DNA from: Nymphaea colorata
Lineage: Eukaryota; Streptophyta; Magnoliopsida; Nymphaeales; Nymphaeaceae
Assembly (NCBI RefSeq): GCF_008831285.2
Contig: NC_045141.1
Coordinates: forward strand, 15,548,106 to 15,612,105
DNA: 64,000 nt
Direction of reading: 5' to 3'
Below, one piece after another: positions 1 to 64,000 of this stretch. Under the pieces are notes generated by a model. It had not been told where the DNA came from. It did no database searches and worked only from the letters and a program-made list of their open reading frames with translations. The first letter of the stretch is position 1, and each line of letters begins with the position of its first letter. A program made the position numbers and the translations under genes.

Positions 1-691
1 TAACTCCGACATTTATTTGTTAAAATGACAACGGTTTTGAATCGTCTCTCAAGTCCCTTCCTCGCGCATCCACCAGCACCGGTCATTGCCGGCACCTTTC
101 AGCAAAACTGGTGGGCCTGGAGTCGGAGAAAGGCACAGGTGGCTGCCTCCCTCTCCTCCCCAAATCTCTCTTCCTCTCCACCGCCACCGCCACCGCCACA
201 GCCCGGCGCTTCACCAGTTGGCCCACCGAGACTCCGCCAATGAGCCTGTGAGACTCCGCCGACGGGCCTGCCAGACACGGCAAAGTCTTGCACCCCACTT
301 TTAAAAGTAGGATCCAAAAAATTTGACAATTGGTGAATACGAAGAGTATTTCATTATACTACGTAAAAAAAAAGTTGAACATCCTACTAACCCTTGTTTT
401 GTTTTGAGGTGCCAACCCCGCTGTGTTTCAACTTGCATGTTAATGACACTCCTTTTGCAATACAAAGAGTTGAAGCCTCAAAGATTTAAGCACCAACCCC
501 CTCATAAACGATTAGCAACAACAATTGGTATATATTTGTTTACTATGAGGAGGAAGTGTCTCTATAATGCACTTAACCGGTGAAAGTCCCTTTTTGAGTT
601 GTTTAACAATATGAACATTTCATGTGTCCACTCTAAGATTGAGAGTGGATTCATTATTCAGTGTGCTTATAATTGCCATCCCAAACTTTAG

Positions 692-776
<85 letters not shown>

Positions 777-1879
777 GCAGTTACAATTGTCAAACAACAT
801 CTTTATTGCCTAGCATGTCCACCATGCTTTTATTTGTTCCAGCTTTATTGCAAATTTTCATTCTAATTCCAAGTTGAGGTGGAAATTTAATTATAAAACT
901 TTGATTGCATAATGAAAATTCTAAGACATCAAACATTGGCACAGCACGTTGGACCAATAGCTGGGAGAAAGCCAATCTCTTGTTCGATTCCCATGAGTGT
1001 CAATCTCCCTCTAAGTCGACACAGTTATAAACCCCAACAGCAATGAAAATGAAACAGTCTTGAGTCTCCTGACTTCTTATTTTCTCATTGGAATAGCTCC
1101 TGAATCCATGAAGTTATCAAATAGATAATTTTCACAATTGAGAATGTCCTTTTATTATAGATGCTGACAATTAAGAGTGCATATTTTATTATCTATGCAG
1201 AGCCACGAGGCTTGTAGAGGTCCATATGGATCCAGTTCGGCCCCAATTTTAAACAACAAGGACCAGATCCAAGGTTTGATCCAGAAAGTAGACCCGCTGA
1301 GACAACTGACTCGTCCCGACTCTTTAAAATATCTCTCGGTCCCTCCCACCGGCTGCCTTACGAGTTACGACGACACATCTTTAGCACCTTCGATCATAGA
1401 GATGGACGGTTCCAAATGGTCACAACCATTTTAGTTTTGGGGTGGGACGTAATACGGAGGAGGGAGACTGGAGAGGTCCGACATGGGCATCGCGACGATC
1501 TCGGCCGTTCGTTTGAAGACCCCGGACGTGGTGGGCTTAACCTCCCCACCGCCTTGCTGGTGGAGGCTTACTGCTCGCTCCCGGAGTCTCCTTCCCGACG
1601 TCTCTCTCCGGGATTCATGAGCACTCCTCGCTCCGGCAGTCTTTCGGCCAACGGGTTGTCCGGAAACTGCTATATTTGGGGGGAATGAGACTGAGTTCGC
1701 ACTTCGCACTACCAGAGAGGGTTATTTTGTTTCTGGGAGATCGAATGTCTCCTTAGTCCCTTTTCAGCGTCCGTGGCGTAATTTATTGGTTAGGGTTTGT
1801 ACCTAGAAGTGATCGAACACGAGTGGCAGCGCCTCTCCCTGATATTTCAAAATCTCCGGTTCTCAAGATCACCTGATGA
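1..1879. other. Upstream region of the IF-2 gene; no gene seen
   Basis: No convincing coding sequence is visible. The stretch has a proline-codon-like CCG/CCA run near 180-200, a long TA microsatellite (695-773), and GC-richer sequence from about 1240 to 1880 that probably includes the promoter and 5' UTR of the IF-2 gene. The ORFs here are short, overlap each other on both strands and show no recognisable domain. Confidence 0.5.
695..773. repeat. (TA)n microsatellite
   Basis: About 39 uninterrupted TA dinucleotides. It creates a spurious Tyr-Ile repeat ORF and is likely to vary in length between individuals. Confidence 0.97.
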
Positions 1880-4800
1880 ATGGCGTGGAGGCAGCTGAGA
1901 AAGGTTGGCTGTCTACTTCATGTCTTCTGGTTCAATTCACTGCAGGGGAATATTGGAGTTTTGTTGGTGGTGTTTGGGATGGTAGATTTCCGTTACTTAA
2001 CTAGTCCCTGGGATGCAACAATGGACATCATGTTCGAATCGTTACCGTATATTTCTCGCTTATAATATTGTTTTTCTTTTCAATGTAGGGTGTCTCTGTT
2101 ACTCAGAAGGTGCTGGAGTTATCAGCCCTGGAACGTGGATTAATATCATCACGGATGTGCATCTGTCGGGCACCAGGTATTTTCGTGCCTGCGTTTTTAA
2201 TATTGAATCTGTAGTTAGTAGCAAACTGGAGATTGTGATTATTGACATGGATGTGATAAGTTGCTTAAACATTACCGAAGAATCAGTTTTTGTCTCTTAC
2301 CATGTTTGATTTGCCTAAACAATAAATTTAGGCGCAAAAGTCCTGGTGTATAAATATTGCAATTTCAGTCGGAACCCTCCATGGCCGACTGTGTATCTGG
2401 AAAGATCGTGCATAATGTGTGTTAAATCGGTTGAAAAAGTTCTGGACTTTGTTCAATTGTGTTTGAATGAGTATTGTACGGTGCGGACATCTCTCCACCG
2501 TGGACATGTTATCTCTCGTGCAATCTGCTACTATTAGGTAAATATGAAGAAATCGAACATCAGAGCCTGAGGAAGAGAGAGTGCAGCTGACACATGGACC
2601 ATAATAAACTTGATAGGGATCAAACTGTAGAGTATATAGGAGGACAGGAAAGTGGGTTGATTGTGGTAGAAGTATAATCAGAGAGAATGTTGTTTAGTAG
2701 TCAGAATTCTACAATTCACATTGCGGTCAAGGTAAGCTCAAGGGAACGCTGTTTAGTGACCAGAATGCTGCAATTCACATTGGTGGTGAGCCAGAAATTT
2801 TGGGTTTAGGTGCACTAATTCAAAACTCTCACAGCACCAATATATACAATGGCAATTGGCAAGTGGTTAAGAGCACTAAAACCAAATAGGGAAATTTGTG
2901 GGGTTGGTGTGGGCAATTGCCCTCTACCAGCTCACATGCACCTCCACTGCTGATTCAGGTGTGTGGGGTTGGTGTGGTCTGTACTGCATGTCACTCATGT
3001 ATTCAGGAATGTCTTGTATGAGGAGTAGAAATATACCCTTTTCAGGTGTCTTACTATGGTTATTCTGGAGCCTGTTTTGTTAGTGCAAGCAGGAGATTTT
3101 GGTTTTATTTTTGAGGGCTCTCAGAAAACATTGATGAATGTGTATCTAGGTGTTTCCTGGCTGAGATGTATCAGCATTGCTGGGAGCATGCATACTTGTC
3201 AAAAATACTGGTTTCCACTTACACTCTACTTGAGAATGCATCCTGCATGAGTAACTGATGCGACCTGCCCTTGTAGCTGCTGAATGAACACCAAGCAGTC
3301 GCTTCCCAAGATCTATTGGGGTTGAACACGCTGAAGGAGGATAAAAGAATAGGGATTACAATTTCGAGCCCGAGTCGGACAGTAGCCCCGACTGAAATTT
3401 AACCCCTAGGACTCTACTTGAGAATGCATCCTGCATGAGTAGCTGATGCGACCTGCCCTTGTAGCTGTTGAATGAACACCAAGCAGTCGCTTCCCAAGAT
3501 CTATTGGGGTTGAACACGCAGAAGGAGGATAAAAGAATAGGGATTACAATTTCGAGCCCGAGTCGGACAGTAGCCCCGACTGAAATTTAACCCCTAGGAC
3601 TGGAATACAAGGACAGATTTCCCTTCCCCAGTCTTCTCCTACTACAGTCAATAATGGTGTGTGAGGCTTTACAAGCGTTATCGATACAATTTTAGCTCTC
3701 TTCCTCACTCAACATCCATTCATTCATTCCATGCCAAACCATACATACATTTCCGAGAACGAGCAATCCACACCCTTCGCCTTAGGTAAGTCCAGCAGCT
3801 TGGGAATGTGTCCTCGGCTAAATGAGCGTTAGAGGATTCCCTAATGGCTGCGAACCCAAAGGTTGGCTGGAAGTGAAAATACAGCCTCCCACGCAGCTAT
3901 AGGAGGTTCGATTGTACCTTGTTGGAGCTAGTTCAGCGCTCACCGAGGATATGAAGGCCAATGAATCCTCGGTATTCAACAATTACACCACAGCAACCTC
4001 TCCTTGATCAGTTGCTGCAGCGTTCTCCTAGCTGAGTTCGCCTTTTTCGGATTCCCCTCAAATCAACCAAATTACAATAGGTCAAGAAATGAATTATTAG
4101 AAATACAAAGAGTAAGGAGGTTCTGCACTTCACCGAACAGCATATGAACCCCTGTTAATTGTGGAATAGGGGGTAGTAGGTGCCACGTTCGACGCCGGCA
4201 ACGTGTTCTTCAAAAGTGCAAGTTCAGTTCAGGAACCAGCACGTTACAACAGCTAGCATTAACCATTCTGGAAGCTGCAAATGAATGTAGCAATCAAGCA
4301 GATGCAAAATCTTCAATTAAACAAGGCTTGAGTCATGGAGAATGTACCAGAGGACTAATTTCACCCAAGTCCATAGAGAAATTGGGGAAACTGGCGAGAA
4401 TCACTCTCGCAGGTGTGAAATTAGAGTTCTGACCCTTGCTGCTTCAAAAATTCATGTCTTGGCGCACAGATCTTCAAAAATAACGAAATTTGGACTGGAA
4501 GAAAGCTAAGATCTGGAGGAGTAGACGCTCCAAAAATCAGCTCCAAAGTCGTTTCCAGTTGCTGGCTCGTTGAGCTTGAAGTTGCGCCTGATTCTGCCTG
4601 AATAAGCTTGTCGCAGGGTTCAGGTGATGGTGTGGAGTCAGTCTCCTTTAAAAATTCACCAAAATTCGACCGTAATTTGGATTGAGCTGAAATTTGAACC
4701 AGTCATAGCCAAGATATTGAGCATCAAACGCCCAAAGTTTCAGATCCGAATTCAATTCCAATCAGCCACTCGTTGAGGATGAAGTCTGGCCTCAATTCTG

Positions 4801-7800
4801 GTCGTTGCAAGAGCAACGCCGTCGATTTTTGCCAATCGCCGCCGTGATTCCGATCTGCTCCGGTTAACAGGCCTACTCAACTCCGATTCTGCTCAAATTT
4901 TGCCAGTGTGATCCTCTGATGATTACTGAGATAACTGTACCATTTTCCCCTTTAGATCTACCTCCAAATGCTAAGAATTTGCCGATTGTCAGAGAATTCT
5001 GTCATAGCGCTGGTTCTCTTCACACAACAGCTCGATCAAACTCCTCCATAACTTGACGCAGGTATGAATTCAACATTCATGATCTAAGTATGTCGAATTA
5101 AGATCGATTCAACCAAAGAAAAGATCGATCTAAGCCAGATGTTAGGAGATCTGCAGTAATCAGCAATCGCTCTCGCTTGAACTCGTCAGCACCTATCTCC
5201 TTAGTTCAATCCTTCGATCTAGGAGAGATCTGATCGATTTGCTCCTCACATTAGACGAGAGAATTCTCGAATCGTGCTGAGTGTCAGCTTCTGCTCCTTC
5301 TTCGATCGGATCACAGATCCAATCCTCGGTAAAGATCCTGCGGAGTCTGGATTCTTACCGATAGGAATTGATCTCCGGCTGTCGTGCAACAGTCTGCAAA
5401 TAATCAGACCGATCGACAACTTGGCTCACGATCAGATCTGTTCTTTCCATGTCCAAGCTTCTAGTCGCTTTTGTGATGAAGAACGCTTGCGCCGTGGTCA
5501 GAATTAGCTCAGCTGCTTGGAAATGACGCCGCCTGCAGTTCCGGTGGAGTTCCCAGCTCCTCCTCTCTGGTTCTGCACACGGTTCTTCTTCTCCGGCAAG
5601 GATTCCTCGTCGGCTAAGACTTTGGCTCCACAACCCAGTGGCTTGGCCCTTACGCGGGAGAAAATTTCAATTTTATTGATTCAAATTGTCAAAAGATACA
5701 AAGTTGGGTGCAGTCTCCAGCTTATATACTGCTGGATTGTCTCGGGTTTAACCCGCTATCTCGGACTGAGACAAGTACAAGACCAGACTCAAAAATCAAA
5801 ACAGAAACGAATACAATGACTTGGCCTGGGCTTGAACCCAACCGTGACGCGCTCAGGTTAGCCTGAGCTCATACATGCCGAACCTGACCCAGACACCTCT
5901 GACCTTTGTCCATGATCTGCTGACTATTGACTCGTTGTGCGCTTATCCCTTGGCGTCGTCGGCTATACGTTCGCATAATATTCCTCTTCTGCGATAGGCT
6001 CTGTGCTTCTGTCTGCATTCCAAGTGGGTGTGTATCAGTAGCCTCCATGGATCTGAGAAAAAGATTTGATTGTGACTGTCTTCTCTGGCTATGCTTTGAA
6101 ATTACATCTCATGAGCAGGCCTATGAACATTGATGACTCTTCACATATAAACGTCGATATTAATGGTGAAGAGAATGGCATTGGCATACTCCATGCTAAG
6201 TAGAGAAGTATGACAATTTTGATATGAGCAGGTTTTTCTTTATTAAGTATCTGGAATGAATCTCTACCCGAATTTGCCGGTGCATAGCTGGAAAATGACA
6301 GGATTGGGAGTGTTCTGTTGAGACAAATGTTTTTTAGTTTGCTATAAGTTTATAACCTACGTGGTAACATTTTCTATTTACCATTTCAACAGTGCTTCTC
6401 TCTCCAAAAAACTCACATCTTTAAATATGTCCACACTGTTTTAGAAATGGGTGTTATATAGTGGTCATCCAGATATGACAGTTACTGATTGCTTCAACAA
6501 GGAAAGCTAAATGTTTTTCTTGTAATCTAAAGATGGTGAAAAGGTCATACTTAATAGGGTGTTGATTTCAAATGTTAATGCTAATGGTGTTGGGAAGGCC
6601 TTTGAGCTACCAAGAACGCCATTGTAATTTTTCCATGAGCTGTCTGTTATGTTCATGTTTTTTAATGTGCCTGTTCACTGAGATGGAATCCATATGTTTA
6701 TCATTGTTATCTGCCTCGTTATTTATAGCTTTGTGATGATAGCAGTTGGTTAAGCTTTCTCTTGTTTTCAGTCATTACCCACATTTTTTTGTTGCATTTT
6801 ATGTTCTCTATTAAGAAACAAAGTAGGTATCATTTTTTATAAGCTCATATTCATGACTGGAAGACAGCAATACTCTAGCAAAGACAATGTCAAGCTTCTG
6901 TTCACATTTGTTTGCTTTGACATGTGCTTATTGACATCCAATATTTCTTGTTCTGTTATGTTTCTAATTATAATTTGTGATGCTTCAATGTTTTTTTTCT
7001 CTCCAAATCATTGTTTCAGGTTTCCATGCTAAGGCAACACCTGAAGATGCTGAGAGAACGATGGTTTCAGCGAAACTCCACACCTTAAGGTTATGACGAC
7101 TATTTAACCCTGCTAATCCTTCATATGGCTTCTGAAGAACAATGATTAGCATCTAGTTATTAGTTACAATTGCGTTTCATATAAAAAAGGGAAAAACTTA
7201 TTGTTGATGGATGGATGCCTGAATGTCGACCCTGCATGAATTGGCCAAGCTTATTGTGGTTCTTGCGTTCTCTACTTATTTACACCTTCATGCTTTGATG
7301 ACCTTTTCTTTATGTAAATGTGTTCTTTTTAGTAAATGCATTTATTGTACCAAGGTGGCATATTGAAACATTATGTTGCTATCGCTGGATAGGAGATGTA
7401 GGAGAAGAAGATACATGGTGATTGAAACAAAGTTATGATGCTCCCATTGGTGATGGAATATGAAACTGTCTATGCTTAATGCTGTTAACAAAATGGAGAT
7501 AGAAGTATAGACCCTTTCTCCTTCTGTACTATGTATGTCAATCTTCTCCATCTACTTGAGTGCAAATGTTAAAGGTTGAATTGAGGCTTTCCTAATCTAA
7601 CATGGTTTGAGTCTGCAAGTGACCTTGTGCCCCCTTGCTTGCCGCATGTTGGTCTCCACCATCTACTTGAGTCAAAATGTTAAAGGTTGGGTTGAAGTTT
7701 TCCTAATCTAACATAGTTTGAGTCTGCAAGTGTAGATTATGATCTTGTGACTGTGAGACAGGCCCAGGGGAAAAATGTAGAGCTGTTGACACTACCCTAA

Positions 7801-10800
7801 AGTCTTTTCTCATGTTGTTGTTCCCCAACTACACCCTTGCTATGGTGGTAGAACCTTGTCTTGCTGTCTCTCATGTTTTTGTTCCTTAGGTAGCTAGAAC
7901 TTCGTCTTCAAAAAGTTTTTTTGGCGTCTCCTCAATGCTTAAGTGGATTTTGGAGCCTTTACAAGGCTAGGAGATTCAACCGTAAGGGGCCAAGTAATCC
8001 AATTCATGACTTCTCTACCTGATGAAAAGAGATAATGAAATGCTCAACACTTCTTCTATTGAATGATGCTGTTTTTGCAGTAACTCCTGCTTTACCAGCT
8101 ATACTGAATCAGTAATTTTTTGTACTAAGCCTTAATAGTTCTTGGGCTATGTCAGATTTTGGGTGTTTTTTTTTTGGGCCTCCTGAGATGATACTGTTGT
8201 TTTGTTGCCCACCTGGAAGAGCAGTACAAATCCTGATCTAGGTTTTAACCATCAGCAAACAAAAGAATAAGGAAGTGGGGTTCATAAATCAAATAGAAGC
8301 CATCTACAAAGGGCCCAAGTTGTCTTCCTAGATTGCTCTCTTTCCGTTAAGACTGTTTTGAGGCAGAGGTATTGGTACCTGTTAGACACTGTTCATCTCC
8401 AACTCATGTGACTTGACAAAAATTGCCGCCAGAAAATGTCAAGCCGAAAGTACAGCCTAAATTGTTCTAATGTCATGCAGAAGCTGAGTGGAATATAAGG
8501 GAATGCATGCAGTTTCTCCATTTTTATTGTACAAAAACAGCTGAAACTTGACAGTGGTAAAAGAAAAGGTAAAAGTTTGAACATCCTTTCTCTTGGGGGA
8601 TCGGCAAGTGGGTGTTAGGCAAATACCTACCAGATTATGCCAAGAGTTGCACCTAGTTTATTGAACTGTTGGCCTTCTTCAACTTGAAGATTTCAAGCAC
8701 AACCCCTTAACTAGGTCGACAGATTTCTTGAGCATCTTATAGTCATTAGTTGAAAAGAAATAAAAAAATTGTCACTTACAATTGGACTGTCAAGTCTGGG
8801 TTTTCACTTTGATTTGTTTGCATACAGGGTAGCCATCTCTTTGTAAAATAAGCATGGAAAAAGAGATCATATAGGCAGTATGAGAAAGGCATTTGAAAGA
8901 TGCAAGAGTTTGCTGATTCCATCCTCATCTTTTGTTCATTGGACTAGCATCCAGAAAATGTGCCCTAATCTTCGCATTCACCCTTTCATAATTGAATGGA
9001 AAACCTAAGACACCATAGTCAAGTAAAACCGTACTTTCTGCCTTGCATTCTGTATGTTCTTTTGTGATGTTTTTTTAGTTGAGATGTCAAACCAGAGGTC
9101 TGAAGCAGGATGGATTGAAGTTGGCTATGTCATCCCAAGCTGATTAATACTTGGAGTTACGTCCTGCTAAGTAGGGCTGCACACGAGCCGAGTCGAGCTC
9201 GAGCTCAGCCGGCTCGAGCTCGGCTCGACTCATATTTAGCCAGCTCGAGCTCGACTCGAGCTCGTTACGAGTTTCAAAACTTCAGCTCGAGCTCGACTCG
9301 AGCGACTGCCGTCTAGCTCGAGCTCGACTGCTCAGCTTTCCTTTTTCGCTGCATTCGAGGGCTGGCAGACGAAGCGGAGAGGAGGAAAAGGGCAGACGAA
9401 GTGGGGGAAGAAATGGGCGTGTTGGGAAAAGAGAAGAAAAGGGCGTGAGGGGAAGAAAGGCGGCGTGTTGGGAAAAGAGAAAAAAAAAAAGAAAAATGAA
9501 CGTGGTGAGGAGAGAGAAAAAAGAGAGGGAAAAAAGTCGTTGATTGAAAAGTAGAATATAATAATGAGAGAGGGAAACTTTTAAACGAAAAAAAAGGAGG
9601 GAAGATTTTGAAAACGTCAAACAAGGTTAAAGTCGAGCCAAGTTGAGTTTAATCGAGCCGAGTTCGACTAACTCGAACTTGACTCATTAACATACTCGAG
9701 TTTAAGTTTAAGCTCGAACTCGACTCGTTTATAAACGAGTCGAGTTCGAACCGAGCTTTGTCGAGCGAGTTCGAGTCGAGCCCGAGTTGGCTCGACTCGT
9801 TGTGCAGCCCTACTGCTAAGTAACATTCAATATTGAATAGTGTCATCACAATGATCCAAAAATGAACTTCCCAAGTCCTTAATGTCCATTTGGTGATTCA
9901 GATCATGATAATGGAGGACAATAATCAAGTCCCCGGAGGCACAAACACACATAGTTTTAAATTGGTTTTGTTCATTCTTTCTTTTTGTGGGGACCTCTAC
10001 AGCCATATAAGCAGTTTTGTATAATTTTCATTGTGAAATGCATGCATATCCTAACAAGATCTGATAAAGTTGTAATTGTTCATGTCTTCTCCTTTCTTAA
10101 CAAGATCAAGAGCCCGTGTAGCTAACCAAGAGGTAACTATTCATGGTGGTTATAGAGATATCGTAGTCGTTTAGGAGGAATTCCATTAGTTTCATTTGCA
10201 TATGAGAAATCAAAATTTGTTGAGTTGCCTCCTCAAAGCTTAAGAAACATCAGAATTTTTGTTTTGATTCTGTATCAGTTAGCCTAGAAAGAAGGTATGA
10301 GCATATAATGACTTTTATACCTCCTTTACAATTTTATTTGTAAGGGCTTGGGATGAGCATAGAAAGACTTTAACAAATTTTAGTTCTATTTGCTGGTTTG
10401 ATTCTGCATAATTCTCCTGTTTGATTTTTCTTCATTTGAACTTTGAAGGTGTGCTCTACTGGGTTTCTTGCTGTATCTTATTTATTTATATTTTGCAGGC
10501 ATTTTCATGGAACAAATAAATTGTTCGCAAGAGGTGGATCAGATGAAGTGATTGGCTTGAGAGGACCTAGGAAAGAGAAACATGTAAAGAAAGCAAATAG
10601 AACACAACCACCTGTTGAAGCACCTTATGTTCCTACAGCAAAACGGGATGCCAAAACCCTTCCTGATAGAACCATTGACATATTTGAGGGCATGACAGTT
10701 GTAGAACTTGCTAAGCGCTCTGGCCACTCTGTTTCCTCTATTGAGGAGATCCTTACAAACGTTGGGGAAAATGTCAGCTCAGAATTTGATGCCATCAGCA

Positions 10801-13800
10801 TCGATGTAGCGGAGCTGGTAGCAATGGTAAGTGATATCCTTATTTTACCTTAGTTGTTTCCTTAAATTGTATTTCCTTCTATGCTAGACCTTAGCATATA
10901 ACTTAAGTGGTGTCTTGACCTTGACAAATTCATTTGATGTAAATCAGATGTATTTGCATCTGGCATGTTTGTGTATTTGGGTATTGTCATTATGGATGCT
11001 ATTTTAAGTATTTATCCTCAAAGTGGGAGCAGTGATTTTTGTGTCATTATTGTACATTTCTAAAATTGCTTGTCAAATCTATGTTGCAGCATATTTTCTT
11101 TCTACTTGCATTTTCCTCTGGATGCATGTAATGGTTTCTAGTTTTGGATACCGTTATCTGTCCTCATCTCTGTTAGAGGTTGTATTTGCTTTTAACCAAT
11201 CAAGATTAGTGCAGTGAGTCACTTAGTGTAGAAAGGCTTCTCAGATTGTAATATTATAGCCTATGTCACATGAGTGCGTGGTGCTGGAGCGGCAGATCCC
11301 AAAAAATTTCGGTGTGGCGTTGCGGCGAAGGTATTTTATTATTATTATTATTATTAATAATTTATTATATATATATATACCAAAATAAGCATGTATATAT
11401 TATTATTACAATTAGTTATTAATGTATATAGCATACTTGCATAATTGTATTGCGTAGAAAAATATAAGAACAACATATATTATATATAATATATTATATA
11501 TAGTAATTTAGTAATATGACATACTAAGTCTAATAAAAAATTGATAGAATCATAGAAGCAGAAATTGGAAATTTGATCGGCTCCATAATGCACATATAAA
11601 AAAGCTTATATTATATATTATAAGTTTATAACATGACAATATAACACTATATCAGGTGCAAAGTATATATTCACGGCTGCATATCTACACGCCTGACAAA
11701 TATATTTGTTTGTTGAACTTTGAAACTTTTATAGTAGATTCAAAACAACTGAACAAGCATCTAAATAAACCATTAATACCAAAAAATGGGACACATTTAG
11801 ACCGGACGTGGGTTGACTGCACTGGACTCGAGTGTGACGCGAGTCGGGTGCGTGTCAGAAATGGACAAATATAGTTTGGTGCAGCTGACCGCATCCGACT
11901 CGTGTTGACTGGGCTCGGGTGCGAGTTGGAGTCACACACATGTTCGGTGCACACTCGACTCAACGCGACTTGGGTGCGGCAATAAAATAGAAAAGTCCGT
12001 GTGACTTAGATTATAGCATAACATGTTTATGCAACATTAGAGTTATTGGAAAAGAAAGAAAAGCGAGAATTTGGAAAAAGGGAAGCCTGTTTGCCCATAG
12101 CCATTAACACAGTTACTTCATTTTGGCTTTGATTCTTAATTTTTATATAGAAAATTAGATTGAAAACTTCATAAAATTGGCTTTGCCCTATTCTTCAGTT
12201 GTATCCATGTGATATATATCCATAAGGAAGAGAGAACACAAGTATGCAGACAAGAAACCATTGATAAAGCGGATGCTGGAATAAACATGCAAATAAATAG
12301 CTGACCATGTCTTTACATTTTATACTTTGCATCTGTGACAATTGAGCAACAGTAATGAATATGTTTATGCAAAAAGAGGGAAGGTATGCTTGAATATTGT
12401 TTTGTCAAATACAAAATTTCATATCATTCATATGCATTAACCTTGGATAGGTTTGAAACATTTGGTTCTCAACCATCGAGTCTGGCCATTAGGATCTTTC
12501 AGATACTAAACTGTGTACATCCAAAGATTAGATGGTAGGAGAATATTTTCTAGGCAAAATTATGCATTGCAATTTGGTGTCTTTGGTTCAGCCTTTTTTG
12601 TTTTTATGTTTTTTAATCTATTGATTAAGAGTCTATTGCATGATCCAGAGTAACATGAGTTGTATTTTGTGCATTCTTGAGTGATTGTGCCACCAATGCC
12701 AATCTAAGATCATCTAGCAACCAGCCATTTTTTTCAGATGTCAGCAGAGACTATAGTCACAAATATCATTGTTATTTTACATTGAGATCAATACTGAATG
12801 TTTTGTGATGGGAAATGCTGGAAACAGGAAATGAGTGAGAAAAGTGGTGTGATAAACACTTCTGAGACTGATTATCCCCTTTTTTCATGTTCTTTTTGGA
12901 CCAGAACACTGAACATGTTTCTGCAAAACATCCAAACGTTATGGTGCTTTAGCCTATTTCTCAAACACATTTAGTATTTGATCTTCATCAGACCTATTGT
13001 CCTACAAAAGTAGCAGCTTTGAGTGTTACTAAAAAATGCATGTATAACAAAGGGTGGTTCTCTAGGAGAATGATGGGGCTCCTTACCTTCTTTGGTAGGT
13101 GTTCCTCTTTTTCCTTTATTGCTTTTGAAAAGATCATAGTCCAAGTAGTAACATGTTTTTCTTTGTTGCTACTGGTCCAGTAACTTTGTTTAATGTTATT
13201 TGTAACTCTAAATTATGTTTAGTACAATGACTTTATATTTCCAATACCTTTTCATCAACTTAGTTTTGTGGAGAACCAAAAATTTTTCAGAATATCCTGA
13301 AATCTCTGTGCAAGTGCATGTGTAGGAATGCGATCTGAAAGTATGGTAGATACTTCTTTTTGTTGCACTGTGGAGTGTGGACAGGTTTTGTCAGAGAACA
13401 TATTTGCACCTACGGTAAATATATTTCTTTGCATTATCCAGTGGATTCTGCTTTTAAGGATGCTGCATCATGTGAGCCGGAAATTGTTACCAGTTATTTT
13501 TCTTTTTTTAATTCAAGTTGAATGGCAAATACTGCAGGAAGTAGGTGTAAATGTAAGACGGTTGCACTCCAATGAAGGTGCTAAACTTCAACCACGACCT
13601 CCAGTCATAACAGTGATGGGTCATGTTGATCATGGGAAGACTTCCCTCCTTGATGCCTTACGTCAGACATCTGTGGCTGCAAAGGAAGCTGGTGGAATCA
13701 CTCAACATCTTGGTGCCTTTGTTGTTGATATGCCATCTGGAGCATCAATAACTTTTCTGGACACCCCAGGCCATGCTGCATTCAGCGCAATGAGGGCAAG

Positions 13801-16800
13801 AGGTGCAGCAGTTACTGATATAGTGGTACTTGTGGTAGCTGCTGATGATGGAGTTATGCCTCAGACACTTGAGGCAATGTCGCATGCGAAAGCAGCAAAG
13901 GTACCCATTGTAGTTGCAATAAATAAATGTGATAAACCAGCTGCAGATCCAGAAAAGGTAAAAATCCAGCTTTGTTCAGAGGGCTTGGTGCTGGAGGAGA
14001 TGGGAGGTGAGGTGCAAGTGGTTGAAGTATCTGCAACAAAAGGGCTTGGACTGGATAAGTTGGAGGAAGCTTTGTTACTTCAAGCTGAGTTGATGGATCT
14101 AAAAGCTCGGATTGATGGCCCTGCACATGCTTATGTTGTAGAGGCAAGACTTGACCGTGGAAAGGGACCTTTGGTCACTTCAATAGTGCGATCAGGGACC
14201 TTAGTTTGTGGCCAACATATTGTTGTGGGTGCAGAATGGGGCAGAATTAGAGCTATTAGGGATATGTTTGGTAAGATGGCTGATGTTGCAGGGCCTGCAA
14301 TGCCTGTCGAAATTGAAGGACTTAGAGGTCTTCCAATGGCTGGTGATGAAATTACTGTTGTGGAATCAGAAGATAGAGCAAGAATGCTTAGTTCTGGGAG
14401 GAAAAAGAGGTTGGAGCAAGAGAGGCTCAGGAAAATTAGTCAAGATAGGATTGAAACACCCGAAATATCTGAGGAATTCTCCGGAAGGGTTGAGATGCCT
14501 ATAATTGTTAAAGCTGATGTTCAAGGCACTGTTCAAGCAGTGACAGATGCATTGAAGAGCCTAAACAGTCCTCAGGTGTGTGCCCGCAAGCATGCATTCA
14601 TTCCATATGGGGATTTGCAGGCTGTGCAATCTTCATGATATCTAGTCATGTTTAAACTTTAAGTTTAAACAATGGTCCATGCCTTCTTCAGTTACATTGT
14701 AATTTGCATTGCTTGAGAATGATCAGGCTGCTCCTTGATGGAATGGGTGAAAAACTTGAAATAACCCCAAAGTTGTTCTTAACAAGAATCAAGTAACATT
14801 GCTCATTTTGACTTAAACAAAAATTTCAAATAACATCAAATTTATTCTTAACATGGACCAATTAACATTTTTCAGACAATGTCCATTTGATTTTAAGTCC
14901 ATTCTTTTTCCCTGTGCACCCCGCCCCCCCTTCTTTCAAGTTGGTTCAGTGACTCAGTCAAACTCAATTTGTTTGCATCAATAAAGAGATATGCTTTTCA
15001 TATAAATAGGGACAAGTACTGCACAATAAATATATGTTTTCCATGTCTCTTCTTTAACTCATCTGATTTGTTTCCTACTTGACAAGGTGCACGTTCTAAT
15101 TTATCTGCCAGAAAGATGCTAGATTCTTAGTTTTAGGAAAAAAAACTGCAGTGAAATTTTTTATTTGCCTTTTGGAGTAAGAAAAAACCGTATATGTGAA
15201 ATTTTTGCTGGTTTTTTGTCTAATGTGGCTTGTCCATGTGTCTTCCCAATATGCACTCAACTTAAATTCTGGTTTTAATCTTTATCTGGATTGCAGCTAA
15301 TAATTTATGCGGACAACTTCCCTGCCAACTTAGTTTGAGGTACAGAGTGTGATGTTCTTATGCTATGACCAGGTTTTTGTGAACATAGTTCACACTGGAG
15401 TTGGGCCAATTTCCCAGTCAGATGTTGACATGGCCCAAGCTTGTGGAGCATGCATAGTTGCTTTTAACATCCGCAATCCTCCAAGTTCTGTCACTCTTGC
15501 AGCTAATCGTTCGAACATTAAGGTGTGACTTTTATTGGCATTATTTTCTTGTTTCATCATGTGGGTAAAACCGTAAATGTCCGTACTTCTCTTTAGTTGG
15601 TTGAGAATGGTATCACTTTGTTTATTTTAGTTTGTCAGATGACATTCTGCATGGAGGTTTTTGTTATTTTGTAATGGGTGCATAAGATATTTTTGTTTTT
15701 TCTAGGATTAATAGTTCTGATGTGGCCCAAATACTATTGATTGAAATGGGAATTTTGAAAATGAAATCCTTACCCAGTAATACTTTTGACTAGCGAGTTC
15801 TGACAGCTGTCAGCTGTGAGTGTGGGTATGGGTTTGGAGATAGTTTGAAGAAAACACAGGTGCAGAGATACGGCCATAAACACACACACATGTATACCAA
15901 AAATAAATACGTACAACAAAAAGGAACAAAAATAAATAATAACAAAAAAGGATGAAATGCACATAAGCATGGAAGAGTGTTTTGAAAATGGTCAAGGTTG
16001 ATTGAGTCCAAAAAATGATAGATTCGGCCTCAGGTGCATTGACAAGGTCAATGCAGTGTCCCAGGCTCCCAGACATCTCAGAGCTTCCTCTGTTTCTGCA
16101 CCGATGTCCTGGCATGTTGACACGGTTACCTCCACTTAAACAGGGTGTCCGTGTCACTTAAGCTGCCACCTATATAGTGATCACATGCTTTTTCCAATCT
16201 TTTTGCCTCGATCTGTTTGGTGGATTTGGTCTGTTTTCTGGCTCAATATTTTGTGAGATACATGGTTTTCTCAATAGTACTTCTGGTGATTCTAAGTGAA
16301 GTGGTTATGCTTGATGCTTCACATGGTAGAATTATATCTTTTTAGAAGTCAATGCTACCATGGGTCTTTAGAGCTGTACTCAGAGTAGGATGGGGATTAG
16401 GCTGGCCCAATTGATATCTGTCACAGGTCTCTAGACTGTTGATCAGAGTCATCAGACTTTTAGTTTCTCAGCTCATCAGGTTGATGGGCCATGTGAAGAC
16501 CAGGGCATGGGGGCCTGGTCCATTGCTGGTGTATTAGCCCATGGGCCTGATTGAAATGTATCTGGTAGTGCTAACCAAAGATTACATTTAGGTATTCAAA
16601 TTCAACGTAAATATCACACTGAAAAGCGAGCAGAGAGAGAATAACACATCTAAAAGGTTATCTCCCTGATCATTGGATGCTAAAAGATGAGCATTTGATA
16701 AGGAAAGAGATGAACACCAGTATGATGTCATATTTGGTAGAACCGTGGAAGTCAGGATCTAATTTTCCATATACAGGCTTCAAGCTTCTTGCCACCCATA

Positions 16801-19292
16801 TGTCTGGCTATCTGGCTTCTATTGCAAGTCCAACTATGTAAATTGTAAAGTATCTAGAATTATATGTTCAAGAAAAAACATGAAAGCTTTTATTAGTAGT
16901 ACTAGTCCCTATATGGGCTGGTTGAATGGAACCAGTCTTATATATACTTGTGTGTGTGTGTGTAGATGGGGATAGAGAGAGAGAGAGAGAGAGAGGGAGT
17001 CCTGTTTTGTTCCTACTTATTAGCTTAAGGGTCAAACGTACCTTGATGACTAGTCAGGCTAGTTGATAGTTGGTGCCAGTAAACGCAAGAAATTAATAAA
17101 ATCATGGTGGCCGATTCCCCTCGTGTTGGCTTGTAGCTACTGGTTCCAATACGAAAACATAGACCGACATCTAAAAGTTTTTGATGTTGACATGCATTTT
17201 TTATGGACAATGAAAATCGGATCGTTGAGTTTAAATTGATGCATCTTGGTGGATCTCCTTCAGGAAATGTTGGCATGCAGATCCAAGTTGTAGGATCAGG
17301 GCCCTTAGCTATTGTCCTTGAGAAATGGCCGGCTAAGTTACAAATAAATATTTTTTTGGAGATTTTTTTAATTGAAGTAGGTGATGCTGTGATAATGCAG
17401 TGAAAAATTATGAAATTATGTCATTTATTCTAGAAAAGGAGTTCATTTCCTAAACATATCATAAAAAATCCTAATATGAAATTATGAAATTAAAAAAATC
17501 ATTTATATGTGTGTTTTTTGTATGATCTATGTAATATGGTTAAAGGTTGGGCTGTTGGAGTTTGCACCAATAGAGAAAAGGGTCTTGAAGTCATACCTCT
17601 ATGTTGAGAATGGATTGTGAAATCACTGCAAGAACCCTAGGCATCAGGTTAGATGTTTTAACCAACTTTTATTATGTAATTATATCCTTCCTTACTGGAG
17701 TCAAGCCAAATGAATCTTTATCAAAGGTTGATGAGGGTGACTCAAACTCACTCTGGCTTGGTCTAATGACTCTAAATATCGAACTTGATCATCAGATTGA
17801 CTGTAACTGAGCTCGAGTAGCTGGACTGATATATTCAACCCATGAACATGCAGCAAAATCTCAATACTTAGATGTATTAAATTTTAAGGTCAAAATATAT
17901 ATGTTCAGAAGGTCAATTCCTAACTAACCTGAGCATGTTATGGATATGGAGCACTAGTACAGGCCCATATGCAGAGACATGTACTTGCACATACACACAA
18001 CCATGGACTTAGAAACCAGTATAGGGGAGAAAAAAATTCAGAAACTGTTGCTGTTCAAGATTGAGTATGTAGTCTCCCAGGTAAACCGTTTTACTAAGTT
18101 TTCTTTTTTGACAAACATGACCTTATAGATGAGATCTGGTTTTTTGTGAGAATCAACACTTTGATTGTGTCGAGCAAGATTCCAACTCCCAGTTGATAGC
18201 TGTAAACACTTTGATTAAAATTGTGTTTCTTGGTTCGACAAACATGACTTCAAGGTCCATTTAGCAACAAATAGACCACGCTGAGCATACCTACATGAGT
18301 TGAAACAACTGCCATCATGAGTTCCTGGGAGATGTATTGCAGTGAATATGCGTTTACTGTCCATGGCAAGTGGATTTATACATGACATGGTGGATCCAGT
18401 CGCTGATGGTTTTCTTGTAATGGGCATTGAAATGAAAAGCAGGATATCAGATCACACTCTTAATCTCGTATTCCATTGAGAAGAAGGGATCGAATAACAC
18501 ACCCATATAATCTGCCTAATACATTAGTGTCTGGTTTGATTTCATCCACCGACTGTCCAGTTCTGTCATTACGTGACAAGAATTGGAAGTCTTCTCTGTT
18601 TTCAGCTGCGAACTGGTTCTGTATACTTTGGTAAACTTGACCTTCTTGTGATTTCCCTGTTTGGCTTTTAGTACCAGACACATCTTGCCCTCTGCATATT
18701 TAGTTTTACTTTTCACTGGGTGCTCTCCTGCCTCACTCATATGGTTGATAATATCTCCTGTCCTATGGCAATTTTCTATTAGACCAATGTTCAATCTTTT
18801 TCTGCTCTTTATTACGAAGATGACATTAAGACATTTTTATTTCTAATCTTTTGATAGATACGCCAACATCGTGTCATTTATCATCTGCTAGAAGATCTAG
18901 GCAGCTTGATCGTGGACAAGGCTCCTGGAGTCTTTGAAACTACAGTTGCAGGAGAGGCTCAGGTCTTGAGCATATTTGAACTAAAGGGAAGGAGCAAAAG
19001 CAAAGGTGCTGATGTTAAGATCGCAGGTTGCCGCATAACTGATGGTCGGTTCACAAAGTCCTCAACCATGAGACTCCTTCGCAGTGGCGAGGTTTTGTTT
19101 GAAGGGTCTTGTGCGTCCTTAAAACGTGAAAAACAGGACGTTGAAACCGTTGGTAAAGGGAATGAGTGTGGCCTTGTCATCAAGGATTATGACGACTTCC
19201 AGGTTGGGGACATCATTCAGTGCCTAGAACTTGTTAACAAGAAACCCAAATTTGTTTCATCGCAAAGCGGTGCTGTGAGGATCGAGTGTTGA
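1880..19292 (+). CDS. Mitochondrial-type translation initiation factor IF-2 (seven exons)
   Basis: GTPase that in this family brings initiator tRNA to the small ribosomal subunit of an organelle. Exons I infer: 1880-1903, 2089-2176, 7020-7089, 10499-10826, 13538-14575, 15373-15522, 18858-19292. All junctions are GT/AG and phases agree, giving 2133 nt and 710 aa. G-domain motifs: GHVDHGKT (residues 198-205), DTPGH (245-249), NKCD (299-302), then SATKG. Domains II to IV follow, ending in a C-terminal region with the motif VGDIIQCLE. The start with MAWRQLRK was chosen because it fits, as I recall, the N-terminus of plant mitochondrial IF-2 homologues; an out-of-frame ATG lies 4 nt upstream at 1876. 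Exons 4-7 are certain by homology. Exons 1-3 rest on splice signals and phase. Introns 2, 3, 4 and 6 are 2.7-4.8 kb and carry repeats. Organelle targeting is inferred from the family. Confidence 0.9.
3223..3598. repeat. 188-bp tandem duplication, two copies
   Basis: Copy 1 is 3223-3410 and copy 2 is 3411-3598, directly abutting. I count only three substitutions between them (near 3255, 3281 and 3332 in copy 1), so the duplication is recent compared with the surrounding decayed repeats. The unit has no ORF and I do not recognise it. Confidence 0.9.
5650..5930 (-). mobile_element. LTR-like promoter/polyadenylation segment (fragment)
   Basis: On the minus strand a TATATAAG box (5721-5728) is followed only about 45 nt later by AATAAAA (5671-5677). 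That close pairing is typical of the U3-R-U5 part of a plant LTR and unusual for a cellular promoter. I could not find matching LTR ends, a primer-binding site or coding domains, so this is probably a fragment of a retroelement that inserted in IF-2 intron 2. Confidence 0.4.
7548..7731. repeat. Imperfect direct repeat, about 73 bp, offset 111 bp
   Basis: Two copies (7548-7621 and 7659-7731) sharing segments such as CCATCTACTTGAG, ATGTTAAAGGTTG and GTTTGAGTCTGCAAGTG, with scattered substitutions. They lie inside IF-2 intron 3. No coding meaning is apparent. Confidence 0.8.
9172..9812. mobile_element. Nonautonomous hAT-type element with 8-bp target-site duplication
   Basis: The ends are perfect 12-bp terminal inverted repeats, TAGGGCTGCACA at the left and its reverse complement at the right. 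It is flanked by identical 8-bp direct repeats CTGCTAAG (9164-9171 and 9813-9820), the target duplication size of hAT transposases. The subterminal regions are packed with GAGCTCGA/GAGTCGAG motifs in both orientations, likely transposase-binding repeats. The 641-bp interior has no transposase; the centre (about 9340-9610) is purine-rich on the plus strand and yields only a low-complexity Ser/Phe/Leu reading on the minus strand. It depends on a transposase elsewhere. Confidence 0.93.
10827..13537 (+). other. Intron 4 of the IF-2 gene
   Basis: A 2.7-kb intron from GTAAGT (10827) to the acceptor ACTGCAG (13537). It contains an ATT/AT-rich tract at 11335-11520 and, at 11270-11330 and 11800-11990, two GC-richer patches with GTGCGG/GACTCG-like motifs that look like the ends of another decayed DNA transposon. 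The open reading upstream of 13538 is intron read-through, not coding. Confidence 0.65.
14576..15372 (+). other. Intron 5 of the IF-2 gene
   Basis: A phase-0 intron of 797 nt from a GTGTGT donor to the AG at 15371-15372. Nothing else is seen in it beyond AT-rich sequence. Confidence 0.75.
15523..18857 (+). other. Intron 6 of the IF-2 gene
   Basis: A 3.3-kb phase-0 intron from GTGTGA (15523) to TTGATAG (18857). It contains short TG and GA microsatellite runs (about 16950-16996). No coding segment or identifiable transposon was seen. Confidence 0.7.
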
Positions 19293-20531
19293 TAACGGTC
19301 TGCCCCAAAGTGTAACATTATAGTATGTCAAGAGGCTGATAGTTGAGGTATTTATCACTGTTTCGGCAGCACTATTTGCTGCCTACAAATTTTTTGTTCT
19401 CAGATTTTGTTTTTTATTATACTTGGCAAGGAGGGAATGAAGAAATGTTGTCGTGTTACTTGAAATTGTCTAAAGTGGACTGATTTATACAAGAATGATA
19501 ATCCTTTTTGGTGCTTCGGTGAAAATGTCAGTTGCATTTACTTGTGCAGGGATTGTTCTTTTTTTTTTTTGGTAGGCTGATCCTGAACTCGTATGTAATT
19601 ACCACAAATCTCTTCCGATCCTTCTCGGGTCCCGAGTGGGGTATCCAGCTTCGCGTTTTGGTAAAAGATATGGAATCGGAGATTGAAGCATGACCGATAG
19701 GCACCTCCCATACATTGTGCCCGCCCCTTTTGAGTCGCACTATGTCAATCCATGCGGTTTCCGCTTGCCTGTAATATGCAAAAAAGAAGTAAAGACGGGC
19801 TCTTTCATTTTAACAACTGTAATATGCAAAATTTATATTAACTAAAACACCTGTATTTGTAAGTAATCTTTCTAAAAGTTGTACCGTCATGTTGGCAGTG
19901 TGATATTGAGAGAACTTTCACACGCGCATGTAGATATATAAAATCATTTGATTTTTGGTTTGAATGGAGAAATCCTCCGACCTCACAAAAAATACTGCTC
20001 GATACATTGGGCGATCGTGCACAACCATGCATATGCATATATACACACGCGCCCTCACTGGATGTCCGAAAAAAATCCATGTTATATATAAATATAGTTA
20101 TAATTATTATGTGTATATTAGTCGCATGATTCCTCTGTTCCCGACTTCTTTATAGCCGGAGAATCCATGTTATAAGTAGAGATCTAGGTTTTCAAAGATC
20201 AGTGTCAAAATATTCCCAGACCAGGATATCAGGACCTGTGACCTGGTTCAGGCACTGCTCACCAAGGGACGCCAGATGAGGCGGAAATAGAAAAAGGAAC
20301 CCGAACAAAAGTTATGTCGGTTATAGAAATAAATCTTAATGCCTAAGCATTGTCCGGTTTAGCTAGAAACTGCACAAATTATGTCAATAATCTTTAATAC
20401 TTTTGAGTTGTCTGATAATTGCGTCATAATTCTCTGGCTACTTTCTTCTCTGTTGCTTGAACTTCTTCTACTCTGCAATTGGTTCGCAGGCCTTTTATCT
20501 TTTCTCCGCTGGTTCTCCCCTGAGATCGGTC
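19293..20531. other. Spacer between IF-2 and the GGPPS-like ORF
   Basis: It begins with the IF-2 3' UTR. The second half is AT-rich and contains TATATAAATATA around 20084-20095 that could serve the GGPPS-like gene. An ATG at 20381 opens a 100-codon ORF overlapping the GGPPS-like start in another frame, which would be an upstream ORF if transcription began before it. A good acceptor (TTCGCAG ending at 20489) follows a pyrimidine-rich run and could join an unseen upstream exon in frame with the GGPPS-like ORF. Confidence 0.45.
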
Positions 20532-21515
20532 ATGTCTGCAACTCCAAGTTATGGCGGCAATCCAAACGGCCCATCAGGCGCACTACCTGGAAACGATCAC
20601 AAGGCATCGCCATCATTCTTCTTTGCTCAAGATGCAGATTACTTGAGGCACTTCCTCTCATCAAAACGTCAATCCGTGCATGAAGAGCTGGACAAGGCCG
20701 TCTATTTAAGGGAACCCAAGATCATCCACGAAGCCATGAGGTATGCCCTTCTTACGGATGGTAAGTATTGCGCTCCCATCCTCTGTATTGCAGCCTGTGA
20801 ACTTGTTGGTGGTACCCAGGAGACCGCCATGGCTTCTGCCTGCGCCCTCGAGATGATACACGCTGCGTCCATCATTCAGGATGATTGTATGGATGATGGT
20901 GAAGTCCGAAGAGGGAGACCAGCAATCCATAAGGTCTACGGAGAAGCAATGGCGATTCTAGCAGCTGATGCACTCATAGCTCTTGCTTTCGAACATATTG
21001 CTTCTGCCAGCAGAGGCGTTCATCCGGCAACCGTTGTCAGAGTAATTGCCGAGCTCGCCAAAGCAAGTGGTTCGGAAGGAATGGCTGCCGGCCAGGTGGT
21101 CCACTTGGCTACGACAGGACAGTCTGACATTAGTCTTGATCAGCTGGAGTTCATCCATAATCATAAGACCGGTGCTCTGTTGGAGGCATCCGTGAAAATA
21201 GGAGCCATCATAGGAGGTGGCTCAGATGAAGCGATCAGAACACTTCAAAAATATGCGCGGTGTGTCGGCCTCTTGAATCAGATTGTTGATGACATACTTG
21301 ATGCAACAGAGTCATCTGAAGAACTGGGGAAGATGGCTGGAAAAGACGCTGCCGATGGTAAGATCAGGTTTCCGGACGTGATGGGGTTGCAGAGGTGTAG
21401 GCAGTTTGCTGAGGAACTGAACCAAGGAGCCAAACAGCACCTGTTGGGATTCCACGCAGATAATGTGAGGCCTTTATTGTGCTTCTCAGACTATATTGCC
21501 TTCAGGCAACGTTAG
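20532..21515 (+). CDS. Divergent GGPPS-like protein (possible non-catalytic subunit)
   Basis: A trans-prenyltransferase fold homologue of 327 aa from the first in-frame ATG, colinear with the canonical GGPPS at 29504 but changed at key sites. The IPP-binding motif GGKRVRP reads DGKYCAP (residues 76-82), losing both Arg. The first Asp-rich motif is two residues shorter: DDCMD (117-121) in place of DDLPCMD, then GEVRRG instead of NDDLRRG. GQVVD reads GQVVH (187-191). The second Asp-rich motif DDILD (253-257), KT (212-213) and a CxxxC (85-89) are kept. The intact frame argues against a pseudogene. It could be a GGPPS small-subunit-like partner, a changed enzyme or a recently inactivated copy. 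The N-terminus may be incomplete: an acceptor at 20489 would add residues resembling part of a transit peptide. Confidence 0.85.
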   Translation: MSATPSYGGNPNGPSGALPGNDHKASPSFFFAQDADYLRHFLSSKRQSVHEELDKAVYLREPKIIHEAMRYALLTDGKYCAPILCIAACELVGGTQETAMASACALEMIHAASIIQDDCMDDGEVRRGRPAIHKVYGEAMAILAADALIALAFEHIASASRGVHPATVVRVIAELAKASGSEGMAAGQVVHLATTGQSDISLDQLEFIHNHKTGALLEASVKIGAIIGGGSDEAIRTLQKYARCVGLLNQIVDDILDATESSEELGKMAGKDAADGKIRFPDVMGLQRCRQFAEELNQGAKQHLLGFHADNVRPLLCFSDYIAFRQR

Positions 21516-23191
21516 TTTCCCTTTGTTAACGTGATGTTACTGATGTATACCTGCATTTTACCATGTTAACAGACTTTTGTTTCATTTCTTGAATGAGAAA
21601 CACAGGCATAAATTATCAGGAAGATGGTTTGCAGCTGTTTGAGATCGGGTACAATGAGAGCTTGTTGTGTCTACAGAAAACTTAGACGTACCATGTCGGA
21701 CTCAAGTGTATATTGTTATCGGTGTTCGTCCGATTCAATCTTTTCTGCATCCGACCCCAATTTAGAAAATGATTTTTGTATGAACCAGGTCCAACTATGT
21801 TGCATGTTGGCTAATTTTTTCGCAGTTTTTGCTTGAACAATATATAATTTGGGTTACACCAAATGATGTGCTTTTCACGTGTTTAACCCGAGACAGATAA
21901 AAAGCTAGTATTTTGCTTATGATTTTTGGTCTAACTGACTGAGTTGAGTCCAAATACTGAGCTCTTCTCATGTTTGATTTCTATCATGAAAGTAGAGGAG
22001 GAATCTCTGCTCAATATGACAAATAGAAATATGCTGTTAATTATGTTCGACATGACTGTCTGTTAGTACCTGTAATTGGTTCAGAAATTTGATTTGGCTT
22101 CTTGAGCGCTGGCTGAATCCCTGAAGGTTCCTCCTCCCTTGCTAGTTCAATTCGATTGATCTAAATGTTGATCTTGCTAGTTCAATTCGATTGATCTAAA
22201 TGACTCCGTTTCACTGGGCCACGCAGAAAACAATTCTCCCATCAGACAAAGAAATGCCAGGCAAGAATCCTGCAGGCTAATGTGGTGAAGTGTTCCTTGT
22301 GCGTAGAGCCTTAGTCCTTCTCCATTGATAAGTTCCTCTACCATGTCAGCTGATTGTCTGCATTGTCGTGAAACGATGAACATCTTATGTTATTCCATTC
22401 AAATGAATCTGTAAGCATTTTTCATCAAGTCTGTTCAACTTTCTCATCTAATCTCATGATTATCGGTGTCATAGTTGTGGATGTAGAAAACCTGAACAGT
22501 GCTGGTGCATCTAGCTATGGAGTCACTGTTGGAGTGTGCCAAGTTAGATCTGCCATTTTCATGTACGTTAAGTTAGCCTGTTCTCTGTCTGAGGTAGCCA
22601 GATTGAGCTAAAAGGCAAACCAAATCGCCATTGGTTCAACTTGAATTGCCTTGAAATGAGCCAAACTCATTGACTTAGTTTCTTTGAGTTTTTTCTTGTA
22701 ACAACTTTGAAGAGAAAACCAGGTCTGAACACTATAAGCAGCAATGTTGAAATTCCTTCGCGCACACCTCCTTGGCCCCAATTTCTGCACCTATTTTGTG
22801 CTGGCGTGCACCTAAACTACAGCGCACACGTATCAAGATTCAAGCTGAAGTATTCACACCATACTGTCCAAACCAATATCATAAACATCCGGATCGGCGC
22901 CTTATACGGGACAATGTGATTCAGCCTGTATCGTGGATTTTTAAATTATTTTTTACATTAACTCATTTTTTTGAAATATCATATTATTAATATGACTGCC
23001 GCTACAGGCCATATATCTGCCCTTTTTTTCTGGAAAAAATGTGTGAATGGGATGATATGAATCAATACACGATGATATGGCAAGATTAGAGCAGACAGTT
23101 TGAATTCCCCTTAGAAGAATCTGCAACCTCTAAACCTTCCTACCAACCTAGCTCTTACTTGCTACACGTCTCAAAATTAAGAACCAAAGAT

Positions 23192-23390
23192 CAGTGGCAG
23201 AGCCAATTTTTTTTTTCTTAGGGGCTGAACTATCTTTTCCAAAACTTCTCTGAGGGCCAAATGACAATTTTCAAAGCTTTTCCATGGGCAAACTAATAAC
23301 TTTAAAAGTTATGACAAGTATTTTCTTGTTTCTTTTTTTTCAAAATCTCAGGGTAGGCTATTGCCCTTGCAACCCCTGCGGCCGCCCCTG
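23192..23390. mobile_element. MITE of the CAGTGGCGGAGCC family (degraded)
   Basis: It starts CAGTGGCAGAGCC and ends GCCGCCCCTG, like the other copies at 48774, 53941 and 59897. The inside is T-rich and noncoding. I could not see a matching target duplication. Confidence 0.55.
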
Positions 23391-24819
23391 AAAAGAATTT
23401 GCTTTTTTCTTTTCTTTTTATCTGCATTGAATTTAATGAAAATGATCTTTATCTATGAAGTGCTCAACGTATATATATAGATGTATATATAAATAATATA
23501 TATACACCCGTACCTCATATCCACAATTTTTAAAATTAATGTGTTTCATAACTGCTTCTTTGTATCGTACCCATACCAGCATCTGTGTAACTTTGTTTCT
23601 TTTCCTCATTGCTGTCCAAAGGAAGTGCATTTTCTTCACGTCTCGCATAAAGCATTTATGCAGAACCAAGTTTTCAGAAAACCAAGTTTGAAACAGGTTG
23701 GCATCCAATCAGCGCCAATAGTTGCGGACTTCCACGCTGAATTGATTGGACGTTGCTCTTTTTCTTTTTCAAAGTTAGAAGCATCACATGACTAATGGAT
23801 TCTCCGTATCGTTCCAATTCGATAAACCTGGTTTGAACAGGTAGGCATCCATCCAAGAGCTCCTGAAAAGATAATCCATGCTGAATTGATTGCAGCTTGC
23901 TCCTTTCTTTTCTTTTTCTTTCAAGTTAGAGTCTTTCTTTTTCTATTAAGTTAGAATCATCATGTGATTCATTACTTCACGGCAATTATTTGTTTTTGAT
24001 ATACTTAGGTATCATTATGCCAGCTTGTGGGCTGGATGTGCTGCAACTGTTAAGATTTGTACTGAAGCAAATTCTTGTCTGTTTGCTCCTACTATTTGCA
24101 AACAAAATCTGAATTTTCAAAGTGGTATTATAAAAATTTTCTAGTGGGTGTATGTTTTAAATAAGATTCATGATTTTGATGTTCACATTTGTTTATAAAA
24201 TTGTAAAGCTTGATGAAGGGAAAAGTATAAATAGATCTACCATATCTGAAGCATGTCTTTTAGTGAATATAAGATACAATTTTAATTTTTAAAAAATTTA
24301 CTGTATTTTTTTCAAGCACGCCATATTATACACAAGAAAAACATCACCAATTAAAATGCAAAAACTATATTTATGACTAATACAACAATGTCGCCACAGC
24401 AATTGAATTTGTATTTCTATGCATGAGAGAACAAGTAGAGGTGAAGCACCAAAAAATTGCAGATCTAATTGGAAAAGGTGAGGTATTCTGCTTTTAGTGT
24501 GTTAGACCAGGAGACGCTTAGGAGGAGTGGATGCAGGTGTTGGCAATTGCTCACACAGACCCACAAAAAATTCTTATTTTTATACTGACACATCAAAGCA
24601 TTTTTCTCCTTTACATGTTGGTGCCACATAAAAATTTTAAATTTATTACTAATGCCCCTTAGTCAGAAATTTCTAACTCCACCTGTCACTTAGTTGCTTA
24701 TGTGCAGACTAAAAAATAAGAGAATGACTGAGCAAAAGAGCTAAGTACCCAGCACCTATACATTTGTAATCATCTTGATCTCCATGCCAATTGCAATCCA
24801 AATATGCAACAAACAAAAA

Positions 24820-24821
<2 letters not shown>

Positions 24822-24862
<41 letters not shown>
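24822..24862. repeat. (TA)n microsatellite
   Basis: About 20 TA repeats in AT-rich intergenic DNA. Confidence 0.9.
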
Positions 24863-24865
<3 letters not shown>

Positions 24866-25984
24866 GACCAGAGTTGGTTCATAATTTGGCACATTTTATT
24901 CATAGCAAAAGACTATGAGGTTATGAGTCCAGCTGAGTTGCGGTGAGATGTTGCCATACCTTCAAATTTAATAACTGTCAGTTACTACAATAACATCCAC
25001 ATTGGCCCATAGTCACAAAAAATGCATTTTTTTTCAAAAAAACATGAAAAAACGTGATAAAAATAGCTGTTTAAAACTTTCAAAAAACACTATGTAAAAA
25101 AACGTTAACATGAAAAGAATGAGAAAGAAATGCATTTTTTCGTGTTTTACCCTTTTCCATTTTATTCATCTTTCATGTTTTTTAATATCAAATCGGTTTT
25201 TTATTTTATTTTCTAGTTTTTATTTGTTGCTAATTGACTTTTCTTTTGTGTTATCAGTTTCTCATTTATTTTATTTTTTTCTCATTTTTAATTTTTTTTT
25301 TTATTTTTGAAAATTTACCATATTTTTTTGTTTTTTTTAAGCTTGCTATATTATACCCAATAAAAACCTTGCCGTTTGAAACATGAGTAAGTTTATGTAC
25401 AAATCATCAAGGCACCTGCTTTAAACCATAGAAACTTGTGAATCAAGATGGTTTTGGAAACATTACATGGATCCAAAGAAACCCTTGAAGATTGAAAATG
25501 CAAATCCCTTCAATCAGATATGTTGAATGTCTCAAAGTAGTGATGCTTCCTAGTTTTAAAGGCTACCATTTGCCTTTTTATTAATCTTATAAACCTAGTT
25601 AGAGCAAAAAAATAGGAGAGGATGGTGTAAACCTCTTGCAAAGGAGAGCATTGAGCTTGCCTTCTATAACTGTATGCCAATAATTGTCCCGAGGTGCGTC
25701 TCTAGTTTGAAACCCATGGAAGGCTACGCTCCTGTATTGTAAGGAGGATGGATCCTACGTACAAATTGAAGCATACAGAGACCGCAACACCTAAGCGGAT
25801 CACCCAAAACTTTATGCAAATAATTAAGGAGTATTTTTTGGCTTGGCGAAAACAAGAATGCTCTACATATGAGGCAATTAAGTTTTGTATGCAATATAGG
25901 TCTTAGAGATTGGGAATGGGAATAAGAATGGATCTATCAACAGTAAGGTAGTATATATTGAATATGTTAAATGACCCATAAGAA

Positions 25985-26390
25985 GGGATAAATATTAGAG
26001 ATGTCAATATATCCGATTTGGATCAAATATACATTATTCTAAAAAAATCATATATGCAAAAAAAATAAAGAATTAATATCCGATTAATAAATCATTTCAG
26101 ATTTAAATTTAAGAAATGACATTCGATTGGATTCAAGTTCAGATTAAGATATACATGAATATCCAATCGGATTCATATCAGATTTAGTTTTAAATAAATA
26201 TAACATATCCACTGCTCTTAAAGTTTGAAAATCAAACCAAATTCGGTTCAAAATTCAGATTCAGATATCAATGTAAAAAACAGATTCAAACTGTAAAATC
26301 AGATTTTGAATTTAGAATTAGATATGATTTTTTATTTGTTTCAAATCTGAATATATGAATATCCGAAAAACGAATAGGGTATATCCATTC
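25985..26390. repeat. AT-rich dispersed repeat, copy 1
   Basis: Carries phrases such as GACATTCGATTGGATT, TTTAGTTTTAAATAAATAT and ATATCC that recur, diverged, near 35040-35260, 58795-59010 and 60960-61120. The shared order of these phrases indicates one repeat family. No ends, target duplications or coding capacity were found. Confidence 0.55.
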
Positions 26391-27084
26391 CAATACGATA
26401 AATCCTATATAGGGAAAAAGTGGGTTGGTGGAAAGGGACAAAAATAGAAAAAAATGAAAGAGGAAATGAAAAGTACGACGGTAGAAAGGGAATAAAGTGG
26501 AAAGATATTGGCTTTCATAATAAATGGTTTCAAAAACGGAAGAAGCTCGACCAGTACTTGACAAAAATATTTGCAATGAGATCAGTTGGACATCACCATA
26601 CTTAGCTTTCTTGCTTGCAATTCCTCTTTGGCATATTTGGGTTTGTTTTTATTCTAGTTTGTCACATTCACATTGATGTCGGTGATTTTTACAAAGTTAT
26701 TTACAAACCATGTCCGAATATTTCTCATAAATAAATTTCATACGCAAAAAACATTTGAAATTACGTATATACATTTACTTCATGGGAACCGATTAGGCGG
26801 TGCTTGTGGCTAGTTTTGCTCTGGTGTTGGCCAGAAATTCATTAGTTGCATTTCGTGGGAAACAATTTGCCCTTACATGGGAGGATAGTAGATGCAAGAA
26901 AAGGAAAACTTACTTGTATCTAATATTTATACTGAAAGAAAACAAAAAAATGGCGAATTTATAATATTATTCGCAGCTTCTTCTTATGAAAAAAGTCTTC
27001 GATTATGTTAAACAATGGATGTTCTTAACTTTTTGAAAACTAATTATTTGCTTTGCATGCAACATTTGGAAATAAATATCAACT

Positions 27085-27380
27085 CAAATTACTCGAGTTT
27101 GAGCTCGAGTCGAGCTCCATAGAACAGGCTCGAGCTTAACTCTAGTATACAGTGCCGGGCTCGAGCTCGACTAGCTTAACTCATTTATGTTAATCTGTTT
27201 CGTTTCTTTTGATTCATTTAACTGGTCGACTCGTTTAGCTTGTTAACTCGTTTAACTAATTCAACTACGATGAATCGTTTTACGTAATCGAGATTCATTT
27301 AACTGGTCGACTCGTTTAGCTTGTTAACTCGTTTAACTAATTCGAATCGTTTTAAGTAATCCAGCCAAGCTGAGTTTAAA
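27085..27380. repeat. GAGCTCGA-rich element remnant with 81-bp tandem repeat
   Basis: The left part is rich in CTCGAG/GAGCTCGA motifs like the hAT-type element at 9172. Then a unit beginning ATTCATTTAACTGGTCGAC occurs at 27212 and again at 27293 (period 81 bp). Probably a decayed relative of the 9172 family with an internal duplication; terminal repeats are not recognisable. Confidence 0.6.
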
Positions 27381-29236
27381 CGAGTCCAGCAACCTTTATA
27401 TATATATATATATATAATGAGTGCGAGTCTAATGTACTTATGTGAGCAGGGGGCAAGGGTGCCTTTTGCCGACAAAAGTTGATCAGTCATCTCAATAATC
27501 AGTGCCATCACAGTGACCATTGCCATCATTCTTTTATATATATTGCTGGGAGCCTAAAGCTAGTAGCACATTGGATGATGGGGTTAGGTATGAGCTGAGC
27601 TCATTGGATGCACCAATTATTGGAACACACTTCATTGTGTCCCCATCAAATTTTGCAACATGAGAAGAACCCTTTTAGGGAATCCTCTCAAATCTGTAAT
27701 TCTTATTACACGTCTCATATTATGCAGTAGTTTGTCTTACCTGTGCCCCCAATTGCTAGACAATTGCAGTTTTCTCTGAGACTGATGCAGAAAGATTACT
27801 AAATACTGTAGTCTTTAGTTTATATTTTTCTTTACGACCACGTTGTTTGTAGTTCCACTTAAGAGCAGAACGCAGGTTTAGTGGAAGCCGCAAATTTTTC
27901 ATGTCTCTGCATGGAGAACAGGCAGTTTTCTACTCTGTGTGCCTCCATGTATAGTGACCGCTTTTGAAACCATTTCTTAGCTCGGTTTGTGGTTTTGTAG
28001 AATGGAGAAGTGTATGTGGAAAGAGCCAAAGAAGCAGAGGGGTGGGCTCAGGCTTTCCTTTGCTTCATATTTACAGGAGGAGAGCTGCTTTGTATAGCTA
28101 TTGCTCCTCTGTGGACGCTGCATCTCTCTGTTAGCTTAAGTGCCTCCTAATTCAGATATGTTCCTTAGGAACATTGTTGTAAGAATGTCTTCTGTGGATT
28201 GAATTGATTCAGTTGAATTTATTCATTGTGAATCAGCTAAAAATATTTAAAATGTTTTATAAAAAACGAATGAAAATGCCTAGAAATAATTGAAAATAAA
28301 ATGTTTTAAAGAGTAACTAAAGTCGACTTGACTTAGCCGCAAAACCAAATAAGCTTGCCAACTATTCTGTTCGGATCGGCCTGCTCAGGCAGAGTCGGAT
28401 AATATTTGAGTCTTTGGACAGACCTTTGTCGAGAATTAGGAAAGCTGTTCAGTGTTCAGTTTCCTAGATTCTCATTGTTTTACTGCAAGCACATTGCCCC
28501 TCTTTGTTCTACCTGAAGGATTTAAAAATTATGCTCTAACTCGTTTACGCCTGGGTATTATATATAAAACAAGAAGATACTAGACTTTATTAGAATTGTC
28601 TATGATATTGATTTTAAGAAGATCATACAATGAAGATTAACCAAAAAAGTAGAAATCTAATTGTATTTTCAAAAAGATTGAAATACCTCTCAAATAAGGT
28701 GAGAAATCTCAATTAAGGAAACCCATTTAGGACATTTGAGTCTCTTGAAAATATAACTGGATTTTTTCAAATTTTTGCAACTTAATTTCTATAGTTAGAT
28801 TTCCTTAAAATCAATGACACAGACACTTCTTATCAAATCTGGCATACGAGGATTGTGTACCTGCCTGTTTTACTTTGCATATATAAGTGAATCGCATCTT
28901 CCACTTTATGACACTTTATTCATATGAAAATGATATGGAATTGTAATATTCACTTTCTCTGCTCATAAAACAAATCATTTCCATCACATTTTCTTTTCCA
29001 ATAAACATGACACACCAAGTTCGGAATCTTTAAGATGCAGTGATCGATTGGTCATCACGTCCTGTACGTGAATCAAATAGGAGTCAATGACCTAACTTTC
29101 AGGCATCTTTAGGTGAACGAAATTAATTAGAGATGAAACGAACAGGAGAAATGATTTGTGCCAGAAAGGCGATAGGGGGACTAATCCAAATGGTGAGAGT
29201 GCTCGTGCCCGTCTCTCCTCCTGTCCTCGGAGCCAC

Positions 29237-29245
29237 TATAAAAAA
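29237..29245 (+). promoter_or_regulatory. Probable TATA box of the GGPPS gene
   Basis: TATAAAAAA, about 260 bp upstream of the GGPPS start codon and followed by GC-richer sequence. It would give a 5' leader of roughly 230 nt if unspliced. Inferred from sequence and position only. Confidence 0.5.
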
Positions 29246-29455
29246 GGCGCATCTGGATGCCCTGTAATCCTGGCCATGGTGGTGGCGGGGACGCAGATTG
29301 CCCAAGTTGTTTCCAAGGCAGCCTCAAGGTAAAGTAGAAACACCAAAGAAGCGCTACCCACATCATTTTCTGCTTCAATCTCACCAAAATTTCTGTGTTT
29401 GTTTCAAAATGCGTAGGTGCCTCACATTTCTTGATAGAGTTCATCTTATATCTGA

Positions 29456-30673
<1,218 letters not shown>

Positions 30674-31694
30674 ATTCTACAGTGCTTTAGTTTTTTTCTA
30701 CATTTCGGAAAGACCAGTTTGTGTCCCCCTTTTTTTCCTTTCTTAGTTCTCAGCTGCCGAGTATGGTCGATTTTACGGCTTGCCTAGTTGGAAGAGCAGT
30801 ACTGATATGCCTGCTGCCTTGATGACTTCCTCAAGTGAAGAGACATGCAAGTACCTTCATCCATGTAACGTAATAGAAAGACATGATAGCTGATGTAAGA
30901 ATAATTTAGGAACAGGGGTAACAATTGCGGAGAAGAGCGATGGTGCAGGCAAATATTTTATTGGTTTTGCTATGTTGTATATGAATGTAATTTTACATCT
31001 ATGAATATGCATAGAAGAATCCTGTCAGCACCTCTGAATTCGATTGAAATTTTACTGCTGTTTGCTCATGCGTCTTTCTCAGGCAAAAGGTAATCTTGTG
31101 AAATTTTCGAACATTCGGATATAAATGAAGTAGATATTGCAGAAGCCGTTTTGGAATACCAGTGAGCTGATGTAAACTCAGTGGCCTGTTATTAATTGAG
31201 ATGTTTACAAAATCTGCCCATTTATGTTGCAGTGCTGCAATATAACCCCATATAACTTGATCCCAGAGCATTAAAAAATTGAGCAAGCGCCTCAATCAAA
31301 GGTGGGTATTCACAAAATTGAGCACAGTTGAATGATATGCATATATTTCATCAATAGTATCTAAGCCATACGGTTTCTATAAATATGTACATTGGCGATC
31401 TGTCCTTTGTGAAATATTTTGTCTTTGGTTGGATCTACATCATTAATCGCGTCTCCGTGAATATGTGCCATGGAGGCCCTTCTTTTTTCAAAGATTTTGC
31501 GTTCGTTTAACACTACAGTCTTGATCATATTTCCCAAGATATTGAGTGCCGTAGCTACTGCAGCGTATTGGCTTCCACCCGCTTATAGAATCCTCGGCCG
31601 ACTTTGGAGGAGAATCTTCACTTTACCCACTCAAGGCCTGTCATGGTCCACTAAGCTGCCTTTCATATTAACTAACTTCTTGCAAAAGATTGCT
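30674..31694. other. Spacer between convergent GGPPS and PPR genes
   Basis: It holds the GGPPS 3' UTR and, from the other side, the PPR 3' end. A 77-codon ATG ORF (31470-31703, plus) overlaps the PPR stop and resembles nothing I know. No repeats stand out. Confidence 0.5.
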
Positions 31695-33470
31695 TTAGTT
31701 TGACATGTAGACCGTCAACTTTTGTTGCCGAGCTACTAGGTCCAACATTTCATATATTTCCTTCGACTGAGGATGTGAGAAATCTCCAGCTACAAACTCA
31801 TAAACGCCACTGCTAGTCTCTATAGAACTGCAACCAGGGTCTCTTTTAATTCCCTTTTCTTTCATCAACTTTCTCACAGCCGCAACAGCATGCCATCTAC
31901 CGGATGTTGCATATATGTTGGACAAAAGAATATAATTCCCTCCATTTTGAGGCTCCATCTTCAGTAGACGATCCAGCACACGAGTTCCCAGCTCTGAATT
32001 GCCATGCATTCTACACGCAAAAAACAGGGAACCTAGCATCACTGCATCAGGCTCGTACGGCATGCTAAACACGAGCATCTCAGCTTCACCAAGAAGGCCA
32101 GCTCGTCCAAGAAGATCAACCATGCAACTATAATGCTCAATTTTGGGTGTGATTCCGTATTCATTTCTCATAGAGGTGAAATACTGCTGGCCCTGCGTAA
32201 CAAGTCCTGCGTGAGAACATGCATTTAGGACTCCTAGAAAGGTAACTGCGTCTGGCTTGAGTTTTTCATTCAGCATACGGTCGAAGAACTCCAATGCATC
32301 TTGGCTTCGACCATTCAGTGCAAAGCCGACTATCATTGCTGTCCATGCCACAACATCCTTGTTTTTAATCAAATGGAAAACAGAAAGCCCCATATCTACG
32401 CTTCCACACTTGGCATACATGTCTATTAGTGCAGTACCTACATTGTTATTAATGGCAAGCTTCTGCTTCTCTATGTAATCATGAACCCATCTTCCAACAT
32501 CAAGTGCACCGAGATTAGCACAAGCAGATAGCGCGCCGACTACTGCCACTTCACTTGGCATAACATCAGCAAGCTGCATTCTGCGGAAGAGAATCAAAGC
32601 ATCATTGAACCTGCCAACCTGAGTATAGCCATTGATCAGACTACTCCATGTCACCGTATCTCTTTCAGGCATAGTATCAAACAATCTACGAGCCCCTTCC
32701 ACATCGCCAAGATGACAATACGCACCAATCATCGAATTCCAGGACACCACATCTCTCATAGGCATTGTTTCAAACAACTGCTCCGCCTTCTCAATCTCCC
32801 CCAGATTAGCATACCCGGAAACCATGGAGTTCCAAGACACCGAGCTTCTCTCTCCCATACGATCAAAACAATTTTGAGCTGAAATTATATCCCCATGCCT
32901 GAGGTACCCCGCAATCATACTGTTCCAAGACACAACATCTCTCTGAGGCATTTCGTCAAACACTTTCACCGCGTTTCCAATCTGCCCGCACCTGCTGTAC
33001 ATGTTCAACAAAGTGGTCATCACGGACAAGATCGACTGAAACCCACATCGTAAAATCACTCCGTGGACCTCCTCCCCTTGCTTGATCGCCGATACGTGTT
33101 CGCAGGCATTAAGAACAAATGGAAAGGTGAAATTGTTCGGCACCATGCCTTCGTCTCTCATGGCCCTGTACATACGGATGGCTTCATGGTGACAACCAGA
33201 CGTCACCGCTCCCCTGATCATTGTATTGTAAATGAAGAGGTTAGGGTGTGTGATTCGACCGAATAGTTGGCAGGCATACTGGAAAAAGCAGCCTGAGGGG
33301 GAGAGAGCGAAGAACTCCACTAGTTCGCTCACTGCCCGTGGGTGTTGATCCATGGCGACTTTGAGCAAGTGGGCGTGCAGCTTCTGGGCTTCCTTCAGGG
33401 AAAGCGACGGCGCCATTGACAAGGAATGGCGTCTCCGTGACACTGGGATCAAAGCAGACATTGCGTGCAT
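31695..33470 (-). CDS. PLS-class pentatricopeptide repeat protein, E/E+ subgroup
   Basis: Predicted organelle RNA-binding protein. In this class, tandem PPR motifs read single-stranded RNA and most studied members specify C-to-U editing sites in mitochondria or plastids. A single-exon, 591-aa ORF with tandem motifs of varying length: repeated DVVSWNSMI-type cores (also SVSWNSMV, DTVTWSSLI, DVVAWTAMI) alternating with longer motifs such as the one around NNFTFPFVLNACEH. The C-terminus has the E domain (YILLSNIYATSGRW, then KGIKRDPGCSSIE) and part of E+ (VYEFVAGDFSHPQSKEI), but no DYW deaminase domain, so it would need a DYW protein in trans if it edits. The ATG at 33470 gives Met-His-Ala-Met; a second Met follows three codons later. 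Target RNA unknown. Confidence 0.95.
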   Translation of the reverse strand: MHAMSALIPVSRRRHSLSMAPSLSLKEAQKLHAHLLKVAMDQHPRAVSELVEFFALSPSGCFFQYACQLFGRITHPNLFIYNTMIRGAVTSGCHHEAIRMYRAMRDEGMVPNNFTFPFVLNACEHVSAIKQGEEVHGVILRCGFQSILSVMTTLLNMYSRCGQIGNAVKVFDEMPQRDVVSWNSMIAGYLRHGDIISAQNCFDRMGERSSVSWNSMVSGYANLGEIEKAEQLFETMPMRDVVSWNSMIGAYCHLGDVEGARRLFDTMPERDTVTWSSLINGYTQVGRFNDALILFRRMQLADVMPSEVAVVGALSACANLGALDVGRWVHDYIEKQKLAINNNVGTALIDMYAKCGSVDMGLSVFHLIKNKDVVAWTAMIVGFALNGRSQDALEFFDRMLNEKLKPDAVTFLGVLNACSHAGLVTQGQQYFTSMRNEYGITPKIEHYSCMVDLLGRAGLLGEAEMLVFSMPYEPDAVMLGSLFFACRMHGNSELGTRVLDRLLKMEPQNGGNYILLSNIYATSGRWHAVAAVRKLMKEKGIKRDPGCSSIETSSGVYEFVAGDFSHPQSKEIYEMLDLVARQQKLTVYMSN

Positions 33471-33648
33471 GCATCTTATCAGTTTGAGAAAACATGTGTT
33501 CGTGAACGAAGATCAAAAAGGTCTACACACCCGGCAGGGTTGCAGCCGAACGAAAATCAAGAGGGAGGAACCATGGGGAGAGAAAGGCGACGCCGTCCCA
33601 TGAGAGTGAGAGAGGGAACAGAAAGCCTGCAAAAAATTATTTAAAAAG

Positions 33649-33720
33649 CGCCGTTGCCGGGGATCGAACCCGGGTCACCCGCGTGACAGGCGGGAATACT
33701 CACCACTATACTACAACGAC
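33649..33720 (-). tRNA. tRNA-Asp (anticodon GUC)
   Basis: The minus strand folds into a full cloverleaf: acceptor stem GTCGTTG/CAACGGC with discriminator G, A box TAGTATAGTGG, anticodon arm CCGCCTGTCACGCGG, and B box GGTTCGATCC. It is 72 nt with no intron and is very close to plant nuclear tRNA-Asp as I recall it. A T run follows immediately downstream (plus-strand A run 33643-33647), a Pol III terminator. It sits 179 bp upstream of the PPR start on the same strand. Confidence 0.98.
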
Positions 33721-36000
33721 CTGGTTGTTAGACCAACAACTAACAAAATAATCGTTCATTTTAGATAATAAAATAGTGGCCAAAGCGACAACTAAAGATG
33801 TTCATAAGAGCATGAAACGTATATAATAAAATCAGTTAGACGATACGCATTCAATCAAAGGCTATTTCATCAGATTGCTTCATGAAATAGTAGTACATTA
33901 GTTGAGTGTACTCTCATGCACAGTTTTTAATATGTGATAATATACTAAAAGAAGGGGCAAAAGATTGGAGCGTTAGAATAAACAGATTATAATTTGTGTT
34001 TAAATAGTGATTGGTAAATTCACATGTACACTATAATCTAAAGATATTACAAGAAAACGAGATGAGTTAGATCATTTGTTTTATCCCAAGAAATGGCATG
34101 ACGAATTTGAGAATCCAAGAGATGAAGTGCATTTTAGAAACTTCATTTTCATTTTTCCAAAAACTCAATTAGAAAACCAAGTTTCGTTGTAACTCTGTTT
34201 AGTAAAAATCTAGTTTTAAGATGTTCCTAAAACTTTGAAAAAATGTCTTGGATGCATGCATACATTGTATCTCATTACTTTAATTAGTTGATACATGATA
34301 TTTCAGCCCGTGTCAAAAGTTATAAACATTAATTCGGCTCCCCTCATGAAAAATTTCTGGTTCTGCCCCTAGCTTGAGGAGCTCAAAAAAATCGTCGAGT
34401 TGCGACGAAGTTCTGCAGCTTGAACTCGGCTCGACCAAGCTGAACTACGCAGGAGCCATGCGATCCAGCTCAGCTAAGTCATTAGGTGTGGGGACTTGAA
34501 CATGCAAAGTCATTGATTCCGATCTGATCATCTTTGATTCATTGGTTGGATTCCTTTGCAGCTCCATACCTATCTAACGTGTTACATTTAAGACCTGTGG
34601 TTGAAAAAGTAAAAGAATTCAACACTTTAGATGTGTTATCGGCATCATCTGGTAGGTCCCCTTAACCCTCTGGTTCCCTATTTAAAAGGAAAAAAGAGGG
34701 TTGAAATGCACATGGGAACATGGTTTTGTTTGTCTGTCTGTTTAATAATATAGCTACAATGACGTATTCTATATATGTGTGTGTGTGTGTGAGAGAGAGG
34801 GAGAAGGTTCTTGTGTTCTTGTTTTTTGATCTATTTTATTTTTAGTGCCTAAATTGTTAACATCCACATTTGGTAGTGCAACATTTTATTAACATTTGAG
34901 ACTTTGTTTTGTCCACCAAAATTCTCTTTCCTTTGTCTTGTGAAACTCCATTTTCATAAAACATTTGTGCAAATCAGTTAGATAGCATGATGCACAACCT
35001 TACTCGAGTTGAACTCATATATAGCTGTAAAAAGTCATTTGCTGACAATATATTGGATTTGAATCAAATATCCTCCTTAAATACTTTACCAAAAGTTGGT
35101 TATGAAAAAAAAAGTGGTAAAAACAAAATCAGATTCTGACATAATAAATGACATTCGATTGGATTTGGATTATGAAATTCAGACCCGAATTCGAATTTAC
35201 TTTCAAATAAATATCTTATAGCTAATATATCCATACATTTGAAATATCATGCTGTGGCCCAAATACTACTGCATGAACATAACATATGATAAACTGCATA
35301 TCTAATTCAAATCCAATCCCTTGACCACTCTAATGACCAATTATTCGGCTGAATGTCAAAATGAGGAAACAATTCTTGCTTGCGCTCAATCACCATTGTA
35401 AAGTTGAGGCAACAACTGATAAGTTTGCTTGTTTTGGTGGTCTTGTCAACTAAAAGAGAAGATTGGGAGGCCATTAATTCCCTCCTCACAAGTCTTGTTG
35501 CCACCTTATTTAGTTGATCTACCGGCAACTCCAAATCAAACCCAAAATTCAAGTTTGAGAAAGATCTAATCCTACAAAAACACTTCGTAACAACATCTTT
35601 GCTATTTCGGATGCCTAAAAATTCAATTTCTATCTGACTATTCACATATTTAGCTTTCCCCCGTCTCAATCTTCTACCACAACATATGTTTGTTTTGTGC
35701 ACGCATCATGTAAAAAACAAAGGCTTTTTTTCACTACCCACAAATTCTTAAAATTTGAGATTTTTTACTTTCTCTCTTTTTTTTGTTCATGATATTTAAA
35801 ACGACTTAAATTTTCAAAGTTTACGTCAATTTTGCATTGATATATGTTTTCGGGTTAGATTTGGTTTCAAAAGTTCTTATACAAATGGCAGAAACAATAT
35901 CTCATGTTACTATATTCCCATCATATTAAAACTTATATATTCATGACTTTTTTTTTTTCAACAAACAAGATTGATGTCTTAAGGCAGATATCTCGATATC
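33721..36000. other. AT-rich spacer with repeat remnants
   Basis: No supported gene. It contains a fragment of the CAGTGGCGGAGCC family in reverse (about 34315-34375), a short GAGCTCGA-like patch (34375-34460), TG and GA microsatellite runs (about 34771-34800), and the AT-rich dispersed repeat copy 2 (about 35040-35260). The 131-codon minus-strand frame at 35307-35702 opens with GTG, lacks an early ATG and has no recognisable domain. Confidence 0.5.
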
Positions 36001-37048
36001 CAGAATTTACAAGTCCCAGGATAAACCAAGATCTTCGGCGCTCCGGGCGTAGCAGTTACACTTGTCCGGTGACCGGCGTCTACTCCGGTCAAAGCCAACG
36101 GCGAAGAACGAAGAGCGTGGGCCCGCGAAGCGGGGCCCCACGTGGAAGGCGTGAGCCGATCACGCCAACGACGTGAGGACTACGTGGGGCCCACCCAAAG
36201 CCTGGACGGTCTAAGTCCGTCGGCCCGACGGAGCGGCGAGCGTCGATCTCGAGGAATCGACGGTTGGAACAAAGTAACGCTCGGTATGGACGGTGGAGAT
36301 CTATCAAGTGTTTGACCAAAAACCACTAGAGGAAGATTCACTGTTTAATTATCATTTTGCCCTTTTCTTTTTCTTTTTTTTTCTTACGAGGGCAAAAGGG
36401 TGGGCCCGTGCCGCATAAGACCTGACCCGATCAGGGGAGCAGCCGTCTCGGTGGGTCCGTATCGGAGATTTGGATAGCAACGGATCAGATTCATCGTTTT
36501 TTCTTGGCCTGCCTAACTCTGGCGGAGAAAAAGAGGGAGAGACTCATTTACCACCATCGCCTTGAACTCTTAGAAAATCCCCAAAATGCCCTTGCTATCT
36601 TTTCAAGACCAAAACAGCGACTCGGGTCCATTTAGGACCTTAAATTAGATTGGATTCGGAGTGATCTCCACTTCAACTACAGGACCTGAATGTCCATGGG
36701 AGCCGAACCGTTTCCAGATGAAACGATCCGAGACACGGGACGCGGAAACCGAGTCCATTTCGAGGAAGGAGGAAACCGTAATTACGAGACAAAAGAGGAG
36801 TGAAGAGTGGGCTGATCGGGCATTACGGCGAAGAAGGAGGGCCAAGGTCGTCTTTATGGACACCGGCCGGGGCTCGGAGCGCAGCGGGAGGGAACCGTCC
36901 GTGCCGACGTGTAAGAAGGCGATTGGTCCAAATCCGGTCGTCGGGATTCAGAGCAGCAAAAAGAGAGAGAAAAAACACAGTCCCTCCCACTACTCTCACT
37001 CCCGCCCTCCCCACTCTCTCTGTGTTTTCTGGCTGCCTCATTAGAGAG
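36001..37048 (+). promoter_or_regulatory. GC-rich promoter region of the SAP30-like gene
   Basis: Base composition changes sharply from AT-rich to GC-rich near 36000. The region has several GGGCCCAC/GTGGGCCC elements (36118, 36133, 36184 and 36401 areas), resembling plant site-II/TCP motifs of growth-related housekeeping genes, and a G-box-like CCACGTGG at 36138-36145. I see no clear TATA box close to the start. The regulatory role is inferred from motifs only. Confidence 0.5.
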
Positions 37049-37156
37049 ATGATGACGATGATGATGGTGGCGATGATGCTGATGATGATGATCATGACCA
37101 TGATGATGATGATGATGTTGATGGTGAGGAAGGATTTCAGTTGCGAAGCCGATTAA
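37049..37156 (+). CDS. Met-rich upstream ORF in the SAP30-like leader
   Basis: A 35-codon ATG-initiated frame in which 18 residues are Met, produced by a GAT/ATG trinucleotide tract (37049-37132). It ends 67 nt before the main ATG at 37224 and is not in frame with it. If the leader is transcribed from the GC-rich promoter, ribosomes would meet about a dozen and a half AUGs here first. It may repress the main frame or simply be a trinucleotide repeat; the reverse strand reads as poly-His. Confidence 0.35.
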   Translation: MMTMMMVAMMLMMMIMTMMMMMMLMVRKDFSCEAD

Positions 37157-37223
37157 TCGGCGAGTCGAATCGAGCGTGTTCTCCGTTTGGATCGCGTGTG
37201 GCGATTGAGCGTCCGGGGGGGAA

Positions 37224-40200
37224 ATGCAGGAGGAGAGGGAGAGAGAGAAGGAGGGAGGGCCTACTGCTTCTGCTCCTACTGCTGCATTGAGTGGCGGAGG
37301 AGGGGGCGGGGCGGCTGCCGCGTCGTCGCCGCCGGTGCAGCAGGGCAGCTGCTGCGGCGAGGAGGGGAGCGAGGAGGAGCTGTCCGTGCTGCCGAGGCAT
37401 ACCAAGGTGGTGGTTACTGGAAACAACCGCACCAAGTCGGTGCTTGTCGGCCTCCAGGGAGTCGTGAAGAAGGCCGTCGGCCTCGGCGGCTGGCATTGGC
37501 TCGTGCGGACCTGATTCCCTCTCTTTTTTTCTTGTTTCCGACTCTTCATGCATGCTTGCGTGCATGCTTGCGCTGTTCCCTTTTCTTCCTTTTTTTTTCT
37601 GCCTTCTCAATTTTTGGGTTTGGGAATTGCTTTTGTTGGAAATTATGTGGTTGTCAATTTCATTTCGTTGTTGGTGTTGTTACGAGTGGTAAGGGAGACA
37701 TTGTATCCAATTGGGTTCAGATTCCATTTTTCTCAATTTTGCTTATTTCTTTTTTGTTCCTTGAATTTCTGACCGCAATTTTCAGTCATCACCTAATTCA
37801 GTAGATTGAGTTCTGTTTTTGTCTTTTCTCTTGTTATTTTACGGACTTTAGTTTGTCTTCGTTTTTGTTCCCTGTAGCAAAATAGCGAAATTTTGACAGT
37901 GTTGGCATTTTTTGTACTTTAATTCTTTTGATATGGTGGTTTGATTATCTTTTAATTGGGGAAAATGCAGTATGTTCGATTTGATCTTGTTTGGGACTTT
38001 GTTTCCTTTGTTTGGTGTTTACTTGCCGAAGCTGGTAACAGCCCAACTTATCGTTTTTATTTATCTTTAATTCGATGCTGGAATATTCTTTCTTTTTTGA
38101 TATTCCTTAAATTAAGGAAAAACAAAATGCAATGGCGTAATTTAAATCCAAAATTTCAATGTAAAATGTCCCATAAAATATATTTTCCTTGGTCATTTCC
38201 GTTTTCTGGATCTATACTTTAAATGCCATCTTCATTTCAAATACTTGTATTTTGGATAAAGCTCATTCTGTCAATTTTTTTTGGGCAGCGAAAATTTTAA
38301 CTTTTTTCTTTCCTCATTTCCTTGTTATTATTTGAACTGGATCTAGCACGGATCCTGAACAGCATTTTTTTCTAAAAAGACGAAATGTCATTTGGGTTTA
38401 GTTATGCACGGACTTAGCTTTCTGTTGGTTGTGTTTTAGTTCGTGATGGTTCTTTGTGCGAATCTATTTTGCCCTTAGGAGTGCTTGTTTTACCTCGGAT
38501 TTTGTCACGATTTTGGTCTCTTGATGCCCGATTTTGTGGTTAAATACATGTGTTGGCTTTCCCTGCAGCATTAGTTTTGCCGGTATTATTTTCATTGGTG
38601 GCATTGTTGTTTTGCGATGGAATTTGGGCAGTTTTGTACTGAAGATGTAGGGATGACCGACTCTCGGTCCACCACGTTGGAAGGTTTTTAGGGGTTTTCA
38701 CTTTTTTTTGTGTGTTTTTGATACTTCTTTTGAAATCTTCTTTTTTGCGTGATTTATGCGATAACATTGTTGTGGTTGGTTCTGTTGAACAACTTACTGA
38801 AATTTGTTGTGGTATTGTCTTTTGGTGGTCCTGACTGAAGGCAGCTTCTCATTCTCCAATCCTGGTTGGAAGTGCGATGTGTCTTGTAGAAAAAGTGTAA
38901 ATTTTGGAGATTTGTTATGTTAGCTTTTACATTTCAGTCTCCCGCTGCTCAAGAATTGTGTATATTTGTCTCTCTGAAACTGATTTTTTTATATGTTGAA
39001 GTTTCTTTCTTTTGTTTCTTTCCCATGATGAATCTGATGGTAGTAGGTGTTAATTCTTCTCTCCTTTCCTCTTTTTTAATTTCTTATGTTTAACTTGTGC
39101 TGATTTTGTCTGAATTTAGTAGGTTCCTTTTCTTTTATGTCAGAACTGCAATGTGGATAACAGTATTTGACTCACTTCTGGGCTAATTTCGTTTTGTTCT
39201 TGCAGGTTCTTACGAATGGGATAGAGGTGAAACTGCAGAGAAATGCTCTTAGCGTGATTGAAGCCCCCACAGGTCATGAAGATGATGATGACATTGAGTG
39301 CGATAATGGTCAATGGCATTGCTCTGATATAGGTGCAGTTTCGTTCTTCATTATTCAGGGAAACTATTTCCTAGCTTTCTATGATCTTCTTGATACGTAA
39401 TCTCATATTAATTGAGATGCTTTTATGTATAAGCTGCCTCCGGTGTCCAGTTATCATGTTTCTCTTTTCTGCTCTCCTACCGATGGTTGTTCCATGAATG
39501 GCTCCAAATACCGTGTAAGCAGCGTTAGGTATAGGGGCTGCTATACAGGTGTTCCTTTTCCTGTGTTTGGTAATGACCTCTAGCTAGTTTTGTTTTTTTG
39601 TACACTGTCGATCCATCTCCCGTCACTGTTTATAGAACTCTGGTTTAGTGCCTTAACAAAGGGCCAATCTTTTTTGGAGGTACAAGAAAAATTAGGCAAT
39701 GATATCACTTTTAAAACTGTGTAAGGGTATGGATAAAAAGAAATGTACTCGAGGTATCTGTCTTCCAATGTCAGTTGTGTTTTTTCCCATCCATATATCT
39801 TGCAGTAATGTTCTGTATGTTGGCAGATTCTGACTTGCTTGTACTTATTCTACTGGATTTGAACATTTTGCTCGAAACATGGCTAACTAGCTTTGTTTTT
39901 CTAAATAATAATTGCTCTTTGTTGATACAATTCAACTCTTACAGCATCTGATGACAATCAAAAGTCTCATAGGCCGAAGCAGAGACACCACAAGTCTGTA
40001 GGATCTGCACATAAGACTATTATCAAATCCAATTCCCTTGATTCTCATTCAAAGGTTTCTGTTTCGCCCTCACGAGGAGGAACGGTAAATCTTCTCGCAC
40101 TGTCCTCACAAAAAATAATAGTTGCATTTCACATATTTCTGATTTGTCTGAAAAAACTGCAGAATGTTGACCTAAGCAAGCTAGAAACAACCGCTCTGTG

Positions 40201-40640
40201 GAGATATTGGAGGCATTTCAATCTCGTGAGTCCCCCGTCCTTTCTTTACCGTGCATCTTCGTACCTGATGCGTAAATTTTTTCCGCTTCACGTGTTTTCA
40301 CGTGATGTGAAGTTGAACTCTGTCCATTGCTGCTTTGACACCAGGTGGATTCAATACCTAATCCCTCGAAGGAACAGCTGATCGATGCTGTACAGAGGCA
40401 TTTTATGTCTCAGGTACGTGTTTTCTCTGCTGATGGAATCTGATTCTTGCTTCTTTATCATTCTTCTTCAGAACTGAAGTTTTCACCTTTGTATGAGTAA
40501 TAGCGAGCAGTAAAACCGCCCTCATTAACTTTCTTCTTGGAACCAATTGCTTGTCTCCATCCTAAAAGCAATTGGACGAGTTGCAGGTCATTGTTGGGTT
40601 CGCGCAGGCGGCGAAGAGGTTGAAGACTGTCTGCAATTAA
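37224..40640 (+). CDS. SAP30-like Sin3/histone deacetylase complex subunit (six exons)
   Basis: Plant SAP30 homologue, the family of Arabidopsis AFR1/AFR2, which links Sin3-like scaffolds to histone deacetylases in the nucleus. Exons: 37224-37502, 39206-39332, 39945-40084, 40163-40225, 40345-40413, 40569-40640, all GT/AG with consistent phases, giving 750 nt and 249 aa. The N-terminus is low-complexity (Glu/Arg, Gly, Ala), then LPRHTKVVVTGNNRTKSVLV begins the conserved core, including KKAVGLGGWHWL. An acidic patch EDDDDIE and a basic linker follow. The C-terminal Sin3-binding region spans about 184-249 (LWRYWRHFNLVDSIPNPSKE, then LQVIVGFAQAAKRLK). The last exon is only 72 nt and its acceptor (CTAAAAG) is weak, but the homology is clear. 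A Met-rich upstream ORF precedes the start. Confidence 0.93.
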
Positions 40641-43600
40641 TCGCTCATTCTAGTAGAGGGCTTCAGTTTTTTCATCAAGTAACGCAAGACTACCGTTCTT
40701 TAATTGGGTATGTGTGGGTTACCTTTGTATCATATAAAAATGTATCTCCCTTTCCCTTCCTTGGTGCCTCTCTTTCCGCTCAGGTGTTTGCAGATGTGGT
40801 GGTAGTGTTGTCCATGCCTGTAATATATCTTATTATATATAAGATCGATATGTTCTCGTAGACTTTCAACTTCAATGATGGTGGTGTTTGAAGATTGAAT
40901 CAAACCGATTCCTCGGCCATTCAATCCTGTGACCGCAATCTGTTCTGAATTTGACGTCACCATCTGAATTGTTCAAATGTGTATACGTTGTTGCAGTGCA
41001 AGAGCTGAACACCAGAGGAGATGGCCGTTTCTACTTTCTACTCTCCTTTGTCTTTTTCACCTTTTCGACGAAAGGGAAAGGGAGATTTATTTACCTTCGT
41101 CTCAGTACTTTTCATTTTTCACCTGTGAAGGCTCTCTTCTTTCGACCTTTTGTTGCTATCTTAAAGGTGGCACGTGAAAGAATGTGGTAATTCATAAATG
41201 CATGACCGTGCATAGACACGTCTCCATGCTGACACAGACCCCTCTCCCATTAAATAAATAGAATGTGGCCATTGAATCCTGCGTGGTTGCTTTCAATGTG
41301 AAACAGAAAATTATGGTGACAGTGCCGCAACCGCAGCAGCTTCTGTCTTTAATTAATTCGCTTGCTGCTGTTGCTGCACCTCTTCTTCTGAATTTTTGAT
41401 TCTTGCGTACATGGATGTCCATGGGATTTGCTTCACTTTCAGTTTTACGTCTAAGTGGGAGGAAGAAAAAACAAGGAAAAAGTTGCTTCCCCTTTGTCTG
41501 ATGCCAGTGCACTTTTTTGGGACCTGAATTATCGAGATGCCTTTGTTTTGCTTTCTTCCCCCAATATTCTTCTTGTACCTTGTGCACCATTCACAGGTTC
41601 TTCGCTGTTTCTATTCAAATCGCTTCTAGTCAGTCCTGCTAATTTTGTCGTTGAAAATGGCAACAGTTCAAATCCTTGTGCTAATTTTGTCATTCAATAT
41701 GGTTATAGTTCAAAGAATATAAATATAGAACTCAAAGGCATATTGTGGCTGGTTTAGAGTGGTGTTTTAGAAGGTGCTTGGTTGATTTGATTCCTATATA
41801 TGCTATTCTGCTGAACTGTAAACGATGAAATTACAAAGGGTGTTTTACACTTCACCCAGGTACCGATGCAGCTAATTGGCATCTAATATGAAAAAATGAG
41901 GGACCTTCTTGCGTTTTTTTTTTGTTTTTGAGCGGTGGGTGGGACTGAAAGTATCTAAAAAGAAAGAGGTAAATAGTTTTCGCTGATGATAAGTATCCTT
42001 TCACAAGCAGACAACATGGCTATTAAGCTAGCCATGACTTATCAATGCCATAAAATTAGAACAGATCAGTAAAAAAAAGAAAATAATGAACAACGTGTGA
42101 AAGCATGGCGTCGTGAACCAAATCGATGAATGTATTTGTCTTAAAAAAGTACAAAATATCAGGGTACAGCTAGTCAAGATTGTTGGATTTGTGGACCACA
42201 ACTAAGCAGAGGCTAGTTTATCATTTATCTACAGAGGGTGAGATAAGTTCTGGAGAGGAAGAGGACCTCTTTTTCTTACTTCCCTTTTTGATAAGAAACA
42301 AACTGTGGTTGGTATACTCTGTGTCTGCTATCAGTTTGACAATCTTGGTTGAGACCATCTTGAAGGGACTCCCCAACAAATGTAAAGGCGCAATAAATTG
42401 GGTCAGTTCCCGACCAGACCACTTTCATGATGTTGAAACCAGTTGAACAATAAGTGGTTGGCTGTCACCGAAAAAAAAAGGGAAAATTCAAGCGATTCGA
42501 AAAAGTTCAAATTGTTGAAAAATTCTATGTCTATGGCAATTGCAACAAAATCCAATAAATTTCTTGGGATTTTCTTTTCTTTCTATGTCTATTCTGGGAT
42601 TTCTCAGTAAAAATGTTCCAATGCCCTTTGCTTTTGGTTCACATGGATTGGTAGGAGGTTTTATGGCACTGGTGACCCGATTCCCAGCGACAAGATATGG
42701 AGAGAAAAGGACATCGGGATGTTTGTCCTTACCATAAGGCTGAAGTTGTGGGGTGACTTTTGTCCTGTGAGAGTGGGACGATATCCAAGACAATTTAGTA
42801 GGAAAATAACTTTATTATAAGACATCGGGATGTCTTTTTTTAGAAAAATATGTGATTTCCTGTCACCAAAGAAAAAAAAAATCAATATCTACCACAAGGA
42901 GTTGAGTGGGAGCTTCGGTTGACGGGCAATGACTGAAGTCTGATGTGAAGGCCTTGCATGTCTTAGAAGATTGGGAGAAAACCTAAGAGTGGGTTTGATT
43001 CCCTTCAAGATGAGCATGAGAATTATCCCACGCTTGACGTAGAGCCTGAGCTCTCTCTTCCTTTTGTCCCACGATCCAAAGTTGTATTAGTGTTTGGCAT
43101 GGTCTCAATATATGCTCTCATCCTATATGATACTGAGGTATAGCGCCCACGAGAATTAAACTGATGATGTTTGCTATCCACATTATCTATGTCTTGCCCA
43201 TCAGGCAGGGTAGGCATTTTAGTACCCTGGATATGAAATTCCAAGGTCGGATCTGGCGTGAGTTTACGCTAAATGCATTGATCTCCTAAACTCTACATTT
43301 CAAAGATAATTGCCGAAATCTATCTGACAGGATCTCAAATCCCCTGTAATCGGAGGTTAAAACTGTTACCAGAACCAGGGATCTAAGTCAGGAGAGCACT
43401 CAAGCTACAGTAGGTCGAGTCTAAGAAGACGCCCATTACTTGGATTTGGCCCTTTAATATATTTTGAAGGGAAAAATGGAAAGCATGGCCTTTAATTGAA
43501 AGCACCACAAAAGCCGATCCATTTCATAGAATTGCAAGTAAAAATTAGATCGAAGAAAGAGAATTTTCCCTTGTTGGAAAGGGAATTTCGATTGAAATGC

Positions 43601-46600
43601 GCATCCCATTTGGATTTGGGTGTTATCTATAAAGTGCCCCTTGAACTTCATACACTGTTAAATAATGGCAAGTCCTTGTGCATAGCAGTGACCAGAAACA
43701 AAGTTGAACGGAACTTGGATTTGAAATTAAAACTGCTTAGTTGGTTTCGTCTTTCCAAATCCTCTAATGGTATCAGGCAGAATAAGATTTGTGAAATTTC
43801 AAACAATATGACTTTGCGTCTTTCTGTCTTAGATAAATTTGACAAGATAGAAAAACAGGCAAATGTCTCAGCATTAGAAGATATGATCTCGAAGGGGTTG
43901 GTCTCAACAAAATTTATCGTTGAAGAAGATGATGATAAGTTCAATGTTTTTGAATGATTTATGTTTCTTACCATGGATCAATTATGGTGCTGTTAAAAAT
44001 CAAGTTTTGCATCGAATCTGTGAGGAGAAAGGTTGCGGAAATTTGCTGAATCGATGGGAATCATTCGTGGAAGGGATTGAGATGAACATTTATACTTTGA
44101 AGTAGAGAAAGAATATCCAGAAATATAAAACCATAAAATTGTCTTTGTCATTTTCGGAAGATGATTCTTCCATAAAACTGGAAAGTTCAAAGGTTAAAGC
44201 ACAGTGTCAGAGTTGGGACTTGATCTACACCCTTTACAGTTCCGCTCTTATCAGACTGCTACAATGATGACTAATGACGTCCGTCATGCAGGCAAATGGC
44301 GATGTTGTTCATTATCTCGATTCATGCTTCTTGCAAGACTGACTAAAAGAGATCAGTTTCGAACTGTATTTTGTTAAATCACCTTAAGTAGTGCGTTTTT
44401 GGAGTTGGTACAAGTTGAGAATGAAGATTGTGGAAAAAGACACTTTCGCTAAGCATAAGAAATTGTTTACTGTATTTATTTAACTTTCCTGTTGTTGGTA
44501 TGTTTTCATTTTTCTAGAGAAATAGTTGTAAAGGGGATGATATTGGTGACGCAGACTGGTGAAAATAATTGAGGAGAAGACCAGTAACTTCCAAGAGATA
44601 ACCTGCTTGATGACACCTTGTTGTAGGTCATGACAGGGATGATGACAAACAATGTGAATAGGACATCTTCGTTGTATAGGTGTAGGAAAGAAGAATAAAG
44701 GACAAGAAAACATGGTCAGAAAATGGTGGGTCGTCAGAAGAAATGGGGTCGATCAGAAGATATTATCAGTACTATTGGAGGTCACATGGAAACTTTGATT
44801 GATTCAGACTTCAGAGATTAAAAAAAACAGGAAAAGAAAGAAAAAAGAGGAAGAAAGAAAAGAAAATAGTTGCTTAAATAAAATGGAGTTCAAGTTTACT
44901 TTCAAGACCTCAGGGGAAAAAAGTCGCAGTTTTCCCCATATATAACCCCTTTGCATGCACCTTGTTACTGGAAAAATTTTGAGGATTTATTATGCAATTG
45001 CATGATTTGTAAATAAAGAGCTTTCTTTTTCCTATAATTTTGTGATGCAATAGCATGATTTCCTAATAACAAATCCAATCACAATCTCGTTCAACTACCT
45101 GGGAGACTGCAACCAATCTAAGCCAATATGGACATCAATTTGGATCACGAATAGCATATGCAATCCAACCATGTAATCCATTTAAATATTTATAAGAGCA
45201 CAATCAAGTTTGATTGAATAATTCTTTGTTCTTTCTTATTGAATGGTAGGAGGCCTCAACTCGCAGCACCGCTCCATTGGAAGTTTGGATTGAACGATAG
45301 AAACACTTGAGTTTCTCTCTTTCTTTTAACCCATTTGTTTTATATGTAATTTAGGTGATTAAATGAAAGAAATCAAAACTTAAGCATGTTTTTATTACTC
45401 TTTTTGAAACTTGAGCATGTTTTTGTAAAATTTTTTAATTGGTTTCTTAGAACTAATTCTATTCTGAACACAACTTTACACCTTCGGGAATGATCCCCAT
45501 GTCCTAACCAATTTCGAATTCAGGTTGTTCCCCTATTCTAAATTTTTGCTCATTCTTTTTGTGAGCAGATCTAAGATCGAGTCCAAGTAGTTACAACTAA
45601 TGCTTCAAATTTACCTTGTAAATGCAATTGCATCTATCAGGTAAACCTCTCACTGTCCAATCATTCCTTTTACTAGAGTCAAGTAGATTGCTAAAGGTGT
45701 TTTTTTGTAGTTCTGATTTCATATGGAGTTACTCAATTAGTAAGTTTGAATGGGAAAGAAAGCAGCCAAGAATGTGTAAAGTAAATTTCGGTTCAATATG
45801 TCATCATAAGGGGCTGCTTAGCATTAGAACAACATGTGGGTGTTCCATGAATCTGCCCTCAACCCTTCTCTAGTGACATGAAATAAGTTTCCTATATGCG
45901 ATTCTACGTCTAAATATTGGCACTGCCATATGAACATTGCTGGAAGGAGAGAGGGCTATCTGTAAAATCGCTAAATTGTTTTCTGCTACTTTTAATTGGA
46001 GGAAAGATCAAAACTTTGATGGTTTCATCATACATGATTGAGTTGCAAAAACTTCTAGATAGTATCCTCCACCGGAACAGAATCCTTTCTGGTTAAAGAA
46101 TCTCTTTCTAGTTGCTCTGAAACAATTAGGAGACTCTATGAAAGAAATATGAGTTCTACTTCTAGTGGCAACATGGTATTGAGTGGTGGTCCCACTTATG
46201 GGGGTCAAATCAATACGTTCTAAGAAGAAAGTGGCTGGTGTATTAGGCAGCTCTCTATTCAGTGCTATGCAAGGTTCCTTGGTAACCTCTAGTTTGATCA
46301 GAGAAACTAAGAGATTTAGGGTTTTAGTTCCCTCATTTTATCTAAGGATTGAAGTCTTTAGTGGTCAGATTGTCTTCTAATTTGATCTTTATAGTTTTCA
46401 TTTTCTTAAGCATTTTTTAGCCCAAACTCTTAACTTTTCTGTAAATAAAATTATGGGAAACAAGCATGTCCTAATAAAATTATGGGAAACAAGCATGTCC
46501 TTGGGTTGTGCATACGCACTATCGAAATTCTTCCTTTGGTGTATCTTTACTGCCTCAGAGACTGGATTATTAATTTATGATCAGCTTCTACTTCAAGACA

Positions 46601-49498
46601 TGGTTTTTGTCTTTGAATTTTCGCAGTTTATGCATGGCATGCTCATCGGTAAGAATCTAAGCCTGCGTTTACACTGGAATGTGTGATGCTCTGTTTAATT
46701 AAACTGTTCAATTCCAATCCCAATATTTGACTTGACTTACCCACTGCTCAGATCGACAATTGGTTAGTGCAACTGTTGCGCAAACTTTTTAAATGCTTAG
46801 TTGGAAGTGAGTGTCCATTAATGTTTTCAACAGGCTCATTTTGACAGCAATGAAATAAATATATTCATTGTTGCAGGATTTTGTACCAAGATAAGCACCT
46901 AGGAGCAATAAATATTTGTTGTTTCTTCACTTTTTCCATCCATACACATTGTAAATTCCGTTAGAGATGCACAACCTGTCTCTTCATCAGACTTAAATGT
47001 TTTATTCTTGAGAAAAGTGGCCATTATTCTCGCCTTTGATAACAAAAGTAGTTTACTGTACCAAGTAGGCGCTTGCTTCATGTTGTAAATATTCCCACCC
47101 AATATTCTCTTTCAACATGAACTTGATCTTATCAATGTTTCTCTGGCATATATATCCACAAAAAAGAGTCAAAAAGTTTAGCCATCTAAGAGAGTTAAAA
47201 ACTTTTTAAAAGTTAAAACAACACATTTATGACATGGTACATATATGGAATAATTGTTCTTGTTTTGTTTTTCTTTGACGGTTGATCTCCAAACACCAAG
47301 TCTGACAAGGATAACACCACGAGAAAGCTCAGGAAACACAATGGCGGGTATAAGATTTGATCCAAAGTTGACATCCATTACATTCCCCTCGTATTACCTG
47401 CCCTACCGACACAGCTCTGGATCCTTGAGGCAAGACGAAAGGCGGTGCTTCGGACGGTGGGACAACCCTCTTGTTTACCCGAAAGTAGAATGTTTGCTTT
47501 CATAACGAAGATAAATAAGAGATGAAAGCATCTCAAGCCCATGCAAACAAAAGCAGATGTCTAACAAAACTTTATAGTCTAACCAACCAAAAAACTTTAG
47601 CATATACGTCGCTTCAGTTAGAGCACAAATTTAGTAAAGATTGGGTTGAAATGTCATTCATTTGACAAAATCCTATTCTTCCACTGGCATTGATGGTAAA
47701 AATAATCTTCTAGCATCAGATATTATTCCTTGAGGAATATGATTTTCGTTTGTGGAGCGTGGATGGTTATATTTCTTTTATCTTCTTGAGATTGAAGCTT
47801 CATGGTCGTTCTACTTTAGCTTTATACCTTTTCCCTCCTCTGAATTTCTCATCTCGAGCAATGGTTTTTTTCTTTTTTTGGTTATGATTATCTGGTTTGG
47901 GCAATGGTGGGGCTACAGGAATATGGCAACCAAGGATTTCTCTCGCTTTCATGGTGCCCATTCCATGGCCAACATCATTGGAATCTTAGTGGCGTTCTTG
48001 CATCTGATGATGCAAGCAACTTTCTCGTCTTTCAACCGACTGTGTCATTGAACTGATGTGACTGCCCACCATCCAAAGATTAAAGATTTGGATGGTGAAT
48101 CTGCAACCAATAATAACGATCCGTCACTACTCACTAGCCAATAATTGTCCATTGTTAATGGCATAGTTTTTGCCATGACGCATGGTGGAGGCCCCAGCCA
48201 TAGAGAATTTCTTCTCTGTTGGTGGTGGCTTTGTTTGGGAGCTTGGGACTGTGCTCTTGGTCATAAGAAGGCCCTATCAGGTCTTGCCGGTCGCGAAAAA
48301 AGTCTCGATCTAATTGCTAATCATGCTCGTAATTAGATTCGGCATGAGATGTATTTTATCCTACCTACCTTTTAAAGAAGAGCCGAAGTTTCGATCTAAC
48401 CCTTTGCGAGGGTACATGGCTTACTTGTGGTATTTTGGGGTGCGGCTCTCACCATGCATCAACTTGCACATTAGTAGCTCTTCTTTTACAATACAAAAAG
48501 TAAACTTTTCGGGGATTTGAAACGGTAATTGGCCGCCTACTAACTCCTACCCCAAGTGTTGCACCAATTCCCTTAGGATTCACCAGAATTAGTTAGATTC
48601 AGCGAACTAGCATCATAATTGATGTAAGTCTAATGGGTATTTGAATCTGATTACTTTGATCACGGGCTGAGTTCAAGTCAAGTTTAGAAATTGACTGGAG
48701 TCTCAAACCTGACACTTGTTAACCACCAGGAAGCCTAATCCTTTTTTTCTATCTTTGTGTTAATATTGTGAAACAGTGGCAGAGCCACACATAGGCTGGT
48801 GTGGGCAGTTGCCCACACCAGCTTCTCAATTTTTTTTTTTTTTTACATTAAGATTGTCTAACGTTTACTTTGTTATACATATAAGTGCCTCTTCAAGTAT
48901 GAAAACTTGTGAATCAGTGTTCCTCCAGAAATTTTTTTTAGCTTCGCCACTGTTTGAGTCTTCACTTGTTGTGAGCTTAGAGCCTAATGAGACATGCATA
49001 GCTTGAGTTGCACTCGTTTGCTTGAGCTATATGTTGATTTAAACTTGACTAGCTTATTAAACAAGTTGAACTCAAGTTACATTGAACAGCCCTAATTACA
49101 TCACAGATGTTTGGGTTTGATTTTTTTTTCATTTTTCCCAGTCTAAACCAAATCCAACTCATGCATCATTAGCCGCTACTTCCATAATAGTCCAATCTGG
49201 TAATGTTCCATGACCAAAATCACAATCTTATCCAAGCTCGGCATTCCTGGTTGGGATCACTTCAATAGTTCACATATCATTTGACACCCCGTTTGAATTT
49301 AAATCTCATTGCTTGGAATCCAATAAACAATCGAATCCAATACAGCATCTTTATTAGACCAACATCCAATCTGGACAGCACTCCAGCTAGACTATTGTTG
49401 CATCTAAAAATTCAAATAGATCCATTTTACTTCATACATTTCAATTCAAATTCAATTGTGAACCTAATTAGGAAATGTATGATGGGTCGGATTCAGTA
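40641..49498. other. Gene-poor region downstream of the SAP30-like gene
   Basis: It starts with the SAP30-like 3' UTR. I found no recognisable gene. Visible items: a 29-bp-period duplication (about 46446-46500), an unexplained 153-codon open frame without an early ATG (43496-43957), a CAGTGGCAGAGCC-type MITE (48774-48952) and a decayed CTTGAG/CTCG repeat ending in GAACAGCCCTA (about 48960-49095), the last resembling a hAT terminal repeat. Other ORFs are short, overlap on both strands and lack domains. Confidence 0.5.
48774..48952. mobile_element. MITE of the CAGTGGCGGAGCC family
   Basis: It begins CAGTGGCAGAGCC and ends GCTTCGCCACTG, imperfect inverted repeats of each other. A short inverted repeat lies near the left end (GGTGTGGGCAGTTGCCCACACC). 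It has no coding capacity. Target duplications were not found. Confidence 0.7.
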
Positions 49499-49503
49499 TT
49501 TAA

Positions 49504-49968
49504 TGTAACGACTCGACTCACTATCATACCGAACTCGGATCCCTGGTCCAATGGATCCTAACTCACTCTTTTAACTGTTTTGGTTTGAACAAAAAAAGGA
49601 CTAAGAACTAGGACAACCAACTGTTTAACAACGTCTTTACAAGTCTTTCAAGATTCCTCACAATTTTAGATACAGGACCAAACTTTTAAGGTGTTATAAT
49701 CTACCCTCCTTAAGGCATATAGGCTATTGCATGTGAAACCCTAAATCTGAGTAGTGAACTGGTTTTGATACCATTGTAACGACCCGACTCACTTCCATAT
49801 TGGGTTCGAACCTCTTATTTGACAGATCTCAACCCACTACCTAACAGTTTGGTTTTTAGTTCAAAAAAAAGTTAACAACTAAGACCACCAACTATTTAAC
49901 AACCTCTTTTTATAAATCCAGCAAGATTTCTCACAATCTTAGATATAAGAATCTTTTGAGGTATTACA
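49504..49968 (-). mobile_element. TRIM-type miniature LTR retrotransposon, complete
   Basis: Two diverged direct repeats starting TGTAACGAC: 49504-49699 and 49775-49968. Both have TG at the left; the right end is CA in one and TA in the other. On the minus strand a primer-binding site TGGTATCAAAACC (complement of 49761-49773) lies one base inside the upstream LTR and matches the initiator-tRNA-Met site of plant LTR elements with two changes. A polypurine tract AAGGAGGGTAG (complement of 49701-49711) lies just before the other LTR. The 5-bp target duplication TTTAA is perfect (49499-49503 and 49969-49973). The internal region is only about 75 bp and noncoding, so the element must use proteins of other retrotransposons. 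The LTRs are clearly diverged, so the insertion is old. Confidence 0.92.
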
Positions 49969-51132
49969 TTTAACATCCGTTTGAAATCTGATTCACTTAT
50001 GTTCCCCACCAAAAGGGCCCCTACTAGTTTGGAGGGTTCTGAATGGATTTTCCATTAGCAAATACGTGTTGTACACAAAGCAATAAGCCCCATTCTTCTT
50101 GGTTTTTTATGTTGCTTGCTCCTTTACGTAAAGGAAAAGCATAGTGGTTGTGATATGAACCAAATAATTGGTACTTTACTACAAAATGTGCATTTGATGC
50201 TAAACGTCAAAGCTGATGGACGGTGCTGAATGGACTAAATTGGTTTATTTGGAAAGATTGGTTTCGTGTTCAATGTGCGAGTCTCAATCAGTAGCTTTCG
50301 TCTTCGTCACTTCCTCCTTAAAATAAGTACATTTGGGTGCAGGAACTAAACAACAATCTGCTTCAAAAGCAGAAGGTTTGAACTGCATTTTTTTGTGATA
50401 TTATATGTTTAGACCAGCTTAGGCTAATGCCATTAAATACGCATGGAAACATGTACATGATATCCCATAAATGTGATTTCTAGGGTTCATTCAGAAGGAA
50501 CTCAGACTTTTATTTCCCTAAATTATAACAATGTGTTTCGTATTAAAAGGAAAAACTTTCACAAAGCAGCCCCTGGACCCTAGGAGATGAGAGAAATGGA
50601 GGTACGGTGCTTCGCCATTCACTTGGGCAGTGGAATTAATCTCACCTAGAAAAAAAAAATGAATGACGTAAAATGAATTGCACCAACAGCACTCCTGAGA
50701 TTGAACTGATTAGTAATGAACAACCAAAAAACTCGAATTTCACAGCTTCTTAATTTTAAAATAAAAAATTTATGTGATTCCTAACAGGAAATAAGGTATT
50801 TATGATGTGCTATATGAGGGGGCTAGTAGTGATAGTTAGTTCAACTTATACATCTTATTGCTAGTGAATGATAGGCTCCACACTGACTTTTATTTCCATT
50901 TGGAAACTCTAATTTAAAAGTTTGTGGGAAAGTCGTTTTGGGTGCTTGTCATTTTCTCTCTTTGCTTTTTATGTGCTTAGGTTGTCCTTAATTCGTTACT
51001 TATAAAAGAAGGATTAGTAAAATATCCAAGATTAACGGGAATCCAATAAGATGTATGTGTGAACACTTGAGAGAGAGAGAGAGACGCACACCATGTCCCT
51101 TAAACCGCATTAACAACCTGTTTGATTGGAGG

Positions 51133-51167
51133 GAGAGAGAGAGGGAGAGGGAGAGGGAGAGGGAGAG
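51133..51167. repeat. GAGGGA simple repeat
   Basis: Purine-only GAGA and GGGAGA units on the plus strand, flanked by further GA runs at 51070-51082. Confidence 0.9.
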
Positions 51168-52977
51168 AAATAAATTGAAACAAAGGTCTTTCTTGTGTTT
51201 GGATGACTAATTAATAAGAAGGAAAAAGAAAGGAGAGTTAATAACTGTGCTTGATGGAAACAAGCATTTTGACAAGAAAAAAACATGAAAGGATGCTTAA
51301 AATGAAAAAAAAGGAAAAATTGCATTTTAAATACATTTTTTAATTTGGTGTTGAAAAAAAAATGACATTTGTTACTGTTTTATTCTGCTGACTTATTTTT
51401 CACATTATATATTTTTTTTAAAAAAAAAAACCACGTGTTTGCGACTATGGTACTCAAGATACAACTTTTTCCTCTTAGACAAAATTCAAGAAAGGCAGGG
51501 AGTGACCAGTGCCGTGGTGTGATGCAACAAGCAAGGTTGCAGTTGGATACCATTCAAAGGATCGAGGAGATCGGTGGAAAAGGAGGAAGATGGAGTGATC
51601 GGAGAAAACTTTCCAACAATGGTGGCGACTGAATCCGAACGCTCATATTCCGGTATATGGAAAGCTTGTGGACATTCCACTAACCCTCTGGAATCTTTTT
51701 TCCAACGAAAGAATGTTGGAAGAAGGAACAAATATGTACAGGAAAAAAAAAAAAAAACAATGTACAGTATTCGCGCCTAATTGCTTGCTTGGCTCTTTTT
51801 ATGATTCCATTCATTCCAATCAGGATCCTTGCATGCCCGCATATTGGTGTTTGTTTTTAGGGACGTTTTCCTAAGATTCCTTTTCCCCTGTGATTCCGTA
51901 AGAAAGATTCAGTGAACCTCATGGTGGTCATGGGTGAGAAATGGACGTGACCTTGAACATGGTTGACACGCAACTGGGTGACGTTTGTGTTTGTGGGAAT
52001 CTCGAACTCTCGGAAGTCCAAGGGGATGATGACATGAGGGACACTGATTGGGTGGGAATCTGAATCTTGTTGAAAGTCCACAACAAGTATGGCGTAAGAA
52101 CAAATGCTTCCATTCTACTGCTTAAGAACAAATGCTTCCTCGCCTTTCCAAATTACAGTTTTCTCTGAGGTCCCGCGCTTTCGTTTCAGTCTAGTTCTGC
52201 TTACTGAAATCCCTTTCTTGCCCTCCCCTCTTTCCTAAGAGAATCTACAAATGAGGGGTAATTTGGTCATTTTCACAAAGAAATTGAGACTCAAATAATT
52301 GTTAAGATTTTTTTTTTTTTGTTGGGCAGTGGGGGAATCCTTTTTATTTGTTCCATACAAGGCATTTAGCTTCAAATTCAATTGCATCAAATTGTGAAAG
52401 CATAATTTCAAATTTTGAGGGTGAGTGACTATTTTTTTGCGACCTTGAAGAGAGGCAGTAGCCCTTTGTATTCCTTACCTTTTGGGATTCACAAAACATT
52501 GTGTACTGAGTCGTGATAGTGATAATGGGTTTCGACTCTTTGTAAAGTAGACCGCCTTGCAGGTCAATGCACTACCCCTCACATGACTCAATTAATAAAA
52601 TAAAATTTGAATTTTTTTTTCTTTTTTCTTTTTTCTTTTTTTTAAAACCCAAATGATGGGGGTGGACAGAATCATTTTGCGAGAATGGCGTTGTAAATGG
52701 GGAGGGGCTTTTTGGTAATTGGGGTGGATGATGGTTGACGTGATCATTTTAGGTGTCTTTGGAATGTCGACGTTGATTCCAACAAATTAAGTAAATTTTC
52801 TTCACAAGCACGCTAGTTTAGACTTTAGAGAACAAAGGCGATCTACCTCAATTTCCACTGTTCCAAAGATCCACAAGTGGCGGCTACTGTATCTGCGAGC
52901 CAAATTGCATGAAGCATTTGTTCTTTTGCGTTACACAAGTCTAATTCAGCCAACTATTGATTCAGATACGTTTTCTA

Positions 52978-53165
52978 ATGGTGGAGCTAAAAAATTTTCA
53001 TACAGAGGGTCAAATTAAAGTTTTATAAATTTTAACTAAAGCTGAAATATCATTTTTCAAAATTTTTATATAGAACAAGTAAATTTTTTTAAAATTTACA
53101 TGTACATTTAAAAGAAAATCGATGTGAGCACAGGGCCCATGCTGGCCCTACCTTGACTCCTGTAC
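52978..53165. mobile_element. Degraded MITE related to the copy at 59897
   Basis: It starts GGTGGAGCTAAAAAATTTT and shares with the 59897 copy the phrase GCTGAAATATCATTTTTCAA, followed by AATTTTTATATA and ACATGTA, in the same order. The right end (GGCCCTACCTTGACTCC) is diverged from GGCTCCGCCCC. Noncoding. Confidence 0.65.
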
Positions 53166-53690
53166 ATGGCACTTAGTTGAGGTTTATTTCGCTCTCTAAT
53201 GGGTCTGAATAGCCCTTGATCACAGGAACAAAAGGAAAAAGAAAGGGACTTCAGCTTCAATAAATGAACTTCGAAGTCTAATTTGCCCACTTAAAAGATC
53301 CATGGATTTCCCTTCAACTTGGTTGCACTTGCAAGTATTTGAATTAGTTTATTTCATCCTTTAAATTTGGTGATCAATAACTGACAAAAAAAATTTGTTT
53401 GATTACCATTTTACCAACCAACAATTTTTTTGGGAGGGAAGGATTAATGATCGTTGCATCTTTGTCTCTTAGTTGCTTTTTAAATTGCTGAGATTATTAA
53501 AAGTTTCTTCATGAAAATGATTTCTTAGACATCTCTTGCTTTTACACGCCAGCTCTATTTGTATATATATTTGGGGGAGGACTTTTGCCATAGCTTCATA
53601 CATTCGAAATACATAGACCCTCTTGGATTTATGAGTTTTATGCAAAACATATACACAAGTTTACACAAGTTACTATATATATATATATAT

Positions 53691-53850
53691 ATAGCCTACC
53701 TGGCTAGGTTTCGATCCTGTTCGGAGGCTAGTTTCTCCATTTTGGGAAAGAAAATATACATATATACACACACATATATATAACTGCTACCTGGCTAGGT
53801 TTCGATCTCGTTTGGAGGCTAGTTTCTCCATTTTGAAAAAGAAAATATAC

Positions 53851-53905
<55 letters not shown>

Positions 53906-54310
53906 GCCACTACACACACACACACATATATATATATATACAGTGGCGGAGCCAGAAATTTTTGGCTATGGGGCACTAGTACATAGTTTGTGAAAAAAAT
54001 TTCTGTTATTTTAAAAATAAAGCAAATATTGGCGTGGGCAACACAGGGGTGAAGCTGGGTTGAGACTCCATTTCATATGGAGTTTTCTTGAGCTGGCGTG
54101 GGCAGGCGCCCACACCTGCCCCACGCTGGCTCCGCCACTGTATATATATATATAGCCACTACCTGGCTAGGTTTCGATCCCGTGCGGATGCTAGTTTCTC
54201 CATTTTGGAAAAGCAAATATACATATATACACACACACATAGATATATAGCCACTACCTGGCTAGGTTTCGATCCCGTTCGGACGCTAGTTTATCCATTT
54301 TGGAAAAGAA
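53691..54310. repeat. Four-copy minisatellite split by a MITE
   Basis: A unit beginning CTACCTGGCTAGGTTTCGAT and running to CTCCATTTTGG(A)AAAG then ATATACATATA occurs at about 53695, 53787, 54159 and 54254. Adjacent copies are about 92-95 bp apart. Copies 2 and 3 are separated by CA/TA microsatellites and by the 200-bp MITE at 53941-54140. The B-box-like GGTTTCGATCC has no partnering A box. Confidence 0.9.
53941..54140. mobile_element. MITE with 15-bp terminal inverted repeats
   Basis: Perfect ends CAGTGGCGGAGCCAG and its complement, 200 bp in total, inserted in a TA microsatellite so that TATATATA lies on both sides, consistent with an 8-bp hAT-style target duplication though the repeat makes this unprovable. 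Noncoding. It is the best preserved member of this family in the window. Confidence 0.9.
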
Positions 54311-55642
54311 AATATGCATATGAAAACTTTTTCATTATATGGTCCGCGAAGGAAAGACCATCTGACTCATAAAACAATGTTGTGTTGAAGAAAACATGAG
54401 CTCCACTTTCTTTGTTTCCTTCAACTCAACTCAACTCCACTCTTAATTTGTTTCCTTGTCCACAGACTTTTTGGCGACTGTAGAACTACCCAGACAGTGA
54501 AAGATGAAAGAGAAATATCAACATCCTTTTGTGAATCCGCATTAAAAATGATAAATTAGTAATGCCGTAGTTGATGTCATGAGTTCAGTTGTCCAGAGAG
54601 CCAAAGTTGACAGTTCCAGTATAGTTTCCCACTGTAAGATGGGCCCACTAAGTGTTCAATCTTGATGAGTTCATTCCAGATGACAAAAGGAAAAAGAATA
54701 GCTGCATTTACTTGGAATTGGGATTTGAGAAATGCTTGATTTATTTAAACATGAACAATTAGCTCTAATGGTTTGCATTGGAACAGAACTGTATATGTCT
54801 GTGATCGTGCCACGATGTACGTAGATATGTTCATACTCTTTCGCTACAGAAAAATATGTTTCAGTCGGAATTGAAGTCAAAGCACGTAGCATTGCATGTG
54901 CCTCTATCACCAGCATCGCACGTGCCCTCGACGTTTTTCGGCCAATGAAAGACCCACCGGAAAAGTCTTTTCTTCCGGCGTGGCAAAGCTGGTTATATGT
55001 CTGGAGAAGAAACACATGATTGTTGTAAATGGTAGTAAGCACGACATTCTAGTTGGTGGGTGTACTTTAAGAAAATCTAAACCTAAAAGCCAATAGGAAA
55101 GAAGGGTTTCGGCTTTTTTTTCAGGAAGATCATGATCCTTATCTGAAGAAGCATGCTTTCGTGTAAATGAAAATAAGATCACTACCTAACATAATAGAAG
55201 TTTGCATCATCCAAATTGCTCCTTCTAACTGTGGGCTCACAACTTGGCAGATCTGAAATCCGTGAGCCAGTGGGAATCTTCACTTACACTGTAAAGGACC
55301 AGTGCATCTTGGATAACATAATATGCACATCAAGTGAAACGTGTGGTTGTTCACATGGCCCCTCTTACTTTCAACTATCATTGAGGGAATCTGGATTCCT
55401 AAAGCCGCATATTTTGGATCTAATATTCAAACTTCACAAACTGCCGACAGATTCGAGTTCTCAATTATTTGCACTAGATGCACCTTTCTGGGAAGACATA
55501 TTCCTCCCCTAGTGACTCTGCCAAAGATGCCTAGCTAGCTATGTTTAGGGATGGAAATAATTCTGATTCGGATCGCTAGATCTATAAGAAATCGATTAGA
55601 TTCTCATCAAACTTGGTACATCTAGAGAAAAAGCCAAAGCTC

Positions 55643-55871
55643 AAAACCATATGCACGTCATTTAGTGCCCTAGCTATGCTTTCTTTGCCCTGAGGGGTGT
55701 AGCTTTTGGTTAGCCAGTGAAGTTCTGATCCTCAGTTTGATTCCTGTGGGCGCCTTAAAACCATATGCAGACCATTTAGCTATGTTTTCTTTGCCCTAAG
55801 GGGTGTAGCATAGTTGGTTAGACTAACGAGTCAGTGAAAATTTGATCATCAGTTCGATTACTATGGACACT
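55643..55871 (+). repeat. Duplicated tRNA-derived SINE-like heads
   Basis: Two copies of a 114-bp unit (55643-55756 and 55757-55871). Each has TTTCTTTGCCCT then AGGGGTGTAGC. The second copy has an A box TAGCATAGTTGG (55806-55817) that fits the Pol III consensus in full and a B box AGTTCGATTAC (55851-55861) 33 nt later; the first copy keeps only weak boxes. This looks like the 5' head of a tRNA-derived SINE, not a functional tRNA, since no cloverleaf forms. A related head lies at 61286. Confidence 0.65.
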
Positions 55872-57885
55872 ACTACTCTACTAGACTGTAAACAGCGGAT
55901 GCACAATATAGTTGACAGGTGTACCACTCCCTACCCATTTCTTGAAGTTGCCATGGATACTAAGGGCAAGGAAAAAGAGAGAGAGAGAGGCCGCCCTCTT
56001 GAGGGTATCTTTCCCCTTGCTATGCTTCCCTTGGGAAAGAGAAACTGTGTGCATGAGCTTGTTTTTTCCTCAATGGCCTGTAGGACAATTGTTTTATCAT
56101 TATAATATGAAGTACCACACAAGAACTCGAGTGCAAATTTTGGCATCATTGGGCCACTAGCTAGAGAAGCTTTTGATATATATAACTGCACACGGTCTTT
56201 TGTTTAATTATCTTCTTTTGCTTGCAAATTGATGACCATAACTTGATATTAAAGAGAGAAGGCATTAATCCCATTTGCTGTTTCATGATTTTTCTTTGGA
56301 GCCGAAAAGAGGTTTCTCCACTTGGTCTAGTGGTTGGCTTTAGGACCATTAATTAAATTGAGGAAGTTCCGAACTTTAGTGGGCAATGCCCACCTGACCT
56401 AGACGTGTGCCCACCCTTGACCCTGTGGCTCGCTTTGTAGTAGAAAGAGAGAGAGAGAGAGCTGATAAAATAGGGATGCATAACAAAATTTGAGGACAAA
56501 AAGTCTCTTAAATACAAAAACAAACTGCAAAAACAAAATGAAAATAACGAATTATACAAGACTGCAACACAATAAAACAAAATAAGAGGGGTGGGAAGAA
56601 AGAGAGAGAGAGATATGATCTCTTATCACTTTTTTTCTTACAATTGTTGGTGTGTTCCCTCGTTTACACTTCTGGCTTCCTCACTGCAACTGGTGTTTTT
56701 ATTGACATAGACTGGTAAAATTTTAGCTTGCTTAAATATTTCCTTTCATTCTTTCTATATTTATATTACTCTGTATGCTATATCGATGCACTCTACCAAC
56801 CTTCTGGCTATGAATAAATGCATCCCCTGTATTTATTTCAGAAAAAAAAAAATTGGTTCCCAATTTTGATCCGGATGAGATAAATGCAACTTGGATTACT
56901 CTGATTTTCTTCTTTGAGCACCAATTAAGTTTCAAAAATCCGAACACTAAATAATCAATAAAGATCTACAATTTCAAAGTGAGTAAGTGAAGTATTTCAT
57001 CTTTATACTTAATAAAAGAGTCAAAACCGCCAATTTTCCCTCATTCTTAAAGGATATCAAGTATACTTTTAGTATCTTGATGCACTTCGACTGACATATC
57101 AGTAGCCCCTCTTTTGACAACATAAGAGCTTGATACTTGAAGAACTGGGTATTGCCACACATCAAGCCGTGGCCCATTATCAATAGGGTTTGATTTGTTG
57201 ATAGAAACCATTATCTTGTAAAACAGTGCAAATAGTTTTAAAATAAGAAAAGCGGAAGAAGTTAAATTAAATCTGATGCCTTTTTCAAGTAAGCTGTTAT
57301 CCATGGTTAAAGTAAGAGAGGGAGATTACGATTGACGGCCTAAGAACATGTTGAAAATATAATGTATAAAGTTTTCGGATGATGAATAAAGTTTGGCTAT
57401 TACACTAGTTCTATACTAGATTCAAAAATTTAAAAGATATAATTTCATCCCAAAAGCATAGGATATTTCTTATTGACATGAAGTAAATTGCAGATGTCTA
57501 GTGAATGTGTCTATGGTTTTAGATAGAGCTAAAAGGAAATGACCTTATGGTACATTGAAGCACATTCAACGTGGCGCCAAGACCAGCTGGGGAGGACCGA
57601 TGTACAAACACCATCAAAGATCACGAACTGCTAGTCTCCTTTTTCTTTTTCTGTTTTTGCCCAACACAAAATATGTCCTTCATGGCATTCACCTCCATGA
57701 AGTTGGAGGCCTCTATAACTTTATAGGTATGTGTATTTATTATTTAATGGTATTAAGATAATAATGGTATTAAGTAATAATGGTATTAAGTATTTGAGTG
57801 AAGAAGAAAAATATTTCATCTTTTACTTAATGTAGGAGACAAAGTCTCCCAAGGTTGCCTGTTTAGTGTTTACCCTGCACTTCAA
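55872..57885. other. Gene-poor region
   Basis: No supported gene. It includes GA microsatellite runs (55978-55989, 56448-56461, 56599-56611), a phrase near 56380-56430 resembling the inner part of the CAGTGGCGGAGCC repeats (GTGGGCAATGCCCACC), and a triple TAATGGTATTAAG repeat at about 57746-57795. Confidence 0.5.
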
Positions 57886-57887
57886 CT

Positions 57888-58165
57888 TGTGATGTGTCTG
57901 ATAGGTCGGCCCGGCGGCGGCCCGGCCCGATAGGTCGGCTCGGCGGTGGCCCGGCCCGGCCCGTTTACATTAAAATTTTATTTTTTTTGTTTTAAAATAT
58001 ATATTTAGTATTATTAAATATAGTTTATATTTTAAAAATTATTTTATAATTAAAAAAATTAATTTTTAATTTCAAATGGGCCAGGCCGATACCCGGGCTA
58101 TCGGGCCGGGCTAGGGCCGAGACCCGAGCTATCAGCCCGGGTATCGGCCTGGCCCATTTGAAAAA
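57888..58165. mobile_element. GGCCCGGCCCG-rich repeat with a perfect 29-bp hairpin
   Basis: GC-rich ends surround a very AT-rich core (57965-58070). The left part has direct repeats of GATAGGTCGGC and GGCCCGGCCCG (57900-57962). The right part is an inverted repeat with perfect 29-nt arms at 58071-58099 and 58134-58162 around a 34-nt GC-rich loop. The layout fits a nonautonomous DNA transposon of hAT-like type, but I could not define outer ends or a target duplication. Confidence 0.7.
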
Positions 58166-59896
58166 AATTGGTATTTTCAAATATATATATATATATGGTA
58201 GTCATTTAAATGCTAGATTGATAAAAAAAAAGCAATCTCAACTCTTGATATTTTTCTATGAACAGTTGAGAGATAAATTAAAAGAACAAAGTAACAAGCT
58301 AGTATTGGTGTTTATTTTCTTATTTTTATTTTTTTTTCAACGGTTGATCTGAAAAAATCGATCAATGCCGTCTAGTATCTACATTTCTCAAATATAGTTG
58401 GAAAAAAACCTGAACACCAAAAAAGGGCGACGCGTCAAGAATGATGAAATGCCGTCACTGTTTTGATGGTTGAAAATTTCGGCTGGATGCATGCTGACGC
58501 AGATTGGGTGGGAAGCGTGTGTGCTCGCCATGAAAGCGACAAAAAATATACTGAAAATCGTCAGGAATGGCACATGCCCTCTCGTTAATGTAAGTTTAAT
58601 AATGCTGAAGAAAAAAAAGTAGATGATATGATAAAGCAGATTGAGCCTACTCTAATTAATAGCAACCAATTTGGTTTCTAAATTTTTGGTAGTTTGATAT
58701 TGATTATACTTGAATTCATTATTTAATTTGTTTTGTATTTGATGTGTTGATGTCTTCTTGAGAAAAAAAAAATAATGCAGGAGTTGTCCCTCTTCAAAGT
58801 AGGGATTTCATTGGATTCAATTTGGATCTGGCATCCAATGGAAATGCTTAAAAAAAGTCAGACATGAAAAAAAAAAAATTGACATCTGATCTAGAAATCA
58901 AATAAGATTCTATTATAAGAAACGACATCTGACCTGATTTTTACTATATAATTTATGGCATTTTCAGATTTAGTTTCAAATAAATGTCTTATATCCAATA
59001 TCAATTCATTATGAGAGCCGTTTCTTGCAACCATGGGCATATTCCTTTCAGAATTCAGAAGCATCCTTCATCTTTCAATTCTTTGTGTTGAAATAGTGTT
59101 TATTTTAAACGTGTTTACAAATGGTTTATAGTTTTATTCAACCACACGACATAAACAATGTGTTCTTATTTATTGATGGAGAAATAACTTGTGACTCGTA
59201 CTCGTATTACAATTAGAGAAAGTGGATCATGACAGTTCTTGATGGGATTGATGCAACAATTTACGGTGGGGGCTGGTAGGCAGTGAATATTAAAGGCATC
59301 AACCTTATGTGCTGCAAAAGTAGGTCACCAATGTACAAGTTGAAACATAGTAGGGGTAGAACTCGAAGGCACCAAAAACAGACCTTCTATCTTATGATGA
59401 CAAGAGGTTGGGTGAGAGCTTCGGCACTCAACCAGGCAATGGGTCTGCACCGGTCACCTGAAACACAGATCATGACACCTACTTGTTTACATTCCATTAT
59501 AACTCACTCTTTCTTTCTTCCTCTACTCCTTTTGATGAAGATAATACTAAGCAACTAGAGGTAGGAAACTTGTCAAGATCAACTTTCGTGATGGTGTCTA
59601 CCTTTAGATCGTTCCGTCAAATGCTAAGTTTTCCAATCATGAATTTATGCTCCCTATTATCCCTCAAATCGAGGGATTTATGGTCAAGGACATGTCAGTT
59701 TACTTTTTGATCTGTTGATTAAGGATGCACTCATTACAATTCATGCATCATTTAAATGAAATCATTTTTTTATCCCTGCATAAAACTATGAATATGAGAT
59801 GTGGAACCTTCAATGCTTTAAATAAGCACTCATGCTTAGATTTAGAGGCAGTCAAACAACCCCATGGAGTTTGAAATGAGACTATATAAGTTCCCA
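58166..59896. other. Gene-poor AT-rich region
   Basis: It contains the AT-rich dispersed repeat copy 3 (about 58795-59010, with TTTAGTTTCAAATAAATGTC and TATATCCAATATC). No gene is recognised; ORFs near 59283-59710 are short and overlap in two frames. Confidence 0.5.
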
Positions 59897-60100
59897 GCGA
59901 CAGAGCTAGAAATTTTTTATGAGGGGAGCCGATTTAAAGTTTCTAAATTTTGATAAGAGCTGAAATATCATTTTTCAAAATTTTTATATAAGACAAGTAA
60001 AATTTTCTAAAATGTACATGTAATTTTTTTTATAAAAAAAAATGGGGGAGGACCACGGCCCCTGCGGGCCCCTGCAGCCCCCCTAGGCTCCGCCCCTATG
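59897..60100. mobile_element. MITE with 8-bp flanking repeats AGTTCCCA
   Basis: Identical 8-bp repeats AGTTCCCA flank it (59889-59896 and 60101-60108), the hAT target duplication size. It begins GCGACAGAGCTAGAAATTTT and ends GGCTCCGCCCCTATG, a variant of the CAGTGGCGGAGCC family. The inside is AT-rich with a GC-rich block at 60050-60095. Noncoding. Confidence 0.8.
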
Positions 60101-60108
60101 AGTTCCCA

Positions 60109-62900
60109 CGTACTTATTAATATGAATCATGATGCTTTTAGAGAGGAAATTTTACATACATCCAAAACCAGTTATTAAGATTAGCTTGTAAGATTTGATA
60201 GTAAGTAATTGTTTCCATTTAAATGCTAAAACATCTCTCCATCAGATTAGTTTTGTATTGACTACAACAATCCAATAAACCCAAGTTTAAATCATTGATA
60301 TCCCCGAAAGTTTTGCTATTCAATGTGGAGTATGGATTGTTGCTCCAAATCATAGTAAAAATTTTGTGATTATCGCTTGATTTATGCCACATTATCGAAT
60401 CTCTGATGCCGTCACAGGTTACACATATTAATAAAAATGTCAATATATCATATTCAAATCAGATATCCAACTGAATTGTTCCTAACTCTTCTATTTTCTC
60501 CGATACCAAATTGTTACCTTCTGCTCCAAAGGTTTGGAATGAGCAAAATCTGTAACTTGCTTATAGATTTCAACATGTAACGGTCACTAAAATAAAATTT
60601 CAATTTAAAGTTGAAGCATGGTCTTATAACTTAAAACATAATGCCTACTTTTTCATTTCCAAATCAAAATACATGTATTTTGTTCTCTACATGAAAGTAC
60701 ATCCGTGCTCTTTCTACATGCCATGCAAATAGATAACTACGCAAAAGACAAATCTACACACTTTAATTGACCTCTTGCTTAACCTTGATTTGTTTATTTA
60801 TATGCTATGCATATTCGACTTCAGATTCTTATAGCAAATCGAAGTTGTTAAATAATCTTTTATGACTACTTTATTACATGATTATTGATTGAGTTGCTTG
60901 AAGAAAGGATCAAATTAAGAATACAAGCTAGGGTGGGTGGAGACATAAATAAAAACGACAGTTTATGTTATAATGCAGAGGGACAGTTTATGGACAAGCA
61001 AGAAATTGTAATGAAGGATTCAAATTTAACAAATATTCATTCGAATTTGCATCTAAATTCACCTTGAAATGATTATCCTATATCCAATATATCCAATATC
61101 AATGCATTTTGAAAGCCATGTCTTAATATATCATAATGTAGTTCAAATTCCTATTGTATATTTAAATGTCATATTTGTATGAGAAAATAAAAGTCAAATT
61201 TGAATTGTGAATTTAAATATCCAATTCGGATGTGACATAAACTCTTCTTTGTTTCTATTCGAGTTCGAGTATGCGAACATAGCCTCAAGGGGCATAGCGT
61301 AGTGGTTGGGTTAGGGGTTTGTATAAGGCACTTATCTAGTTTAATTCCTGTGGGTGCTATACTTTGTACCTTAAGGTGGTACGGCGCGACATCCAAGTTG
61401 AAATGTGCACCATTCTATCACTGACATCGACGCAGCTTAGGACCCCGAAGGCAAGGGGAATTAGGGGCCTTCGGACCTCGCTTCGAGCGGTGAGTACGCA
61501 AACATATAATAAATATTTAGGACATGATATCCTCAACAATGGATTTGTGGGCTTTTCTGTTCAGATTTGGATGGAGAAACCCTCTTACCTCTCGTAACAT
61601 ATCACCCAATACATTGCATCGAACAGCCGTAATTAGATCACTGAAAGACTTCACCTCCTCCCTCTCTAAGAACCATAAGCTTTTGACGTCGTTTGGTGAG
61701 GTACGGTCCCTGTGTTTGAGTGAGTGGTCATGATGTACATTTAAGACAGAACATGTTGTCTCATATGTTATGCGCATCGTCATACCCAAATGAGACGATA
61801 GAAATCACATGTGCCATATGTCTAGAGCTTTCCGGTCTCTTTTAGAAAAATTTTTCAGTGCACCTGATTCTCCAAACCAAGAACAAGGAAACCTTGCCCT
61901 TAAAAAGGAACATTTTACATCAACTTTTTCATTAGTTGGGAAGAAATATAGAATAAAATCAAAATCCCAAAAAATGAGATTGGATTTGATTTTTTAAAGC
62001 CTCTTGTATGGCATAGAGAGAGAAAATAGAAAAATATGCAAGGGAGTTAGAAAGAAAAATGAAGTTAGCAAAACGCAGTACAAAAATGAGATTGATTTAA
62101 CTCATTAGATATATATATATAATGGTGACTATGGTTTTTAGATTCACCCAACTATATCTTGTCTGAACAATTCAATTCAACATTATGGATGGTATTTTTG
62201 TCATCAAACATTCCTTTTTTTCTTTGTTTTTCTTTCAACCATCCATACGACCTCAGACACAAAGAGAACAGGAAGATCTTCGAATCTTCTTCAAATGGTC
62301 GATTCCTAAAGATTAACATATATTATCAAGAAAATTAAGCTAATATTTAACATTATAATGACAAGGTGGTGTATAGCGTGTAAAACGGGTATAGAATTGG
62401 AGTTCCTATTCCTTATATCGAATTCATATGAGATTCGACATCTGATTTTTATATGTTTCCCTTATTCATTTACACCTACGGTTATTATGAATTATTTCCT
62501 CGTTGCAAGTGGCGTCTAAATTTGACAAAATTATATTTTAAATTTCATTAAATACATTGGAAAAAGCGTACACCGACCAACTTTAGTTTCCATTGTTTTT
62601 TATATAATTTTGGAAATAAAACGGTGAGAGACGATTCTTGCTCCACCAACGTGAAGGGATCAGCAACTTGCTTTTCCTAACCCTGGAGTTAACGACGTTA
62701 ATTTTTCGTCCGTCAATATGAAAAGAAACAGGGGTTATATCGTCATTTTGCATGATGAACGAATATGAAGATGACGGAGTTGGACGGAAAACCGGAAATG
62801 TGACCTGTTTTCTTCCGCAACGGACAAGAGTATTCCCTTTCACGCGATACGCCGTTATGGAGTGAGAAATATTTGCTGACCCTTCTTCCGTTTCCTGCCT
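60109..62900. other. AT-rich region upstream of the MCU gene
   Basis: No supported gene. It holds the AT-rich dispersed repeat copy 4 (about 60960-61120), a SINE-like head (61286-61350), and short ORFs without domains. The last several hundred bases probably include the MCU promoter; no strong TATA box was identified. Confidence 0.5.
61286..61350 (+). repeat. tRNA-derived SINE-like head
   Basis: CAAGGGGCATAGCGTAGTGG contains a Pol III A-box-like TAGCGTAGTGG; a decayed B box (AGTTTAATTCC) follows about 35-40 nt later. The start AAGGGG-TAGC matches the heads at 55700 and 55806, so these belong to one SINE-like family. Confidence 0.55.
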
Positions 62901-63070
62901 GAGAATTCCCGTCAAGGAGAGAGAAAACTTCCGCCTCCTTGCTTTTTCTCGTGTGCATGGAAAGCTATAAAAGGGAGAAGGAAACACATTTCTTCTGCAA
63001 TTCAAATCGAATTCGCCCTCCACCTCAGGAGCATTTCCAAAAACCCTCTCTCTCTCTTTCTCTCTTCAGG

Positions 63071-63604
63071 ATGGCGACTGCTCGGAGAGTGCTCCGCCAC
63101 CTTCTGGACGGAGCCAACCGAGCAGCGGCCCCCCGCCTCCATCCCCGTTTCGGCATTCCGGCGACGTGCTCGTCTGACATCGCCGGCGGTTGTTCTGGGA
63201 ATAGGTCGGCAGGCTCGACGAATTCCGCCGGTAAAATCAATTGCCGGCGGTTTTGCCAGTCTGCCACCTTGCCGGAAACTTTCCTCTTCGGCGACCGGTT
63301 GATCCCTAATTTCGGGGTTCTCTCGATCAAGAACCGGCTCCATTTCGAGGGCCTGGCACCGCCATTGCCGCGTGTCACCGTCGAGGACGCAAGGAAGCTG
63401 CTGCAGGTGGCGCAGATGGAAGCCCTGAAGTCGAGGGTGAGGAGCATGCCGGAGGACCGGATCTCGTACGACGAGTTCCTTCGCCTGTGCGAGGAATGCG
63501 TCGGGGGATCGAATCTGGAGCGCGCCAGGGACCTCGCCAAGGCCATGGATAACTCAGGGTCCGTCATCGTTCTGGGCGAAACCGTGTTTCTTCGCCCGGA
63601 TCAG
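63071..63604 (+). CDS. MCU: Mitochondrial calcium uniporter (MCU) family protein, first exon
   Basis: The pore-forming family of the calcium channel of the inner mitochondrial membrane. Only exon 1 (178 codons, phase 0) is in the window; the donor is at CAG|GTATCC (63605) and the two membrane helices with the DIME-type filter would lie in later exons beyond the right edge. The ATG at 63071 was chosen because it opens an Arg/Ala/Ser-rich presequence (MATARRVLRHLL) typical of mitochondrial import. Family landmarks: DARKLLQVAQMEALKSR, ISYDEFLRLCEE, and SGSVIVLGETVFLRPDQ at the exon end, matching plant MCUs. A CT-rich leader (63040-63067) precedes the start. Function is inferred from homology; the partial gene cannot show the pore. 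Confidence 0.9.
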
Positions 63605-64000
63605 GTATCCATAGTCTCTGTTTTCTCCTTTTCGTTTTCCCATACCTAACTCAACGAATTTTCCGACGTTGATTCGTTTTCTAATACTACAAAATTTTAA
63701 ATATAATTATTTTTCTCAAGTTTGTGTGTGGATGAATTCGTCGTTTGCAGTTATTATAAAAAATTTTCCAGGGATTTTTACTACGAAACTTGATTTTAGA
63801 GAGATTTTCTCCTGTTTTTTTATTTTCCTCCACTGTTTGGGAGGAAGCGAGGTTTGTCTCACGCAACAGACTTCATTTTTGAATTCACGGCGCCTCTCAA
63901 TTTGAGACTTACAAGTCAACATTCCACTGTGCAGTCACATGTTCTAAAAATCCCAATTTGGCATCAAAATTTAGTTTCAAAATTTTTATGCTAAAAGTCG
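63605..64000 (+). other. Start of MCU intron 1
   Basis: AT-rich intronic sequence following the donor at 63605. No acceptor with an in-frame MCU continuation is visible before the window ends. Confidence 0.7.

Follow-up and report, generated by a model that had tools for sequence, protein, structure and literature searches.

Two GGPPS-family genes lie in the 64,000-nucleotide stretch of Nymphaea colorata DNA analysed here (the window). One encodes a canonical enzyme, and the other is very probably a maintained, functionally diverged GGPPS copy (the paralogue). Tentatively, we regard the latter as a GGPPS-derived protein that would no longer elongate normally and would partner an active GGPPS, such as the product of the canonical gene at 29504. 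The elements of the locus are the following.

20430..20531, plus strand: in-frame open stretch 5' of the first ATG, with a putative 3' splice site (from reading of the sequence)
20532..21515, plus strand: GGPPS paralogue ORF (P0001), 327 aa, polyprenyl synthase family (PF00348 and predicted fold)
29504..30673, plus strand: canonical GGPPS (P0002), 389 aa, likely paralogue or partner of the former

The intact ORF announced by the original prediction was confirmed, with 327 codons in frame and no stop. It matched the Pfam family polyprenyl_synt (PF00348) at 1.4e-53, and its best solved structure by sequence was Arabidopsis GGPPS11 (7.7e-106). Upstream of it the frame stays open as far as 20430, which makes 20532 no more than the first ATG. 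A pyrimidine-rich run followed by CAG (ttcgcag) ends near 20490, before the open frame of the paralogue. This CAG may be a 3' splice site, which would leave the true start and the first exon unsettled; an intron in the paralogue would possibly follow, the canonical copy being a single exon as read. Residues 1-35 (1 K/R, 2 D/E) are unlike the canonical N terminus and, as read, do not have the look of a plastid signal.

The two proteins have N termini of unequal length and are 56% identical over 303 aligned positions, or 59% over 276 core codons. From residue 35 onwards the sole internal gap is the L-P of DDLPCMD. When positions 15000-29000 were aligned at the DNA level with 29000-33000, the coding regions only were matched (68% over 745 bases). 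No third GGPPS copy or fragment was found by tblastn within the window, the remaining matches having E values of 0.33 or worse. The paralogue was likely born by local duplication; the DNA match covers the coding region only, and the tree described below does not settle the origin.

Exons of an organellar translation initiation factor IF-2 occupy 10443-19292 on the plus strand and end about 1.2 kb upstream of the paralogue; this gene matched GTP_EFTU, EF-G_D2, IF-2 and GTP_EFTU_D2, and IF2_N weakly, below its cut-off. Convergent with the canonical GGPPS is an intronless gene (31695-33470, minus strand) for a 591-aa PPR protein with E and E+ motifs. Further along, an ORF on the minus strand (36854-37549) carries a long His-rich low-complexity stretch, with Asp-rich and Met-rich overlapping frames, all from a CAT/ATG-type repeat. 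Between 53678 and 54340 a unit of about 105 nt occurs four times, the copies being 75-90% identical to the first; the units form two tandem pairs (spacings 91 and 95) placed 372 nt apart, with TA and AC runs between. Finally, a 236-aa ORF at 62939-63649 on the plus strand had no Pfam match at 0.01, and we take it to resemble exon 1 of a plant gene for the mitochondrial calcium uniporter.

The changed stretches of the paralogue are DGKYCAP, QDDCMDDGEVRRG, GQVVH, NQIVDDILD and KIRFP. Its motifs are placed as follows.

20757..20777, plus strand: first IPP motif, DGKYCAP (GGKRVRP in the canonical copy), with R79Y and R81A
20784..20798, plus strand: first CxxxC, CIAAC, the same in the canonical copy
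20859..20912, plus strand: HAASIIQDDCMDDGEVRR, with the FARM cut to DDx2D and an H-to-RR spacing of 15, not 17 (from the alignment; spacing classes from PMC7728057)
21090..21104, plus strand: GQVVH (canonical GQVVD)
21162..21170, plus strand: HKT motif, kept
21186..21200, plus strand: ASVKI at the site of the small subunits' second CxxxC (CSAAC in OsGRP); CxxxC absent
21276..21302, plus strand: NQIVDDILD, SARM intact, with the invariant Phe before it changed to Asn (canonical FQVVDDILD)
21360..21374, plus strand: KIRFP (canonical KITYP), with an invariant Thr changed to Arg

The FARM of the paralogue is DDCMD (DDx2D) and that of the canonical copy DDLPCMD (DDx4D), a gap of exactly two codons. 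This loss of two residues had been predicted, together with GEVRRG for DDLRRG, DGKYCAP for GGKRVRP and GQVVH for GQVVD, and the alignment bears out all four. It was also right that the second Asp motif and HKT are kept: DDILD is complete, and HKT is found at 21162..21170. Because of the two-codon gap, the paralogue has H-X15-RR instead of H-X17-RR; according to an excerpt of PMC7728057, the former spacing belongs to group II (solanesyl) enzymes and the latter to plant GGPPS.

To speak of a lost IPP-binding motif was too strong. In the region of the first IPP motif G76, R79 and R81 are changed, but G77, K78, H110 and R127 are kept; 3 of these 7 positions assigned to the IPP site are thus changed. 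Contacts to IPP and to the allylic diphosphate are assigned in this family from FPPS structures. Residues R79, R81, D191, F249 and T279 are invariant in 80/80 cyanobacterial CrtE loci and in 6/6 plant large subunits (a Sinapis row, from which crystal-disordered residues are absent, was left out of the conservation counts), and the paralogue has Tyr, Ala, His, Asn and Arg at these places. Five changes at invariant positions are more than chance. The invariant residues that it keeps are G77, K78 and H110, the FARM Asp 117, 118 and 121, R126 and R127, Q188, K212 and T213, Q250, the SARM Asp 253, 254 and 257, and K267, K271 and K277. D191 and F249 are possibly on the allylic side, so that the allylic side of the paralogue may not be untouched.

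AlphaFold2, run on two alignments of 34 of the 80 cyanobacterial loci with the two window proteins, gave the paralogue a normal fold (pLDDT 84.5); the structure comparison of the model was the VIA-align list. Helix D extends to residue 120 in the paralogue model and stops at the second Asp in the canonical one. The residue five before the FARM, presumably the first-floor position, is changed from Met to Ala. These features would suit an active prenyltransferase with a changed product or substrate, its DDx2D being as in solanesyl- or farnesyl-type enzymes. In DDCMD the Asp residues are at DDxxD spacing, with helix D modelled as described; H-X15-RR is the group II (solanesyl) spacing (PMC7728057, in excerpt); Met to Ala would permit longer products, and Ser occupies this place in the crystal sequences of Arabidopsis GFPPS2 and PPPS2. 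All FARM and SARM Asp, both Arg of RRG, and K212, T213, K267, K271 and K277 are kept as well. However, five residues that are each invariant in 80/80 and 6/6 are changed (R79, R81, T279, the GQxxD Asp D191 and F249, which precedes the SARM Gln), and GFPPS2 and PPPS2 retain all five. The paralogue thus has the small residue at -5 of the GFPPS/PPPS type and not its otherwise intact catalytic motifs (R79, R81, D191, F249), and we consider an enzyme of this kind doubtful.

We then ask whether the gene has been kept by selection. Pairwise comparison with the canonical copy gave a dN of 0.27 against a dS of 1.45 to 2.40 by two methods (the maximum-likelihood dS, 11.5, is meaningless), and 48 of the 81 fourfold sites differed; at such dS values synonymous sites are saturated. 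If dS is split evenly, the paralogue's own dN/dS would be roughly 0.2 to 0.35. The canonical core was also mutated without selection in 500 simulated runs. No copy (0/500) was stop-free at 200 substitutions, where protein identity is the same as that of the paralogue, and 2/500 were at 282, the observed count of nucleotide differences. Given the saturated synonymous sites and the 0/500 stop-free copies, the divergence as a whole cannot be put down to neutral decay.

Constraint acted on the paralogue, and more weakly than on its neighbour, as judged from positions kept and from replacements. Positions were called near-universal when they showed 97.5% or more conservation across the 80 cyanobacterial loci together with identity among six plant large subunits; of these 83, the paralogue keeps 67 and OsGRP 49. 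Of the 37 most variable positions, 7 have the cyanobacterial majority residue in the paralogue. With four plant outgroups, 70 replacements were polarised to the paralogue lineage and 5 to the canonical one, 15 to neither, 35 being ambiguous. The broken conserved positions did not cluster significantly (8 adjacent pairs against 6.7 expected, P 0.33, motif-filtered set). By region, the paralogue is broken at 6/20 positions on the IPP/FARM side and 4/27 on the HKT/SARM/GKD side, a non-significant contrast (P 0.29), and OsGRP at 4/20 and 20/27, a significant one (P 0.0004). The motif filter (GGKR.RP, DDL, DDILD) kept 75 of the 80 cyanobacterial proteins and is circular for those columns; the filtered set underlies the trees and the OsGRP-overlap, polarisation and clustering counts, and the conservation counts were redone unfiltered on 80/80, our argument resting on these.

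A gene that is dead or dying, its function lost recently, would also diverge fast, change invariant positions and show no obvious transit peptide, as the paralogue sequence appears to; pseudogenization is named in the Arabidopsis GGPPS family in an excerpt of PMC4034038. In the simulation 6.8% of copies were still stop-free after 100 neutral substitutions, and with about 7% surviving in this way a brief period of neutral evolution would go unnoticed. Nevertheless, none of the sequence features of a pseudogene is seen: there are no stops and no frameshifts despite saturated synonymous divergence, substitution is not unconstrained, the whole divergence is impossible without constraint, and GC3 is 0.48, against a GC content of 0.38 in the flanks. 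A dying gene is unlikely.

Regarding its place in the family, the motif set of the paralogue, as read from the sequence, fits none of the plant classes compared. With plant large subunits it has in common the polyprenyl synthase fold and homology, a SARM DDxxD (DDILD) and one CxxxC (CIAAC); it departs from them in the FARM (DDCMD for DDxxxxD), the GKR motif (GKYCA) and H-X15-RR in place of H-X17-RR. Excerpts of two papers define the small subunits. In SSU-I neither Asp motif survives and CxxxC occurs twice (PMC4034038). SSU-II likewise carries CxxxC twice; its FARM is present and the final Asp of its SARM is missing (PMC4034038, PMC7728057), and an insertion separates the G and K of its first IPP motif (PMC7728057). 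SSU-I and SSU-II form one group (PMC4034038). The paralogue, with one CxxxC and an intact SARM, therefore stands outside both. It differs from SSU-I in keeping the FARM Asp and the SARM and in having one CxxxC only, and from SSU-II in lacking the second CxxxC (ASVKI) and in its complete DDILD. As in SSU-II the first IPP motif is altered (R81A in the paralogue, Pro in OsGRP), without the G-K insertion. More generally, Arg81 is gone from the small subunits compared: it is Pro in rice OsGRP and Ala in the mint and, by eye, the snapdragon SSU fragments. It is presumably Pro in Arabidopsis GGR too.

The phylogenetic placement that had been suggested was run on a limited plant set, in trees of 24 and 23 rows made of 14 of the 80 cyanobacterial loci and plant crystal sequences, the mint SSU fragment being absent from the second. 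The plant part was nearly a star. By the AU test none of four groupings was rejected (p 0.27 for the paralogue with the canonical copy, 0.289 with OsGRP, 0.109 and 0.297 for the others). These results bear on a descent from SSU-II (GGR/OsGRP), in which case the paralogue would be a diverged member, or one that branched off early, with its SARM retained and no second CxxxC gained. It has in common with OsGRP 14 of 143 (10%) residues private to the latter and found in no plant large subunit compared (L106, A112, M184 and A185 among them; ALEM, HAAS, GMAAGQ), the grouping with OsGRP has p 0.289, and the two proteins share 17 broken near-universal positions (P 0.03 in the motif-filtered set, a weak overlap). 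Yet 14/143 falls within the range of the six large subunits (4/28, 0/16, 2/29, 2/33, 5/45 and 6/60), the grouping with the canonical copy is equally unrejected at p 0.27, and the second CxxxC is absent and the SARM complete. Such a descent is very unlikely.

Another reading makes the paralogue a terpene synthase of recent prenyltransferase origin, which would ionise GPP, FPP or GGPP while binding IPP poorly; the cation would be quenched or cyclised, the two Asp motifs binding the substrate. As both DDxxD motifs, the RR pair, KT and the GK...GKD lysines are kept, the enzyme would bind and ionise FPP or GGPP with no condensation step. There is precedent in excerpts of the literature. A rust-fungus GGPPS with R81P lost all GGPPS activity and weakly made (E)-nerolidol (PMC7484799); that paper treats this R81 as equivalent to the KKxR Arg of an insect FPPS, and on our own reading it is the Arg of GGKRVRP, the one changed in the paralogue. 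Sandfly enzymes of such origin lose IPP-contact residues, LlTPS2 reportedly with conserved FARM and SARM (PMC12376265, PMC10962984), and the fungal MliILTPS1 keeps its SARM (PMC7484799). The same pattern is found in the paralogue, where R79 and R81 are lost and every FARM and SARM Asp is kept. On the other hand, the sandfly enzymes lose 9 and 12 of 15 IPP contacts (PMC12376265, PMC10962984) and the paralogue keeps K78, H110 and R127; the SARM is altered in fungal ILTPS2 and ILTPS3 (PMC7484799) and in termite GGPPS-like proteins, which conserve just the FARM and a single further motif (PMC13143122), again by excerpt. D191, F249 and T279 are changed too, Arg81 is also gone in ordinary small subunits, and no plant terpene synthase of prenyltransferase origin was among the literature matches listed. 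We therefore hold a terpene synthase to be rather unlikely, and find it about as unlikely that a plant terpene synthase has arisen, as in insects and rust fungi, directly from GGPPS by loss of IPP binding, near an intact parent.

Among the three functional roles (partner, changed product, terpene synthase), the partner role is in our view the most likely, and is put forward with caution. In its favour, partner subunits derived from GGPPS are already known in plants, and the small subunits compared have all lost Arg81; OsGRP and the mint SSU, both without Arg81, are not catalytic alone. The paralogue would be an old plant GGPPS gene copy, held by selection, whose active site has been rebuilt. 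Alone, it would no longer run normal IPP condensation efficiently. As a heterodimer formed through the common dimer fold, it would modulate an active GGPPS, most simply the 29504 product, and it could still bind allylic diphosphate. The regulatory or small-subunit role first proposed stands in that the gene is maintained, its active site is altered and Arg81 is lost as in small subunits; as membership of the SSU-I or SSU-II type it fails, given the absent second CxxxC, the intact SARM and the kept FARM Asp. The CxxxC is indeed present as predicted (CIAAC), but it is no evidence of a partner role because the canonical copy carries the same CIAAC, and we discarded it. Against a partner stand the second CxxxC of known partner subunits, absent here, and their damaged Asp motifs, the paralogue keeping all FARM and SARM Asp, beyond what a scaffold needs. 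Against a plastid partner stands an N terminus that seems unlike a plastid signal, unless an upstream exon supplies one.

No plant GGPPS combining a DDx2D FARM, a broken first IPP motif and an intact SARM was found in the text covered from the open-licence papers listed. Related variation appears in excerpts: Taraxacum GGPS members have a FARM DDxxD or DDxxxxD (PMC11478434), solanesyl-type genes possibly being counted in that family, and a few of 75 cotton GGPS members carry deletions within the Asp-rich domain (PMC10077690). Some gene-family papers write the FARM as DDX2-4D (PMC7284688, PMC13210408), and one uses the shorthand FARM DDX2-4D, SARM DDxxD and one CxxxC (PMC7284688, in excerpt). 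By this shorthand the paralogue passes as an ordinary GGPPS, and similar genes may therefore be hidden in plant genomes. Canonical GGPPS makes the C20 building block for chlorophyll tails and carotenoids, and plant GGPPS small subunits direct carbon among monoterpenes, carotenoids and chlorophyll; the paralogue may tune its neighbour or do other terpene chemistry. If so, it would represent another way to a partner subunit, or a plant step from prenyltransferase to terpene synthase.

Compared with known systems, the paralogue is like the Melampsora IDS-like terpene synthases (PMC7484799, by excerpt) in being a GGPPS paralogue without the KKxR Arg, and MliILTPS1 keeps its SARM as well. These are far relatives, compared with the paralogue by description only; their activity is shown, and the SARM of ILTPS2/3 is changed. 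Arabidopsis GFPPS2 (5e8h) and PPPS2 (5e8k) have, as the paralogue does, a small residue five before the FARM, and PPPS2 has DGK too, but they keep DDLPCMD, GKRVRP, the Asp of GQxxD and FQ, which the paralogue does not. Set against the plant large subunits AtGGPPS11 (5e8l), mint LSU (3kra_A) and OsGGPPS1 (5xn5), it has DDx2D and H-X15-RR, is without R79 and R81, and carries D191H, F249N and T279R. From SSU-I, the mint GPPS small subunit (3kra_B, compared as a 124-residue fragment) has Ala at 81 as in the paralogue; SSU-I has two CxxxC and retains neither Asp motif (PMC4034038, in excerpt), whereas the paralogue keeps the Asp and has one CxxxC. With SSU-II (OsGRP, 5xn6_C, and Arabidopsis GGR) it has in common the loss of Arg81, HAAS before the FARM and GMAAGQ, and it differs in having no second CxxxC, a complete SARM and a shortened FARM. 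On the HKT/SARM/GKD side, near-universal positions are changed at 20 of 27 in OsGRP and at 4 of 27 in the paralogue.
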